Source of the DNA: Brevundimonas sp. | GTDB lineage: Bacteria; Pseudomonadota; Alphaproteobacteria; Caulobacterales; Caulobacteraceae | DNA: 64,000 nucleotides | Assembly: GCF_016463295.1 (NCBI RefSeq) | Contig: NZ_JAEMRO010000002.1 | Span: forward strand, 1 to 64,000 | Direction: 5' to 3' | Part shown: positions 1-64,000 of the stretch, piece after piece | Layout: every line of letters begins with the position of its first letter | Numbering within the stretch: position 1 is the stretch's first letter | Translations under genes and position numbers: made by a program | Notes under the pieces: generated by a model | Database searches by the model: none | What the model was told of the DNA's origin: nothing | What the model saw: only the letters and a program-made list of their open reading frames with translations

Positions 1-495
1 GAGGTCGGGGTCTGCGTCGTCGCCAATGACAACAACGCCGGCAACATCGTCATCTCCGGCGACAAGGCCGCCGTCGATCGCGCCATCGAAAAGGCCAAGG
101 AGCTGGGCGCGCGAGCCATTCCCCTGAACGTTTCGGCCCCCTTCCACTGCCCGCTGATGCAGCCCGCCGCCGACGAAATGGCCGAGGCCCTGGCTGATGC
201 CCGCCTGATCGCGCCGGTCGTCCCCGTCGTCGCCAATGTCACCGCCCGCACGGAAACCGACCCCGAGGTCATCCGTCGCCTGCTGGTCGAACAGGTCACC
301 GGCCGCGTCCGCTGGCGCGAGTCGATGGAATGGATGGCCGGCCAAGAAAGCGGAAATGGCGGCGGCGTCACCCGCTTCGCCGAGATCGGCTCGGGCAAGG
401 TCCTGACCGGCATGGCCAAACGCATCGCGCCGAACAGCGAGAGCGTGGCCCTGAATACGCCCGAAGACCTGGAAGCGTTCGCGAAGAGTTTTTGA
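1..495 (+). CDS. fabD: Malonyl-CoA:ACP transacylase, C-terminal part (truncated by window start)
   Basis: Frame 1 is open from base 1 (EVGVCVVANDNNAGNIVISGDKAAVD...NVSAPFHCPLMQPAADEM...GSGKVLTGMAKRI), typical FabD C-terminus; followed by fabG, acpP, fabF. Confidence 0.93.
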   Translation, partial: EVGVCVVANDNNAGNIVISGDKAAVDRAIEKAKELGARAIPLNVSAPFHCPLMQPAADEMAEALADARLIAPVVPVVANVTARTETDPEVIRRLLVEQVTGRVRWRESMEWMAGQESGNGGGVTRFAEIGSGKVLTGMAKRIAPNSESVALNTPEDLEAFAKSF

Positions 496-499
496 CTTT

Positions 500-653
500 C
501 CTTCTCCCCATGCGGGAGAAGGTGGCAGGCGCAGCCTGACGGATGAGGGGTCGCACCGGTTTTTTGGTGGTGATCCTTCGAACAACAACCCGAGGCGTTC
601 GCGCGACCCCTCATCCGCCCCTCCGGGGCACCTTCTCCCGCAAGGGGAGAAGG
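500..653. repeat. Imperfect inverted repeat with roughly 50 bp arms between fabD and fabG
   Basis: Left arm ccttctccccatgcgggagaaggtgg...cggatgaggggtcgc; right arm gcgacccctcatccgcccctccggggcaccttctcccgcaaggggagaagg. The arms are near reverse complements and each holds a nested ttctccc/gggagaa palindrome. Confidence 0.8.
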
Positions 654-665
654 AAGGAGAAACAG

Positions 666-1406
666 ATGTTCGATCTTTCCAATAAGACCGCCCTCGTCAC
701 CGGCGCGACCGGCGGTATCGGCGGGGCCATCGCCCGGGCCCTGCATGCGCAAGGCGCCACCGTCGTCCTGTCCGGCACCCGCGAGGCTGTGCTTCAGGAT
801 CTGGCCCAGGACCTGGGCGAGCGCGCCTTCGCCGCCGCCGCCAACCTGTCCGACCCCGCCTCCGTAGACGGCCTGATCGCCCGCGCCGAAGAGGCCGCGG
901 GTACCCCGCTCGACATCTTGGTCGCCAATGCGGGCATCACCAAGGACGGCCTGCTGATGCGGATGAAGGACGAGGACTTCGCCGACGTCATCAAGGTCAA
1001 TCTCGAAAGCTATTTCCGCCTGTCGCGCGCCGCCATGAAGGGGATGATGAAGCGCCGCTCGGGGCGGATCATCGGCATCACCTCGGTGGTCGGCGTCACC
1101 GGCAACCCCGGCCAGACCAACTATGCCGCGTCAAAGGCCGGCATGATCGGTTTCTCGAAATCTCTGGCCCAGGAAGTGGGCTCCAGGGGCATCACCGTCA
1201 ACTGCATTGCGCCGGGCTTCATCGCCTCGCCCATGACCGATGTCCTGAACGACGCCCAGCGCGAGACCATCCTGAAGAACATCCCCACCGGCCGCCTGGG
1301 CACCGGCGACGAGATTGCCGCTGCCGCCGTCTATCTGTCGTCCGACGAGGCCGCCTATGTCACTGGCCAGACCCTGCACGTGAACGGCGGCATGGCGATG
1401 GTCTAG
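666..1406 (+). CDS. fabG: 3-oxoacyl-ACP reductase (SDR family)
   Basis: MFDLSNKTALVTGATGGIGGAIARAL (TGxxxGIG), NAG, YAASKAG active site, C-terminal VTGQTLHVNGGMAM. ATG at 666; the longer listed ORF start lies inside the repeat. Confidence 0.96.
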   Translation: MFDLSNKTALVTGATGGIGGAIARALHAQGATVVLSGTREAVLQDLAQDLGERAFAAAANLSDPASVDGLIARAEEAAGTPLDILVANAGITKDGLLMRMKDEDFADVIKVNLESYFRLSRAAMKGMMKRRSGRIIGITSVVGVTGNPGQTNYAASKAGMIGFSKSLAQEVGSRGITVNCIAPGFIASPMTDVLNDAQRETILKNIPTGRLGTGDEIAAAAVYLSSDEAAYVTGQTLHVNGGMAMV

Positions 1407-1562
1407 GGCCGACGAGGGGTATTTCCACCCGTCCCGACTGTGCTAAACCCCGCAGACCGGTTGGCGCGATCCCTCGTTGAAGGCTTGCGTCGCCGCCCCC
1501 GCCGTCTTACGGCAGGATTTGAGACAACAGCCGCTTCGGTGGCCCCAAAAGCAGAGACACCC

Positions 1563-1802
1563 ATGTCCGACACCCTGGAACGCGTCCGCAAGATCGTCAT
1601 CGACCACCTGGACGCCGATCCGGACAAGGTCACCGAAAAGGCCAGCTTCATCGACGACCTGGGCGCTGACTCGCTCGACAACGTCGAACTGGTCATGGCC
1701 TTCGAAGAACAATTCGACATCGAAATCCCCGACGACGCCGCCGAGCACATCCAGACGGTCGGCGACGCCGTGAAGTTCATCGACGAGAAGCTGGCCGGCT
1801 GA
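1563..1802 (+). CDS. acpP: Acyl carrier protein
   Basis: [23 protein letters not shown]...[29 protein letters not shown] with the DSL phosphopantetheine site. Confidence 0.97.
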
Positions 1803-1829
1803 TCGCCTCCTCTTTTTCGCACGGCATCG

Positions 1830-1873
1830 ATGGCCGCCGTGACGTCCCCCTAGCGGGGGCGTCCGGCGGCCAT
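1830..1873 (+). promoter_or_regulatory. Strong stem-loop between acpP and fabF
   Basis: atggccgccg...cggcggccat outer arms, with nested gacgtccccc-tagc-gggggcgtc. No long T tract follows. Confidence 0.6.
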
Positions 1874-1913
1874 TACTGTTTCAAGGCTTGGAATCTGTAA
1901 GGAGTCGCCACGC

Positions 1914-3194
1914 ATGCGTCGCGTCGTCGTCACCGGCCTCGGCCTTCTCACCCCGCTGGGCTGGGGGGTGGAGCACAACTGGAAGGGCATCGTGGAAGGG
2001 CGCTCGGGCATCGGTCCGATCACCAACTTCGATACCGAAGGCTATGGCTGCACCATCGCGGGCGAGATTCCATCGGTAGATGGGCGGGGCGGGGGTGTGC
2101 CCGGCGAACCCGGCGTCTTCGATCACGAAAAGATCATGTCGCCCAAGGATCGCAAGCGCGTCGATGACTTCATCGTCTATGCCATCGCCGCCGCCGACGA
2201 AGCCCTGGCCGATGCCAACTGGAAGCCCGAGAGCGACGAGGACCGCGAACGCACCGGCGTCATGGTCGGCTCCGGCATCGGCGGCCTGGGCCCCATCGCC
2301 GACACGGCCATCATCCTGAAGGAACAGGGCCCGCGCCGGGTCAGCCCCTTCTTCATCCCTTCGGCCCTGATCAACCTGACCAGCGGCCAGATCTCGATTC
2401 GCCACGGCCTCAAGGGCCCGAATCATTCCGTCGTCACCGCCTGCGCGACGGGTGCCCACGCCATCGGGGACGCAGCGCGCATGATCGCTCTGGACGATGC
2501 CGACGTCATGGTCGCGGGCGGGGCCGAAAGCTCCATCGTCCCCATCGGCATCGCGGGCTTCCTGGCCTGCAAGGCGCTGTGCACCGCCTTCAACGACACG
2601 CCCGAGAAGGCCAGCCGTCCCTATGACAAGGACCACGCCGGCTTCGTCATGGGCGAGGGCGCCGGGATCATGGTCCTGGAGGAATACGAACACGCCAAGG
2701 CCCGCGGGGCCAAGATTTATGCCGAGGTTGTCGGCTACGGCATGAGCGGCGACGCCTATCATATCACCGCCCCGTCCGAGGATGGCGAGGGTGGCCTGCG
2801 TGCCATGAAGGCGGCGCTGAAGCGGGCCGGGCTGCAGCCGTCGGACCTGGACTACGTCAACGCCCATGGCACCTCGACCATGGCTGACTGGATCGAGCTG
2901 AAGGCCATCGAGGGCCTGGTCGGCGACCATGCCAGGAATCTGGCCGTCTCCTCCACCAAGTCCATGACCGGCCACCTGCTGGGGGCCGCGGGCGCGATCG
3001 AATCGATCTTCAGCGTGCTGGCCATCCGCGACCAGATCGCGCCGCCGACCATCAATCTGGACAATCCGGAAATGGAGACGCCGATCGACCTGGTCCCGCA
3101 CAAGGGCAAGCCGATGAAGATCGATGTGGCCATGTCCAACAGTTTCGGCTTCGGCGGCACCAATGCCTCGGTCATCTTCAGGAAGGTCGACTAG
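1914..3194 (+). CDS. fabF: 3-oxoacyl-ACP synthase II
   Basis: MRRVVVTGLGLLTPLGWG...VVTACATGAHAIGDA (active-site Cys)...NAHGTSTMADWIE...KSMTGHLLGAAGAIE...NSFGFGGTNASV. Confidence 0.96.
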   Translation: MRRVVVTGLGLLTPLGWGVEHNWKGIVEGRSGIGPITNFDTEGYGCTIAGEIPSVDGRGGGVPGEPGVFDHEKIMSPKDRKRVDDFIVYAIAAADEALADANWKPESDEDRERTGVMVGSGIGGLGPIADTAIILKEQGPRRVSPFFIPSALINLTSGQISIRHGLKGPNHSVVTACATGAHAIGDAARMIALDDADVMVAGGAESSIVPIGIAGFLACKALCTAFNDTPEKASRPYDKDHAGFVMGEGAGIMVLEEYEHAKARGAKIYAEVVGYGMSGDAYHITAPSEDGEGGLRAMKAALKRAGLQPSDLDYVNAHGTSTMADWIELKAIEGLVGDHARNLAVSSTKSMTGHLLGAAGAIESIFSVLAIRDQIAPPTINLDNPEMETPIDLVPHKGKPMKIDVAMSNSFGFGGTNASVIFRKVD

Positions 3195-4352
3195 GTGTTC
3201 GGACGGTCGGTCGAGCGAGGATCGGGGCGCAGGACCGCCCTGTTGGCAGCGGCCGGCACCTTCGGCTTCTTCGTCATTGCGGCTCTGATCGCGCTATGGG
3301 CCGTGCTGTATGCGCCCGGTCCCTCGGCCCGGTCCGGCGAAACCACCATCGTGACCCTGTCCAGCGGCTCCGGGGTCAATGCCATCGCGGCCCAGCTGAA
3401 GGCCGAGGGCGTGATCCGCTCGACAGACCTGTTCAAGGCCGCCGTCGCCCTGAACGGCTCGGCCCGCCGCCTGCGGGCGGGGGAGTATGAGGTCCCCAGC
3501 GGCGCGTCCCTGAACGCGGTTATCGCCCTGCTGGTCGACGGCAAGGTCGTCCGCCACTTCGTCACCCTGCCCGAAGGCTGGTCCTCGGCCCAGGCGGTGG
3601 ACATCCTGATGAAGGAGCCGGTGCTGGTCGGCGAGGTCGAGGAAGTTCCGGAGGAGGGCACCCTCTGGCCCGAGACCTATGAGATCGCGCGCGGCGAGAC
3701 GCGCGCCTCGGTGCTGGCCCGCATGCGCCGCGCCCATGACGAGGCCGCGGCCCGACTGTGGGCCCAGCGTAGCCCCGCCACGGTTGTCCGCACCCTGGAA
3801 GAGGCCATCATCCTGGCCTCGATCGTGGAGAAGGAGACCGCCGTCGCCGCCGAGCGGCCGCGCGTCGCCGGGGTCTTCACCAATCGTCTGCGTCTGGGGA
3901 TGCGGCTGGAGAGCGATCCGACCATCATCTATGGCATCACCAAGGGTCGCCCCCTGGGTCGCGGCATCCGCCAGTCGGAACTTGAAGCCGCCAATCCCTG
4001 GAACACCTACCGGATCGATGGCCTGCCGCCGACGCCCATCGCCAATCCGGGCGAGGCCTCCATCGCCGCCGTGCTGAACCCCCTGCGGACCGAGGACCTG
4101 TTCTTCGTCGCCGATGGCTCGGGCGGTCACGCCTTCGCCCGCACCTATCAGGAACATCTGGCCAATGTGGCGCGCTGGCGCGAGATCGAACGCCGCAAGG
4201 CCGGTCTGCCGCCCGAAGCCCCGGCTGTTCCCGCCGGGACCACCGATCCTGCCCAGGATCTGCCCCCCGGCGTCGTGGTGCCGCCCGGAGCCCAAGTGAT
4301 CCGCGTGCCCCAGCAGCCGACGCCGCAAATGGCACCACAGCCTGTCCAATGA
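3195..4352 (+). CDS. mltG: Endolytic murein transglycosylase MltG (YceG-like)
   Basis: GTG start directly after the fabF stop; N-terminal [45 protein letters not shown] and [21 protein letters not shown] are characteristic. Confidence 0.93.
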
Positions 4353-4409
4353 GGCGCGTTTGGACTAGGACGACGCCCAGTCGCAGAGTCGTCCGCCCCA
4401 AGGTTTCGA

Positions 4410-5051
4410 ATGTCGAATGAACGCACGCCCCGCCGGGGTGTCCTCCTGATCGTCGCCAGCCCCTCGGGCGCGGGCAAGACCTCGCTGTGTCGCCGCCTGA
4501 TGGCCGATCACGGCGGTCTGGAGCTGTCGGTGTCCATGACCACCCGCGCCATCCGCCCGGGCGAGGTGGCCGACCGCGACTATCATTTCGTCGACGATGC
4601 CGAATTCCAGCGCCTGATCGACGCCGACGCCTTTCTGGAATGGGCCGACGTCCACGGGGCCCGCTACGGCTCACCCCGTGCGCCCATCGACAAGGCCCTG
4701 TCCGAGGGGCGCGATGTCCTGTTCGACATCGACTGGCAGGGGGCCCGCGACATCGCCGAGAAATGCCCGGAGGATGCCGTACGCGTCTTCATCCTGCCGC
4801 CCAGCCTGGAAGAGCTGCGCCGCCGGCTGGTCACCCGCTCCCAGGACGCCGACGACGTCATCGAGCGCCGCATCGCCAACGCCAAGGGCGAGATCGAGCA
4901 CTGCGATCAGTTCGACTATGTCTTCGTCAACGACGACTTCGACCGCTCCTATGCCGAGCTGGCCCACATCTATCACGCCGAGCGTAGCCGCCGGGCGCGG
5001 AACCTGTGGGTCGGGAGCTATCGCGACGGGCTGCTGAAGGAAGCGGTCTAG
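4410..5051 (+). CDS. gmk: Guanylate kinase
   Basis: GVLLIVASPSGAGKTSLCRRL P-loop; SVSMTTRAIRPGEVADRDYHFV; DIDWQGARDI. Confidence 0.96.
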   Translation: MSNERTPRRGVLLIVASPSGAGKTSLCRRLMADHGGLELSVSMTTRAIRPGEVADRDYHFVDDAEFQRLIDADAFLEWADVHGARYGSPRAPIDKALSEGRDVLFDIDWQGARDIAEKCPEDAVRVFILPPSLEELRRRLVTRSQDADDVIERRIANAKGEIEHCDQFDYVFVNDDFDRSYAELAHIYHAERSRRARNLWVGSYRDGLLKEAV

Positions 5052-5118
5052 GGGCTTGTAGCTCGGTGAGCGATCGCTACATTCCTGTCAGTGTTCAACA
5101 TTGAAAGGAGGTGGTCGA

Positions 5119-5193
5119 ATGTCTCATTGTCTCACGCCGCACGCGGCAAGCCGTCTGAGCCTGACCTCCCCTCTGGCGGGGTCTTTCGCCTGA
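5119..5193 (+). CDS. Possible unannotated 24-aa small ORF (MSHCLTPHAASRLSLTSPLAGSFA)
   Basis: ATG preceded at 5-nt spacing by AAAGGAGGTG (5104-5113), which matches an extended anti-SD complement; followed by an intrinsic terminator. Absent from the ORF track because of its length. Confidence 0.5.
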   Translation: MSHCLTPHAASRLSLTSPLAGSFA

Positions 5194-5222
5194 CGACAAG
5201 CCTCGATTGGCTGACAATGTAA

Positions 5223-5251
5223 GGGCCGCTCCTCGGGGGGCGGCCCTTTTT
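5223..5251 (+). terminator. Rho-independent terminator
   Basis: gggccgc-tcctcggggg-gcggccc followed by ttttt. Confidence 0.85.
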
Positions 5252-5259
5252 GCTGGCGT

Positions 5260-6102
5260 TTATTTGATCGCGGCGGCCAGCCGTAGAAACCCTGCCAGGT
5301 CGATGACCTCGGCCCGGTCTTCCGGGCTGATGCCCGCAGCCTCGCACAGGGCCGCGCCGCCCAGAGTTTTCAGGCTGGAGCGCAGCATCTTGCGACGCTG
5401 ACCGAAGGCGGCGGCGGTGACGCGCTCAAGACGCTTGAGCGTCTCCGCAGCGGGCCGGTCGGGGCGGGGGATCAGATGCACGACGGCGGAGGCGACCTTG
5501 GGCGGCGGGGTAAAGGCGGCGGCGGGCAGGTGCATCACCAGCCGTGCATCCGCGACGGCCTGCGAAATCACGGCCAGACGGCCATAGGCGTCGTCGCCCG
5601 GCGCGGCCACGATCCGTTCGGCGACCTCCTTCTGAAACATCAGGGTCAGGGCGTGCGGCGTCCACGGTCCCGTCAGCCATTTGATCAGCAGGGGCGTCCC
5701 GACATTGTAGGGCAGGTTGGACACCAGATGCGTCGGGCCTTCGACCAGATCGGCCTCGCGCACTTTCAGCGCATCGCCCTCGACGATGCGCAGCCGTCCG
5801 GTGCCATCATCCAGCTCGCCTAGCAGCGGCAGGAATCGCGGGTCCTTCTCGACCAGTACGACCGAGCCCGCATCGCTTTCCAGCAGCGCCCGCGTAAGCC
5901 CGCCCGGGCCTGGCCCCACCTCTATGACCGCTCGCCCGTCGAACGGCCCGGCCAGGCGCACGATCTTGCGCGTCACATTCAGGTCCAGCAGGAAATGCTG
6001 CCCGAAACTCTTCTTGGCCAGCAAGCCATGGGCATCAAGGCTGTCGCGCAACGAAGGCAGGGCTTCGGTCTTCGACGCTGATGTCGGCCGATCCATGGTC
6101 AT
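5260..6102 (-). CDS. rsmA: 16S rRNA (adenine(1518)-N6/adenine(1519)-N6)-dimethyltransferase
   Basis: LLAKKSFGQHFLLDLNVTRKIVRLAG...VIEVGPGPGGLTRALLE...LVSNLPYNVGTPLLIKWL, KsgA/RsmA motifs. The true start may be ATG 6096. Confidence 0.95.
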   Translation of the reverse strand: MTMDRPTSASKTEALPSLRDSLDAHGLLAKKSFGQHFLLDLNVTRKIVRLAGPFDGRAVIEVGPGPGGLTRALLESDAGSVVLVEKDPRFLPLLGELDDGTGRLRIVEGDALKVREADLVEGPTHLVSNLPYNVGTPLLIKWLTGPWTPHALTLMFQKEVAERIVAAPGDDAYGRLAVISQAVADARLVMHLPAAAFTPPPKVASAVVHLIPRPDRPAAETLKRLERVTAAAFGQRRKMLRSSLKTLGGAALCEAAGISPEDRAEVIDLAGFLRLAAAIK

Positions 6103-6232
6103 GGCTTTGCAGCGTCGAACGGTTGCAGAAGATGATCTCGCATTCCGGCTGCATGGCCTTCAACGTGGCCAAACACAACCATGAACCGTTTCGTGCGATG
6201 GCCCGCGTGGCGCCGCGATCCGGAGGGCCGGG

Positions 6233-6421
6233 CTAGCAGCTTTGCTGACGGCTTTCGGCGACCGCGATGACAGATGCAGCCCGTTGATCGCCGCAGTCCT
6301 GGACGCGGCGGATTTCGCGTTCCGGCTTGTTTGGCACATCGACGTTCATCCCGAATTGCGACAGGGCGACGGCCACCAGCATGGCGACAAACCCCGCGAT
6401 CAACTCGATCAGCGCCTGCAT
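6233..6421 (-). CDS. Small putative membrane protein (62 aa)
   Basis: MQALIELIAGFVAMLVAVALSQFGMNVDVPNKPE: hydrophobic N-terminal helix; AGGGGA-like ribosome-binding sequence upstream on the minus strand. Confidence 0.45.
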   Translation of the reverse strand: MQALIELIAGFVAMLVAVALSQFGMNVDVPNKPEREIRRVQDCGDQRAASVIAVAESRQQSC

Positions 6422-6553
6422 CGGCGACGTCCCCTGTCAGAATGACGGAGACAGTATGCTCGCAAAGCGTCGGTTGGGCAATCCATGTCGAAAGGGTGGC
6501 AGCTTCAGCATTCGACTGGACCAGCCGTCACGCTTTTGCGCTAGGGTCGCGGC

Positions 6554-8002
6554 ATGACGGATGCGGACGATCAGGCCTTCGAGCCCGGACGGAACTGCTG
6601 GCGGGTCGAAACCGCCGGACGGCTGGCCGTGCTGATGGAGAACGACGCCTATTTCGAAGCGCTGCGGTCTTCGATCGCCAAGGCGCAGAAGTCGATCGTC
6701 ATCCTGGGCTGGCAGTTCGATCCGCGTACGCGCCTGGACCCTGAAAGCCATCATCACGACCATCAGGCCCAGATCGGCCATCAGCTGCGCAGGCTTGTGC
6801 GATCGCGGCCCGAGCTGGATGTGCGGATGCTGATCTGGAAGTCGCCGCTGCTGATCGCAGCGTCGCAGGGCTTCTATCCGCACAAGTCGCAACGCTGGTT
6901 TCGCAAGCGGATGGTGGAGTTCCGGCTCGATCCGGGCATTCCGGGGGCCTGCCATCACCAGAAGGTGGTGATCATCGACGATGCCGTGGCCTTCGTCGGG
7001 GGTGGCGATATCGCCACGGACCGCTGGGACACGTCCGAGCATCTGGATGGCGATCCGCGCCGTTGCCAGCCGTCGGGTGTGATCTGCTCGCCGCGGCACG
7101 AGGTCATGGCGGTGATGGATGGGCCGGCGGCCAGGGCGCTGGGCGACCTGGCGCGGCATCGCTGGTTCAAGTCGACCTGGGAAAAGACGCTGCCGGATGT
7201 GACGGACAACGATCCCTGGCCGGACGAGGTGGAGCCGGACATGCGCGACACGCCCGTGGCCATCGCCCGGACCGAGCCGCGCTGGCATTCCAAGGTCGAG
7301 GTGCGCGAGAACGAGGCGCTTCATCTGGACCTGATCAGGAAGGCCAGGCGGCTGATCTATCTGGAGAACCAGTATTTCACCTCGCCCGTGATCGCTGCGG
7401 CCCTCGCCGAACGGCTGGAGGAATGGGACGGGCCGGAGATCGTGCTGGTCTCGACCGGCACCAGCCCCAGCTGGTTCGACCGCATGACAATGGACACGGC
7501 CCGGTCGGAGGTACTGTACCGGCTGGAGCAGGCGGACCGGCACAACCGCTTCTTTGCCTTCACGCCGTGGACCAGGGGGGATGAGCGGATCATCGTCCAT
7601 GCCAAGGTGTCGATCTATGACGACGACATCCTGAGGATCGGCTCGACCAATCTGAACAACCGGTCGCTGGGGTTCGATACCGAATGCGACATCGCGGCCC
7701 AGCCGGGCACGGAGGAGGGGCGGGCCGCCATTGCCCGGTTCCGGCACCGAACCCTGGGCCACTGGATCGGCGTGGACACCGACGCCTTTGCCGCCGCCGA
7801 GGCCCTGAGCCAGTCTGTGGGCGAGGCGGTGCTGCGGTTCGACACCGGGCGGATGAAGGTGCTGGGCGCTACGGCACCGTCCAACATCGAGCGGCTGATC
7901 GCCGAGTTTCAGCTGGGCGACCCGACCTCGACCGCCGATGCCTTCAGGCCGTGGCGGCGGCGGATCCGTTCGCGCCGGCGTCTGCCGCTGCAGTCGGCCT
8001 GA
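6554..8002 (+). CDS. Phospholipase D/cardiolipin-synthase-like protein
   Basis: Two HKD motifs: HHQKVVIIDDAVAFVGGGDI and VHAKVSIYDDDILRIGSTNLNNRSLGFDTECD. Confidence 0.92.
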   Translation: MTDADDQAFEPGRNCWRVETAGRLAVLMENDAYFEALRSSIAKAQKSIVILGWQFDPRTRLDPESHHHDHQAQIGHQLRRLVRSRPELDVRMLIWKSPLLIAASQGFYPHKSQRWFRKRMVEFRLDPGIPGACHHQKVVIIDDAVAFVGGGDIATDRWDTSEHLDGDPRRCQPSGVICSPRHEVMAVMDGPAARALGDLARHRWFKSTWEKTLPDVTDNDPWPDEVEPDMRDTPVAIARTEPRWHSKVEVRENEALHLDLIRKARRLIYLENQYFTSPVIAAALAERLEEWDGPEIVLVSTGTSPSWFDRMTMDTARSEVLYRLEQADRHNRFFAFTPWTRGDERIIVHAKVSIYDDDILRIGSTNLNNRSLGFDTECDIAAQPGTEEGRAAIARFRHRTLGHWIGVDTDAFAAAEALSQSVGEAVLRFDTGRMKVLGATAPSNIERLIAEFQLGDPTSTADAFRPWRRRIRSRRRLPLQSA

Positions 8003-8726
8003 TCTCGAAATCCATCACCAGCGGCAGGTGATCCGAGGCCGCGCGCGCCAGCGGCGATCGTGGGGCCCAGATGCGCGTCGGCACGATGTCCGGCGTGACG
8101 AAGGCATGGTCGATGCGGATGGTCGGAAAGGTCGAGGGAAAGGTCTTCACCGAAGGCTTCAGCCCCAGCAGACGCTGGGCATCCGCGAGGTGACGGGCCA
8201 GGGTCTTGTAGGGCCGGGTCATGGAGGTGGCGTTGAAGTCTCCGGTCAGGATGGTCGGGCCCTTGCACTCCGGATGGCCGGCCCATCCCGCGCCGACCAG
8301 GGCGACGGCCTGGAGGCGCTGTTCGCGGGGCACGAGCCCGAGGTGGGTGTTGATGACGTTCAGCGTGACGCCATCAAAATCGATCGCGGCCCACAAGGCC
8401 CCGCGCGGCTCCAGACCCGGTACGCCACGGATCGTGGGCAGGGCACCCGACTTGATCAGCCGCTCTGGGCGAAGGGTCAGGATGGCGTCGCCATATTCCT
8501 CCGCCTCGATGCGCATGGCGGCGTTGAAATGGAAGGTCATCGCCAGATCGCGCGCGATGGCTTCGGCCTGATCGACATGGCCGGTGCGGGCGCGGCCGAC
8601 GTCCAGTTCCTGCAGGCAGACGATGTCCGGCTCCTGCTCGGCGATGACGGCGGCGACGCGGGCGACGTCCAGCCGCCGGTCCGTGCCGACGCAGCGATGC
8701 ACATTGTATGTCAGCAGGCGGGGCAT
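7944..8726 (-). CDS. Endonuclease/exonuclease/phosphatase (EEP) family protein
   Basis: MPRLLTYNVHRCVGTDRRLD...EQEPDIVCLQELD...TILTGDFNATSMTRPYKTL...IDHAFVTPDI; EEP-fold motifs. Confidence 0.88.
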   Translation of the reverse strand: MPRLLTYNVHRCVGTDRRLDVARVAAVIAEQEPDIVCLQELDVGRARTGHVDQAEAIARDLAMTFHFNAAMRIEAEEYGDAILTLRPERLIKSGALPTIRGVPGLEPRGALWAAIDFDGVTLNVINTHLGLVPREQRLQAVALVGAGWAGHPECKGPTILTGDFNATSMTRPYKTLARHLADAQRLLGLKPSVKTFPSTFPTIRIDHAFVTPDIVPTRIWAPRSPLARAASDHLPLVMDFEIRPTAAADAGANGSAAATA

Positions 8727-8808
8727 ACGGGTCCGTTAGCGGCTCGATCGAACGGATAGGGTCTATGGCCACCGATTGCGACGCCAAAGCGACGCCCGGA
8801 CAGATGCG

Positions 8809-9501
8809 TCACATCACGACCAGCTTGTCGGCGATCTCATTGCGGTTCAGCGGCCGGGGCGGGAAATGTCGGGCCAGCACATCGCCGCACAGGCCGATGG
8901 CCGTCTGGAAGCCATCGACGGGGTCGCCGGCCTTCAGGCCCTGCGCCAGCGCCTGGGCGGCGTCGGCCCAAATCTCGGGCTCGACCTGGCTGTGGATGCC
9001 CTTGTCGGCGATGACCTCGACCTGACGATCGGCCGCGCAGGCGAACAGCAGGACGCCGGTCCGGGCCTCGGTGACGTGCAGGCCGTGGGCCAGGAACTGT
9101 TGCAAGGCGGCCTTGCGCACCCGCGCCTGACGCACCTGACGGGGCGTCACCCAGCGCCGTATGGGCTGGATCGACGTCAGCAGGAAGACGACGATGAAGG
9201 TGGCGGCCTGGATCAGGGCATAGGCCGACAGGTTCTGGGCCACTGCGACGTCGGTGAAGGCCAGATGGCCCGCCTGCCAGGCGTCCGCCAGTCCCGGCAC
9301 CCAGCTGGGGTCCATGCCAAGAGGGATCAGGGCCAGGGGCAGGATCAGGGCCGCAGCTGCGGCCCAACCCAGCGATACGTCGCGATAGGACGAGACCTGT
9401 CGCGCCATGACGCAGAAGATTTCGCCGGACGTGCGCGTCTCGGCCTCCGCGATGGCCGTGGCGATGCGCTCGTAGGTGTCGGGAGCCAGCTTGATCACCA
9501 T
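8809..9501 (-). CDS. TPM-domain membrane protein
   Basis: [31 protein letters not shown], two TM segments, C-terminal [38 protein letters not shown]. Confidence 0.85.
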
Positions 9502-10319
9502 CCGCCCGACGCCCCGCCACCACCGAAACTGCCGCCCCCGCCGCTGAATCCGCCGAATCCGCCGCCGAATCCGCCGCTGCTGCGTCCGCGGCTGCTGAGC
9601 GCTTCCGACGCAGCCCAGATCAGGATGGGCGACAGGCCGTTGCCGCCGCGCCGCCGGCGTCCACGCCCTGCACTGCTGATGAGAGCGAGTACGAGAAAGG
9701 CGAAGACTAGGGCGACGATGATCGCGACCGCAATGGGTAGCCGCGCCTCGGGTCGATCCGCAGCCTCGGCGATCGCGCGCGCCTCGGTCGGGTCCAGACG
9801 CAGCTGGTCGTCGATGGCGTCGACGCCCTGGGTGATGCCGCGCTCATAGTAGCCCTGGCGGAACGACGGCAGGATGGCGTTCTGGATGATCAGGGCCGAC
9901 ATGGCGTCGGTCAGGACGGGTTCGAGGCCATAGCCGACCTCGATGCGGACCTTCTTCTCGTCCGGCGCGATCAGCAGCAGGACGCCGTTGTCCTTGTCCT
10001 CACGGCCGATGCCCCAGGCGCGACCCAGTTGATAGCCGTAGTCCTCGATCTCGTGGCCCTGAAGGCTGGGAACGGTAACGACGACGACCTGATCGGTGGT
10101 GTCGCGCTCCAACGCCTCCAGCTTCGCCGTGATTTCCTGCTCCTTGGCGGGCGACAGCAGGCGTGCGCCATCGACGACGCGGCCATCCAGCGGTGGAAAG
10201 GTCAGCGGTGCCTGCGCCAGTGCAGGCGTCAGGCCGGCGAGGCACAGCAGGCCAGCAACGGCCAGCGGACGACACCATCGCAATGAAGCCAGAGCCTTGG
10301 ACACGGAGGTGGCGATCAC
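9495..10319 (-). CDS. TPM-domain (YgcG-like) protein with Gly-rich C-terminus
   Basis: GTG start overlapping the lemA stop (GTGA). [63 protein letters not shown]; ends [26 protein letters not shown]. Confidence 0.88.
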
Positions 10320-10996
10320 TGGGCGGGCGGGGCCGAGCCGGGCGTGGTCGCGGGAGCGGAGCCGCCGGGCGGTGCCGCGCCGGCAGGGTTCAGGGCATCG
10401 AAGTTGACGGTGGGGGCCGTCTGGGCGGCTTCGGTGGCGGTGAAGGGCTGCATGGGCTGGGAGCCGCCATGGACCGTCTTGGCCCAGATCACCGTCGGGA
10501 AGGTCCGCAGGGTGGTGTTGTAGTCCTGAACCGCCGCATTGTAGTCGCCGCGCGCGACGTTGATGCGGTTCTCGGTGCCCTCGAGCTGGCTCTGCAGCAC
10601 CAGGAAGTTCTGGTTGGACTGAAGCTGGGGATAGGCCTCGACCACCAGCAGCAGGCGCGACAGGGCCTGTGACAGCTGACCGTGGGCGGCCTGGAACTGC
10701 TGGAAGGCGGCGGGGTCGCTGAGGGTATCGGGGCTGACCGTCACGCCGGTGGCGCGGGCGCGGGCCTCGATCACCTGGGTCAGGGTGGTGCGTTCCTGAA
10801 TGGCTGCACCTTGCACCGTGGCGACCAGATTGGGAACCAGGTCGGCGCGGCGCTGATAGGCGGACTGGACGTCGGCCCAGGCGCGCTTGGCATTCTCTTC
10901 CTTGGTCGGGATGGCGTTGATCCCGCAACCGGCTGCGGCGGGGGCCAGGGCGACGACGGCGGCGAGGGCCACCAGGCGAGGATGAGGGCGGATCAT
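10316..10996 (-). CDS. lemA: LemA family protein
   Basis: Lipobox-like AAAGC; AWADVQSAYQRRADLVPNLVATVQGAAIQERTTLTQVIEARARAT; AYPQLQSNQNFLVLQSQLEGTENRINVARGDYNAAVQDYN. Confidence 0.93.
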   Translation of the reverse strand: MIRPHPRLVALAAVVALAPAAAGCGINAIPTKEENAKRAWADVQSAYQRRADLVPNLVATVQGAAIQERTTLTQVIEARARATGVTVSPDTLSDPAAFQQFQAAHGQLSQALSRLLLVVEAYPQLQSNQNFLVLQSQLEGTENRINVARGDYNAAVQDYNTTLRTFPTVIWAKTVHGGSQPMQPFTATEAAQTAPTVNFDALNPAGAAPPGGSAPATTPGSAPPAQ

Positions 10997-11048
10997 CGAT
11001 GTCTCCGGGCAAGCGATGCGCCGACTATCGACACTCGCGTCACGGCGA

Positions 11049-11972
11049 TCAAGCGCTCAGATCATCCGGTGTGACGCCCGCGCTCCGGCAGGCGGCGGTA
11101 TAGGTATTGGCCAGCAGGCAGGCGATGGTCATGGGGCCCACGCCGCCGGGCACGGGGGTGATCCGGCCCGCGACCGTGACGGCCTCATCGAAGGCGACGT
11201 CGCCGACGACGCGGGTCTTGCCCAGGGCCGCCTTGTCCGGATCGCGCGAGGGGACGCGGTTGATGCCGACGTCGATGACGGTGGCACCGGGCTTGACCCA
11301 GTCGCCCTTGATCATCTCCGGACGACCGACAGCGGCCACCAGGATGTCGGCTGTGCGGCACAGGGCGGGCAGGTCGCGGGTGCGCGAATGGGCGATGGTG
11401 ACGGTGCAGCTTTCGCCCAGCAGGAGTTGCGCCATCGGCTTGCCGACGATGTTGGAGCGGCCGACGATGACGGCGTTCAGACCCGACAGATCGCCCAACT
11501 CCGCCTTCAGCAGCATCAGGCATCCCAGCGGCGTGCACGGCACCAGACCCGGCAGTCCGACGGCCAGCCGCCCGGCATTGACGACGTGAAAGCCATCGAC
11601 GTCCTTGTCTGGATCGATGGCTCCCAGCACGGCGGCGCTGTCGATATGGGCGGGCAGGGGCAGCTGGACCAGAATGCCATGGATGCCGGGGTCGGCGTTC
11701 AGCGTGGCAATCAGGGCCAGCAGCTCATGCTGACCGGTGGTCTCGGACATCCGATGCGTTTCGGAGCGCATGCCAGCGCGCAGGGTCGTCTCGCCCTTGT
11801 TGCGGACGTAGATCTGGCTGGCCGGGTCGTCGCCCACGATGACGACGGCCAGGCCGGGCTTGGTGGCGTGGGCAGCCTCCAATCGGGCCGAGGCGGCGGC
11901 GACGCGCTCCACCAGGCCGGCGGCGAAGGCCTTGCCGTCGATCAGGGAGGCGCGAGCGGGTTCGGCCGTCAT
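11049..11972 (-). CDS. folD: Bifunctional methylenetetrahydrofolate dehydrogenase/methenyltetrahydrofolate cyclohydrolase
   Basis: [84 protein letters not shown]. Confidence 0.96.
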
Positions 11973-12068
11973 GGTTTCGGCTCCGGAGTCAGGAATCGTG
12001 CGGTGCCAGCGATTTACAGACAGGCCGGTTCGGCGTCTATGATCGGCGCGACTTCACGAGGGATTTGC

Positions 12069-13910
12069 ATGCGCCGTCAGACCATTCTCGCCGCCGTCAG
12101 CGCTCTGGCGCTGTTCAGCGCAGTTCCGGCCCTGGCGCAATCGGCGGACGCGCCGCCGGTCGCGACGCTGGACGTCGGCAGCGAGGTCCAGGGGGCCCTG
12201 ACCGCCGACGATGCCGTGGGGGTCGAGGACGACTATCGCTACGATGTCTATCGCTTCCGGGCGACGGCGGGCCAGCGGTTGGAGTTCACCCTGCGGGCCG
12301 AGGCCTTCGACGCCTATCTGGCGGTCTATGAGGACGGTCTGGACGAGGCGCTGGCGACTGACGACGACGGCCTGGGCGACGGTACGGATGCGCGACTGCG
12401 GTTCACGGCGCCGAAGGATGGCGACTATCTGCTGCATGCCCGCACGCTGTCCGGGCTGGAGGGGGGCGACTACACCCTGACGCTGACGGAGCGACCCCCG
12501 GCTGCGCCGGTGCCGGAGCCGGGCACGATCGCGCTGGGCCAGACGCGGGATGGCACCCTGGCCGATGACGATGCGGAAACGGATGAGGGCGGGCACTATG
12601 ACGCCTATGTCTTTACCGCCGAGGCGGGTCAGCGGTTCACCTTCGATCTGGTCTCGGACGCCTTCGACCCCGTGGTCCGGGTGGGACGGATGGAAGGCGA
12701 GGTCTTCACCGAACTGGCCATGAACGACGACGGGCCGGACATTGAGCTGAATTCCCGGCTGATCTTTACGGCTCCGGAGGCAGGCTCCTATGTCGTGCGG
12801 GCGACTTCGCTGTCCGACAGTGGTGCAGGCGACTACAAGCTCAGCCTGTCCGAGGGGCCGGCCCCCATCGCGGCGACCGCCATTGCCATTGGCGACACGG
12901 TCGAGGGCGAACTGAGCGAGAGCGACGGGCGCAGTGCCGACGGCTATGCCGCCGACCGCTATCGGTTCGAGGGCCGCGAAGGACAGCGGATCCGCATCGA
13001 CATGACGGCGTCGGATTTCGACAGTTATCTGGAATTGTTCGACGATGCCGAGACCAGCCTGGCCAGCGACGACGACGGCGGTCCGGAAGGCTTGAACGCC
13101 CGGATCAACTTCACCCTTCCGAGGACAGGTTCCTATTTAATCCAGGCGCGCGGTTTCTCTGACGCGACGGGTGACTACACCCTGAAGCTCTCCGAGATCG
13201 AGCCGGACCGGCCGCCCCAGCCGCTGGCCTTCGGGGCCACGGTCCAGGGCGAGATCGGCGAAACCGACAATGAGGACGGCGACGGTCGTCACTTCGAGGC
13301 CTACAGCTTCACCGCTAGCGAGGGCCAGCGCATCCGCGCGATCATGCGCTCGGGCGATTTCGACACCTATCTGCAGATTGGCAAGGCGGAGGGTGACTTC
13401 GCCATGCTGGGGTCCGATGACGACGGCCTGAGCGAGGGCACCGATTCGCGTTTGGACTTCGCCATACCGGAGGACGGCACCTACGTCGTGCGGGCCTCGC
13501 CACTGGGTTCGGAAGGAAAGGGGCTGTACTCGCTGGAGCTGATCGACCGGGGCCCGCAGCCCAAGCCGGGCAGCCTGCTGGTCGGCTCGACCGCGCGCGG
13601 CACCCTGACCGAGACCGACGCCACCGCTGCCGACAACAGCTTCTACGACGCCTATCGCGTGACGCTGAAGGAGGACGAGGAACTGGTCCTGACCATGGTC
13701 TCCAACGAGTTCGACAGCGTCGTCTTCGTCGGGCGCGATCAGGAGGACGGCGAGTTCGAGGTCCTGGGGTCGGACGACGACAGTCTGTCGGACACCCATG
13801 CCAAGCTGGAATGGAAGGCTCCCGCGGACGGCACCTATGAAATCCGCGCCGGGTCGTTCGCCCAGGGCCAGACCGGCAGCTATGCCCTGACGGTCGAGAA
13901 GAAGCCCTGA
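12069..13910 (+). CDS. Secreted protein with five tandem PPC-like (pre-peptidase C-terminal) repeats
   Basis: Signal peptide MRRQTILAAVSALALFSAVPALAQS; five repeats each with a (V/L/I/F)G-x-x-x-x-G pattern, Y-x-F/V, a DFD/EFD-like motif, DDDG and a (T/S)Y(L/V/E) motif. ATG at 12069; the upstream extension of the listed ORF is antisense to folD. Confidence 0.85.
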   Translation: MRRQTILAAVSALALFSAVPALAQSADAPPVATLDVGSEVQGALTADDAVGVEDDYRYDVYRFRATAGQRLEFTLRAEAFDAYLAVYEDGLDEALATDDDGLGDGTDARLRFTAPKDGDYLLHARTLSGLEGGDYTLTLTERPPAAPVPEPGTIALGQTRDGTLADDDAETDEGGHYDAYVFTAEAGQRFTFDLVSDAFDPVVRVGRMEGEVFTELAMNDDGPDIELNSRLIFTAPEAGSYVVRATSLSDSGAGDYKLSLSEGPAPIAATAIAIGDTVEGELSESDGRSADGYAADRYRFEGREGQRIRIDMTASDFDSYLELFDDAETSLASDDDGGPEGLNARINFTLPRTGSYLIQARGFSDATGDYTLKLSEIEPDRPPQPLAFGATVQGEIGETDNEDGDGRHFEAYSFTASEGQRIRAIMRSGDFDTYLQIGKAEGDFAMLGSDDDGLSEGTDSRLDFAIPEDGTYVVRASPLGSEGKGLYSLELIDRGPQPKPGSLLVGSTARGTLTETDATAADNSFYDAYRVTLKEDEELVLTMVSNEFDSVVFVGRDQEDGEFEVLGSDDDSLSDTHAKLEWKAPADGTYEIRAGSFAQGQTGSYALTVEKKP

Positions 13911-13947
13911 CGCTTTATCGCCCCGCATGACGTGCTAGAGCGACTGG

Positions 13948-15120
13948 ATGGGTGATGCCGCCGATGACTATGATCTGATCCTGGTCGGCGGCGGCCTGGC
14001 GGCGGGGATGATCGCCTGGCGGCTGGCGCTGGACCGGCCGGACCTGCGCGTCGCCGTCATCGAGCGGGACGGCCGGATCGGGGGCAACCACACCTGGTCC
14101 TTTTTCGACAGCGATCTGGACGACGAAGACCGCGCCTGGCTGGCCCCCGCCGTGGCGCACCGCTGGTCTGAAGGGCATGAGGTCTATTTTCCAGCGCGGT
14201 CGCGCGTGCTGGAGACGCCGTACAACAGCATGACGTCCGAGCGGCTGCATGAGGCCCTTGCTCCGCTGCTGGCGGAGCGGCTGATCGCCGGGGAGGCGGT
14301 GGTGGTCGAAACGACGGGGGTGACGCTGTCGGACCAGAGGCGACTGACGGCGCGAGGCGTCATCGATGCGCGCGGGCCCAGGCCGACGCGGTCGCTGGAC
14401 CTGGGCTGGCAGAATTTCGTCGGGCGGACGGTGCGCCTGACCAAGCCCCACGACCTGACCCGCCCGACGATCATGGATGCGACCGTGCGCCAGTACGGAG
14501 CCTATCGCTTCGTCTATCTGCTGCCGTTCGACGACCGGACGGTGATGATAGAGGATACCTATTATGCCGATACGCCGACGCTGGATCGTGCGGCGCTGAA
14601 CGGGCGGATCGACGCCTATATCCGCTCGCGCGGCTGGACCGTCGAGGCGGTGGTGGGTGAGGAGGAGGGCGTCCTGCCGATCGCCCTGGACGGCGATATT
14701 GACGCCTTCTGGGCCGAGGAGCCGAGCGTGGCGCGGGCCGGGCTGTGGGCCGGGCTGTTCCATCCCGTCACCGGCTATTCCCTGCCGGACGCGGTCAGGC
14801 TGGCGAGAAAGGTCGCGGCCAGCGATGATCTGAGTTCCGAAGGGCTGCGTCGGCTGACGGAAGCGCACTCGAAAGCGACCTGGGCGGATCGCACTTTCTA
14901 TCGCTTGCTGAATCGCATGCTGTTCCGCGCCGCGGAGCCCGAACAGAGGTGGCGCGTTTTCCAGCGCTTCTATGGCCTGCCCGAAAGCCTCGTGCGGCGC
15001 TTCTACGCAGGGCACAACACCACGCTCGACAAGCTGCGCCTGCTTGCGGGAAAACCGCCTGTCCCCGTGGGCAAGGCGTTGCAGCAGCTTCGCGAGTCGG
15101 GGCAGGGATCACGACCATGA
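13948..15120 (+). CDS. crtY: Lycopene beta-cyclase
   Basis: DYDLILVGGGLAAGMIAWRLALDRPDLRVAVIERDGRIGGNHTWSFFDSDL; GYSLPDAVRLARKV; between PPC protein and crtI. Confidence 0.93.
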   Translation: MGDAADDYDLILVGGGLAAGMIAWRLALDRPDLRVAVIERDGRIGGNHTWSFFDSDLDDEDRAWLAPAVAHRWSEGHEVYFPARSRVLETPYNSMTSERLHEALAPLLAERLIAGEAVVVETTGVTLSDQRRLTARGVIDARGPRPTRSLDLGWQNFVGRTVRLTKPHDLTRPTIMDATVRQYGAYRFVYLLPFDDRTVMIEDTYYADTPTLDRAALNGRIDAYIRSRGWTVEAVVGEEEGVLPIALDGDIDAFWAEEPSVARAGLWAGLFHPVTGYSLPDAVRLARKVAASDDLSSEGLRRLTEAHSKATWADRTFYRLLNRMLFRAAEPEQRWRVFQRFYGLPESLVRRFYAGHNTTLDKLRLLAGKPPVPVGKALQQLRESGQGSRP

Positions 15121-16619
15121 GAGATCAAGTCGCACGTCGGGCCGTTGTGATCGGAGCCGGTTTCGGCGGCATCGCCCTGGCCATCCGCTTGCAGCGCGCG
15201 GGCATCCAGACGACCCTGGTCGAAAAGCGCGACAAGCCGGGCGGCCGGGCCTACGTCTGGAAGGAAAAGGGCTTCACGTTCGACGCAGGTCCGACCGTGA
15301 TCACCGATCCGGACTGCCTGAAGGAACTGTTCGAGGGCACGGGGTCGGAGCTGAAGGACTATGTCGATCTGATGCCGGTCGACCCCTTCTATCGGCTGTG
15401 TTGGGAGGACGGGAAATCCTTCGATTACAATGACGACCAGGCGGCCATGGAGCGTCAGATCGGGGCGTTCAATCCCAAGGACGTCGAGGGCTACAACAGG
15501 TTCCACCAGTATTCCGAGGAACTGTACCAGGAAGGCTATATCAAGCTGGGTGCCGTGCCATTCCAGTCCTTCTGGTCCATGATCAAGGCGGCCCCGGAGC
15601 TGGCGCGGCTGGAGAGCTGGAACAGCGTCCATGCGATGGTGGCGCGCTATATCGAGGACCCGCATCTGCGCCAGGCCTTCAGCTTTCACACGCTGCTGGT
15701 CGGGGGCGATCCCTTCAAGACGTCAAGCGTCTATGCCCTTATCCATGCGCTGGAGCGACGCGGCGGGGTCTGGTTCGCGCGGGGCGGCACGGGAGCGCTG
15801 ATCGCCGGGCTGGTGAAGTTCTTCCAGGACCTGGGCGGCGACTTCCGCCTGAATGCGCCGGTCGAGCGCATCGAGATGCTGGGCGACCGCGCCACCGGCG
15901 TGCGGCTGGAAGGCGGCGAGGTCATTCCTGCCGACATGGTCGCGTCCAATGCCGATGTCGTGCACACCTACGACAAGATGCTGGGCCATACGCCGCGCGG
16001 CAAAGCCAAGGCGAAGTCGCTGAAGTCCAAGCGGTTTTCGATGTCGCTGTTCGTGCTGCACTTCGGCCTGAAGACGCCGCAGCCGCAGCTGGCGCATCAC
16101 ACCATCTGCTTCGGGGCGCGCTACCGCGAGCTGATCAGCGAAATCTTCGCCGGGCCGAAACTGCCGGAGGACTTTTCCCTGTATCTGCACGCGCCTTGCG
16201 CGACCGATACGTCGATGGCGCCGGAGGGCATGAGCAGCCACTATGTCCTGTCGCCCGTGCCGCATCTGGGCGCCGCCGACATCGACTGGTCGGTCAAGGG
16301 GCCGGAGTATCGCGAGAAGATCATCGACTATCTGGAAGAGCGCTACATCCCAAACCTGCGGCGCGATCTGGTGACGACGCGCATCTATACGCCCGGCGAT
16401 TTCAAGGAGGACCTGCACGCCCATCTGGGTTCGGCCTTCTCGCTGGAGCCGATCCTGACGCAGAGCGCCTGGTTCCGGACGCACAACCGCGATGACAAGG
16501 TGCCGAATCTGTATGTCGTCGGGGCCGGCACTCATCCGGGCGCAGGTATCCCCGGCGTGGTCGGCTCGGCCAAGGCGACGGCGGGCCTGATGCTGGAGGA
16601 TGCGAAAGCCATCGCATGA
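15117..16619 (+). CDS. crtI: Phytoene desaturase
   Basis: RAVVIGAGFGGIALAIRLQRAGIQTTLVEKRDKPGGRAYVWKEKGFTFDAGPTVITDP; C-terminal NLYVVGAGTHPGAGIPGVVGSAKATAGLM. ATGA overlap with crtY. Confidence 0.96.
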   Translation: MRDQVARRAVVIGAGFGGIALAIRLQRAGIQTTLVEKRDKPGGRAYVWKEKGFTFDAGPTVITDPDCLKELFEGTGSELKDYVDLMPVDPFYRLCWEDGKSFDYNDDQAAMERQIGAFNPKDVEGYNRFHQYSEELYQEGYIKLGAVPFQSFWSMIKAAPELARLESWNSVHAMVARYIEDPHLRQAFSFHTLLVGGDPFKTSSVYALIHALERRGGVWFARGGTGALIAGLVKFFQDLGGDFRLNAPVERIEMLGDRATGVRLEGGEVIPADMVASNADVVHTYDKMLGHTPRGKAKAKSLKSKRFSMSLFVLHFGLKTPQPQLAHHTICFGARYRELISEIFAGPKLPEDFSLYLHAPCATDTSMAPEGMSSHYVLSPVPHLGAADIDWSVKGPEYREKIIDYLEERYIPNLRRDLVTTRIYTPGDFKEDLHAHLGSAFSLEPILTQSAWFRTHNRDDKVPNLYVVGAGTHPGAGIPGVVGSAKATAGLMLEDAKAIA

Positions 16620-17554
16620 CCGACGCCGTCCTCGCCGCCTCCAAGGCCTCGATCGTCAAGGGGTCCAAGAGCTTCCGCTCCGCCTCGCGGCTGTTCGAGC
16701 CGGAGGTGCGCGAGGACGCGTGGCTGCTTTATGCCTGGTGCCGGGCCTGCGACGACGAAATCGACGGTCAGGACCATGGCTTTGGCCACGAGGAGCTGAC
16801 GGTCGATGAGCAGAAGCGGCGGCTGGAGCGGCTGTACGACATGACGCGCCGCGCCATGACGGGCGAACCGATGTCGGACCCGACCTTTGCGGCCTTTCAG
16901 CGGGTGGCCCTGCGCCATCGCCTGCCGGAGCGCTGGGCCATCGACATGATCGACGGCTTCCGCATGGATGTGGAGCATCACGACTATCGCACCATGGACG
17001 ACGTCATGGCCTATTGCTGGCATGTCGCGGGGGTCGTGGGCGTGATGATGGCGCGGGTCATGGGAGTGACCGATGCCGAGGTTCTGCGCCGGGCCCAGGA
17101 TCTGGGGTTGGCGTTCCAGCTGACCAACATCTCGCGCGACGTGATCGAGGACGCGCAAGGCGGGCGGGTCTATCTTCCCGCTGCCTGGCTGAGAGAGGCG
17201 GGGGTCGAGCCGACGCCCGAGGCTGTGGCCAAACCGGCCAACCGGGACGCGGTCCACGCCGTCACCCGCCGCCTGCTGGAGGCGGCCGAGCCCTATTACG
17301 ACAGCGCGCGTGACGGGCTGCGGGGACTGCCGTTCCGCTCGTCGATGGCGATCGCGGCGGCGCGCGGGGTCTATCGCGAGATTGGTCGCAAGGTGGCGCG
17401 CGGCGGGCCGGGCGTCTGGAAGCAGCGGGTGTCGGTCGGCCGGGCCATGAAGCTGTGGCTGTTCGGGCGAGGCGCGCTTATCGCGATCTGGACCCAGGTG
17501 CTGGATCGTGGAAAGGCCCCGCCGCCGCGGCCGGCCCTGTGGACGCGAGTCTGA
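16616..17554 (+). CDS. crtB: Phytoene synthase
   Basis: GSKSFRSASRLF; LYAWCRACDDEID (DxxxD); GLAFQLTNISRDVIEDAQGGRVYLP. Confidence 0.95.
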   Translation: MTDAVLAASKASIVKGSKSFRSASRLFEPEVREDAWLLYAWCRACDDEIDGQDHGFGHEELTVDEQKRRLERLYDMTRRAMTGEPMSDPTFAAFQRVALRHRLPERWAIDMIDGFRMDVEHHDYRTMDDVMAYCWHVAGVVGVMMARVMGVTDAEVLRRAQDLGLAFQLTNISRDVIEDAQGGRVYLPAAWLREAGVEPTPEAVAKPANRDAVHAVTRRLLEAAEPYYDSARDGLRGLPFRSSMAIAAARGVYREIGRKVARGGPGVWKQRVSVGRAMKLWLFGRGALIAIWTQVLDRGKAPPPRPALWTRV

Positions 17555-18290
17555 GCGCTTCACGCCGCGCCTCGGGCAGTCGCCACCAGGGGGTGTTCGG
17601 CGACAGATGATGCTCGTGATGCATGCCGAAATGGAAGCAGGTCAGCAGCGAGGCCAGCCACGGCATGGGCACTGTCCGGGCGTTGTGGTGATCGGCGAAA
17701 GCCGCGCCTGACGCCTCATGCCGATGCGGCAGCCATGTGCCGAAGACGAAGAGCTGCAAGGCGCTGAGGATGGCGGGCAGGCCCCAGAACAGGGCGACGT
17801 TCAGGGGCGAGGCCCCGAACGCGAACAGATAGGCGATGAGAACCACCGTCACGATGCCGAACTCGCGCCAGCCGAAATAGCGGGTGAAAAAGCGATAGAA
17901 CCAGGGTCCGAAACGCATGGGTTCCCCGGCATGGAAGTCGGGATCGTCGGCGCTGCCCGGACTGCGGTGATGCTGGTGATGGCAGACGTTCAGGCGGCGG
18001 AACGAGAAGGCGGCATAGGCCCCGACGCAGACCTGGCCGATGGCGGCGTTCAGCCGGGGGCGACCGGGGGCCAGCGAGCCATGCATGGCATCATGGGCGA
18101 CGATGAACATGCCGGCGCCCAGCCAGCTCTGGGTCAGGATCAGCAGCGGCACGGCGACGATCGCCGGCCAGGTCAGGGGCTGAAAGAAGATACCCCAGAC
18201 GTGCAGGGCGACCCAGCCGCAGACGATCAGTCCGGCCAGCGAAAGCCCGATTGCCGTTTGCCGGGCTCTGGGAATGGAGGGCAGGATCAC
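17478..18290 (-). CDS. crtW: Beta-carotene ketolase, CrtW-type
   Basis: GTG start overlapping the crtZ stop; FIVAHDAMHGSLAPGRPRLN; RRLNVCHHQHHRSPGSADDPDFH; FHFGMHHEHHLSPNTPWWRLP (His-box di-iron membrane enzyme). Confidence 0.92.
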   Translation of the reverse strand: MILPSIPRARQTAIGLSLAGLIVCGWVALHVWGIFFQPLTWPAIVAVPLLILTQSWLGAGMFIVAHDAMHGSLAPGRPRLNAAIGQVCVGAYAAFSFRRLNVCHHQHHRSPGSADDPDFHAGEPMRFGPWFYRFFTRYFGWREFGIVTVVLIAYLFAFGASPLNVALFWGLPAILSALQLFVFGTWLPHRHEASGAAFADHHNARTVPMPWLASLLTCFHFGMHHEHHLSPNTPWWRLPEARREALRLASTGPAAAAGPFHDPAPGSRSR

Positions 18291-18787
18291 TCGGCCGGCA
18301 AGTCGGCCGCACGCGCGGCGCGACGGGCCTTCAGGATGGCGCTGAGGCGATGCGGGTCGGGCGCGAAGACGAAGCCGAAGGAAACGGCCCCCTCGCGGGT
18401 CTGGACCGCATGATGCAGCTTGTGCGCCTGGACCAGGCGGCGGGCGTAGCCATTCTTCGGCATCCAGTGAAACGGCCAGCGCTGATGCACCAGGCCGTCG
18501 TGCACGAAGGCATAGATGACACCGTAAAGGGTCACGCCCAGCGCGATGGCGCGGACCCACCACAGGCCGGTCAGCCAGGCGAGGACGAACAGGCCGGTCC
18601 CAACCAGAGCTCCGACCACACCGTACAGGTCATTGACCTCGAAGGCCTTGTCGTGCGGCTCATGATGGTCGCGATGCCAGCCCCAGCCCAGCGGCCCATG
18701 CATGATGTAGCGATGCGTCCACCAGGCCACGCCCTCCATGGCGAAGAAGACGGCCAGCGTCAGAAGGGTGAACCAGACAGGGATCAT
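18287..18787 (-). CDS. crtZ: Beta-carotene hydroxylase
   Basis: [61 protein letters not shown]. Confidence 0.95.
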
Positions 18788-18852
18788 GGCGAGACACTAC
18801 GCCCGCTCGGTTTCGGTTCCAACAGCGACCGCTCGTCGCTAGGGTTCATATT

Positions 18853-19875
18853 ATGCAGAACGACGCCATCCGCACCCGCAAGGACGAGCATCTGGACGTA
18901 ATCCTGGCGGGGAAGGCGCGGCATGGGCGCGATGCGGGGTTCGCTGAGATCCGTTTCGTGCACGAGGCTCTGCCAGACCTGGATCACGGCAAGATCGATC
19001 TGGGCGTCGATTTCCTGGGGCGGCGGTTGAAGTCCCCGCTGCTGATCAGTTCCATGACCGGCGGCCCGGCGCGGGCCGAGGCTATCAATGCGCGGCTGGC
19101 CGAGGCGGCTCAGCATCTGGGCATCGCCCTGGCGGTCGGCTCGCAGCGGGCGGCGCTGGAGGGCGAAGGCGCGGGTCTGGACATGGCGCTGAGGCTCAAG
19201 GCGCCGGACACGCCGATCCTGGCCAATATCGGTGCGGCCCAGTTGACGCAGGGGTTCGGCGTCGACGAGGCTCGGCGGGTGCTGGACATGATCGCGGCGG
19301 ACGCCCTGATCGTGCACCTGAACCCCTTGCAGGAGGCCTGCCAGCCCGAGGGGGACCGCGAGTGGTGGGGTGTCGGCGCGGCGCTGGAGGCCCTGGTGAA
19401 GGCGCTGGATGCGCCGGTCGTGGTCAAGGAGACGGGGGCGGGGATTTCGGGCGCGACCGCCCGGCGGTTGGCCGAGCTGGGTGTGGCTGCCATCGACGTG
19501 GCCGGGGCAGGCGGCTCGAACTGGGCGACGGTCGAGGGCGAGCGGGCGACCGATGCGGCGGACAAGGCCCATGCGGCCGCCTTTGCCGACTGGGGCATTC
19601 CGACCGCGCGCTCGATTGCGGCCGTCCGCGCAGCCTGTCCGGACCTGGTGCTGATCGGGTCGGGCGGTATCCGCGATGGCGTGGAAGCGGCCAAGGCGAT
19701 CCGGCTGGGGGCCGATGTGGTCGGTCAGGCGGCGGGCGTGCTGGCGGCGGCCACCGTCTCGACCGAGGCCGTGGTAGAGCATTTCCAGATTCTGATCCGG
19801 CAGTTGCGGACGACGTGCTTCGTCACCGGCTCGGCCAACTTGACCGCCCTCAAGGCGGCGGCTCTGGAAGATTAG
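18853..19875 (+). CDS. fni: Isopentenyl-diphosphate delta-isomerase, type 2 (FMN)
   Basis: [81 protein letters not shown]. Confidence 0.93.
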
Positions 19876-21401
19876 GCCGAGGGCAGGAGGTTGTCGGCGA
19901 AGGCCCGATATCGGCCCGCCCGCACGCCGTCGGTCGCCCGTGCGATATCCGGCGCGAAATAGTGGTCGCTGGCATAGGGGGCTGCGGCTTCGCGTACGAC
20001 GGAGAACACTTGTTCCAGCGCGGGCGAGGAGGTCAGGGGGCGGTGGAATTCCAGCCCCTGCGCCGCCGCCAGGAGTTCGATTCCGACAATGGTGGCGGTG
20101 TTCTCGGCCATGTCCAGCAGGCGGCGCGCGCCGTGGGTAGCCATGGAGACGTGGTCTTCCTGATTGGCGCTGGTCGGGACGGTGTCGATGACGCAGGGAT
20201 GGGCGACCATGCGGTTCTCGGCGACCAGAGCTGCGGCGGTGACCTGGGCGATCATGAAGCCGGAGTTCAGGCCGCTTTCCTTGACGAGGAAGGCGGGCAG
20301 TTCGCTCATCTTGGGGTCGACCAGGATGGCGGTGCGGCGCTCCGAGATATTGCCGATCTCGCACAGGCACATGGCTATCTGATCTGCTGCATAAGCAACA
20401 GGTTCGGCGTGGAAGTTCCCGCCGGAGATGACGTCGCCATCCTCGATGAAGACCAGCGGATTGTCGGTCACCGCATTGGCCTCGCGCTCCAGCGTCGCGG
20501 CGGCATTGCGCAGCACGTCGAGCGTGGCCCCCATCACCTGGGGCTGGCAGCGCAGGGAGTAGGGGTCCTGAACCTTGGAACAGTCGTCGCGGTGGCTGTC
20601 GCGGATGGCCGAACCGGTCATCAGGGCGCGCAGGCGGGCGGCGACGTCGATCTGGCCCGGCTGGCCACGCAGGGCGTGGATGCGGGCATCAAACGGCGCG
20701 TCGGAGCCTTTCAGTGCATCGACCGACAGGGCCCCGGCGGCGATGGCGGCGGCGAATGTGGCCTCGGCGGCGAACAGGCCGGCCAGCGCCAGCGCCGTGG
20801 AGCACTGGGTGCCATTCAGCAGGGCGAGGCCTTCCTTGGGGCCGAGCGTCAGCGGGGTCAGGCCGACGCGGGCCAGGGCGGCTTCGGCGGACAAAGTTTG
20901 GCCCCTGAGCCGCGCCTCGCCGACGCCGATCAGGACGCAGGACATGTGGGCTAGAGGGGCCAGATCGCCGGAGGCACCGACCGAGCCCTTGGACGGGATG
21001 CAGGGCAGGACGTCAGCGTTGATCAGGGCGATCAGCGTCTCCAGCGTCTCGCGCCGGATGCCGGACGCCCCCCTAGACAGGCTGGCGATTTTCAGCACCA
21101 TCAGCAGACGGACCACCGCGTCGTCCAGCAGGGGGCCGACCCCGCAGGCGTGGCTGAGGACCAGGTTCTTCTGAAGGGTTTCAAGGTCTTCCGGCGCGAT
21201 GCTGGTGTTGGCTAGCAGGCCGAAACCGGTGTTGATGCCATAGACGGTGCGGCCCTCGGCGAGGATGGCCGCGACCGTCGCGGCCCCCTTGTCGACATCG
21301 GCCCAGGCGGCGTCGGTCAGGCCGACGGTGACCGGGCTTTCGAGGACGGCGCGCAGCTGTTTGAGCGTGAGCGGTGCCTGGCCAATGGTGAGGTGGGTCA
21401 T
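19872..21401 (-). CDS. hutH: Histidine ammonia-lyase
   Basis: [27 protein letters not shown] (MIO Ala-Ser-Gly); [28 protein letters not shown]-like segment. Confidence 0.97.
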
Positions 21402-21403
21402 GA

Positions 21404-23075
<1,672 letters not shown>

Positions 23076-23077
<2 letters not shown>

Positions 23078-23996
23078 GGCCGTCTCTCTACGCTGCCCGC
23101 CCATGACCTTGGAAGACTCAGAGGCGCTGGGCTGGCGCAGCGTGGCCGACCTGATCGGCGATCACCCTGATGCGCCGGTGGCATTGATCGGAGCGGGTCT
23201 GAACGAGCGGTCGCTGACGCCCGGACGATGCGACCTAGGGCCCAAGGCGTTCAGGGCGGTGCTGCCGAGGTTCTCGACCTATGATGTCGAGACGGAACGG
23301 GCGTTGTCGACCCACGTCCATGACATCGGCGACCTGGCGATGAAGGCCTTGTCGCCAGCCGATGCCTTCGGCCCGGTGCGCGATGCCATCGCGGGGCAGG
23401 CGGGCAGGGCCTTGAGTGTGCTGATCGGCGGCAACAATGCGATCACGCGGCCCGGCGTTCATGGGCTGGGGCTGGAGCGGACGGGCCTGCTGACGCTGGA
23501 TGCGCATTTCGATCTGCGGGATACGGATCAGGGCTTGACCAACGGCAATCCGGTGCAGGCGCTGCTGGAGGATGGCCTCGACGGACGGCGGATCAGCCAG
23601 GTCGGTCTGGCTCCCTTCGCCAACACCCGCCGGGCGCATGAGAAGGCCAAGGCTGCGGGGATAGCGGTCCGGACAGCGCGCGAATGCCGGGAAAGGGGGC
23701 TGGCGGTTCTGGTGGCGCAGGAACTGGAGCGGCTGTCGGCCCTGTGCGACGTCATCTATGTCGATTTCGACATCGACGTGATCGACCGCAGCCAGTGGCC
23801 CGCGTCTCCGGGGGCGAGGCCGGGCGGGGTCTCGGTGCAGGACGTCTTCGAGGCGACGCGGGTGATCGGGGCCTGCGCCAAGGTCAGGGCGGTGGACCTG
23901 ACGGAGTACGATCCGTCCCTGGAAATCGGCGATCTGGGGTCGCTGACGGTTGGGCGGTGGTTCTGCGAACTGCTGGCCGGGTTCGAAGCGCGATGA
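23076..23996 (+). CDS. hutG: Formimidoylglutamase-like ureohydrolase
   Basis: Arginase-fold motifs [11 protein letters not shown] and VDFDIDVID; lies between hutU and hutI. Alternative start ATG 23103 ([11 protein letters not shown]). Confidence 0.85.
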
Positions 23997-25207
23997 TCCG
24001 GGCCGACCGCCTGATCACCGACTGCCGGCTGGCCACGATGGTACCCGGCGGCACGCCTTACGGAACGATCGAGGACGGGGCGATCCTGGTCCGTGAGGGA
24101 CGCATCGCCTGGGTCGGGGCCCGCGCCGATCTGCCGTCGCACCAGGCGGTGGAGACGGATCGTCTGGACGGTCGCTGGGTCACGCCGGGACTGATCGACT
24201 GCCATACGCATCTGGTGTTCGGCGGCGATCGGTCGGGCGAGTTCGAACAGCGGCTGGGTGGTGCGACCTATGAGGAGATCGCGCGGGCCGGGGGCGGTAT
24301 CGTGTCGTCGGTGGCGGCGACACGGGCAGCATCGGAGGATGATCTTTACGCCAGCGCTCTGACGCGACTGGAGGGGCTGAAGGCGACCGGGGTGACGACC
24401 GTCGAGATCAAGTCGGGTTATGGCCTGGATCGCGAGAGCGAGCTGAAGATGCTGCGGGTCGCGCGGCGGATCGGGCGCGAGGCCGGGGTGAGGGTGCGGA
24501 CCAGCTATCTGGGCCTGCATGCGGTACCGCCGGGGTATCGCGCAGACCGGGCCGCCTATGTCGATCTGGCCATCGACGACATCCTGCCTGCCGCTCATGC
24601 CGAGGGTCTGATTGATGCGGTCGATGCCTATTGCGAGCCGATAGCCTTTTCTACGGATGAGGTGGGGCGGCTGTTCGACCAGGCGCGGGCGTTGGGACTG
24701 CCGGTCAAGCTGCATGCCGACCAGTTGTCGGACGGGGGCGGGGCAGAACTTGCGGCCCGGCATGCAGCTCTGAGCGCCGACCATGTCGAGCACACGACCG
24801 AGGTGGGTGTGCGAGCGATGGCCGAGGCGGGTGTGGTCGCGGTATTGCTGCCCGGAGCCTATCTGATGCTGCGCGAGACGACGCCTCCACCCATTGAGTT
24901 GTTGCGGCGGTACGAGGTGGAGATGGCCGTGGCGACGGACTGCAATCCCGGGACGTCGCCGGTGGCGTCGATGACGGCGGCGCTGAACCTGGCCTGTGTC
25001 CAGTTCCGGTTGACCCCGGAAGAGGCACTGGCGGGGGCCACACGCATCGCGGCCAAGGCTCTGGCACTAAAGGGTGACATCGGCACGATTGAAGCCGGCA
25101 AGACCGCCGATCTCGCCGTCTGGGACATCGAGCGTCCTGCGGAGCTCTGTTACTGGCTGGGCAAACCGATGCTGCATCGACGCTACGTCGCGGGCGTACG
25201 TGCCTAG
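23993..25207 (+). CDS. hutI: Imidazolonepropionase
   Basis: [69 protein letters not shown] overlap with hutG. Confidence 0.96.
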
Positions 25208-25806
25208 TCCCTATAGTCGACCTTGACCGACAAGTCCGGACGGGGTCGTTCCAGCGGTGGTTCAGCCAAGGTGCCGATGTGGATGAAGCCGGCGACCTGT
25301 TCGCCTTCCGTCAGGCCCAGAAGGGCCAAGGCGTCGGCGTCGTAGCTGTACCAGTCGGTGATCCAACTGGTGGAAAAGCCCAAGGCCGCGGCGGCGTGTT
25401 CCAGGTTCATGCAGACGGCACCGGCGGACAGCTGCTGCTCCCAGACCGGCACTTTCTGGCTCGGCACGGGGGACGAGATGACGAGGATGGTGACGGGCGC
25501 GGCGGTCAGTTTGCCCAGGACGGCGCGGGCCTTGTCCGGCTGCGGCTGGTTCTGGGCCAGGGGGGTGAACGCCTCGGCTAGTTTGGCGCGGCTGTCTGCG
25601 CCGAGGACGACGAACCGCCAGGGGAAGAGCTTGCCGTGGTCGGGCGTGCGCGCGCCGAGTTCGAGGATGCGGGCGACCTGTTCGCGCGACGGGCCGGGCC
25701 TGCTCAGGGCCTGGGCCGGGGCCGAGCGACGGCGGGCGAGGCGGTCCTCAAGCTCTGCGGAGGCGACAGGGAGGGGCAGGGCCAGGCCAAGGTCGGTGTC
25801 GGTCAT
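25204..25806 (-). CDS. Nitroreductase family protein
   Basis: [44 protein letters not shown]; nitroreductase fold with conserved GxxxPxxxxxxPWRF pattern. Confidence 0.88.
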
Positions 25807-25852
25807 GCGGTCTAGCTAGGCACGGGCACGGGTCGGCGCCATACCCGGTCGC

Positions 25853-26503
25853 ATGAGCGACTTCCGAAAAGCCTTCGATGCCGACCGGCCGACCCCGTCA
25901 TGGGACGACGGGTCTGATCGTCCGCCGCCCTGGCAGGATGCGGGCTCGAGCGTAATGTTCGAAAATCCCTGGATGCGGCTGACCCGGCATGAGGCGACCG
26001 CGCCGACGGGCCTGCGTGCCGAGTATGTCGTTATGCGGCCGCAGAATATGTCGGTCGGGGTGCTGCCGATCCATGAGGACGGGACGATCACCCTGGTGGG
26101 CCAGCAGCGGTTCGCCCTGATGAACTGGTCGTGGGAAATGCCGGAGGGCGGGGCTCCGTTCGATGAGGATCCCTTGGAGGGGGCCAAACGCGAACTGGCC
26201 GAGGAGACGGGTCTGGAGGCCGCGCACTGGCACGAAGCGCTGAAGACCGAGATGAGCAACTCCGTCACCGACGAGCGCGCCATGGCCTGGCTGGCCTGGG
26301 GCCTGACGCCGGTGCCGATCGCGCCGGACCCGACGGAGATCATCCGGGTCGCCCGCGTGCCGTTCGGTGATCTGTTGCGCGAAATCGGCAACGGAGCGGT
26401 CCGCGACATGTTTACGGTGGCGACAGCCCTGCGGGCCTATCATATGGCGCGGGAGGGCGCATTGCCGCCCGAACTGGCGAAGGCCCTGCTGTCGGGCCTA
26501 TGA
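25853..26503 (+). CDS. NUDIX hydrolase
   Basis: WEMPEGGAPFDEDPLEGAKRELAEETGLEA Nudix box. Confidence 0.93.
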   Translation: MSDFRKAFDADRPTPSWDDGSDRPPPWQDAGSSVMFENPWMRLTRHEATAPTGLRAEYVVMRPQNMSVGVLPIHEDGTITLVGQQRFALMNWSWEMPEGGAPFDEDPLEGAKRELAEETGLEAAHWHEALKTEMSNSVTDERAMAWLAWGLTPVPIAPDPTEIIRVARVPFGDLLREIGNGAVRDMFTVATALRAYHMAREGALPPELAKALLSGL

Positions 26504-26525
26504 TCGCGTACCGAAGGAGCCGGAC

Positions 26526-27356
26526 ATGACCAGGCTGGAAGTCGTCGCCGCAAGCGACCAAGCGCCCGACACCTGGGCCATGCTGCGCGCCTCGGCCGAG
26601 CAGGCGGCGCGGGACGAACCGCTGCTGGCGTCGCAGCTGAATGCTGTGATCCTGGCGCATGGCGACCTGGCCGCCGCCCTGAGTTTCCAGATCGCACGCA
26701 AGATCGGCGACGACGAGATGGGGCCGATGTCGGTGCGCGAGGTGTGTCGCGAGGCGTTCGAGGGCGATCCGGCCATCGTGGCCGCAGCGGCGGCGGACCT
26801 GCAGGCGGTGGCCGAGCGCGACCCGGCGATCCGGTCGTTGCTGCAGCCGTTCCTGTATTTCAAGGGCTTTCAGGCCATTCAGGCGCACCGTGTGGCGCAC
26901 TGGCTGTGGCAGCAGGGGCGCGAGACGCTTGCCTTTCATATGCAGAGCCGCATGTCGGAGCTGTTCCAGGTCGACATCCATCCGGCCGCCACGCTGGGAT
27001 CCGGCCTGTTCTTCGACCACGGCACAGGCATCGTGATCGGGGAGACGGCGGTGGTGGGCGACGAGGTCTCGATGCTGCATGGGGTGACCCTGGGCGGCAC
27101 CGGGGCCGAGCGTGGCGATCGCCATCCCAAGATCGGCCGCGGCGTCCTGTTGGGCGCCGGGGCCAAGGTGCTGGGCAATATCGCGATCGGCGATTATGCC
27201 AAGGTGGCGTCGGGATCGGTTGTCCTGAAGGCGGTTCCGGCCGGATGCACAGTAGCGGGCGTGCCGGCGCGGCTGGTCAACTGTCCGACGGGCGATGCGC
27301 CCGCGCGGACGATGGACCATACGCTGGCCGACATCGTCTATGATTTCGTGATCTGA
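26526..27356 (+). CDS. cysE: Serine O-acetyltransferase
   Basis: FQAIQAHRVAHWLW; FQVDIHPAATLGSGLFFDHGTGIVIGETAVVGDEVSMLHGVTLGGTG; hexapeptide repeats. Confidence 0.96.
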   Translation: MTRLEVVAASDQAPDTWAMLRASAEQAARDEPLLASQLNAVILAHGDLAAALSFQIARKIGDDEMGPMSVREVCREAFEGDPAIVAAAAADLQAVAERDPAIRSLLQPFLYFKGFQAIQAHRVAHWLWQQGRETLAFHMQSRMSELFQVDIHPAATLGSGLFFDHGTGIVIGETAVVGDEVSMLHGVTLGGTGAERGDRHPKIGRGVLLGAGAKVLGNIAIGDYAKVASGSVVLKAVPAGCTVAGVPARLVNCPTGDAPARTMDHTLADIVYDFVI

Positions 27357-27361
27357 GTTTT

Positions 27362-27496
27362 CAAAGACCGGGCACGTCTGACCCCCGCCTGCGAAAAACC
27401 CCCATCGGTCTCCGGGCGACAGCCCGGCGCTCCGCCGGCCCATACCACCCTTAACCGACGGAAATCCCGGCGGTGCACAAGCCTGCCAGGTCTTTG
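27362..27496. repeat. Intergenic dyad between cysE and the convergent 27.5-35.6 kb operon
   Basis: caaagaccgggca (27362-27374) versus tgccaggtctttg (27484-27496), 12 of 13 complementary. Confidence 0.45.
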
Positions 27497-27524
27497 ACAT
27501 TGAAGGCTCGCGGTCCCGAAGACT

Positions 27525-28394
27525 TCAGGCTCCGCGCAGCCGTCCGCGCTTCTCCAGCGTGATCGTGTCGCCGTCGAAGCGGATCCAGGCGGGCTCGATG
27601 AGCTGCAGCACATTGCCCGGCTCGACCTCGAAGGCGCGGCCGAAAACGGACTGGGCGCGGGTGCCGCCGCCGAACTGATACAGTTCGCCCCATTGCTGGA
27701 TCGGCCCGTCAGACGGCAGCAGCAGACCTAGCGACGGCCGGTCGTCCAGCGGGACGAACCAGAAGGGGCCTTCCTCGTCGCCGACGGTCGGACGCAGGGT
27801 CTCGCCCGGCCCGGTCGTCACGAAGTCGGGGCCATAGGCGCGCTGGAACTCCGCCATGCCGCCCGCGCCGTCCAGCAGTCCTTGATAGGCCACCAGCAGG
27901 GCCTTGAACTCAGGCGCCCGGCTGCGCTGAGCGATCAGGTCGGCGTCTGCGGTCGAAGCCGTGGCCGCGGGCGCGAACAAAGTTGAGGCGCGGCTGGACG
28001 ACGGGTTGGTGGCGGGGCGCGTCTCTGGTGCCGGAGCGACAGGCTTGCGCGCCAGTCGGGTCGGAACCTGTTCAAAAAAGTCCTCGGCCAGGTCGCCGGG
28101 TCCCCGCGTCTCGGCATGATCGGGGAAGGGCGCCAGCGTCTCGTCATCGCCGGTCAGCAGGCGCGGCATGACTGTGTCGAGGCGGCGGCGCAACTGGGCG
28201 ACCTCGGCGGACAGGGTCTCGATTTGGCGCTGCTGACGCGACAGCAGTCGGTGCAGGGTCTCCAGCGTGACTGTATCATCAGCCTTCGCCGACGGCGCGG
28301 TCGCTTCGGACGGCGACCCGTCCGAGGATTCATACTCCGGCTCCGCCCCCGGCTTCTTGCGGCCCCCCAGGCCCCACAGGCGGTCCCCGGCCAC
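27525..28394 (-). CDS. Uncharacterised protein with central coiled coil, last gene of the actin/tubulin-like operon
   Basis: LETLHRLLSRQQRQIETLSAEVAQLRRRLDTVM heptad-like segment; conserved-looking C-terminal globular part. 3-bp spacing from the upstream gene. Confidence 0.75.
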   Translation of the reverse strand: MAGDRLWGLGGRKKPGAEPEYESSDGSPSEATAPSAKADDTVTLETLHRLLSRQQRQIETLSAEVAQLRRRLDTVMPRLLTGDDETLAPFPDHAETRGPGDLAEDFFEQVPTRLARKPVAPAPETRPATNPSSSRASTLFAPAATASTADADLIAQRSRAPEFKALLVAYQGLLDGAGGMAEFQRAYGPDFVTTGPGETLRPTVGDEEGPFWFVPLDDRPSLGLLLPSDGPIQQWGELYQFGGGTRAQSVFGRAFEVEPGNVLQLIEPAWIRFDGDTITLEKRGRLRGA

Positions 28395-28396
28395 GG

Positions 28397-31300
28397 TCAG
28401 ATATCCCTGACGACGATGCGTCGGTCGCGCTCGATCAGGGGCAGGGCCATGATCGACACCAGTTCGCGCAAGGCGGTGATGAAGGGCGGCTCGAACGGCT
28501 GGGCATCCTCGTCGGAGAAGGCGTCGGCGTCCAGATCGTGCAGCGAATCCGACAGGTTCTGGCGCACCTTTGCCCGGATGTCGTTCAGGGCCCCGCGTTG
28601 TTCAACGTCGATGTTGATGTCGGTCAGCTTGCGCAGGGCGATCAGGAAGCGGCTCAGGTGGGCCAGTTCGATGCGGTCGACCTCGGTCGCGCTTTGCAGG
28701 GCCGTCAGGGGGGCGGTGGCCAGAGCCTGGGTCTCCACACCCCCGACCATGACGTCGATGTCCTCGCCCAGGACAGCCAGACGGCTTTCGCCGCCCGTCG
28801 GGTCCTCGCGGCGATCGACCAGCAGCCCTTGCGCCACCTCATGCTTGGCCTCGTGCGGGCCGGAGAAACGGAACTGGATGGCGACATCGGCCGGATTGTA
28901 CTCCGCCGCTGCGATGGCCAGGCGCACCAGCTGGGTCAGCTCGTCGTCCGAACCGCCCGTGTGGAACTGGCGGAACAGGGTCGAGCCGCGCCCTGCGAAG
29001 GCGACGGTCAGCCGGTCCAGATCGGCCCGGCGCAGGCCCGAGTTCGGATCGGCTACCAGCTGACCCAGCACCAGGCCGACGTAATACATCAGCCCGCCCA
29101 GGGCGACGGACGCCACCTGCTGCAGGCCTAGACCCGCAGGCTCGGACGCCAGAAGGCCGAAGTTGTCGGCGAACCGCTGGGCGAAGGCGGGCTTGTTGAC
29201 ATATAGCTCGACGAAATCGCGCCGACCGTCTGCGCTGAGCGGATCGCCCTCGCTGAGGCCGGTCGAGACCTCGCTCATGTCGATCTTGCGCAGCACATCG
29301 GGGTTGTTGGCCAGATAGGCGGTGAAGAAGTCCCCGCCCGCGACCTTGAACGAATTGCGCCAGAATGGCTTGCCGTCCCGCCACAGGGCGATGTCGGTGG
29401 TGCCCCCGCCGATGTCGAGCACCAGCATCAGCTTCTCGGCCCCTTGGGTGACGAAGACATGGGCGGCCGCGGCCCCTTCGGTCTTGCGCAGAAAGGTCGG
29501 GCGACCGTTGGCCGTCGTGTCGCCGGGCGGGCCGAACAGGGCGGACCAGTTGCGGCGCAGCTCGTTCTCCAGCTGGCGATGCTGCGACGGCTTGAACGCC
29601 TGCGGGTAGGAGAAGCGCCAGTCGATGGCCAGGGGATCGGTGCCCTCGGCCACCAGTTCGGCGGCCGACATCATCATGATCTGGCGCAGGAAATGGGTGG
29701 CCAGAGCCCGCTCTGACTGGGTCTCGCCCCACTTCAGCCGGAACTTCAGCAGTCCTGCGCCGGTCCATTCGCGGAAGATGTTGTCCGACAGGCCCAGATC
29801 GGCCTGACGCGCGATGAAGCCGTCGAAGTTCGGGACGAAGAAGACATTGTCGGCAAAGCCGTGCTGATGCATCCGCCCCTCGCGGACGCGGGCCTGAAGC
29901 TCCGGCGGCAGGGCCGGGCGGAACTCGCGCAGCTTGGCCACGGTAGGGAAGGGGGTCTCGTGCTTCTGTAGCGGGAAGAAGCCGAGGTATTGCCCGACCA
30001 GTTCCTCGCGGCGCCGCGCCTGCTTGGCTCGCACGCCGAAGGGAAAGACGATGCGGTCCTGAAAGGCCAGCCGCTCGCGCAGGCCGTTCCGCTCGGTGTA
30101 GACCACGGTGTTGGTGGTGCCGAAGTCGACCGCCACCTTGGCCTCCAGCGCCGAGGACCGGGTCTGGGCGAACCGGACCAGTGCCATGCCCGCAGGCACG
30201 AAGTCGCCGGTCGCCGTCTTGCGGGCGAAGAAAACCGCGTCGGCACCGCCCGGCAGATGATGAAGCTCGGCCACGCCCTGGTCGGTGGCGGTAAAGCCGA
30301 TGCGTTCGACCAGAACCTCCTGCTGGCCGCTGGCCGTCGTGCCGCGCACGGTGGAGATTCGCTCGGGCTGGAGCGCCGAGGCAGGCGGGACGAAGCCGAA
30401 CAGGTCGTCGATTGCAAGGGTGGACGAGTCCGACCACAGCCGGATGCGACGGGCGCGGTCGGACATATCCAGCGAGGCCCCGCGCACCTGGCTGGCCATC
30501 ACCTCGGCGGTGACGGCGAACCGGGGCCGCATGTAGTAGTTGATGCTGGCGGTGAAGTGCAAGAAGGTCCAGCGCCAGCCGGGGGCCTGAAAATTGGGCC
30601 AGAAGGCCAGGTCGTCCGGGACTTGAAGCACCTGTTTGCTCTGGTCCGCGCGCGGCAGATCGCGGCGTACCGCATGCGGACGGCCGGATTGAAGCCGTAG
30701 CCGCAGGCGGACCACGGCGTCGCCGGAACTTGGCGACATATCCAGCGCCTCGGCCAGGCCCTGACCGGGCACCAGCATCAGAGCCAGCGGCGACAGCGGC
30801 AGCAGGGCCGACTGGAAGGCGGCGGGGTGTGCCTCGTTGATCGTCTGGCTGTCCAGGGTGATCAGGCTGTCGGTGAACAGGTCGGATGGCCGGATGACCA
30901 GCCAGCCCTCGGCCTCGGCCTCCTGGCGGATGATGTCGAAGGTGGCGGGCCGCATGGCGTCGGCCAGGCTGTGCCGACCCCAGACGGAGATGGATTCCGG
31001 GCGCTTGCCCAGGGTCTCGGCCAGATCCGGATCGACCAGGATCGCGCCCTTGAACAAGCTGCGGGCAGGCGGCGACAGCTCGATGGCCGCGTCGGCCTCG
31101 GTCGGGGGCACGCTGGTGCCGTCGAACTGCCAGGTAGAGCCCAGCACCTGGGCATGCAGCGGGCTGGGCCAGGCCAGGTCGATGGTGGCCGGGTTTAGCC
31201 CGCGCACTTCGGGGGCCGCTTTTGCATTGGCGGCCCGATGGAAGGCCTCCAGCGCCTGGGCCAGACCGCCACGCAGGCGGGGTTCCAGATCGTCGCGGGC

Positions 31301-31969
31301 GCTGAGACGCGTCCACATCTGGCGGATGTAGTCGGCCAGGATGCGGAACTGACGCTCCGACAGGGCCGCGTCGATCGGGTCGGACAAACCGTCCTTCAGC
31401 CACGGCACATCGGGACAGCGCACCTGTTCCGACGCGCGCCCGGCGGCGACCAGACTGGTCGGGGTCAGGAAGCCCAGCGGGCGACCGGGCCCGAAGGCGA
31501 AGGCCCCGGCCCCGCCGCGTTCCTGGATCATCAGGGCGACGGGACGTTTCCAGCTCAGTTCCGGCACCAGTACGCGTGCGGGCTCCAGGTCCAGCAGGGT
31601 GCGGGCGAACAGGCTGTTGCGGCGGCTGGCTTCCAGATCGACGGGCTGAGCCGTCAGCGTATAGGCCGCGCTGAACTCGGGCATCAGGGCGATGGTCGCG
31701 ATCAGGGCGCGCCACTGGGGCAGGACGGTCGTGTGAAGCGGATGCGACGCATCGAACAGGGCGCGGTCGAAGACCAGCATCTGGGCCCAGGGGTCCGGGA
31801 TGCTCTTCACGTCGCTGCGTTCGGCCTGTTTCTCGCCGATGAACAGGGCGTCAGCCAGCTTGTCGAGATGGTCGATCGGGGTCCAGGCCCCGGCCTTCTT
31901 GGCCTCGGCCAGGGGGCCGTCGGTGATGATCGGCGGCAGGTTGTAGGTGTACAGTCCGCTGTGACGCAT
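28397..31969 (-). CDS. Giant (about 1190 aa) protein with C-terminal actin/Hsp70-like ATPase fold; possibly SrfB-like
   Basis: Phosphate-1 AKVAVDFGTTNTVVYTERNG, phosphate-2 LMLVLDIGGGTTDIALWRDGK, adenosine-type LTVAFAGRGSTLFRQF. Start ATG 31969 (MRHSGLYTYNLPP), 2 bp after the upstream stop. Confidence 0.8.
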   Translation of the reverse strand: MRHSGLYTYNLPPIITDGPLAEAKKAGAWTPIDHLDKLADALFIGEKQAERSDVKSIPDPWAQMLVFDRALFDASHPLHTTVLPQWRALIATIALMPEFSAAYTLTAQPVDLEASRRNSLFARTLLDLEPARVLVPELSWKRPVALMIQERGGAGAFAFGPGRPLGFLTPTSLVAAGRASEQVRCPDVPWLKDGLSDPIDAALSERQFRILADYIRQMWTRLSARDDLEPRLRGGLAQALEAFHRAANAKAAPEVRGLNPATIDLAWPSPLHAQVLGSTWQFDGTSVPPTEADAAIELSPPARSLFKGAILVDPDLAETLGKRPESISVWGRHSLADAMRPATFDIIRQEAEAEGWLVIRPSDLFTDSLITLDSQTINEAHPAAFQSALLPLSPLALMLVPGQGLAEALDMSPSSGDAVVRLRLRLQSGRPHAVRRDLPRADQSKQVLQVPDDLAFWPNFQAPGWRWTFLHFTASINYYMRPRFAVTAEVMASQVRGASLDMSDRARRIRLWSDSSTLAIDDLFGFVPPASALQPERISTVRGTTASGQQEVLVERIGFTATDQGVAELHHLPGGADAVFFARKTATGDFVPAGMALVRFAQTRSSALEAKVAVDFGTTNTVVYTERNGLRERLAFQDRIVFPFGVRAKQARRREELVGQYLGFFPLQKHETPFPTVAKLREFRPALPPELQARVREGRMHQHGFADNVFFVPNFDGFIARQADLGLSDNIFREWTGAGLLKFRLKWGETQSERALATHFLRQIMMMSAAELVAEGTDPLAIDWRFSYPQAFKPSQHRQLENELRRNWSALFGPPGDTTANGRPTFLRKTEGAAAAHVFVTQGAEKLMLVLDIGGGTTDIALWRDGKPFWRNSFKVAGGDFFTAYLANNPDVLRKIDMSEVSTGLSEGDPLSADGRRDFVELYVNKPAFAQRFADNFGLLASEPAGLGLQQVASVALGGLMYYVGLVLGQLVADPNSGLRRADLDRLTVAFAGRGSTLFRQFHTGGSDDELTQLVRLAIAAAEYNPADVAIQFRFSGPHEAKHEVAQGLLVDRREDPTGGESRLAVLGEDIDVMVGGVETQALATAPLTALQSATEVDRIELAHLSRFLIALRKLTDINIDVEQRGALNDIRAKVRQNLSDSLHDLDADAFSDEDAQPFEPPFITALRELVSIMALPLIERDRRIVVRDI

Positions 31970-31970
31970 C

Positions 31971-33551
31971 TCAGGTCCTCGTCGCGGCGGGCGGTTGAAC
32001 GTCGGCAAAGGCGTGCAGGGCCGAAACGAACCAGCCCAGGCCACGCTGGTTGACCTCCGGGGCCGTCTCGTTGGTCAGGCGGCCCATCAGATCGGCGGCG
32101 GTCGGCGGGGCCTCGCCCGTCTCGCCCGGCATGACGATACTGCCATAGGCGTCGTCATAATCGGCTCCCTCGAAGGCGCGGGGCACCTGGACCGGCTGGT
32201 TCGGGCGCTCGCCGGGGCGGATGAAGGCGTCGGTGTTCCACAGGCCGAAGTTGATGCGGGCGCGACGGGCGTGCAGCTCTATCCCCCCCGCCCAGCCCAG
32301 CACCCAGCGGCAGTAGGCGTCGAGCGCGGCGACCTCAGCCTCGGCCGGGGTGGCGTCGAACTTGATCGTGTCGATGCGCTGACGGCGATACCAGGGGTCG
32401 GTTCGGAACGCCTTGAACAGGCCCGAGCGTGGGCGGCTGACCAGCGGGCCCCAATGCTTCCAGGCCACGGCAAAGCGCAGCAACTGGCCCAGCTTGTGAT
32501 AGGGCGCGTCCGGGTCGTTGTCGGGCGAAGGCAGGTCGGACCAGGTCAGGGCATCGGCGGACGTTCGGGCACTGGCCAGCACCTGACCGGACACGCCCTT
32601 CAGATCGGCATTGAAGAACCTGCAGGCGGCCAGGGCTCCGAACAGCTCGGGGGCCAGCGGCGGATTGGCCTGACCGTTTGCCCCGCGGCTGTGATAGCCC
32701 AAGGCGAACGGACGGTCCCAGCCGACAAGATACAGCTGATCGAAGATCGGCTCGTCCCGTAGCAGGTCGGAATAGTGTTTCAGCGCGCTCTTGGACTGGA
32801 GCACCAGTTCCTCGGACAGGGCGACATTGTCGCGCGAGGCATCGCCGTCGCGGCCTGGCGGGTCGAAGTCGAAATAGGGCAGCATCAGCACGCCGCCGAT
32901 CTGGACGTTGGATGCCCCCTGCGGCAGGCGCCGCCGGATCAGCCGGGCCAGGGTCGGAAAGCCCGCCGCGCCCGTGCCGCCGAAGACAGAGCCGACCAAC
33001 AGGACGCGCACCTCCGTCGCACCGCGCGCGGCGTCCAGAGCGGTGGTCAGCTTGTCCCAGAATTCGATGTCGTCCTCGATACGCGAGGCCATGGCGGCGG
33101 CCCCGATGTGCGGACGACCGCGATAGCCTTCGTCCAGCGGCAGGTCCTGTTCGGTGTCGGCGGCGCTGGTGCCTTGGGCAAACAGGCCGTCGAATAGCTG
33201 CCGCTCACCGGTCGGCATGGATTCGCGGTCGAAGATGCGGGCCAGCGACGCGGCCTTGTCCGGATGCGGGATCCAGACTTCTTCAGCGGGCGAAAGCGAC
33301 TGGATGTCTGTGGCGAACAGGGGACTGCCGCCTAGAACATGCGCGCCGCCTGTGCTGCGCCACAGGGCGCGTGCGCTGACGATGGTGGCCAGCAGCTGGG
33401 CCGTGCGCCCGACATTGCCGTTGGAGCCGTCCTGATCGACCAGGCCGACGGTCAGGTTGTCGCCCGCCAGGCCGGCGACGGCGGCGTGCAAGGTCGATTC
33501 GACGACCTTGGCCCCGGTGCCCCCAACGCCAATCAGGATGTTGACGGCCAT
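31971..33551 (-). CDS. Tubulin/FtsZ-like protein
   Basis: N-terminal MAVNILIGVGGTGAKVVESTLHAA and internal VLLVGSVFGGTGAAGFPTLARLIRRRL (GGTGxxG signature-like). Start ATG 33551 overlapping the upstream TGA. Confidence 0.75.
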   Translation of the reverse strand: MAVNILIGVGGTGAKVVESTLHAAVAGLAGDNLTVGLVDQDGSNGNVGRTAQLLATIVSARALWRSTGGAHVLGGSPLFATDIQSLSPAEEVWIPHPDKAASLARIFDRESMPTGERQLFDGLFAQGTSAADTEQDLPLDEGYRGRPHIGAAAMASRIEDDIEFWDKLTTALDAARGATEVRVLLVGSVFGGTGAAGFPTLARLIRRRLPQGASNVQIGGVLMLPYFDFDPPGRDGDASRDNVALSEELVLQSKSALKHYSDLLRDEPIFDQLYLVGWDRPFALGYHSRGANGQANPPLAPELFGALAACRFFNADLKGVSGQVLASARTSADALTWSDLPSPDNDPDAPYHKLGQLLRFAVAWKHWGPLVSRPRSGLFKAFRTDPWYRRQRIDTIKFDATPAEAEVAALDAYCRWVLGWAGGIELHARRARINFGLWNTDAFIRPGERPNQPVQVPRAFEGADYDDAYGSIVMPGETGEAPPTAADLMGRLTNETAPEVNQRGLGWFVSALHAFADVQPPAATRT

Positions 33552-34180
33552 CAGCGGCTCCTGCCGATCGGAATGAGAAGGGTCGCCATGGGCACCGAGG
33601 CGCGCAGCACGGCGGGCGCGGCCAGGGCGGTCGCGACATAGTAGCTGAGCCAGGTCAGGACGATGCCGCCCGCGATGAAGCCGCCCGTGGCCGTGGCTGT
33701 AGCCTCTGCCGCCGGCCCCTGACGGTTGAAGGTCAGCCACAGAAGGATTGCGGCCGCGACGGTCACGACCAGATATCCGACCAGCCAGACGCCCTGCGCC
33801 GTGCGCTGGGTCTCGGGACGACCCACTTTCGATACCTGGCTCCAGGCCAGCAAGGTCCAGCCCAAGGCCACGGCGGTGGTGATGATCATCAGCTTCGTGA
33901 AGCCATCGACCAGACCGTCGGCCGCACGCTTGCGCTGGGTCTCCATCTGGTTGCCCAGGGCATTGGTGGTGACGGTGCCGCCACCATCCAAGGCTCCGTC
34001 GAGGGCGGCGTCCAGAGCATTGCCCTGATCGACCGTCGCTGGTGCGCTGGTGGTCATCGGGGCGGGTTCGAGAAACCGTGTGCTGGCCGTTTGCCAGGTC
34101 AAAAGCCCCCAACCGAGTGCGAAGACGACGACGCCCGTGACCAGCACGACGGCGAGGGCCTGAAGCCAGTTGCGGGTCAT
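33551..34180 (-). CDS. Membrane protein with about 4 predicted TM helices
   Basis: Hydrophobic stretches WLQALAVVLVTGVVVFALGWGLL, LMIITTAVALGWTLLAW, GVWLVGYLVVTVAAAILLWL, GGFIAGGIVLTWLSYYVATAL; translationally coupled to the tubulin-like gene. Confidence 0.75.
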   Translation of the reverse strand: MTRNWLQALAVVLVTGVVVFALGWGLLTWQTASTRFLEPAPMTTSAPATVDQGNALDAALDGALDGGGTVTTNALGNQMETQRKRAADGLVDGFTKLMIITTAVALGWTLLAWSQVSKVGRPETQRTAQGVWLVGYLVVTVAAAILLWLTFNRQGPAAEATATATGGFIAGGIVLTWLSYYVATALAAPAVLRASVPMATLLIPIGRSR

Positions 34181-34214
34181 CGAAAACTCCAGAAGGGGGC
34201 AGGCATCGAAAGTG

Positions 34215-35591
34215 TCAGGGCTCGACCCTCACCAGAACCGCCAGACTGGCCAGTGGCAAGCCCTGCGGCGGGGTAGTCTCGCGCAACCCCGCCTCAAGCT
34301 GCTCGGCGAAAGCGGCAAGATTGAGCGTGGGGAAGAAGGCGGGCGAGGCCGCCGAGACGGCGCGGGCACGGTCGGGCGAGACGCTCCAGTCGCGCATCCA
34401 CTTGGTCTCGGGCGGAGCGGCCGTGAAGTTGTTCGTCGTCAGCTGACCCTGGATCAGATAGTCGCTGCCCGCGACGAGGGCGGCGGTGGATCGACCGTCC
34501 AGCGTGAAGGTCGCGCCGTCCGGGCCGTCCGGACGCCAGGCCCCGGACAGGGCCGGCTGGCTTTCCCAGGCTCCCGCACCGCAACCGCCCGCACGTCGCC
34601 AGACCTGGGTCTGGCCGCCCAGCTTCCCGCGCCAGACGGCGCCGGGCAGGATGCGGGCATCGGCGACGACGGGGATGCGCAGACTGGCCTGACCCGTACG
34701 CAGCTGGTCCAGGCTGACGCGGACCTGGGGCAGGGCCTCGGACTGATCGCCGTCGATCAGGCGCTGGGCTGCGATGTCGCCGGTGGTCTGGACCGGGGCG
34801 CTGGCCCCGAGCCAGGCGGTCGCGGGCTCGGGCGTGAACAGGGCAAACTTGCTGCGGTCGCCGCTCAGGGCCGGGCTGCCGGAACGGGACAGGGTGCGAT
34901 AGGCAGACAGCACTTCCGATCGGCTGCCAACCAGAAGGATAAAGAGCGGCCGCTCGCGGGCCCCGGCATGGGTGCCGACGCCCGGCACGTCATAGACCGG
35001 GCCGGCATAGGGCGCGCGCAGGCCGATCACGCCGATCGACTTGCCCTTGGCCAGCAGGGCACGGATCGGCTGGCCCAGGGCGATCTCGGCACTGCCCTGG
35101 AACGCCGTGTTCGACAGCCACAGGTCCGTGACGACGACGTCCAGCCCGGGCCCCGTGCGGTCTGCGATACGGGTCAGGACGCTGTCGATCCGGCTTTCCT
35201 GATTGTCGCAGTTCGCCTGCTGTCCGCAGCGATAGAAGCCGGTGGAGGCTAGGCCGGAGCCGGAGGGCAGGGGCGTGATCCGTTCGCCAAAGCGCAGCCA
35301 TTGCGCCTGAACCCCAGCCTCGCGGGCGTGACTGGCCAGCAGCGGCTGCAGATCCCCGAGCGGCCGGACGGAATCAGTCGCGCCATCGACATAGCCGGCG
35401 ATGCTTTCGGACCCGTCCCAGAAGACCCGCATCGGCCCTTTCGCAACATCGGCGGCGGGACGCAGGGCAGGCGCGGCACCGTCCGGTGCGCAGAGCGCCC
35501 CCATCGCCTGATCTCCGCACCCGGCCAGAAGGACGGCGGTGGCGAGGGCGGCGCAGGCAAAGAGTTTGCTGACGGGCAACGAACTCCCCAT
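34215..35591 (-). CDS. Putative lipoprotein with vWA-like MIDAS motif
   Basis: Lipobox LLAGC; MRVFWDGSESIAGYVDG (DxSxS) and LDVVVTDLWLS; first gene of the minus-strand operon. Confidence 0.7.
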   Translation of the reverse strand: MGSSLPVSKLFACAALATAVLLAGCGDQAMGALCAPDGAAPALRPAADVAKGPMRVFWDGSESIAGYVDGATDSVRPLGDLQPLLASHAREAGVQAQWLRFGERITPLPSGSGLASTGFYRCGQQANCDNQESRIDSVLTRIADRTGPGLDVVVTDLWLSNTAFQGSAEIALGQPIRALLAKGKSIGVIGLRAPYAGPVYDVPGVGTHAGARERPLFILLVGSRSEVLSAYRTLSRSGSPALSGDRSKFALFTPEPATAWLGASAPVQTTGDIAAQRLIDGDQSEALPQVRVSLDQLRTGQASLRIPVVADARILPGAVWRGKLGGQTQVWRRAGGCGAGAWESQPALSGAWRPDGPDGATFTLDGRSTAALVAGSDYLIQGQLTTNNFTAAPPETKWMRDWSVSPDRARAVSAASPAFFPTLNLAAFAEQLEAGLRETTPPQGLPLASLAVLVRVEP

Positions 35592-35667
35592 ACGCTCGGT
35601 TGCGGATTAAGGGCTTGGTTTACTACGCTCTTCGCGCGACTGTCCATGCTGCTTCACGGGGGTCTTC

Positions 35668-36657
35668 TTGTCCGGTTCGCCGATTTCCATCGCCTTCGTG
35701 ATCGAGGGCCAGACGGTACGACTGGGCGACCCCAACCAGTGGCGGGCTGCGGTGCTGAACGGCGACCTGACCCCGGCGACCCGCATCGTGGTGGCCGAGG
35801 ACGGGGGGCAGATCTACAGCGGTCCCGCAGAGGACTATGACGGCCTGAGCCCGCACTTCGAGGCGGCGGACGCGCAGGGCGAGCCGGTGGCTGATGATAC
35901 GCCGGCCGCAGCGGACTCGCCTGTGGTCACACCGACGTTCGAGACGTCATCGGCCGCAGACGACGCCTTTGTGCCTGTGCCGCCCCCTGAATCGCCCGCC
36001 TCGCCCGCGCCGCCGCCCGAACTGCCGGTCTGGCAGCAACCGCGCCCGCCGCGCTGGCCGGTGCAGGAGCCGCCCGCCATTCCTCGAACCGCCACGGCGG
36101 CCGAGGCGGCAGCATGGCGCGCCGGGCAGCGCCCCCTGCCGCCGCCGAAGAAGAAGAGCAATGCGGGACTGGGGTGCCTGATCCTGATCGTGGTGCTGGC
36201 GGGGGCCGGGCTGCTGCTGTCTCGCTGTACGGGCGATGCGACCCGCCGGGCCGAGGTGCGCTATGCCGAGGTCCAGACCGCCTTGACGGACGGACCCGAC
36301 GGTTCGCCCCAAGCCGTGTTGGGACGCGGAGACACCGTGACCGTCCTTTGGCCTCGCACCGGCCAGCCGCAGGACTGGCTGCAGATACAGGGCGGACGGT
36401 TCGACGGACGCTATGTGCGCACCGAGGCCCTGTCCGACCGTCGCCGCCCGACCATCGTCCTGACCGATCGCACGCGAACGATCACGACAGAGGATGTACG
36501 CGTTCGGGCCGATCCGGCCGGAGAACCGTTGGACGTCGTGAATACGGGCGATCAGGTGCATGAGATCGGCGTGACCGACAACGGCTGGTCCGAGATCGAA
36601 TACGGCCAGGGCGTCGCCTATGTCGCCACACGCTACACCCGGGCACCCAGACGCTAG
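35668..36657 (+). CDS. Membrane protein: GYF-like N-terminal region, Pro-rich linker, TM helix, SH3-like repeats
   Basis: Probable TTG start; QTVRLGDPNQWRAAVLNGDLTPATRIVV; Pro/Ala-rich segment; GLGCLILIVVLAGAGLLL TM; two SH3-like segments (QAVLGRGDTVTVL, DVRVRADPAGEPLDVVNTGDQV). Confidence 0.65.
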   Translation: MSGSPISIAFVIEGQTVRLGDPNQWRAAVLNGDLTPATRIVVAEDGGQIYSGPAEDYDGLSPHFEAADAQGEPVADDTPAAADSPVVTPTFETSSAADDAFVPVPPPESPASPAPPPELPVWQQPRPPRWPVQEPPAIPRTATAAEAAAWRAGQRPLPPPKKKSNAGLGCLILIVVLAGAGLLLSRCTGDATRRAEVRYAEVQTALTDGPDGSPQAVLGRGDTVTVLWPRTGQPQDWLQIQGGRFDGRYVRTEALSDRRRPTIVLTDRTRTITTEDVRVRADPAGEPLDVVNTGDQVHEIGVTDNGWSEIEYGQGVAYVATRYTRAPRR

Positions 36658-36674
36658 TGTTCAGGCGGCGACCC

Positions 36675-37427
36675 TCAAAGTCCGAGCGGTCCGAACAGCC
36701 AGGTCAGCCAGATGCCGAGCGCCAGGAAAGGGCCGAAGGGCAGGCGATCCTGCCCGGACACCCTGCGCCCCAGAACGAGGCGTCCGGCGACCAGGCTGAG
36801 CGCCGCGACGGAGGCCCATAGCAGGACGCTGGGCAGGCCGATCCAGGCGACCCAGGCCCCGCCCGCCGCCAGAAATATGGGATCGCCGCCGCCCAGTCCG
36901 TCCCGTTTGCGCAAGCGACGATAGGCAAAGGCCAGCAACCACAGGCCCAGGAACCCTGCCACCGCTCCAATGGCCGAATGCAGCACGCTGCCCGTCGGCA
37001 GGACGGCCGCCGCGACCAGGCCGCTTGCAAGCAAAGGTAGGGTCAGGGCATCCGGCAGCCAGAAATGCTCGGCATCCACCACGGCGATCAGAATCAGCTG
37101 CCAGCCGAGCAGGGCCGTGAATGCCGCGGACGGAAGGTCCGGCTGCGACAGACCGGCCCAGACCCCGACGCCTGCGCAGGCCAGTTCGATCAGGGGGTAG
37201 CGGATCGGGATCGTCGACCCGCAATCCCGGCATCTGCCCCTGGCAAAAATGTAACTGAGGACCGGAACCATCCGCTGGGGCGGCAGGGCGCGGTCGCAGC
37301 CTCCGCAATGGGAGCGGCCGAATATGACACCGCGTTCCTGCGGCAATCGCAGGCTGACCAGGCCGATGAAACTGCCGGCGATCAGGCCCAGACCGGCCAG
37401 GGCGATGGCGAGGAGAGGGGGCGTCAA
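36675..37427 (-). CDS. gspO: Prepilin peptidase (type IV leader peptidase)
   Basis: GSFIGLVSLRLP; paired cysteine motifs CGGCDRALPP and CRDCGSTIPIRYPLIE; membrane aspartyl protease GGGDPIFLAAGG; near the gsp operon. Confidence 0.88.
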   Translation of the reverse strand: MTPPLLAIALAGLGLIAGSFIGLVSLRLPQERGVIFGRSHCGGCDRALPPQRMVPVLSYIFARGRCRDCGSTIPIRYPLIELACAGVGVWAGLSQPDLPSAAFTALLGWQLILIAVVDAEHFWLPDALTLPLLASGLVAAAVLPTGSVLHSAIGAVAGFLGLWLLAFAYRRLRKRDGLGGGDPIFLAAGGAWVAWIGLPSVLLWASVAALSLVAGRLVLGRRVSGQDRLPFGPFLALGIWLTWLFGPLGL

Positions 37428-37716
37428 ACGGCGATATCCCTTGGGTTTGCACCGGCCTAGCCCGCGCTTGAGGTCATGGCAACGCCCGGTGAAACGCGCC
37501 TGAAAAGGCTGTGTGACGATTGCGCCGTATCAGGATCGAGTTTCATGGAACGGCGAAAACAACTTCACACAAGCGCGGCGGAACCGTCACGGTTCGGCGC
37601 TCGCACTGTCACATCCGGCGTCTAGCCAGAGGGCCGGGCAGGAGGGGCGATACGTCGTCGGGGCCGGGCTGCATGCCTGTGTTCCACCTGTCGAACGATC
37701 CTTTGGACCTGACACG

Positions 37717-39234
37717 GTGAAAACGATGACCGGCTTTCGACTGACAACCCTGCTCGCCCTCTCGGCCAGCGCCCTGGCCCTGGCCGCATGCGGCTCCTCG
37801 GAAGTCGCCTCGCCCGGTGAAGGCGATTTCGGCGGTGGCGGTGGCGGTGGTGGAACGGGGCCGACCCCGCCCGCACCCGGCACGCCGGCCGCGGACTGTC
37901 CGACCGGCTTCGCCAACGTCGGCCTGATCGCCAACAACACCCTTCGCGTCTGCCAGCTGCCGCAACAGATCAATGGTGCCCTGACCGTGCCGCTGCGCGC
38001 CGGCACCATCTATTCGATCTCGGGCCGCACCTCGGTCGGCACCGACCGCGGCATCGATCCGGCAGCCCCGACGGCCGGCAGCGAGCAGGGCATTCTGACC
38101 ATCGAGGCGGGCGTGCGCATCTTCGCCTCGGGTGGTTCGGACTATCTGCTGGTCAACCGCGGTTCGCAGCTGTTCGCCGAAGGCACGGCCACCAACCCGA
38201 TCATCTTCACCAGCCGCCAGAACGTCGAAGGCACCACCAACGAGAACTCGCAAGGTCAGTGGGGCGGTATCGTCCTGGCCGGTCGCGCACCGCAGGCCAA
38301 CTGCCAGCTGACCGCTCCGGTCACCTGCACCGGCACGGTGGAGGGCACCAGCGCCTTCTACGGCGGCAACACCCCGGCCGATAACTCGGGCCGCGTCCGT
38401 TACGTCCAGATCAAATACTCCGGCTTCGAAATCTCGTCGGGCAATGAGCTTCAGGGCCTGACCCTGGCCGGCGTCGGCTCCGGCACGACGGTCGAGTTCG
38501 TCCAGGTCCACAACAGCTCGGACGACGGCATCGAAATCTTCGGTGGCAACGTCAACCTGCGCCGCATCGTCATCACCGGTGCCGACGACGACGGTCTGGA
38601 CACCGATACGGGCTGGCGCGGTGGTGCCCAGTTCGGCATCGTGACCCAGCGCCCGGCCGGCACGACCAGCCGCAGCGCCGGCTTCGAGTTCTCGGCCGCT
38701 CCGGCCTCGACGCCTCTGGCCAACCGCTATGTGTCGCAGCCGAAGATCGCCAACTGGACCCTGGTCGGCCGCAATGCGACGATCGACGCCCACACCGTCG
38801 CCCACTTCGATACGGGTACGGATGCGACCGTGATCAACTCGGTCTTCACCAGCGTCGCGGGCTCCGTCGCCGGCTGTATGGCCATCAACGACGCCGATAC
38901 CGGCACCAGCGGCGTGACCTTCAACTCGGTCTTCATGTCCTGCACCGTGCCCTATCGCCCGGCCAACACGACCCTGTCGACGGCGGCCTTCACGGCCGGC
39001 ACGAACAACACGGCGAACGGCACCTCGACCTTGACGGCACCGACCGGCACCAGCCTGTCCAACCAGACGCTGACCTTCATCAACGGCGCGAACGAGAACG
39101 CCGTGCCGGTGGTCAATGCTCCAGGCGTCTATCCGTTCTTCACAGCCACCACCTATATCGGCGCCGTCCAGAATGCCGCCGACACCTGGTACACGGGCTG
39201 GTCCTGCGGCCTGACGTCCGGCGCGACCTGCTGA
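37717..39234 (+). CDS. Lipoprotein with probable right-handed beta-helix fold
   Basis: VKTMTGFRLTTLLALSASALALAACGSS lipobox, poly-Gly linker, then FAEGTATNPIIFTSRQ..., QWGGIVLAGRAP, VRYVQIKYSGFEIS, VEFVQVHNSSDDGIEIFGG, RRIVITGADDDGLDTDTG. Confidence 0.75.
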   Translation: MKTMTGFRLTTLLALSASALALAACGSSEVASPGEGDFGGGGGGGGTGPTPPAPGTPAADCPTGFANVGLIANNTLRVCQLPQQINGALTVPLRAGTIYSISGRTSVGTDRGIDPAAPTAGSEQGILTIEAGVRIFASGGSDYLLVNRGSQLFAEGTATNPIIFTSRQNVEGTTNENSQGQWGGIVLAGRAPQANCQLTAPVTCTGTVEGTSAFYGGNTPADNSGRVRYVQIKYSGFEISSGNELQGLTLAGVGSGTTVEFVQVHNSSDDGIEIFGGNVNLRRIVITGADDDGLDTDTGWRGGAQFGIVTQRPAGTTSRSAGFEFSAAPASTPLANRYVSQPKIANWTLVGRNATIDAHTVAHFDTGTDATVINSVFTSVAGSVAGCMAINDADTGTSGVTFNSVFMSCTVPYRPANTTLSTAAFTAGTNNTANGTSTLTAPTGTSLSNQTLTFINGANENAVPVVNAPGVYPFFTATTYIGAVQNAADTWYTGWSCGLTSGATC

Positions 39235-39313
39235 TGACGGATGCGCGGAGGCGGCCCGACCGGGTCGCCTCCGGCTTTCGCGTATTCCGTTGAACTTCTC
39301 CAAGGCGCAGATC

Positions 39314-41989
39314 ATGAAGACCCTTTCCTTGACCCTGAGCGGGGTCCTCCTGGCCACCAGCGCGCTGATCGCGCCCGGCCTGGCCCATGCCCAGACACCG
39401 GCTCCGGTCACGCCCCCTGCCGCGACCGCCCAGACGCCCGCTGTCCAGGCCGAGCCTGAGCCCGAGCAGGAGCCGGAAGCCGAGCTGGACGAGATCGTCG
39501 TCCTGGGCCGCTATATTCCCGAGCCGAACCGGGAGAGCGCCGAAGTGGCCGCCTTCCTGACCGCCGAGGACCTGCAGCGCACGGGCGATTCCAGCGCGGC
39601 CCAGGCCCTGACGCGCGTCACCGGCCTGACGGTGGTGGAAGGGCGCTTCATCTATGTGCGTGGCCTGGGCGAGCGTTATTCGTCGGCGCTGCTGAACGGT
39701 TCGCCCCTGCCCAGTCCGGAGCCGCTGCAACGCGTCGTCCCGCTGGATCTGTTTCCGTCCAGCATTCTGGAGAGTGTGACGGTCCAGAAGACCTATTCCG
39801 CCGACTTCCCCGGTGAGTTCGGCGGCGGCGTCATCGACCTGCGCACCGTCGATGCTCCAAACGAGCCCTTCTTCACCATGTCGACGTCGATCGGGGCCAA
39901 CTCCGAGACGACGAACAAAGAAGGCCTGATCTACTACGGGTCGCGCACGGATTTCACCGGCTTTGATGATGACACGCGCGAAGTCCCCGGTCTGATCAAC
40001 GCGGCCTTCCAGTCGGGTCGCCAGATCAACCGCGCCAACTTCACGACCGCCGAACTGCAACGCATGGGCCAGTCGCTGGTCAATGCACCGCTGCGGCTCT
40101 TGCAGCGCGACAATACCCCGGTCGATTTCGGCTTCGATTTGGCCGGTGGCCTGTCCAGCGAAAGCAGCCTGGGCACCTTCGGCCTGATCGCGGTCGCCGG
40201 CTATGACAACAGCTGGAGCGGCCGTCGTGGTCGCCAGCAGGAAGGCCAGTTTTCGGGCGACATCCTGGTGCCCGTGACGGACAAGGCGTTCGAGTCCAAC
40301 CAGAACGACATTCAGCTGAACTTCCTCGGGGCCCTGTCGCTCTCGAACGAAAACCACGAGGTGAAGTGGACGAATTTCTACGTCCGCAACACGACCAAGG
40401 AAGCCCGCTCCAGCGTCGGCCCTGACCTCAGCGTGGGCGGCGGCGTCCTGCGCGACGACTACACGGAATGGTTCGTGCGCCAGCTGTTTTCCAGCCAGCT
40501 GGCCGGCGAGCATCAGTTCATGGATGGCACTCTGGAACTCGACTGGCGTGCGGCCTATGCTCGGACATCGCGCGACGCCCCCTATGAGTCCCGCTTTCAG
40601 TATGGCGTGAACGCCGACGGCGACTTCATCCATAACCCTTCGAACCAGATTTCCTTCAGCGAGCTGGACGAGGATGTCATCTCCGGCGGGGCCGACGTCA
40701 GCTATACCCTGCCGCTGTCGGACCTGCGCGAGATCGTCTTCAAGGCCGGTGTCGCCTACACCGACAGCAGCCGCGATGCGACGCGCTATGACCTGCAACT
40801 GGCCGCCGTCAGCGCGCTGACGGACGAGCAGCGGGAATCGCGCATCGACTTCCTGTACTCGGACTTCAACATCAATCCGACGACGATCGAACTGCGTCAG
40901 ATCGCCGGCACCAACGGCGCCGGGGCCTATGAGGCCGAACTGACCGTCGCGGCGGCCTATGTCCAGGTCGATGCCGAGATCATTCCGCTCGTTCGCACGA
41001 CGGCGGGTGTTCGCTTCGAGGACGGTGAGCTGACGGTGACGCCGCGCGATCTGTTCGGTGGCGCGGCACCCTTCGCCCCGACCAGCATCGAAGAGCAGTA
41101 TTTCCTGCCGTCGTTCACCGCGACCTGGAACTTCGCCGAAGATCAGCAACTGCGGATCGGCGCATCCCAGACGATCGGTCGTCCCCAGTTCCGCGAACTG
41201 GCCCCGCAGTCCTACATCGACCCGGAGAGCGACCGCGAGTTCACCGGCAACCCTTTCCTGGTCGATACGGAAATCCTGAACCTGGACGCCCGCTACGAAT
41301 GGTTCTTCGCGCGCCAGCAGTTCCTGACCGCTGGTGTCTTCTACAAGCAACTGGACAAGCCGGTTGAATCCGTCGTCGTCCTGACGGGGGACCAGCGCCA
41401 GCAGTCGTTCCTGAACGCACCGGAAGCGACGATCTTCGGGGCCGAAGTCGAGGCCAAGAAGTTCTTCGAATTCCCCGACAACGCCATGCCCTTCATCGCC
41501 AACAAGCGCTGGCTGGTGCAGGCCAACTACACCTGGTCCGACTCCGAAGTCAGCGTCGAGCCAGGCGATGTCGTCCGCACGCCGGGCGGTGGCGGGGCCG
41601 ACGAGGATGCGACCTTCTTTATCCAGGATGGTAGCCGCCTTCAGGGCCAGTCCGAGCATGTGGCCAACCTGCAACTGGGTTGGGAAGACGACACGGCGCG
41701 TTCGCAGGCGACCTTCATCGTCAACTATGTCAGCGAGCGCATCACGGCACGTGGTGCGGGCAGCGCGGGCAGCCGCGAGCCCGACTATGTGCAGGATCCG
41801 GGCGTCTTCCTGGATTTCGTCTACCGCAAGGACTTCGAGTATGCGGGCCGCGACCTGGGCTTCTCGCTCGAACTGCGCAACCTGCTGAACACCGACTATG
41901 ACGAGTTCCAGGAGCTTGGAAACAAGATCCTGATCAACAACTACGAGTTGGGCACCAGCGCCTCGGTCAGCCTGACCGCACGCTTCTGA
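39314..41989 (+). CDS. TonB-dependent receptor
   Basis: Signal peptide; plug AEDLQRTGDSSAAQALTRVTGLTVVEGRFIYVRGLGERYSSALLNGSPLPSPEPLQRVVPLDLFPSSILESVTVQKTYSADFPGEFGGGVIDLRT; C-terminal aromatic ASVSLTARF. Confidence 0.92.
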   Translation: MKTLSLTLSGVLLATSALIAPGLAHAQTPAPVTPPAATAQTPAVQAEPEPEQEPEAELDEIVVLGRYIPEPNRESAEVAAFLTAEDLQRTGDSSAAQALTRVTGLTVVEGRFIYVRGLGERYSSALLNGSPLPSPEPLQRVVPLDLFPSSILESVTVQKTYSADFPGEFGGGVIDLRTVDAPNEPFFTMSTSIGANSETTNKEGLIYYGSRTDFTGFDDDTREVPGLINAAFQSGRQINRANFTTAELQRMGQSLVNAPLRLLQRDNTPVDFGFDLAGGLSSESSLGTFGLIAVAGYDNSWSGRRGRQQEGQFSGDILVPVTDKAFESNQNDIQLNFLGALSLSNENHEVKWTNFYVRNTTKEARSSVGPDLSVGGGVLRDDYTEWFVRQLFSSQLAGEHQFMDGTLELDWRAAYARTSRDAPYESRFQYGVNADGDFIHNPSNQISFSELDEDVISGGADVSYTLPLSDLREIVFKAGVAYTDSSRDATRYDLQLAAVSALTDEQRESRIDFLYSDFNINPTTIELRQIAGTNGAGAYEAELTVAAAYVQVDAEIIPLVRTTAGVRFEDGELTVTPRDLFGGAAPFAPTSIEEQYFLPSFTATWNFAEDQQLRIGASQTIGRPQFRELAPQSYIDPESDREFTGNPFLVDTEILNLDARYEWFFARQQFLTAGVFYKQLDKPVESVVVLTGDQRQQSFLNAPEATIFGAEVEAKKFFEFPDNAMPFIANKRWLVQANYTWSDSEVSVEPGDVVRTPGGGGADEDATFFIQDGSRLQGQSEHVANLQLGWEDDTARSQATFIVNYVSERITARGAGSAGSREPDYVQDPGVFLDFVYRKDFEYAGRDLGFSLELRNLLNTDYDEFQELGNKILINNYELGTSASVSLTARF

Positions 41990-42179
41990 TCCACGGGTGA
42001 CGGGGGCCGGCGACGCGCCGGTCCCCGTTTTGGTTCAAGACGGTTTGGCGTCATTTCGTCCGGACTGCCCCTAACCGTCACGGCAAGTTCTCGCGGGCGT
42101 CACATGGCGGTGAAGCCCGCATACGGACGATCGGTCTAGGTATCGCGCCGGGCCGCTTCAGGCCCCTGTCGGGCAAGTC

Positions 42180-43064
42180 ATGGTCATCGCCGCCTTTCGC
42201 AACTGGAACCGTCAGCTCCGGCCGACCGGTGATGCGCCGGGCGTCGGGCGGGCGCGTCTGCGGCGCGGGATCGAGGTCGCACTGGCCATCGTCCTGCTGG
42301 TCCAGATTGCGCGACTGGTCTGGCTGTTTCTGGCTCCGTCCCCCATCATCAGCGCCAATGCCGCACCGGCGACGGTCGCAGCGCCGGATTACTCCATCTT
42401 TCAGCGGTTCGACGCCTTCTTCCGCACCGGTGCCCCGGGGGCCCTGACCGAGGCGACGGCTCAGGGCAGCAGCCAGATGCGCCTGTACGGCGTCCGCGCC
42501 GACGGCACCGGCGGCGGCTCGGCCATCATCGGCCTGGCCGACGGACGTCAAGTCTCGGTGGGTGTGGGCGACGAGATCGAGCCGGGCCTGATTCTGCGCT
42601 CCGTCGCCAACGATCACGTGGTGATGGCGCGTGGCGAGTCGCTCAGCCGCCTGATGTTCACAGAGCTGCCGATGGGGGCTGCTGCGCCACCCCCGCCGCC
42701 GTCCGAGCCGCAAGTCGTTACGCCCCAGGGCGCGGCCCCGGCCGAAGCCGGTCAGGCGGCAGCGGCCACACCGGCCGGTCCCAGCGTCGATCCGGCGCGG
42801 CTGATGGCCCAGGCAGGCTTGCGTCCGCGCATGCAGGGGCTCGGCATCAACGGCTTTACCGTCAGCGGTACCGGCGACGGCTCGGCCCTTGCGGCGGCGG
42901 GGCTTCGCTCGGGCGACGTCATCCTGGCCGTCAACGGGCAGGCGCTGGACAGTCCGGCCCGTATTGCCGGCCTGCGTGGCCAGCTTTCCAACAGCACCAG
43001 CGCCGAGATCCGCTTCGAGCGGAATGGCGTGGAGCAGACCACTACTATAAGGACAGGCCGCTGA
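42180..43064 (+). CDS. gspC: Type II secretion protein C (inner membrane, PDZ)
   Basis: N-terminal TM, homology-region-like LYGVRADGTGGGSAIIGLADGRQVSVGVGDEIEPGLIL, PDZ-like GLRSGDVILAVNGQALDS; upstream of gspD. Confidence 0.87.
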   Translation: MVIAAFRNWNRQLRPTGDAPGVGRARLRRGIEVALAIVLLVQIARLVWLFLAPSPIISANAAPATVAAPDYSIFQRFDAFFRTGAPGALTEATAQGSSQMRLYGVRADGTGGGSAIIGLADGRQVSVGVGDEIEPGLILRSVANDHVVMARGESLSRLMFTELPMGAAAPPPPPSEPQVVTPQGAAPAEAGQAAAATPAGPSVDPARLMAQAGLRPRMQGLGINGFTVSGTGDGSALAAAGLRSGDVILAVNGQALDSPARIAGLRGQLSNSTSAEIRFERNGVEQTTTIRTGR

Positions 43065-45160
43065 TGCGATCCCGCCCCCTGCTGACGGCCGCCGTGGCCG
43101 CGCTTCTGGCCGTTCAGGCTCCGCTGGCGACTATGCCTACCTATGCCCAGGCGGCAGGCGGCCAGACCCTGAACGTCCAGGGGGCCGACATCCGCGCCTT
43201 CATCCAGGACATCTCCCGCTCGACGGGCCGCACCTTCATCGTCGATCCGGGCGTGACAGGCACGGTCACCGTGTCCAGCGACCGGAATCTGAGCCGGGCC
43301 CAGCTGTTTGAGGTCTTCCTGTCGACCCTGCGCGCCAACGGCCTCGTGGTGACGCCGACGTCGTCGGGTGCCTATCGCATCAGCCCGGCCCAAGGCGCGG
43401 CACAGGGGCCGTCGACCGTCGGCAATGAGCGGTTTTCGACCGAGGTCTTCGCGCTTCGCAACATCGACGCCGCCTCGGCCGCCGAGACGATCCGGCCTCT
43501 GGTCGGGGCGCAGGGTCAGGTGCTGGCCAACCCCGGGGCCAACAGCATCGTGGTCGCCGATTTCGCCGACAATCTGGCCCGTGTCCGTGCCCTGATCGCG
43601 CGCATCGATGTGGACCGGACCGGGTTCGAGGTCGTGACGCTGGAGAACTCCTCGGCGCGCGAGATCGCGGCGGTACTGCAGTCGGTACTGGCTCCGCCCG
43701 GCGGGCAGCCGGGGTCGGGCATGGTGTCGGTGACGCCCGTCGAAAGTTCCAATTCTATCGTGTTGCGGGGCGATCCGTCGGCCATCGCGCGGGTGCGGCC
43801 CCTCGTGGACGATCTGGACCGCCGCGCCCTGTCGGCGGACGACGTCAAGGTGGTGTTCCTGGAGCACGCCAATGCCGAGCAACTGCTGCCGGTGCTGCAA
43901 CAGATCGTCGGCCAGCAGGTGACGGCGGCCAGCGCCAATGCGACGCCGCGCGAGCCGGGCACGTCGCGCGCCGGAGCGACGACCGACGACGTGACGCCAG
44001 CTTCGACTTCTGCACCCGCCGCGCCGCTGCCGGGCCAGCGCGCCACGATCGCGCGCTTCCCCGGAGCCAATGCCCTGGTCATCTCCGGCTCAGCCGACAC
44101 CCAGCGCATGCTGTCCGAAGTCATCCGCCAACTGGACCAGCGCCGCCAGCAGGTGCTGATCGAGGCCATCGTGGTCGAACTGTCGGACACCGCGGTCAAG
44201 GAGCTGGGTGTCCAGTGGCTACTGGCCGGAGAGGACGGCGCGCCCATCGGCCTGACGAACTATTCCAACAGCGCGACGCCTCTGCTGCCCATCGCGGGCG
44301 GTGCGGCGGCGACCGATCTCGACGAGGATGATCCCCTGCGTCGCCAGCTGCAGAATCTCGCGGTCAACAGCCTGCTGGGAGCCAATGGCTTCATTGGTGG
44401 GGCCGGGGGGCGGATCGGCGACGGCCTGTTCGGCTTCATCATCAATGCGGCCAAGACCGACAGCGGCTCCAACCTGTTGCAGACGCCGTCGCTGATGACG
44501 CTGGACAATGAGGAGGCGACGATCCTGGTCGGCCAGGAAGTGCCGATCACGACGGGCGAGACACTGCTGGACGGCAACTCCAACCCGTTCCGCACGACCC
44601 AGCGCCAGGACATCGGCGTCAAGCTGATCGTGCGGCCCCAGATCAATGCCGGGGGCTCTATCACCCTGTTCCTGCGTCAGGAGGTGTCCAGCATCAACGG
44701 CGTGCTGACCGATGGGGCGAACGATCTGGTGCTGAACAAGCGGGAACTGGAAACGACCCTGGTCGTGGACGACGGCGACATCGCCGTAGCGGGTGGCCTG
44801 CTGGACCAGAACGACCGTCTGGCCGTGGATGCGATACCGGGTCTGGGACAGTTGCCCGTCATCGGGGGTCTGTTCCGCTCGACCACCCGCCAGCGGGGCC
44901 GGACCAATCTGATGGTCTTCATTCGCCCAACCATCATCCGCAGTGCTGCCGACGCCCAGACCCTAGCCGCCGACCGTTGGGGCTATATGCGTCAGCAGCA
45001 GCTGACGGCCGTGCCTGACCGCGAGCCCAGCCTGGACGAGATGCTACGTGACTATATGCGGGCCCAGCCGCCGGTCGCGCCCTCCACGATGATCATCGCG
45101 CCGGATGCGGTTACGGCCGAACCCCTGCCGCCCGTCGACAACCCTGTCGCACCACAGTGA
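43064..45160 (+). CDS. gspD: Type II secretion secretin
   Basis: Signal peptide; LNVQGADIRAFIQDISRSTGRTFIVDPGVTGTVTV N0/N1-like domain; LLQTPSLMTLDNEEATILVGQEVPI secretin core. Confidence 0.95.
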   Translation: MRSRPLLTAAVAALLAVQAPLATMPTYAQAAGGQTLNVQGADIRAFIQDISRSTGRTFIVDPGVTGTVTVSSDRNLSRAQLFEVFLSTLRANGLVVTPTSSGAYRISPAQGAAQGPSTVGNERFSTEVFALRNIDAASAAETIRPLVGAQGQVLANPGANSIVVADFADNLARVRALIARIDVDRTGFEVVTLENSSAREIAAVLQSVLAPPGGQPGSGMVSVTPVESSNSIVLRGDPSAIARVRPLVDDLDRRALSADDVKVVFLEHANAEQLLPVLQQIVGQQVTAASANATPREPGTSRAGATTDDVTPASTSAPAAPLPGQRATIARFPGANALVISGSADTQRMLSEVIRQLDQRRQQVLIEAIVVELSDTAVKELGVQWLLAGEDGAPIGLTNYSNSATPLLPIAGGAAATDLDEDDPLRRQLQNLAVNSLLGANGFIGGAGGRIGDGLFGFIINAAKTDSGSNLLQTPSLMTLDNEEATILVGQEVPITTGETLLDGNSNPFRTTQRQDIGVKLIVRPQINAGGSITLFLRQEVSSINGVLTDGANDLVLNKRELETTLVVDDGDIAVAGGLLDQNDRLAVDAIPGLGQLPVIGGLFRSTTRQRGRTNLMVFIRPTIIRSAADAQTLAADRWGYMRQQQLTAVPDREPSLDEMLRDYMRAQPPVAPSTMIIAPDAVTAEPLPPVDNPVAPQ

Positions 45161-45175
45161 TACGGTAACGGCGTC

Positions 45176-46693
45176 ATGATCACCCTGGTCAATCCGACAC
45201 TGCCCTATGGCTTCGCCAAGCGGCATGGCGTCATCCTGCTGGACGCGGGCGAGGTGGCGGTGGTCGGCCTTCGTGAGGGTGCGGACCCCCAGGCCCTGAT
45301 CGAGACGCGGCGCGCGCTGGGGCGACCGTTGCATGTCGAACGCCTGAGCCAGGCGGAGTTCGACCGGCGTCTGTCACAGGTCTATGCGGGCGATCACCTG
45401 ACCGCGACGGACGGTGACGACCTGTCCATGCCCTCGGGTCTGGACAGTCTGATCGACGACATGCCCGCCGCCGCCGACCTGCTGGATACGGCCGACGACG
45501 CGCCGGTCATCCGGCTGATTAACGGCATCATCGCCGAGGCGGTGCGAGCTGGGGCGTCGGACATCCATCTGGAGCCGTTCGAGAGCACGCTGACCGTTCG
45601 CATGCGGGTCGATGGGGTGCTGCGAGAGGCGTTGTCGCTCAATCCGCGGATCACGCCCTTGCTGGTGTCGCGTATCAAGGTCATGGCGCGGCTGGATATC
45701 GCCGAGAAGCGGGTGCCGCAGGACGGGCGCATCCCCTTGGCTTTGGGCGGCAAGACGCTGGACGTGCGTGTCTCAACCCTGCCGTCTCGGGCGGGCGAGC
45801 GGGTGGTGCTGCGTATCCTCGACAAGGATCAGGCCGACCTGAGCCTTGAACAACTGGGTATGGCCCCTGACGCGCTGGAGGCCTTCAGGACGTCACTCAA
45901 GGAACCGAACGGGATCATCCTCGTCACCGGACCAACAGGCTCGGGCAAGACCACCAGCCTGTATGCGGGTCTCAGTCTGCTGAACGATGCGACGCGCAAC
46001 ATCCTGACGGTCGAGGATCCGGTCGAATACGCCATCGACGGGGTCGGCCAGACCCAGGTCAATACCAAGGTCGGCATGACCTTCGCAGCGGGGTTGCGGG
46101 CCATCCTGCGTCAGGACCCGGATGTGGTCATGGTCGGGGAAATCCGCGACGTGGAGACGGCGCGCATCGCCGTTCAGGCCTCGCTGACCGGGCATCTGGT
46201 GCTGTCGACGGTGCACACCAACGATGCGGCGGGGGCGATCACCCGGTTGCGCGACATGGGCGTCGAGCCCTTCCTGCTGGCCTCGACCCTGCGACTGATC
46301 GTGGCGCAGCGGCTGGTGCGCAGGCTGTGCGGCGAGTGCCGCCGGGCCGAGCCTGCGGATGCGGCAACGGCACGGCTGGTCGGGGTCAAGGCCGGTCAGA
46401 CGGTGTGGCGGCCCCAGGGCTGCGTCCACTGCAACCAGACCGGCTATGTCGGTCGGGTCGGTCTGTACGAACTGATCAAGGTCGACGATCGCGTCCGCCG
46501 CCTGATTGCCGCCGAGGCCGAGGAGGAGGCGATCAATGCCGTGGCCTTTGACGCCTCGGGCACTCTGACCCGGCGGGCGCGTGCGCTGGTGCTGGACGGC
46601 ACAACCTCGGTCGAGGAAGCGGTGCGGGTCACGCGTCAGGAGACGGCCGAGGCGCACGATGTCGTCGAACCGGTACGGGAGGCCGTCGGCTGA
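45176..46693 (+). CDS. gspE: Type II secretion ATPase
   Basis: GIILVTGPTGSGKTTSLYAGL Walker A; AILRQDPDVVMVGEIRDVETARIAVQASLTGHLVLSTVHTNDA; CGECRR...CVHCNQTGYVGRVGLYE. Confidence 0.97.
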   Translation: MITLVNPTLPYGFAKRHGVILLDAGEVAVVGLREGADPQALIETRRALGRPLHVERLSQAEFDRRLSQVYAGDHLTATDGDDLSMPSGLDSLIDDMPAAADLLDTADDAPVIRLINGIIAEAVRAGASDIHLEPFESTLTVRMRVDGVLREALSLNPRITPLLVSRIKVMARLDIAEKRVPQDGRIPLALGGKTLDVRVSTLPSRAGERVVLRILDKDQADLSLEQLGMAPDALEAFRTSLKEPNGIILVTGPTGSGKTTSLYAGLSLLNDATRNILTVEDPVEYAIDGVGQTQVNTKVGMTFAAGLRAILRQDPDVVMVGEIRDVETARIAVQASLTGHLVLSTVHTNDAAGAITRLRDMGVEPFLLASTLRLIVAQRLVRRLCGECRRAEPADAATARLVGVKAGQTVWRPQGCVHCNQTGYVGRVGLYELIKVDDRVRRLIAAEAEEEAINAVAFDASGTLTRRARALVLDGTTSVEEAVRVTRQETAEAHDVVEPVREAVG

Positions 46694-47907
46694 TGGCGGC
46701 GTTCGACTATGTGGCCGTGGACGCGGCCGGCCGCACGGTAAGCGGAGCGCTGACCGCAGCGGACGAAGGGGCGGCGCGTCAGGCGCTGGACCGGCGTCGG
46801 CTGATGGCGCTGGAGATCACCCCGACACGCCGGACGGTTCACAAGGCGGACGGCAAGGCCAAAGCCTGGGGCCGTCTGAACGCCAAGACCCTGGCCCTGA
46901 CCACGCGGCAGCTGGCGACGCTCGTCTCCGTCGCGCCGATCGAGGAGGCGGTGCGGACCATCGCACTCCAGGCCGATCGACCCGCCGTGCGGGCGGTGCT
47001 GGAAGGGGTGCATGCAGGGGTGCTGGAGGGGCATCGGTTGTCCGAGGCCATGGGCCGGCAGGGCAAGGCCTTTCCACCGCTGTATCGCGCCATGGTGTCT
47101 GCGGGCGAGAGCTCGGGGGCGCTGGAGCCCATTCTGGAGCGGCTGGCCGACGGGCTGGAACGGGACCAGACGGTGCGCGGCAAGGTGATCACGGCTCTGG
47201 TCTATCCTGCAGTTCTGGCGGTCGTGGCCCTCGGCGTTATCGGGGCGCTGATGACCTTCGTGGTGCCCAAGGTGGTCGATCAGTTCGACAGCATGAACCA
47301 GACCCTGCCGCTGCTGACCCGGCTGGTGATCGGCCTGTCCGAGGCGATGCATACCTGGGGCTGGCTGGCCATCCTGCTGATGGTCCTGACGGGCATCGGT
47401 GCGGCTGTGGCCCTGCGCAATCCGGCGACGCGGCTGAAGGCGGACACTGTGGTCCTGAAACTGCCGATCGTCGGTCGGCTGAGCCGCGATCTGCACGGGG
47501 CGACGATGGCGCGGACGCTGTCGACCATGATCGCCTCGGGCCTGCCGGTGCTGGAGGGGCTGACAATCACGGCGCGGACGGTGTCGAACCGCCGTCTGCG
47601 TCTGGCCACCGAGACCATGGCCGATGCCGTGCGCGAGGGCGGGGGGCTGAGTGCCGCCATGCGCCGCGCAGACGTCTTCCCGCCGATCCTCGTTTACATG
47701 ACCGCTTCGGGCGAGAGCAGTGGGCGGCTGGAGCCCATGCTGGACCGCGCCGCCGACTATCTGGATCGCGAGTTCGCCACCTTCACCGCCGTGATGCTGA
47801 GCCTGCTGGAGCCGGCGATCATCGTGGTCATGGGCGGGGTGGTGGCGCTGATCGTTCTGTCGATCCTGCTGCCGATTCTACAGATCAATACCCTGGCGAT
47901 GGGGTGA
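46693..47907 (+). CDS. gspF: Type II secretion inner-membrane platform protein
   Basis: AFDYVAVDAAGRTVSGALTAADEGAARQAL; FPPLYRAMVSAGESSGALEPILERLA; VYMTASGESSGRLEPML. Confidence 0.95.
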   Translation: MAAFDYVAVDAAGRTVSGALTAADEGAARQALDRRRLMALEITPTRRTVHKADGKAKAWGRLNAKTLALTTRQLATLVSVAPIEEAVRTIALQADRPAVRAVLEGVHAGVLEGHRLSEAMGRQGKAFPPLYRAMVSAGESSGALEPILERLADGLERDQTVRGKVITALVYPAVLAVVALGVIGALMTFVVPKVVDQFDSMNQTLPLLTRLVIGLSEAMHTWGWLAILLMVLTGIGAAVALRNPATRLKADTVVLKLPIVGRLSRDLHGATMARTLSTMIASGLPVLEGLTITARTVSNRRLRLATETMADAVREGGGLSAAMRRADVFPPILVYMTASGESSGRLEPMLDRAADYLDREFATFTAVMLSLLEPAIIVVMGGVVALIVLSILLPILQINTLAMG

Positions 47908-47910
47908 GGA

Positions 47911-48363
47911 GTGAGTGAGATGATCGAGTCAAAAGCTGCCCGCAAGCGTCGGAAGCGCCAGGGATTCACATTGGTGGAGCTGATGGTGGTGATCGTGATC
48001 ATCGGCCTGCTGGCGACCGTCGTGGCGATCAATGTCCTGCCCAGCCAGGACCGTGCCATGGTCGGCAAGGCCAAGGCGGACATCTCCGTTCTGGAGCAGG
48101 CGATCGAGACCTATCGGCTGGACAACCTGACCTTTCCCGACGACCTGAATGCTCTCACAACCGCGCCTGCCGACCTGGCCCAGTCGGAGCGGTATCGCCA
48201 GGGCGGCTATATCCGGCGCCTGCCCGAGGACCCTTGGGGTAACCCCTACCAGTATCGCCGCCAAAGCGCGCATGGCGGCCAGTTCGACGTCTACTCCCTG
48301 GGCGCGGACGGCAAGGAGGGGGGCGAGGGCAATGATGCAGACCTCGGGAACTGGCAGACGTGA
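47911..48363 (+). CDS. gspG: Major pseudopilin
   Basis: RQGFTLVELMVVIVIIGLLATVVAINVL class III leader; DPWGNPYQYRRQSAHGGQFDVYSLGADGKEGGEGNDADLGNW. Confidence 0.96.
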   Translation: MSEMIESKAARKRRKRQGFTLVELMVVIVIIGLLATVVAINVLPSQDRAMVGKAKADISVLEQAIETYRLDNLTFPDDLNALTTAPADLAQSERYRQGGYIRRLPEDPWGNPYQYRRQSAHGGQFDVYSLGADGKEGGEGNDADLGNWQT

Positions 48364-48392
48364 AGGGGGCGCTAGCGCACGCGACGCGGTCG

Positions 48393-48438
48393 CTCGCTGC
48401 TTGAGCGCGATGGCCGGGGTCTGCGCTCAAGCAGCGAG
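48393..48438. repeat. Perfect 16-bp inverted repeat spanning the probable gspH start
   Basis: ctcgctgcttgagcgc (48393-48408) and gcgctcaagcagcgag (48423-48438), 14-nt loop gatggccggggtct containing ATG 48410; imperfect complementarity continues outward (gcgctagcgc / cgatagcgctc). Confidence 0.85.
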
Positions 48439-48901
48439 GCTCCGTGAGCCGAGCGATAGCGCTCTGTCAAAGCGGCAAGGCTTTACCCTGGTCGAACTGC
48501 TGATGGTCGTCGCCATACTGGGGTTGGCGGCGGGGGCTGTGGTGCTGTCCGTGCCAGACCCGCGACCGCCCGTAGGGGCTGAAGCCGAGCGGTTCGCCGC
48601 ACGACTGGTGCGGGCGCGCGAGGAGGCGGTGCTGACCAATCGCTCCATTGCGGTGGAGGCGACGGCGCGCGGCTACGGCTTCAGCCAGTTCGACGGCGTT
48701 CAGTGGACGGCCCTCACTGACGGCCCCTTCGGCAAGGAGGTCTGGCAGACGGAAACGTCGGCAGGCCTGCCCAGCGCCACCCTGCGCGTTGTCTTCGATC
48801 CCACCGGTGCGAGCGAACCTGCGACTGTTACCCTGTCGCGTGACGGCCAGTCCAGCACAGTGTCCGTCGATGGCGCGGGCGAGGTGTCGGTCGATGACTA
48901 G
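48410..48901 (+). CDS. gspH: Type II secretion pseudopilin H
   Basis: KRQGFTLVELLMVVAILGLAAGAVVLSV; position between gspG and gspI. Start is uncertain (ATG 48410 or TTG 48401). Confidence 0.85.
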   Translation: MAGVCAQAARLREPSDSALSKRQGFTLVELLMVVAILGLAAGAVVLSVPDPRPPVGAEAERFAARLVRAREEAVLTNRSIAVEATARGYGFSQFDGVQWTALTDGPFGKEVWQTETSAGLPSATLRVVFDPTGASEPATVTLSRDGQSSTVSVDGAGEVSVDD

Positions 48902-49256
48902 CGCATCGCGCCAGGGATTCACCCTGATCGAACTGCTGGTCGCTCTGGCGGTATTCAGCCTCGCGGCCATGGCCCTGCTGAACCTTGCGGGAGAGAACAC
49001 GCGGTCGCAGGCGCGGGTCGAGGATCGCACACTGGGTGGAATCGTGGCCGAGAATTTGGCGGTCCAGGCGGCCATCGCACCCAGCTTGGGGGAGGGCGAG
49101 ACTTCTGGTCAAACCACCTTGGGTGGCCGTTCATGGCGATGGTCCCAAACCGTCTTTGCGACGGACGATCCGGAGATCCAGCGCGTTCTGATCCGCGTCT
49201 CGACCGAGGAAGGCCAGGCCGCCGACCGCACCCTGTTCAGGGCGAGGGCGGGATGA
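48894..49256 (+). CDS. gspI: Type II secretion pseudopilin I
   Basis: SRQGFTLIELLVALAVFSLAAMALLNLAGEN; overlaps the gspH end. Confidence 0.9.
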   Translation: MTSASRQGFTLIELLVALAVFSLAAMALLNLAGENTRSQARVEDRTLGGIVAENLAVQAAIAPSLGEGETSGQTTLGGRSWRWSQTVFATDDPEIQRVLIRVSTEEGQAADRTLFRARAG

Positions 49257-49840
49257 AGCGCTCAGGATTCACCTTGGTTGAAGTGCTCATCTCCCTGCTG
49301 ATCTTCGCCCTGATCGCGGCGGCGGGAGCGGCGGTGTTAAGCCTGTCGATCGACAACAAGTTCGCCATCAAGGCGGCGGCCGACCGCACAGCGGACCTTC
49401 AACGGACGCGAGCCCTGCTCAGGGCCGATCTGGGTCAGGCGACGGCGCGGCGCACGCGCGGGCCGACCGGGCGCCCGCAGCAGCAGCCGATCACCGGGGC
49501 CGTTCAGGCGGGCGATGCCGCCCTGACCCTGACCCGCGCCGGCTTGAGCAATCCGGGCGATCAGGCACGGCCATCGCTGCAGCGGGTCGAATACCGCCTG
49601 GTCGAAGATCGGCTGGAGCGGCGGGTGTCCGGCTATCTGGACGGGGCGCGGCCCGGCCCCCCGCAAGTCTTGTACGAAGGCGTCAGCGGCCTGAGCGTCA
49701 CCTTTCTCAAGGACGGCACCGAGGCCCCGGCCTTCAACAGCCGTCTCGACAGCCCGATGCCCGATGCAGTGCGGGTGGTGATGACGCTGCAAGGCTATGG
49801 GCCAGTGGATCAGCTGTTCCTGGTTGGGGGCGGGCGATGA
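49253..49840 (+). CDS. gspJ: Type II secretion pseudopilin J
   Basis: MKRSGFTLVEVLISLLIFALIAAAGAAVL; ATGA overlap with gspI. Confidence 0.9.
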   Translation: MKRSGFTLVEVLISLLIFALIAAAGAAVLSLSIDNKFAIKAAADRTADLQRTRALLRADLGQATARRTRGPTGRPQQQPITGAVQAGDAALTLTRAGLSNPGDQARPSLQRVEYRLVEDRLERRVSGYLDGARPGPPQVLYEGVSGLSVTFLKDGTEAPAFNSRLDSPMPDAVRVVMTLQGYGPVDQLFLVGGGR

Positions 49841-50829
49841 GGCCGCACAGGGACAGGAGGCGGCGCGAGGGTATGGCCCTGCTGACGGTGCTGCTGCTGG
49901 TCGCTGTCATGTCGGTGATCGCAGTGGCGGTGCTGGATGACGTGCGCTTCTCGGTGCGCCGCGCGACCAATGCGGAAACCCAGACCCAGGCCCAGTGGTA
50001 CGCCGACGGGGCTGAAGCTTTGGCTCGTCGCCAGGTCGCCCGCCTGCTGACGCTCAGCCCGACGCGCACGCCTCTGGAGCCGGAGTGGAACGGGCGGGTG
50101 CTGTCGTTCCCGATCGAGGAAGGCACGATCACGGCCGTCGTCCGTGACGGCCAGGCCTGTTTCAATTTGAACAGCGTTGTCGAGGGGTTTGGCGAGGATC
50201 TGATCGCGCGACCGCAGGGGATGACGCAGTTCGTGGCGCTGGGTCGGGCGCTGGGCCTGGGTGAGAGCCGTATGCGCCCTGTAGCCGAGGCCTTGGCCGA
50301 CTGGCTGGACGCGGATACGACCGCCCTGCCGCTGGGAGCCGAGGACGGAGCCTATGCGGGGCGAGCGGAACCCTATCGAACGGGCGGTGTCTTCTTGGCC
50401 GAGGTCAGCGAGCTGAGGGCCATCAAGGGGATGGATGCGGACCTGTATCGCCGCCTGCGCCCGCATGTCTGTGCCCTCCCGGTCAGCCGCCTGTCGCCGA
50501 TCAATGTGAACACCCTGGGGCCGGAAGATGCCCCGCTGCTGGTCATGCTGACCGACGGCAAGCTGGGGCTGGAGGCGGCGCGGGGCGTGATCGCCCGACG
50601 ACCGGCCGAGGGTTGGGCCGACAGCACCGCTTTCTGGAGCCAACCCGCCCTGACCGGTCTGGTCGTGCCGCAGGAGGCCCGCGAGCAGGTGACCGTCCTG
50701 ACCCGCTTCTTCGACCTCAGGATCGACGTTGACTATGGCGGCACCCGCGCCGTCCGTACCGCCCTGTTGCATGCGCCGCCCGAGGGCGGAGCCCGAACCG
50801 TGATCCAGCGCTGGACCCTTGAAGAATGA
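49837..50829 (+). CDS. gspK: Type II secretion minor pseudopilin K
   Basis: REGMALLTVLLLVAVMSVIAVAVLDDVRFSVRR; INVNTLGPEDAPLLVMLTD. Confidence 0.9.
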   Translation: MRPHRDRRRREGMALLTVLLLVAVMSVIAVAVLDDVRFSVRRATNAETQTQAQWYADGAEALARRQVARLLTLSPTRTPLEPEWNGRVLSFPIEEGTITAVVRDGQACFNLNSVVEGFGEDLIARPQGMTQFVALGRALGLGESRMRPVAEALADWLDADTTALPLGAEDGAYAGRAEPYRTGGVFLAEVSELRAIKGMDADLYRRLRPHVCALPVSRLSPINVNTLGPEDAPLLVMLTDGKLGLEAARGVIARRPAEGWADSTAFWSQPALTGLVVPQEAREQVTVLTRFFDLRIDVDYGGTRAVRTALLHAPPEGGARTVIQRWTLEE

Positions 50830-51932
50830 GCCGAACCCGACTGATCCTTATCCCGGCCCTGGCGACCGAGCCGGCCCCCTATCTGATCCTCGATGCGGGC
50901 GGCAGCGTGTTGCAGCGCGGGCGACTGGCGCTGGATGCGGGCGAGACGCCGCCGCCCATGCGCACCGTGGCCATTGCGCCGGGCGGGGACGTGTCGGTGC
51001 GCTGGCTGGACCTGCCGGTCGGTGGTGTGGCCCAGGTCAGGGCGGCGGCCCTGTGGACCTTGCGCGATGACCTGGCGGCGACGCCGGATCGGGTCACGGT
51101 GTCGCTGGGGCGGGCGGTGCCCGCGGGCGAGCCGCGTATGGTGGTGGTGGCCAGCCGGGCCTTGGTCGAGGCCTGGGTCGACTATCTGGATGCGCTGGGC
51201 ATCAAGGCGGATGTAATCCTGCCCGACATGCTGACGCTGGAGGCTCCATTGGCGGAGGACGGTCTGGCCGCCGTCACCTTCGGCACGGGGCTGGCGCTTC
51301 GGGGGCATCGGTTCGCGGCGACGATCCAGCCCGACCTGCTCGATCTGATTGCCGGGGATCGTATGGTGCATCCGGTCACGGAAGAGGCCGAGGTCGAACG
51401 GCTGATGATCGCGGCGGCCCTGTCGCCGGAAGTCAATCTGCTGGACGCGGTCGGGCGGGAGAAGACCTCAGATCGGCGAGGCTGGCGACTGGCTGCGGGC
51501 CTGGCGGCCGCGGTCCTGGTGTCGCCGCTGATTCTGGCCGCAGCGCAGGCGGCGCGCGACACGGGGGCAGCCCGTCAGGCGGAGGCAGAGACCGTGGAGT
51601 TGATCGCCCAGGTCTCGCCCGAGGCCGCCGGCGCACCCGACCCGGTCGCGGCTTTCCGTCAGGGCGCGGCGACGGCACCGCCCCCCGGAGGCATCACGTC
51701 AGCCGCCGCCGTGCTGTTCGCCGCCGTCGAGCAGGTCGAGGGGGCGGAACTGGATATCTTCGTCTCGGACCCGGAAGGGGGCGTGCGCGCCACGGTCAGC
51801 TATCCGACCTATCAAGACCTTGATGCCCTCAAGAGCGCTGTCGCGACGGCGGGTCTGCGGCTGAACGACACCAGCACCCTGGACGACGCCGGTCGCGTCG
51901 TCAGCGACGTGACTATCGGAGCCGCGACATGA
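50826..51932 (+). CDS. gspL: Type II secretion protein L
   Basis: Follows gspK with ATGA overlap; actin-like cytoplasmic domain pattern plus TM (LAAGLAAAVLVSPLILAAAQAA) and ferredoxin-like periplasmic end. Confidence 0.85.
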   Translation: MSRTRLILIPALATEPAPYLILDAGGSVLQRGRLALDAGETPPPMRTVAIAPGGDVSVRWLDLPVGGVAQVRAAALWTLRDDLAATPDRVTVSLGRAVPAGEPRMVVVASRALVEAWVDYLDALGIKADVILPDMLTLEAPLAEDGLAAVTFGTGLALRGHRFAATIQPDLLDLIAGDRMVHPVTEEAEVERLMIAAALSPEVNLLDAVGREKTSDRRGWRLAAGLAAAVLVSPLILAAAQAARDTGAARQAEAETVELIAQVSPEAAGAPDPVAAFRQGAATAPPPGGITSAAAVLFAAVEQVEGAELDIFVSDPEGGVRATVSYPTYQDLDALKSAVATAGLRLNDTSTLDDAGRVVSDVTIGAAT

Positions 51933-52405
51933 ACGGGGTGATCGACAGGGCCCGCGCCTGGTTCGACGGGCGCACGGTGCGTGAGCAGCGGATGCTGGGC
52001 GCGATGGTGCTGGTCATCGCCCTGTGTGCCGTCTGGCTGCTGATCGTTCAGCCCTTGTGGGCCTGGAGAGCTGAGGCGGCCGATCGGCGAGTGCAGGCCG
52101 AAACCGACCTGGCCTTTGTCCAGCGGCAGGTCGGGGCGCTGCCGAAGCCGGCTGCGACGACCGACGGCCCGGCCATCGAGCCTCTAGCGGTGCAGGCCGC
52201 CCAGACGGCGGGCCTGACAATCGTGACGGGCATGGACGCCACCGGCACCTTCGGCTTCACCGCCGCCAATGTGTCGAGCGCGGCCCTGTTTGGCTGGCTG
52301 GCCGAGCTGAAGACGCGGCACGGCATCGACGCGGTCAGGCTGGACATCGTCGAGAACGCCGATGCGACCCTGACGGCCGAGGGGGCACTGGCCCGCGTTC
52401 AGTGA
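51929..52405 (+). CDS. gspM: Type II secretion protein M
   Basis: ARAWFDGRTVREQRMLGAMVLVIALCAVWLLIVQPLWAW; last gene of the gsp operon. Confidence 0.88.
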   Translation: MNGVIDRARAWFDGRTVREQRMLGAMVLVIALCAVWLLIVQPLWAWRAEAADRRVQAETDLAFVQRQVGALPKPAATTDGPAIEPLAVQAAQTAGLTIVTGMDATGTFGFTAANVSSAALFGWLAELKTRHGIDAVRLDIVENADATLTAEGALARVQ

Positions 52406-52920
52406 TCGACCACCTGCATGGTCGACGTGCGCAGGCCGAGCTGACGCGCGCGGGCCCGTAAGGTGTCCAGGCGTGCGGCGCTGATGTTGGGATCGCGGGT
52501 CAGGATGGAGACGAACTGGCCGTCGGCGGTGCTTGCGATCATCCAGTCGTAGCTGTCGCCGCGGTCGATGACCCAGTACTGGCGTTTGATGATTCCGCCG
52601 AAGAAGCTGGCCTCGAACTTGGCGTTGGTGCGGGGGTCGGTGATACGGGCGCGCGAGCGCGTGGTGCTCAGCCGTCCGCCGGGCCGGTCGCGGTGGCAGT
52701 ACAGGGCGATGTCGAAGGTGCCGTCGGACCGCCTCGCCCAGGTCTGGTTGGCCCCGTGGCAGTTGCGTTGGGCATCGTTCGGCGTGCGAACGATCTCGTA
52801 CCACCGGCCCATGAAGCGGTCGATGTCGATGGACTGGCGCGGCTGAGGGGCCTGGGCGCTGGCGGTCGAGGCGACGGCGGTCAGGAACAGGGCAGCGAGT
52901 ACGGACAAGGCTTTACGCAT
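52399..52920 (-). CDS. Lipocalin family protein
   Basis: Signal peptide; IDIDRFMGRWYEIVRTPNDAQRNC (GxW motif); IKRQYWVIDRGDSYDWMIAS. Confidence 0.88.
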   Translation of the reverse strand: MRKALSVLAALFLTAVASTASAQAPQPRQSIDIDRFMGRWYEIVRTPNDAQRNCHGANQTWARRSDGTFDIALYCHRDRPGGRLSTTRSRARITDPRTNAKFEASFFGGIIKRQYWVIDRGDSYDWMIASTADGQFVSILTRDPNISAARLDTLRARARQLGLRTSTMQVVDH

Positions 52921-53716
52921 GGGAGGCTCCTTCGCGGGACGGCGTGACCATGGTGCCGATGGTGACAGGTTGGGCGGGCAGGGGTGGCTTGCCACGGAAG
53001 CGGAAACCCTTGGCGACGATCTTGACCGCCTCCCAGTGAATGCCCGCCATGACCTTGAGCGTCAGCAGGGGATGAGTGATCCAGGCATGGAAAAGTGCCC
53101 CGTCCGTCAGTTCGCGTCGCTGACCCGCGAAGGCGGCGGTCAGGACCGGGCCTTTGTCGTCGCGGACCTGGATCGTGATCCTGACGTCCTCGCCGGGCGG
53201 GGCGACATCGAAGACATAGGTCAGATCCATGTCCATGAAGGGTGAAACGTAGAACCGCTTGGGCGCAGTCTGCTGCACGGAGTCCGGGCCGTCTTCGGGC
53301 GTCGCGATCAGATAGCTGTGGCGCTGTCCGAAGGTGTTGCGGACTTCGTAGAGGATGGCCGTCAGTCGCCCTTCGGCGTCGTGACAGAAATAGACGCTGA
53401 GCGGGTTAAAGCCGTAGCCCAGCACGCGCGGCATGCAAAGCAGGCGGATCGGCCCGCCGCTCTCGATGCCCGCGTCAGTCAGCCGGCCTGAGACGTAGGT
53501 TTTCAGATCGTCATGCGCCTTGTCGCCATGGTCGCGGGCGCGGAAGGACATCAGGCCGAAGCGGCCCGGACGCAGTAGCTGAAGCCTGCTGAACAGGCCG
53601 GGAAGCTCGTCCAGATCCAGCAGAAGCATGAAGACGCGGTAGCGGAGCGCATGCATCTTCGGCTTGAACCGGCGGTGCGTCACCGGGCCGACATAGAGGG
53701 CGGACGCTCCGGTCAT
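52913..53716 (-). CDS. DUF1365 family protein
   Basis: MTGASALYVGPVTHRRFKPKMHALRYRVFMLLLDLDELP; MPRVLGYGFNPLSVYFCHDAEGRL; YVSPFMDMDLTYVF. Confidence 0.9.
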   Translation of the reverse strand: MTGASALYVGPVTHRRFKPKMHALRYRVFMLLLDLDELPGLFSRLQLLRPGRFGLMSFRARDHGDKAHDDLKTYVSGRLTDAGIESGGPIRLLCMPRVLGYGFNPLSVYFCHDAEGRLTAILYEVRNTFGQRHSYLIATPEDGPDSVQQTAPKRFYVSPFMDMDLTYVFDVAPPGEDVRITIQVRDDKGPVLTAAFAGQRRELTDGALFHAWITHPLLTLKVMAGIHWEAVKIVAKGFRFRGKPPLPAQPVTIGTMVTPSREGASHA

Positions 53717-55068
53717 GCCACCTGTCGGACGGGATCGGTCGCGCGCGAAATGTGGATGCGCCCGCTTTCGTCCTCGACGGTCCAAGGGCGGCGGACGCCC
53801 CCCAATTGCTCGGCCACGGCCAGACCCGACTGCAGGCCGTCTTCATGGAAGCCCGCGCCGAAATAGGCCCCGCAGAACCAGACCCCGCTTTGGCCCTGCA
53901 GCGACCACAGTTCCGACTGAGCCTTCAAAGCCCCTGCATCGAAGTGGGGGTGCTCGTAGTGGTCGGTGGCATAGGTGAGCTCAGCCGCGGGCGGCGTATG
54001 CGGGTTCAGGGTCACGAAGAGGTCGGGGGCGTTCTTCAGGCTCTGCAGATGGTTCATCCAGTAGCTGACACCGCCGGAGCCGGGCTCGGCGCGATGACCC
54101 ATGTGATTCCAGCTGGCCCAGGCCCGCTTGCGCTTGGGCATCAGGCGGCGGTCACCGTGCAGCACGGCGGTATTGGGCGTGTAGCGGAAGGCCCCCAGGA
54201 CGCGCCGTTCGTCGGCGGTGGTGTCGGCCAGCAGGCTCAGCGTCGTCGGGGCGTGGGTGGCGAAGACGACCTGATCGAAAATCTGGTGTGAGCCGTCGCG
54301 GTGGTCGATGCGGACCTGACCGTCGGTGCGGTTCACGGCGGCGATGTGGGCGTTCAGATGCACAGTGCCGGCGAAGTCGGCAGCGATAGCCTCTACGTAG
54401 GACCGGCTTCCGCCGTCGACGGTGCGCCAGGTCCGGCGCCCGACGAACTTCATCAGGTCGTGGTTCTGGAAGAATCGGATGAAGGCGGCGGCGGGGTGAT
54501 CGCCGATCCCCTCGACCGAGGCCGACCAGATAGCGGCGGCCATGGGCAGAAGATGATCTTCCTGAAGCGCCACGCCATAGCGATGACTACGCAGATACTC
54601 GGACAGCGAAATCACGGGATCCAGGGTCGCCAGATGTCCCGGCGCCGTGCGGTAGAACCGGTTCAGATCGGCCAGCATGGACCAGAAGCGCGGCCTCAGC
54701 AGCGCTTCGGGCTGAGCGAAGATGGAGGCCAAGCTGCGGCTGCCATATTCCAGATCGCCATCGTCTAGCGAGACCGCCAGCGACATGTCCGCGTGTTTGG
54801 TCGGCACCTTCAGGTGGGCGAACAGGGCCGTCAGATTGGGATAGTTGACCTCATTGTAGACGATGAAGCCGGTGTCCACGGCCACGCCGTTGCAGTCCAC
54901 CGTATTGGCGTGGCCACCTAAGCGCCCCGCCGCCTCAAACAGCGTGACGTCGTGGGTTTTGCCTAACAGCCAGGCACAGGACAGGCCTGAAATGCCCGCA
55001 CCGATCACGGCCACGCGCAGTCGTTTTGTCGTGGGTTGAGGCGGTGAGGGCGGCAGGCTTTCGAACAT
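53713..55068 (-). CDS. FAD-dependent amine-oxidase-like protein
   Basis: RLRVAVIGAGISGLSCAWLLGKTHDVTLFEAAGRLGGHANTVDCNGVAVDTGFIVYNEVNYPNL; GVWFCGAYFGAGFHEDGLQSGLAVAEQL. Confidence 0.92.
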   Translation of the reverse strand: MFESLPPSPPQPTTKRLRVAVIGAGISGLSCAWLLGKTHDVTLFEAAGRLGGHANTVDCNGVAVDTGFIVYNEVNYPNLTALFAHLKVPTKHADMSLAVSLDDGDLEYGSRSLASIFAQPEALLRPRFWSMLADLNRFYRTAPGHLATLDPVISLSEYLRSHRYGVALQEDHLLPMAAAIWSASVEGIGDHPAAAFIRFFQNHDLMKFVGRRTWRTVDGGSRSYVEAIAADFAGTVHLNAHIAAVNRTDGQVRIDHRDGSHQIFDQVVFATHAPTTLSLLADTTADERRVLGAFRYTPNTAVLHGDRRLMPKRKRAWASWNHMGHRAEPGSGGVSYWMNHLQSLKNAPDLFVTLNPHTPPAAELTYATDHYEHPHFDAGALKAQSELWSLQGQSGVWFCGAYFGAGFHEDGLQSGLAVAEQLGGVRRPWTVEDESGRIHISRATDPVRQVA

Positions 55069-55098
55069 CAAGCGGTCTCCGGCGGGTGGCCTGCGCAG

Positions 55099-56016
55099 AT
55101 GCGCGAGGCGTGTTCGATATACGGTGCTGCAATCCAGCGGGATGCGATGCATCCTTGCCCGACTTTGCGCGTAACTGTGACGCTCAACTTTCTCAAGGAC
55201 CAGACTGTCTTGCTGATCGCCCTCGCACTGGCCTTTGCCTTCATGGCCCTGACGATGACGCTGGCCTGGTGGACGGTGCTGAAGACTCGCAACGGGGGAT
55301 GGACCGACGTCTTCTGGACCTTCGGTACGGGCATCGCCGGTGTGCTGGTCAGTCTGACGCCGTGGGCGGGCATGCCCGGGCCGCGCCAGTGGCTGGTCGC
55401 GGCGCTGGTCGCTGTCTGGTCGATCCGGCTGGGCAGCTACATCGCCGGACGCGTGGGGGGAGGGCATGCCGATCCGCGCTACGTCGCCCTGACCGAGGAG
55501 TGGGGCCCAAACTTCTCTCGCAATCTCTATGGCCTGGCCATTGTGCAGGCTCCGGCGACGACCCTGCTGTGTGTTTCGATCGCGGCCGCAGCGCTGAGGC
55601 CTAGCGACGCCTTGATGCTGACGGACTATCTGGGAGCGCTGATCCTGCTGATCGGCATTGGCGGCGAAGCGCTTTCGGACGAGCAGATGCGCCGCTTCCG
55701 CGCCGATCCGTCGAACAAGGGCAAGGTCATGGATCGCGGTCTTTGGGGGCTGTCGCGCCATCCGAACTATCTGTTCGAGTGGGTCATCTGGCTGGCCTAT
55801 CCGGTCATCGCGATCGACCTGAGTGGCCAATGGCCCGCGGGCTGGGCCGCGCTGGTCGCGCCGGTCGTGATGTATGTAATCCTTCGCTACATGACCGGCG
55901 TGCCGCCGCTGGAGAAGGTCATGCTGAAGTCGCGCGGCGATGCCTACCGCGACTATCAATCCCGCGTCGGGGCCCTGCTGCCTCGCCTGAACGTGTTTTC
56001 CAAGGACCGCGCCTGA
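55099..56016 (+). CDS. DUF1295 family membrane protein
   Basis: Multiple TM; LIGIGGEALSDEQMRRFRADPSNKGKVMDRGLWGLSRHPNYLFEWVIWLAYP. True start uncertain. Confidence 0.88.
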   Translation: MREACSIYGAAIQRDAMHPCPTLRVTVTLNFLKDQTVLLIALALAFAFMALTMTLAWWTVLKTRNGGWTDVFWTFGTGIAGVLVSLTPWAGMPGPRQWLVAALVAVWSIRLGSYIAGRVGGGHADPRYVALTEEWGPNFSRNLYGLAIVQAPATTLLCVSIAAAALRPSDALMLTDYLGALILLIGIGGEALSDEQMRRFRADPSNKGKVMDRGLWGLSRHPNYLFEWVIWLAYPVIAIDLSGQWPAGWAALVAPVVMYVILRYMTGVPPLEKVMLKSRGDAYRDYQSRVGALLPRLNVFSKDRA

Positions 56017-56017
56017 C

Positions 56018-57040
56018 ATGAGTCTGCTTGATCACCTGAACAGCTTGCAGGACGCGCCTGCGCCGGACTTCATCACCCGCCCGGCCATTGCGGCCTTCGT
56101 CGCCAATGCCCGCAAGCAGATGGCGACGGTTCAGCCCGGTGCCGAAAAGGCCTTCGCCGAGGAGATGGCTCAACGCCCGGTGGCGGAGTACACAGAGGCG
56201 GCCAATGCCCAGCACTACGAACTGCCTGCCCGTTTCTTCGAACTGGCCCTGGGGCCGAACCGAAAATACTCCAGCGCCTTCTACGATCATCCATCCTCGA
56301 CCCTGGCCGAGGCGGAGGTCAGCGCCCTGCGCCAGACCTGCGAGCATGCGGACTTGCAGGACGGCCAGCACATTCTGGAACTGGGCTGCGGCTGGGGATC
56401 GTTGTCGCTGTGGATGGCGCGCCATTATCCCGCTTCGACCATCACGGCGGTTTCAAACTCGCGCAGTCAGAAAGCGGCCATCGATGCCGAGGCCGCGCGG
56501 CTGGGCCTGACCAATCTGACGGTCGTCACCGCAGACATGAATGTGTTCCAGACGGCGAAGCGCTTCGACCGCATCGTCTCGGTGGAGATGTTCGAGCACA
56601 TGGCCAACTGGCGTGAACTGCTGGGCCGGGTGCGGACGTGGCTGAAGCCGGAGGGTCGGGTTTTCATCCATGTGTTCAGCCATGTGACGACGCCCTATCG
56701 CTTCGAGGTGTCCGACAAGGCCGACTTCATCGCCCAGCATTTCTTCACCGGCGGCATCATGCCCAGCCACGGCCTGATGCGGCAGTATCCGGACCTGTTC
56801 GAGGTCGAGCAGGACTGGCGCTGGAGCGGCACCCACTATCAGCGCACGGCCAATCACTGGCTGGAAAACTTCGATCGCAACGAACCGGAGATTCGCGGCT
56901 TGATGAAGGACGTCTATGGGACCGACTATGCCCTGTGGATGCGGCGCTGGCGGCGTTTCTTCATGGCCACGGCCGGTCTGTTCGGCGACAGTGACGGCCA
57001 GGTCTGGGGCGTCAGCCATTATCGATTGAAGGGGGTCTGA
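56018..57040 (+). CDS. SAM-dependent methyltransferase, cyclopropane-fatty-acid-synthase-like (paralogue 1)
   Basis: HYELPARFFELALGPNRKYSSAFY; ILELGCGWGSLSLWMARHYP; RIVSVEMFEHMANW. Confidence 0.9.
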   Translation: MSLLDHLNSLQDAPAPDFITRPAIAAFVANARKQMATVQPGAEKAFAEEMAQRPVAEYTEAANAQHYELPARFFELALGPNRKYSSAFYDHPSSTLAEAEVSALRQTCEHADLQDGQHILELGCGWGSLSLWMARHYPASTITAVSNSRSQKAAIDAEAARLGLTNLTVVTADMNVFQTAKRFDRIVSVEMFEHMANWRELLGRVRTWLKPEGRVFIHVFSHVTTPYRFEVSDKADFIAQHFFTGGIMPSHGLMRQYPDLFEVEQDWRWSGTHYQRTANHWLENFDRNEPEIRGLMKDVYGTDYALWMRRWRRFFMATAGLFGDSDGQVWGVSHYRLKGV

Positions 57041-57042
57041 GC

Positions 57043-57447
57043 ATGTTGAAATATCTCGCAGCCTATGGCGGTTCGGCCGTCGCGTTCCTGGTGCTGGACA
57101 TCATCTGGCTGACCCTGATGGGGAACCGGCTGTACAAGCCCGTGCTGGGGCCGATCATGGCCCCCAAGGTCAATATGGTCGCGGCTGTGGCCTTCTATCT
57201 GATCTATATTTTCGGGATTACAGCCCTGGCGACGGCCCCGGCCCTGAAGGAGGCTTCGCTTCAGAAGGCGTTGATCAACGGGGCTTTGCTGGGCTTCGTG
57301 GCCTATGCGACCTATGATCTGACCAACCAGGCGACGCTGAAGACCTGGAGCACGACGATCACCCTGGCCGATCTGGCCTGGGGCACCTTTGTGACCACGG
57401 CGGCGGCGGCGGCCGGCTATTTTGCCTCGCGGGCCGTCTCAAGCTGA
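57043..57447 (+). CDS. DUF2177 family membrane protein
   Basis: VAFLVLDIIWLTLMGNRLYKPVLGPIM; AYATYDLTNQATLKTWSTTITLADLAWG. Confidence 0.87.
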   Translation: MLKYLAAYGGSAVAFLVLDIIWLTLMGNRLYKPVLGPIMAPKVNMVAAVAFYLIYIFGITALATAPALKEASLQKALINGALLGFVAYATYDLTNQATLKTWSTTITLADLAWGTFVTTAAAAAGYFASRAVSS

Positions 57448-57497
57448 CTTGCCCGCCGCGCGGGGCCGTGTAAGCCATAAGGCCAAGCCACGGACGA

Positions 57498-58061
57498 ATG
57501 CCACGCATGGATGCTGATCAGAACCGACAGGCGCTCGTCGCCAATCTTCAGCGCGTGGCGTCGGGCGACCGCGCCGCGCTGAAGGCGGTCTACGACGCGA
57601 CCTCGGCGAAACTATTCGGCGTATGCCTGCGTATCTTGGGCAACCGAAGCGAGGCCGAGGACGTGCTGCAGGAAGTCTATATCACCGTCTGGAGCAAGGC
57701 GGACCGGTTCGACGCCGAGCGGGCCAGCCCGATCACCTGGCTGGCCGCCCTGGCCCGCAACCGCGCCATCGATCGCCAGCGTCAGCTCGGTCGGCGCAGC
57801 TTCAAGCCGATCGACGAGGCCCACGAGGTGCCGGACGAAGCCGAATCCAGTCTGGCTTCGCTGGTGCGCGGCGAGGATGTGCGTCAGCTTCAGGGCTGCA
57901 TGTCCGAACTGGACGCCACCCACCAGGCGGCCCTGCGCAGCGCCTTCTTCGAGGGGCTGACCTATCAGGACGTAGCCGAGCGTCACAATGTGCCGACCGG
58001 CACGATGAAGAGCTGGATCCGGCGCTCTTTGCTCAAGCTTAAGGCCTGTCTCGCCCGATGA
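57498..58061 (+). CDS. ECF-family RNA polymerase sigma factor
   Basis: LFGVCLRILGNRSEAEDVLQEVYITVW; PITWLAALARNRAIDRQR; ALRSAFFEGLTYQDVAERHNVPTGTMKSWIRRSLLKLK. Confidence 0.95.
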   Translation: MPRMDADQNRQALVANLQRVASGDRAALKAVYDATSAKLFGVCLRILGNRSEAEDVLQEVYITVWSKADRFDAERASPITWLAALARNRAIDRQRQLGRRSFKPIDEAHEVPDEAESSLASLVRGEDVRQLQGCMSELDATHQAALRSAFFEGLTYQDVAERHNVPTGTMKSWIRRSLLKLKACLAR

Positions 58062-58777
58062 CCGATCATGATCTGACCCCCGACGAGCAGCTGGCGGCGG
58101 AATATGTCGTCGGCGTCCTGACGTCCGAAGAACGGGCACAGGCTGAACGCCGTATCGCCGCCGAGCCGGCTTTCGCAGCCGAGGTCGCCGATTGGCAGGA
58201 GCGGCTGATGCCCCTGCTGGCCGAGATCGAGCCGGAGACGCCGCCGCGTGTCGTGTGGATGCGCGTCGCCGCTCAACTGGGCGTGTCGACGACCAGACCT
58301 GCGGGGGTCTGGAACAGTGTCGCCGTCTGGCGCGGCGTTGCGGCGGTCGCCAGCCTGGCCGCCGCGGTGGCCGTCGCCGCCCTGGTGCTCACGCCGCCTC
58401 GCGTGGTGACCGTGCCCGGTCAGGTGCCCGGCGCTGCGCCGGTTCTGACCTCCATCGCCCTCCTGAAAGAAGAGGCTGGGCCGACATCCTTCGTCGTTAC
58501 GCTCGACAAGGCGCATGACCGGCTGATCGTCGCGACCGTAGCGGGCCAGGCCCAGGCTGATCGGTCCTTTGAGCTGTGGGTCCTGCCCGAAGGACAGGCT
58601 CCGGTTTCGCTCGGCGTGCTGAACGGGCGTGAGGCGCTGGTGCTGGACACGGCGAAGCTGCTGGGTCCGGACGGCGAGACGGCTAGCCTGGCGATCACGC
58701 TGGAGCCTTTGGGCGGATCGCCTTCGGGCGACCCGACCGGCCCGGTCGTGGCCAGCGGGGCCCTGACCCCGGTTTAG
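58058..58777 (+). CDS. RskA-like anti-sigma factor
   Basis: DEQLAAEYVVGVLTSEERAQAERRIAAEPAFAAEVADWQERLMPL; one TM; ATGA overlap with the sigma gene. Confidence 0.9.
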   Translation: MTDHDLTPDEQLAAEYVVGVLTSEERAQAERRIAAEPAFAAEVADWQERLMPLLAEIEPETPPRVVWMRVAAQLGVSTTRPAGVWNSVAVWRGVAAVASLAAAVAVAALVLTPPRVVTVPGQVPGAAPVLTSIALLKEEAGPTSFVVTLDKAHDRLIVATVAGQAQADRSFELWVLPEGQAPVSLGVLNGREALVLDTAKLLGPDGETASLAITLEPLGGSPSGDPTGPVVASGALTPV

Positions 58778-58890
58778 GGTGTGCCTCGCATCTGATCGGC
58801 AGTGTCGACCGTAGCTTTCCCGACACTAGACAGGCAGGTTGCGTCGGGGCCATTCATTCCCACGTCGCTGTTTCGACGGACTTTTCAGAC

Positions 58891-60141
58891 ATGGACGGCT
58901 CAGCTTCACATCTCGGCAGGATGACCGGCGCGTCACGAAGCGACGTGTCCGCTGCGCCTGCTTTCGCGCGTCCTTTCCTGCGCCGGCTCAGCAGCCTCTG
59001 GCGCTTTGGGACGATGGCGGTGACCCTGCCGGACGGCACGCGGATGATGATCGGGGGCGATGACGGAGCGGTGGGGGAGGGGCCTCAGGCGATATGGACC
59101 CTGACGCGATGGCGTGCCTTCCTGCGCTTGCTGACGCGCGGCGATATCGGCTTTGCCGAAGGCTATATGGCCGGCGAGTGGGATACACCCGATCTGGCGG
59201 CACTGCTGACCGCCTTTGCCCTGAACTACGACGCCCTGGACCAGATCATGTCGGGCGTGCCGATGCTGAGAGGCTTCAATGCCATCGCTCACGCCCTGCA
59301 GCGCAACAGCCGGGCCGGGTCGCGGCGGAACATCATGTCCCACTACGATCTGGGCAATGAGTTTTACGCCCAGTGGCTGGACCCCAGCATGACCTATTCG
59401 GCGGCTCTGTTCGATCCGCCGACGCTGACACTGCCCGAGGCGCAGACCCGGAAGTACGAGGCTTTGGCGCGGTCGATTGACATCCAGCGCGATCATTCGG
59501 TGCTGGAAATCGGCTGCGGCTGGGGCGGCTTTTCGGTGTATGCGGCGGGAACGCTCGGGGCGAAGGTAACAGCCATCACCCTGTCGCCCTCGCAGGCCGA
59601 AATCGCGCGCAGGCGGGCGTTCGAGCAAGGTCTTGCCGAGCGGGTCGATGTCCAGCTGGTTGACTATCGCGACGTGCAGGGGCGCTACGACCGCATCGCG
59701 TCCATCGAGATGTTCGAGGCGGTCGGCGAAGCCTATTGGCCGACCTATTTCAACCGCGTGCACGATCTCCTCGCTCCCGGTGGCCGAGCAGGATTGCAGA
59801 TCATCACCATCGACGATGCCCTGTTCGACAGCTATCGCAAGCGACCCGATTTCATCCAGCTGCACGTCTTTCCGGGCGGCATGCTTCCCGGCCAGACGGC
59901 CCTGTGGTCGGCGATCGGCAAGAGCGGCTTGACGGGACAGATCACACAGGAGTTCGGTCAGGACTATGCGCGAACCCTGGGCCTGTGGTTACAGGCTTTC
60001 GATGCCGGATGGCCGCGCATCCAGACAATGGGTTACGACGACCGCTTCCGGCGGCTCTGGCGCTACTATCTGGCCTATTGCGAAGCGGGCTTCAGCACGG
60101 GCCGCACTGATGTCGTGCAGGTGGCGCTTCAGCGAGTGTGA
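58891..60141 (+). CDS. cfa: Cyclopropane-fatty-acyl-phospholipid synthase (paralogue 2)
   Basis: NIMSHYDLGNEFYAQWLDPSMTYSAALF; VLEIGCGWGGFSVYAA; RIASIEMFEAVGEAYWPTYF; VHDLLAPGGRAGLQIITI. Confidence 0.93.
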   Translation: MDGSASHLGRMTGASRSDVSAAPAFARPFLRRLSSLWRFGTMAVTLPDGTRMMIGGDDGAVGEGPQAIWTLTRWRAFLRLLTRGDIGFAEGYMAGEWDTPDLAALLTAFALNYDALDQIMSGVPMLRGFNAIAHALQRNSRAGSRRNIMSHYDLGNEFYAQWLDPSMTYSAALFDPPTLTLPEAQTRKYEALARSIDIQRDHSVLEIGCGWGGFSVYAAGTLGAKVTAITLSPSQAEIARRRAFEQGLAERVDVQLVDYRDVQGRYDRIASIEMFEAVGEAYWPTYFNRVHDLLAPGGRAGLQIITIDDALFDSYRKRPDFIQLHVFPGGMLPGQTALWSAIGKSGLTGQITQEFGQDYARTLGLWLQAFDAGWPRIQTMGYDDRFRRLWRYYLAYCEAGFSTGRTDVVQVALQRV

Positions 60142-60170
60142 GGCCGTCGCAGCGGTCGGGGTGAGCGCGC

Positions 60171-61334
60171 TCAGTCCCGGATGAAGTGCGGCAGGAAGCG
60201 TGACGTGTTGCGCGTCACCCGTGTGTCGTCTTCGCGCAGGCCGATACCGGCGGCTTCATCGCCGACGACCCAGGAGCCGATGATGACGTGGTTGTCGTCG
60301 AACCGGGCGGGCGGGCACAGGGCCTGGCGGATGTGGATGCCGTCGCCATAGCCACCGTCCAGGACGGGATCGGCCACGCCGCGCTCGACCAGTTCGACAT
60401 TGGCCCCCTCGCGAGAGAACAGCGGCTTGCGGACGTAGGAGCTGCCCAGCCGCGAGTGGGCCGGATCGCTCTCGAAATAGGCTTCCAGCAGATTGGGATG
60501 GCCGGGATGCCGCTCCCACAGCAGGGGCAGGATGCCCTTGTTGGAGATCAGGCTCTTCCAGGCCGGTTCCAGCACGGTGACCTCGGCCGTCGGCAGAGGG
60601 CGCGCGTAGTCGTCACGCAGCATCTGCTCCCACGGATACAGCTTGAACAGCGCCCCGATCAGCCAGTTCTCGTGATCGACGAACCGGCCGTCGGCATTCA
60701 GCCCGATGTCGCCCAGGGCCACGAACTGCGGATCGAGACCGGCCTGTTTGGCCAGGTCCTCCAGAAACAGCACAGTCTGGCGATCCTCGACGAAGTCCGG
60801 CTCCGACGAGAAATGCATGAAGCCGCCGTTCGGAAAGATCGTCCGGAAACGCGAGACCAGCTTTTCATGCAGGCTGTTGAACTGGTCGGTTTCGGCGGGC
60901 AGCACGCCGGACGCGATCTGGTCCTCCAGCCAAAGCCACTGGAACACCGCCGTCTCATAGACCGAGGTCGGGGTGTCGGCATTGTATTCGTACAGCTTGG
61001 CCGGGCCGGTGCCGTCGTAGAAGAAGTCGAACCGGCCATACAGCGACGGCTCGCCACGTTTCCAGCTGTCGGCGACATAGTCCCGCATGGCCTCCGGGAT
61101 ATCCAGATCGGCCATCAGCCGCTCGGACTTGACCACCTCATCGACCAGATCCAGGCACATGGCGTGCAGGGCTTCGGTCGGGGCCTCCAGATCGTCCTCG
61201 ATCTGCTGCATCGAAAAGGCATAGGCGGCGGTCTCGTCCCAGTACTGCTCGCCCGACACATGGTGCCAGGTGAAGCCCAGGCTGTCGGCGCGGGCCTGCC
61301 AGTCCGGGCGCGGGTCGAATTTCAGGCGTTGCAA
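60171..61334 (-). CDS. Glutathionylspermidine-synthase-like ATP-grasp protein (YgiC/YjfC-like)
   Basis: GRFDFFYDGTGPAKLYEYNADTPTSVYETAVFQWLW; ISNKGILPLLWERHPGHPNLLEAYF; VRKPLFSREGANVELV. Confidence 0.9.
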   Translation of the reverse strand: MQRLKFDPRPDWQARADSLGFTWHHVSGEQYWDETAAYAFSMQQIEDDLEAPTEALHAMCLDLVDEVVKSERLMADLDIPEAMRDYVADSWKRGEPSLYGRFDFFYDGTGPAKLYEYNADTPTSVYETAVFQWLWLEDQIASGVLPAETDQFNSLHEKLVSRFRTIFPNGGFMHFSSEPDFVEDRQTVLFLEDLAKQAGLDPQFVALGDIGLNADGRFVDHENWLIGALFKLYPWEQMLRDDYARPLPTAEVTVLEPAWKSLISNKGILPLLWERHPGHPNLLEAYFESDPAHSRLGSSYVRKPLFSREGANVELVERGVADPVLDGGYGDGIHIRQALCPPARFDDNHVIIGSWVVGDEAAGIGLREDDTRVTRNTSRFLPHFIRD

Positions 61335-61338
61335 GAGA

Positions 61339-62085
61339 TCAGGCCTTGTCCCGGTCCACGGTCTCGCCCTGCTGGATCAGCGGGGTCACCACCTGCACTT
61401 CCTTGGGCGCGGACAGGCGGGCCAGGACGTCGTCGGCGGACGAATGGCCCGGCAGGATGCCGGCTTCCTTCAGCTTGGCGTCCAAGTCGGCCCCCGTGCG
61501 CTTGTCCTCGAGTTCCTGACCGGCCCGCAGCTTCTCCTCGTTGACGGCCTGGCGCTGCTTGATGCGGGCCAGGCTGTCGGCGGCCGAGCCGATCCGGGAA
61601 TGGGCACCCGCCGATTGCAGGGCCACGGACGTCTGGGCCTTCTGGACCGAGTCATTGACCTTCACGATGTCGATCTCGCGACGCAGGGTCTCGATCTTCT
61701 GGTCGGTCTGGGCGATGGCGGTGCGCAGGCGAGTCTCGGCCTCCTTCATGCCGGCGATCATCGGCTCGCGCTCGCCGATCTGCTGCTCGAGCTCGGCGAT
61801 CCGGACCGCAACCTCGCGGGCCAGATCCTCCTTGCCTTGCGCCAGGGCGGCACGGACGGAGTTTTCGTATTTGGCGATCTGCTCGCCGAAGCTCTTGAGC
61901 TCGTTCTCGGCCATGCGGCGGCGCGCGACCAGACCGGCCAGGTCGTCCCGGGCCTTGCCCTGGGCGTTGTCGGCGTCGCGGATTTCCTGATCCAGGATCT
62001 TCAGGGCATTGGCGTCGACGACCTGCTGGCCCGCCTCATGGGCGGTGCCGCGGAACAGGGCCGAAAGTTTGGCGAGCATGGACAT
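61339..62085 (-). CDS. PspA/IM30-like protein (YjfJ-like)
   Basis: MSMLAKLSALFRGTAHEAGQQVVDANALKILDQEIRDADNAQGKARDDLAGLVARRRMAENEL; long coiled coil. Confidence 0.87.
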   Translation of the reverse strand: MSMLAKLSALFRGTAHEAGQQVVDANALKILDQEIRDADNAQGKARDDLAGLVARRRMAENELKSFGEQIAKYENSVRAALAQGKEDLAREVAVRIAELEQQIGEREPMIAGMKEAETRLRTAIAQTDQKIETLRREIDIVKVNDSVQKAQTSVALQSAGAHSRIGSAADSLARIKQRQAVNEEKLRAGQELEDKRTGADLDAKLKEAGILPGHSSADDVLARLSAPKEVQVVTPLIQQGETVDRDKA

Positions 62086-62101
62086 GGTCTTCTCTCCCGG
62101 T

Positions 62102-62782
62102 TCAGGCCGCGTCGGCGCCGAAGGTTTCGCGCAGTTCGGTGGCGTCGATCGCGTTTTCGGCCAGGGTGCGCAGTTCGATCAATATGGTCTGAAGCGTCGT
62201 CTTGCACGACAGTTCGCCCATCAGTTCATAGACGTCCTGGCCATCCACCGTGGTGATGGCGAAGTTGGACAGCGGCACCACGCGTTGGGCCTTCAGCAGG
62301 AAGGTGTTGAACCGGTCGGCGTCCTTCTGTTCGGACACAGGCCACAGCAGCACCGAACAGACGATCTGGGCTCCGCCCACCGACAGATAGATGGGCAGGT
62401 CGCCGTATTCATTCATCGTGGCCAGCAGGACGGGCTCGGCCCCCTCCAGCACCCGCAGGGTCATTTCGCCCTCGCGGACCAGGTCGGAACTCTCCAGCGC
62501 GGTCTTGATGGCCGGTACGGTCCAGGACGTTTCGATCACGGCATCCATGGGATGGTTCACTCCAAAGGGAACGGTGGAAGGGTTGCGACGCGGGCGACGA
62601 ACGATCTCAGGTCCGCGTGTCGACTCGGTGACGATGGCGTGGACCGCCGCCTTCACGTCCTCTCGCGCGGGTTCCGGCACCCAGAACTCCAGCTTGACCA
62701 TGCCCGCCTCACGCCGGGCCTTGCGCCAAGCACGTATACGATCATTCGCCGAGGGCAAGGGTTTCGAGGATTGATTACGCAT
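62102..62782 (-). CDS. YjfI-like (DUF2170-type) protein
   Basis: Upstream of the PspA-like and ATP-grasp genes; LPIYLSVGGAQIVCSVLLWPVSEQKDADRFNTFLLKAQRVVPLSNFAITTVDGQDVYELMGELS; N-terminus RIRAWRKARREAGMVKLEFWVPEPAREDVKAAV. Confidence 0.75.
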   Translation of the reverse strand: MRNQSSKPLPSANDRIRAWRKARREAGMVKLEFWVPEPAREDVKAAVHAIVTESTRGPEIVRRPRRNPSTVPFGVNHPMDAVIETSWTVPAIKTALESSDLVREGEMTLRVLEGAEPVLLATMNEYGDLPIYLSVGGAQIVCSVLLWPVSEQKDADRFNTFLLKAQRVVPLSNFAITTVDGQDVYELMGELSCKTTLQTILIELRTLAENAIDATELRETFGADAA

Positions 62783-62832
62783 GTTTCATGTAACGCGTAA
62801 CAGGAACGGTTGACATTGGCCAGCCGTCTGCG

Positions 62833-63924
62833 ATGACTTCACGCATTCCGGGCATGGGGCCCGACCGGGGTCAAGGACGAATGCTGCTGCCACGACTGAA
62901 ACTGGCGCGCATATTCGACAAGGCCTTCCACGCGATGGCCGATCTGCACTGGACGTTGCTGTTCATGCTGATCGCCTTTCATGCCCTGTCTACATGGGTG
63001 CTGTTCGGTCTGGCGGGCGAGCGTGAACTGACGGCCCCGACCACCTTTTTCTACTGGTATGCGACGACGGCCTATACGGTCGGCTATGGCGACCTCAGTC
63101 CTCAGTCCGATGCTGGTCGCCTGGTCACCGCCCTGTGGGTATTCCCCGGTGCCATCGCCGCATTCACCACCATCGTTGCCAAGGTTCTGGCCGCCATCGG
63201 CGAAGTCTGGCGCGTCCGCCGCTCCGGCAAGGGAGACTATTCGAAAATGACCGCTTCCATCGTCCTGATCGGCTACCACCCCGCCCGCACGCCGAAGATG
63301 ATCGATGAGCTGTGCGCCGACCTGTCGCCGGATCAGACCCTGGTGCTGCTGACGCGCCAGACGCTGACCGACCTTGATGCCCGCATCCGCTATGTCCAGT
63401 CCGAGAGCCTGACCTCAACCGCCGCCCTGACGCGCGCGGGCGTGCCGGGTGCCAGCAGGGTCCTGGTCTTCACCGATGCCGATTCCGACACGCTGTCGGC
63501 CACCCTGGCAGCCTGTGCGCTGGCCCCGGCTGAGGCCCACATCGTCTGCTATTTCGAGGATGAGGATCACGCCCGGCTGATCGATCAGCATTGTCCGCAG
63601 GTGGAGGTCGTACTGTCTGCCGGACCGGAGATGGTGGCGCGCGCCTGCAAGGACCCCGGTGCCAGTCAGGTCATCAGTGCCCTGACCAGTCATCTGGACG
63701 AAGGGGCCACCCTGTTCAGCCTGTCGTGGCCCGACCGCGACGCCCGTCCCTTCGGAGATCTTGCGCGCGCCCTGCTGGATCTCGGCGCAACGCTGCTGGC
63801 GATCCAGACGGGACGAGATACGACGCCCACCTTCAATCCCGCCCCCGATCACGCGGTCGGACCCGGCGACCGACTGTTCTATGTCGCGTCAAACAGGGTC
63901 GATGCGGCTGCCCTGGCGGGGTAA
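62833..63924 (+). CDS. Potassium channel with TrkA-N/RCK-like domain
   Basis: Selectivity filter TTAYTVGYGDLSP between TM helices; downstream Rossmann-like region. Possible alternative start ATG 62881. Confidence 0.93.
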   Translation: MTSRIPGMGPDRGQGRMLLPRLKLARIFDKAFHAMADLHWTLLFMLIAFHALSTWVLFGLAGERELTAPTTFFYWYATTAYTVGYGDLSPQSDAGRLVTALWVFPGAIAAFTTIVAKVLAAIGEVWRVRRSGKGDYSKMTASIVLIGYHPARTPKMIDELCADLSPDQTLVLLTRQTLTDLDARIRYVQSESLTSTAALTRAGVPGASRVLVFTDADSDTLSATLAACALAPAEAHIVCYFEDEDHARLIDQHCPQVEVVLSAGPEMVARACKDPGASQVISALTSHLDEGATLFSLSWPDRDARPFGDLARALLDLGATLLAIQTGRDTTPTFNPAPDHAVGPGDRLFYVASNRVDAAALAG

Positions 63925-63933
63925 GAGGGAGTC

Positions 63934-64000
63934 ATGTTCAAGCGACTGTTCGGTTCCGGCGACAAGACCCCGCCTGCGGTCACCCTGGCCGAGGTGCGCA
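63934..64000 (+). CDS. 5' end of a probable YjfK-like (DUF2491) gene, truncated by window end
   Basis: MFKRLFGSGDKTPPAVTLAEVR; called mainly from gene context. Confidence 0.45.
   Translation, partial: MFKRLFGSGDKTPPAVTLAEVR

Follow-up and report, generated by a model that had tools for sequence, protein, structure and literature searches.

A conserved operon combining a Tubulin_2 protein, an actin/Hsp70-fold ATPase and a vWA-like lipoprotein in Brevundimonas, with a putative role at the cell envelope

Closest described systems

The main known example of an actin-like and a tubulin-like protein sharing a dedicated module is FtsA-FtsZ. The locus described here lies in a 64-kb stretch of DNA from Brevundimonas sp. 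(NZ_JAEMRO010000002.1), the whole of which is called the window below, and resembles the FtsZ-FtsA divisome by functional analogy, as a tubulin-like and an actin-like protein occur with membrane and coiled-coil partners. However, the window proteins remain below the cut-offs of the divisome families (16 bits vs. 31.8 for FtsA and 12.1 bits vs. 33 for Tubulin), and the module is accessory, being missing in most relatives.

A second related group comprises the FtsZl1/Tubulin_2 systems, predicted in 2010 to take part in membrane remodelling together with vWA proteins (Makarova and Koonin 2010, PMC2875224). The window shares with them a Tubulin_2 match above the Pfam cut-off and an operon with vWA and membrane proteins, but canonical FtsZl1 proteins, which contain coiled coils and an alpha-helical C-terminus, span about 900-1100 aa, whereas the window tubulin has 526 aa, and the canonical FtsZl1 proteins of Pseudanabaena (920 and 1108 aa) gave 13 bits or no match against the profile of the window tubulin family. 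Moreover, FtsZl1 has been described together with kinases, a GTPase and OmpA proteins, and not with an actin-fold ATPase; no protein kinase or divergent GTPase recurred among the 83 proteins flanking the loci studied here. An OmpA-type neighbour was seen at locus L071.

A further counterpart was found in Synechocystis sp. PCC 6803, where sll0443-sll0449 form a seven-gene transcription unit (PMC2633013) that includes a Tubulin_2 protein (Sll0445), a protein with an actin-like/FtsA domain (Sll0446) and a DivIC-type coiled-coil protein (Sll0447). Its tubulin and actin genes are orthologous to those of the window and identically ordered, with the coiled-coil gene next to them, and at the Synechocystis loci L030 and L098 the vWA and TM genes lie upstream, as in the window. 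Mutants in sll0445, sll0446 and sll0447 were each impaired in phototaxis and showed altered PSII fluorescence (PMC9880817), and the primers published in that work map inside the tubulin and actin orthologues of the Synechocystis genomes. Given the change in fluorescence, the effect on motility could be indirect. The published work deals with three single genes in one species, the vWA and TM components and the cross-phylum operon being absent from it. Thus, where the original prediction could match the locus to no characterised system, a functional description partly exists in these phenotypes and in the 2010 proposal (PMC9880817, PMC2875224), and no paper on the cross-phylum operon was found. 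The competence genes rntA/rntB of S. elongatus, considered as possible homologues, were dropped as putative pilins.

The Brevundimonas locus and its products

The six predicted ORFs were all present at the positions initially proposed (Table 1), including the SH3 gene, which diverges 76 bp upstream of the operon. The tight junctions described earlier were recovered in part: the 4-TM and tubulin genes overlap by one base at a TGATG (33551), and the gaps between tubulin and actin genes (1 bp) and between actin and coiled-coil genes (2 bp) are minimal, but 34 bp, instead of 1-2 bp, separate the lipoprotein and 4-TM genes. The starts of the actin and tubulin genes were best placed at ATG 31969 (1190 aa) and ATG 33551 (526 aa), because the longer starts of the mechanical ORF list run into the upstream genes.

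Table 1. Genes of the locus, with their positions in the 64-kb window
Product	Positions	Strand	Length (aa)	Features and basis
vWA-like lipoprotein (lipobox LAGC)	34215..35591	-	458	N-terminal vWA-like domain, C-terminal beta-rich domain
4-TM inner-membrane protein	33551..34180	-	209	Hydropathy scan
Divergent tubulin/FtsZ-like (Tubulin_2) protein	31971..33551	-	526	PF13809
Actin/Hsp70-fold ATPase	28397..31969	-	1190	Motifs, profile, AlphaFold, Foldseek
Coiled-coil protein	27525..28394	-	289	Family found in alphaproteobacterial loci
Divergent SH3 membrane protein	35668..36657	+		One TM (166-184), C-terminal SH3_3

The tubulin-like nature proposed for one of the products was borne out by a PF13809 match of 44.4 bits (Pfam cut-off 27), a family matched by 54 of the 56 members of the window tubulin family (E<=0.01), in which the T1 GxGGTGAK and T4 FGGTGA motifs are invariant or nearly so. 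No assignment was possible for its C-terminal half or its T7 catalytic loop, which leaves filament formation no more than a possibility. No relatives were found in phage records.

The actin/Hsp70 fold proposed for the largest product was likewise confirmed, at the level of motifs and predicted structure. This protein is made up of an N-terminal region of ~600 aa without any recognised family and an ATPase part with the motifs VDFGTTNT, LDIGGGTTDIAL and AFAGRGS (phosphate-1, phosphate-2 and adenosine, all present). Its AlphaFold model (pLDDT 83.5) matched DnaK, BiP and MreB with a Foldseek probability of 1.00 (E about 1e-6), and the family profile matched MreB structures at 1.6e-7. The ATPase fold and phosphate motifs are therefore common to the MreB/Hsp70 clan, from which the protein differs in its extra N-terminal region and in that the curated cut-offs for MreB, DnaK and FtsA are not reached. 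In a comparison with SrfABC, no match to SrfB (PF07520) appeared among its Pfam matches at E<=1, and a search of viral contigs revealed no relatives. Actin matches at 1e-5 to 1e-10 spread over whole phyla were discarded as background proteins of the actin clan and not orthologues.

For the lipoprotein, the predicted lipobox was found in the sequence, and the proposed vWA fold is moderately supported by motifs and modelling. The window protein carries a perfect DxSxS MIDAS motif (DGSES, residues 59-63) and the invariant TD motif (TDL), and MIDAS-like motifs are present in 42 of the 45 family members; its structure model (pLDDT 86) matched integrin I, CMG2 and vWF A1 domains with Foldseek probabilities of 0.97, 0.94 and 0.84, respectively, but with E above 1e-3 and with no Pfam match. 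For both this model and that of the actin-like protein, rows from plasmid records were left out of the alignments.

As anticipated, the hydropathy scan gave four TM segments in the window membrane protein; three to four were found in the 58 members of its family, whose position is unchanged in nearly all loci. The homologues of the coiled-coil protein usually have a signal or TM anchor, absent from the window copy by hydropathy comparison, and this protein can be linked only transitively to the proteins encoded downstream in Cyanobacteria. An iterated search had related its C-terminal domain to the repeated domain of the cyanobacterial proteins, but the reciprocal search matched a single alphaproteobacterial protein, and this relationship is not claimed. 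Finally, the SH3_3 domain of the divergent protein reached 35 bits (cut-off 27), and its N-terminal domain of ~50 aa is common to other carriers; within the search set it occurs in 15 proteins from 8 loci, exclusively of Alphaproteobacteria.

Conservation and co-inheritance

The order vWA-TM-tubulin-actin is repeated in Alphaproteobacteria, Cyanobacteria, Bacteroidota, Ignavibacteria and Calditrichota, and Gemmatimonadota show the order vWA-tubulin-actin without a detected TM gene. Across the loci, the vWA gene lies either within the operon or next to it in divergent orientation. The tubulin-like and actin-like genes are thus kept together across distant phyla, as expected if the locus is a genuine unit, and a gene order repeated in five to six phyla places it beyond chance. 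In a tubulin-selected set of 146 cyanobacterial genomes, the actin gene adjoins 13 of 15 tubulin genes and the vWA gene 14 of the 15. The tree distances of the actin, TM and vWA proteins correlate with those of the tubulin (0.974, 0.940 and 0.904, none of 999 permutations being as high); the operon genes are strongly co-conserved. The window proteins are ~30% (tubulin) and ~20% (actin-like) identical to the cyanobacterial ones.

The distribution is patchy and the module is rare, occurring in about 0.5% of Alphaproteobacteria and about 10% of Cyanobacteria. In 40 congeners, the flanking cysE-like and prepilin-peptidase-like genes are not adjacent, and no clean empty site could be defined.

Proposed role and alternatives

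Because the locus joins a pair of cytoskeleton-type NTPases to a vWA-like protein with a lipobox and to membrane partners, and because these genes are strongly co-conserved, an envelope-associated, nucleotide-driven assembly is the most natural reading; the original prediction of an envelope-spanning assembly, and any particular function for it, would go beyond this evidence. We give a probability of about 0.5 to a conserved, horizontally sparse envelope module in which a membrane-tethered tubulin-actin pair is coupled to a vWA lipoprotein, resembling FtsZ-FtsA but serving an envelope process other than division. The tubulin-like GTPase and the actin/Hsp70-fold ATPase would form a cytoplasmic assembly or switch, tethered to the inner membrane by the 4-TM protein, usually together with a single-pass coiled-coil protein; by analogy with FtsZ-FtsA, the actin-like partner may hold the tubulin-like protein at the membrane. 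The periplasm-facing lipoprotein would be coupled to the state of the assembly and make metal-dependent contacts with an envelope target, linking NTP hydrolysis in the cytoplasm to the envelope, and the module would organise or gate an envelope or surface process that, in Synechocystis, would include phototactic motility. To the folds or fold-level motifs, membrane and lipoprotein signals, gene order and co-inheritance observed, and to the published phenotype of the counterpart mutants, this proposal would add a physical complex, its polymerisation, its anchoring geometry, a MIDAS ligand and a target.

The first alternative, unlikely in our view, is that the module is an accessory of type IV pili (T4P), or of a type II filament, serving to position or regulate the pilus machine. 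It would account for the loss of T4P-dependent phototaxis in the Synechocystis mutants and for the association of Sll0445 with Slr2015/Slr2018, detected by co-fractionation and APMS (PMC9880817), and in the window the operon has a prepilin-peptidase-like gene as its direct neighbour and a T2SS cluster at a distance of 6-16 kb. A CRP site has also been predicted before sll0443-sll0449; the fetched Synechocystis loci did not contain the one published for sll0443. However, a PilT-family search matched nothing in three Bacteroidota carriers, so the module is probably not just a T4P accessory. The alphaproteobacterial carriers and the window host, which in this differs from Synechocystis, gave only CpaF/GspE-like matches and no PilT above the cut-off, the B. 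pishanensis carrier gave only CpaF-level matches, and about 10% of cyanobacteria carry the module, vs. an apparently universal presence of T4P among them (PMC12288463).

Also improbable is a machine for envelope protein quality or assembly, in which the Hsp70-fold ATPase would switch states in the manner of a chaperone and the tubulin-like protein would provide a scaffold driven by GTP. DnaK and BiP ATPase domains are among the best fold matches, but the MreB profile and fold matches are equally good, and no Hsp70 substrate-binding domain was recognised with Pfam. A true Hsp70 gene is added downstream in the operons of Bacteroidota, Ignavibacteria and Calditrichota, and none is found in the alphaproteobacterial or cyanobacterial operons examined. 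The expression of sll0443-0445 and sll0448 is LexA-dependent (PMC4759255), which would suit such a machine.

An anti-phage or conflict system, one of the roles first considered for the locus, appears very unlikely: the patchy distribution, copies on cyanobacterial plasmids and occasional ZorB/MotB-like neighbours would be compatible with it, but the PADLOC matches to operon genes are marginal (15.5 bits or less), no defence family recurs in the flanks (each PADLOC family matches 1 of 83 neighbours), no effector domain was recognised and the gene trees co-evolve over deep time. Finally, a TubZ- or ParM-like system for plasmid or DNA segregation is hardly credible, since despite the use of both folds in partitioning and the plasmid-borne copies, most loci lie on large chromosomal contigs, the two NTPases are accompanied by a lipoprotein and by TM proteins, and no centromere-binding protein was recognised.

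The locus may, tentatively and at slightly less than even odds, represent a previously undescribed prokaryotic machine, in which NTPases of the actin and tubulin families act outside division in a dedicated membrane-anchored complex that is linked to a periplasmic vWA lipoprotein and has been kept as a whole in lineages as far apart as Alphaproteobacteria, Cyanobacteria and Bacteroidota. The phototaxis phenotype of sll0445-0447, so far unexplained, would gain a mechanistic frame, with a predicted function not confined to pili, and a second independent actin-tubulin pairing over several phyla would, if true, constitute a natural experiment in the evolution of such pairs and of their coupling to the membrane.

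Structure and conservation of the operon

All six ORFs of the original prediction were found as described (table), although its tiny or overlapping junctions held at three sites only: the 4-TM and tubulin-like genes overlap by 1 base, and 1 and 2 bp separate the actin-like gene from the tubulin-like and coiled-coil genes, respectively, whereas the lipoprotein and 4-TM genes lie 34 bp apart. GC content is even over the whole window. The closest relatives of the actin-like protein come from a Caulobacteraceae MAG and from Brevundimonas pishanensis (L007), which places the host presumably in Caulobacteraceae and probably in Brevundimonas.

Coordinates of the operon and of associated features (L-numbers, loci of other genomes fetched for comparison)
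Feature	Locus	Position	Strand or orientation
Lipoprotein gene	window	35591-34215	-
4-TM protein gene	window	34180-33551	-
Tubulin-like gene	window	33551-31971	-
Actin-like gene	window	31969-28397	-
Coiled-coil gene	window	28394-27525	-
SH3 gene	window	35668-36657	divergent from operon, 76 bp off
T2SS genes gspC, D, E, F, G, H, K, L; prepilin peptidase-like gene	window	42180-51932; 36675-37427	+; -
Hsp70 continuation of operon (Bacteroidota, Calditrichota, Ignavibacteria)	L064; L069; L067; L061; L065	11495-15151; 11447-15067; 11474-16459; 10672-12234; 5909-7459	
Uma2-family-like gene	L030; L099	6562-7653; 7185-7745	
MotA/MotB- or OmpA-like pairs	L071; L099; L094	10553-12969; 13462-16001; 4728-7373	
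Repeated-domain genes (examples)	L025; L039	8573-15001; 12596-15502	
Canonical FtsZl1 cluster, Pseudanabaena	L095	6980-14921	

Scanning the actin alignment against 84,980 species genomes yielded 65 loci, and profile mapping of these revealed the order vWA-TM-tubulin-actin in Alphaproteobacteria (Caulobacteraceae, sphingomonads), Cyanobacteria, Bacteroidota (Rufibacter, Dyadobacter), Ignavibacteria and Calditrichota, the vWA gene being divergent in most cyanobacterial loci. Gemmatimonadota loci showed vWA-tubulin-actin, with no TM gene detected by this mapping. As these loci had been picked by actin, a second sample was drawn by tubulin alone, in which 14 of 146 cyanobacterial genomes carried 15 tubulin genes, 13 of them adjoining an actin gene and 14 accompanied by a vWA gene. 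Gene-tree distances gave correlations of 0.974 for tubulin and actin, 0.940 for tubulin and TM, and 0.904 for tubulin and vWA; none of 999 permutations reached such values, and shared species history accounts for part of the agreement. The operon is real and conserved, and its tubulin-like and actin-like genes are kept together. The module is rare: it was present in 2/119 genomes of the family and 2/385 of the class, and a full-length actin match appeared in 2/399 genomes of the phylum sample.

Protein folds and accessory genes

The tubulin-like protein, a member of the Tubulin_2 superfamily, matched Pfam Tubulin_2 at 44.4 bits (cut-off 27). Of 56 relatives, 54 matched the family too, and their T1 and T4 nucleotide loops are invariant or nearly so. 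The actin-like protein contains all three actin-clan motifs, and its family profile matched structures of MreB (1.6e-7) and, more weakly, FtsA and Hsp70. Its AlphaFold model (pLDDT 83.5, pTM 0.77) retrieved DnaK/BiP and MreB in Foldseek (probability 1.00), with about 600 N-terminal residues outside any assigned domain. The lipoprotein shows a lipobox together with a canonical MIDAS and an invariant TD motif, and its model (pLDDT 86) resembles integrin I and vWF/CMG2 A domains (probability 0.84-0.97); as no match reached E 1e-3, a vWA domain in its N-terminal region is moderately supported.

Most homologues of the coiled-coil protein carry a signal peptide or TM ahead of the coiled coil; the window copy has neither. 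Proteins sharing the N-terminal domain (~50 aa) of the SH3 protein recur next to the operon in alphaproteobacterial loci. In the window, the SH3 gene meets, tail to tail, a small prepilin peptidase-like membrane-protein gene with CxxC pairs and no NCBIfam match. Downstream of the operon, loci of Bacteroidota, Ignavibacteria and Calditrichota encode a true Hsp70 (PF00012), which in Bacteroidota is followed by a protein of ~690 aa without Pfam match. In cyanobacteria, a domain of ~70-80 aa without Pfam match recurs both inside single genes and across several successive genes 3' of the actin gene (~105 ORFs), frequently accompanied by a coiled coil or zinc ribbon, and in two related loci the Uma2-family-like gene is inserted between the tubulin and actin genes.

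Synechocystis counterparts and the pilus

In Synechocystis PCC 6803, sll0443-sll0449 are predicted to be transcribed together, as a unit that has a CRP site (PMC2633013). Orthology was tested with the published primers. For the sll0445 forward primer, S. salina gave an exact match in its tubulin gene and L098 a match with 1 mismatch; the sll0446 forward primer matched the two actin genes with 3 and 2 mismatches, against a minimum of 7 for shuffled sequences. The remaining primers were uninformative. Insertion mutants of sll0445, sll0446 and sll0447 (the last encoding a coiled-coil protein) each show impaired phototaxis and altered PSII fluorescence, and Slr2015/Slr2018 associate with Sll0445 (PMC9880817). 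In addition, sll0443-0445 and sll0448 transcripts rise on LexA loss (PMC4759255), and a comFB mutant shows deregulated Sll0445/Sll0446 (PMC12313861).

The module is partly characterised in one species, through the single genes sll0445-0447; of the operon as a unit, no account was found in the open-access papers searched. The neighbour families B1-B9, unnamed in the 2010 FtsZl1 study (PMC2875224), may include the actin-like gene.

The phototaxis phenotype would fit a pilus accessory. However, a PilT-family search over 16 carriers of the module gave matches over the cut-off only in the two cyanobacteria and one Gemmatimonadota genome; matches were near the cut-off in Ignavibacteria and of CpaF/GspE level only in alphaproteobacterial carriers, with none over the cut-off in the window host genome and no match in the three Bacteroidota. 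From this distribution, either the module has a wider role of which phototaxis is a single case, or its pilus function is a specialisation of cyanobacteria.

Known systems and a proposed model

A role in conflict or defence, also suggested originally, was unsupported by PADLOC and the flanking-gene survey. The module resembles FtsZ-FtsA in parts list only, and it lacks the long coiled-coil FtsZ and the kinase/GTPase/OmpA partners of the FtsZl1 system, whose canonical genes sit apart from it within Pseudanabaena. There, FtsZl1 (920 aa) is flanked by a 613-aa protein with a vWA motif and by another of 1054 aa, and this cluster is distinct from the genome's own vWA-TM-tubulin-actin operon. MotA/MotB- or OmpA-like pairs adjoin canonical FtsZl1 genes as well as the module studied here.

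The model that needs the fewest assumptions is a pair of NTPases tethered to the membrane. Its domains, membrane signals, co-inheritance and counterpart phenotype are observed, and from there we infer complex formation, polymerisation, signal direction and target: the tubulin-like protein would assemble or switch with GTP, the actin-like protein would bring it to the 4-TM and coiled-coil anchors, and the vWA lipoprotein would read or grip an envelope partner via a metal site.
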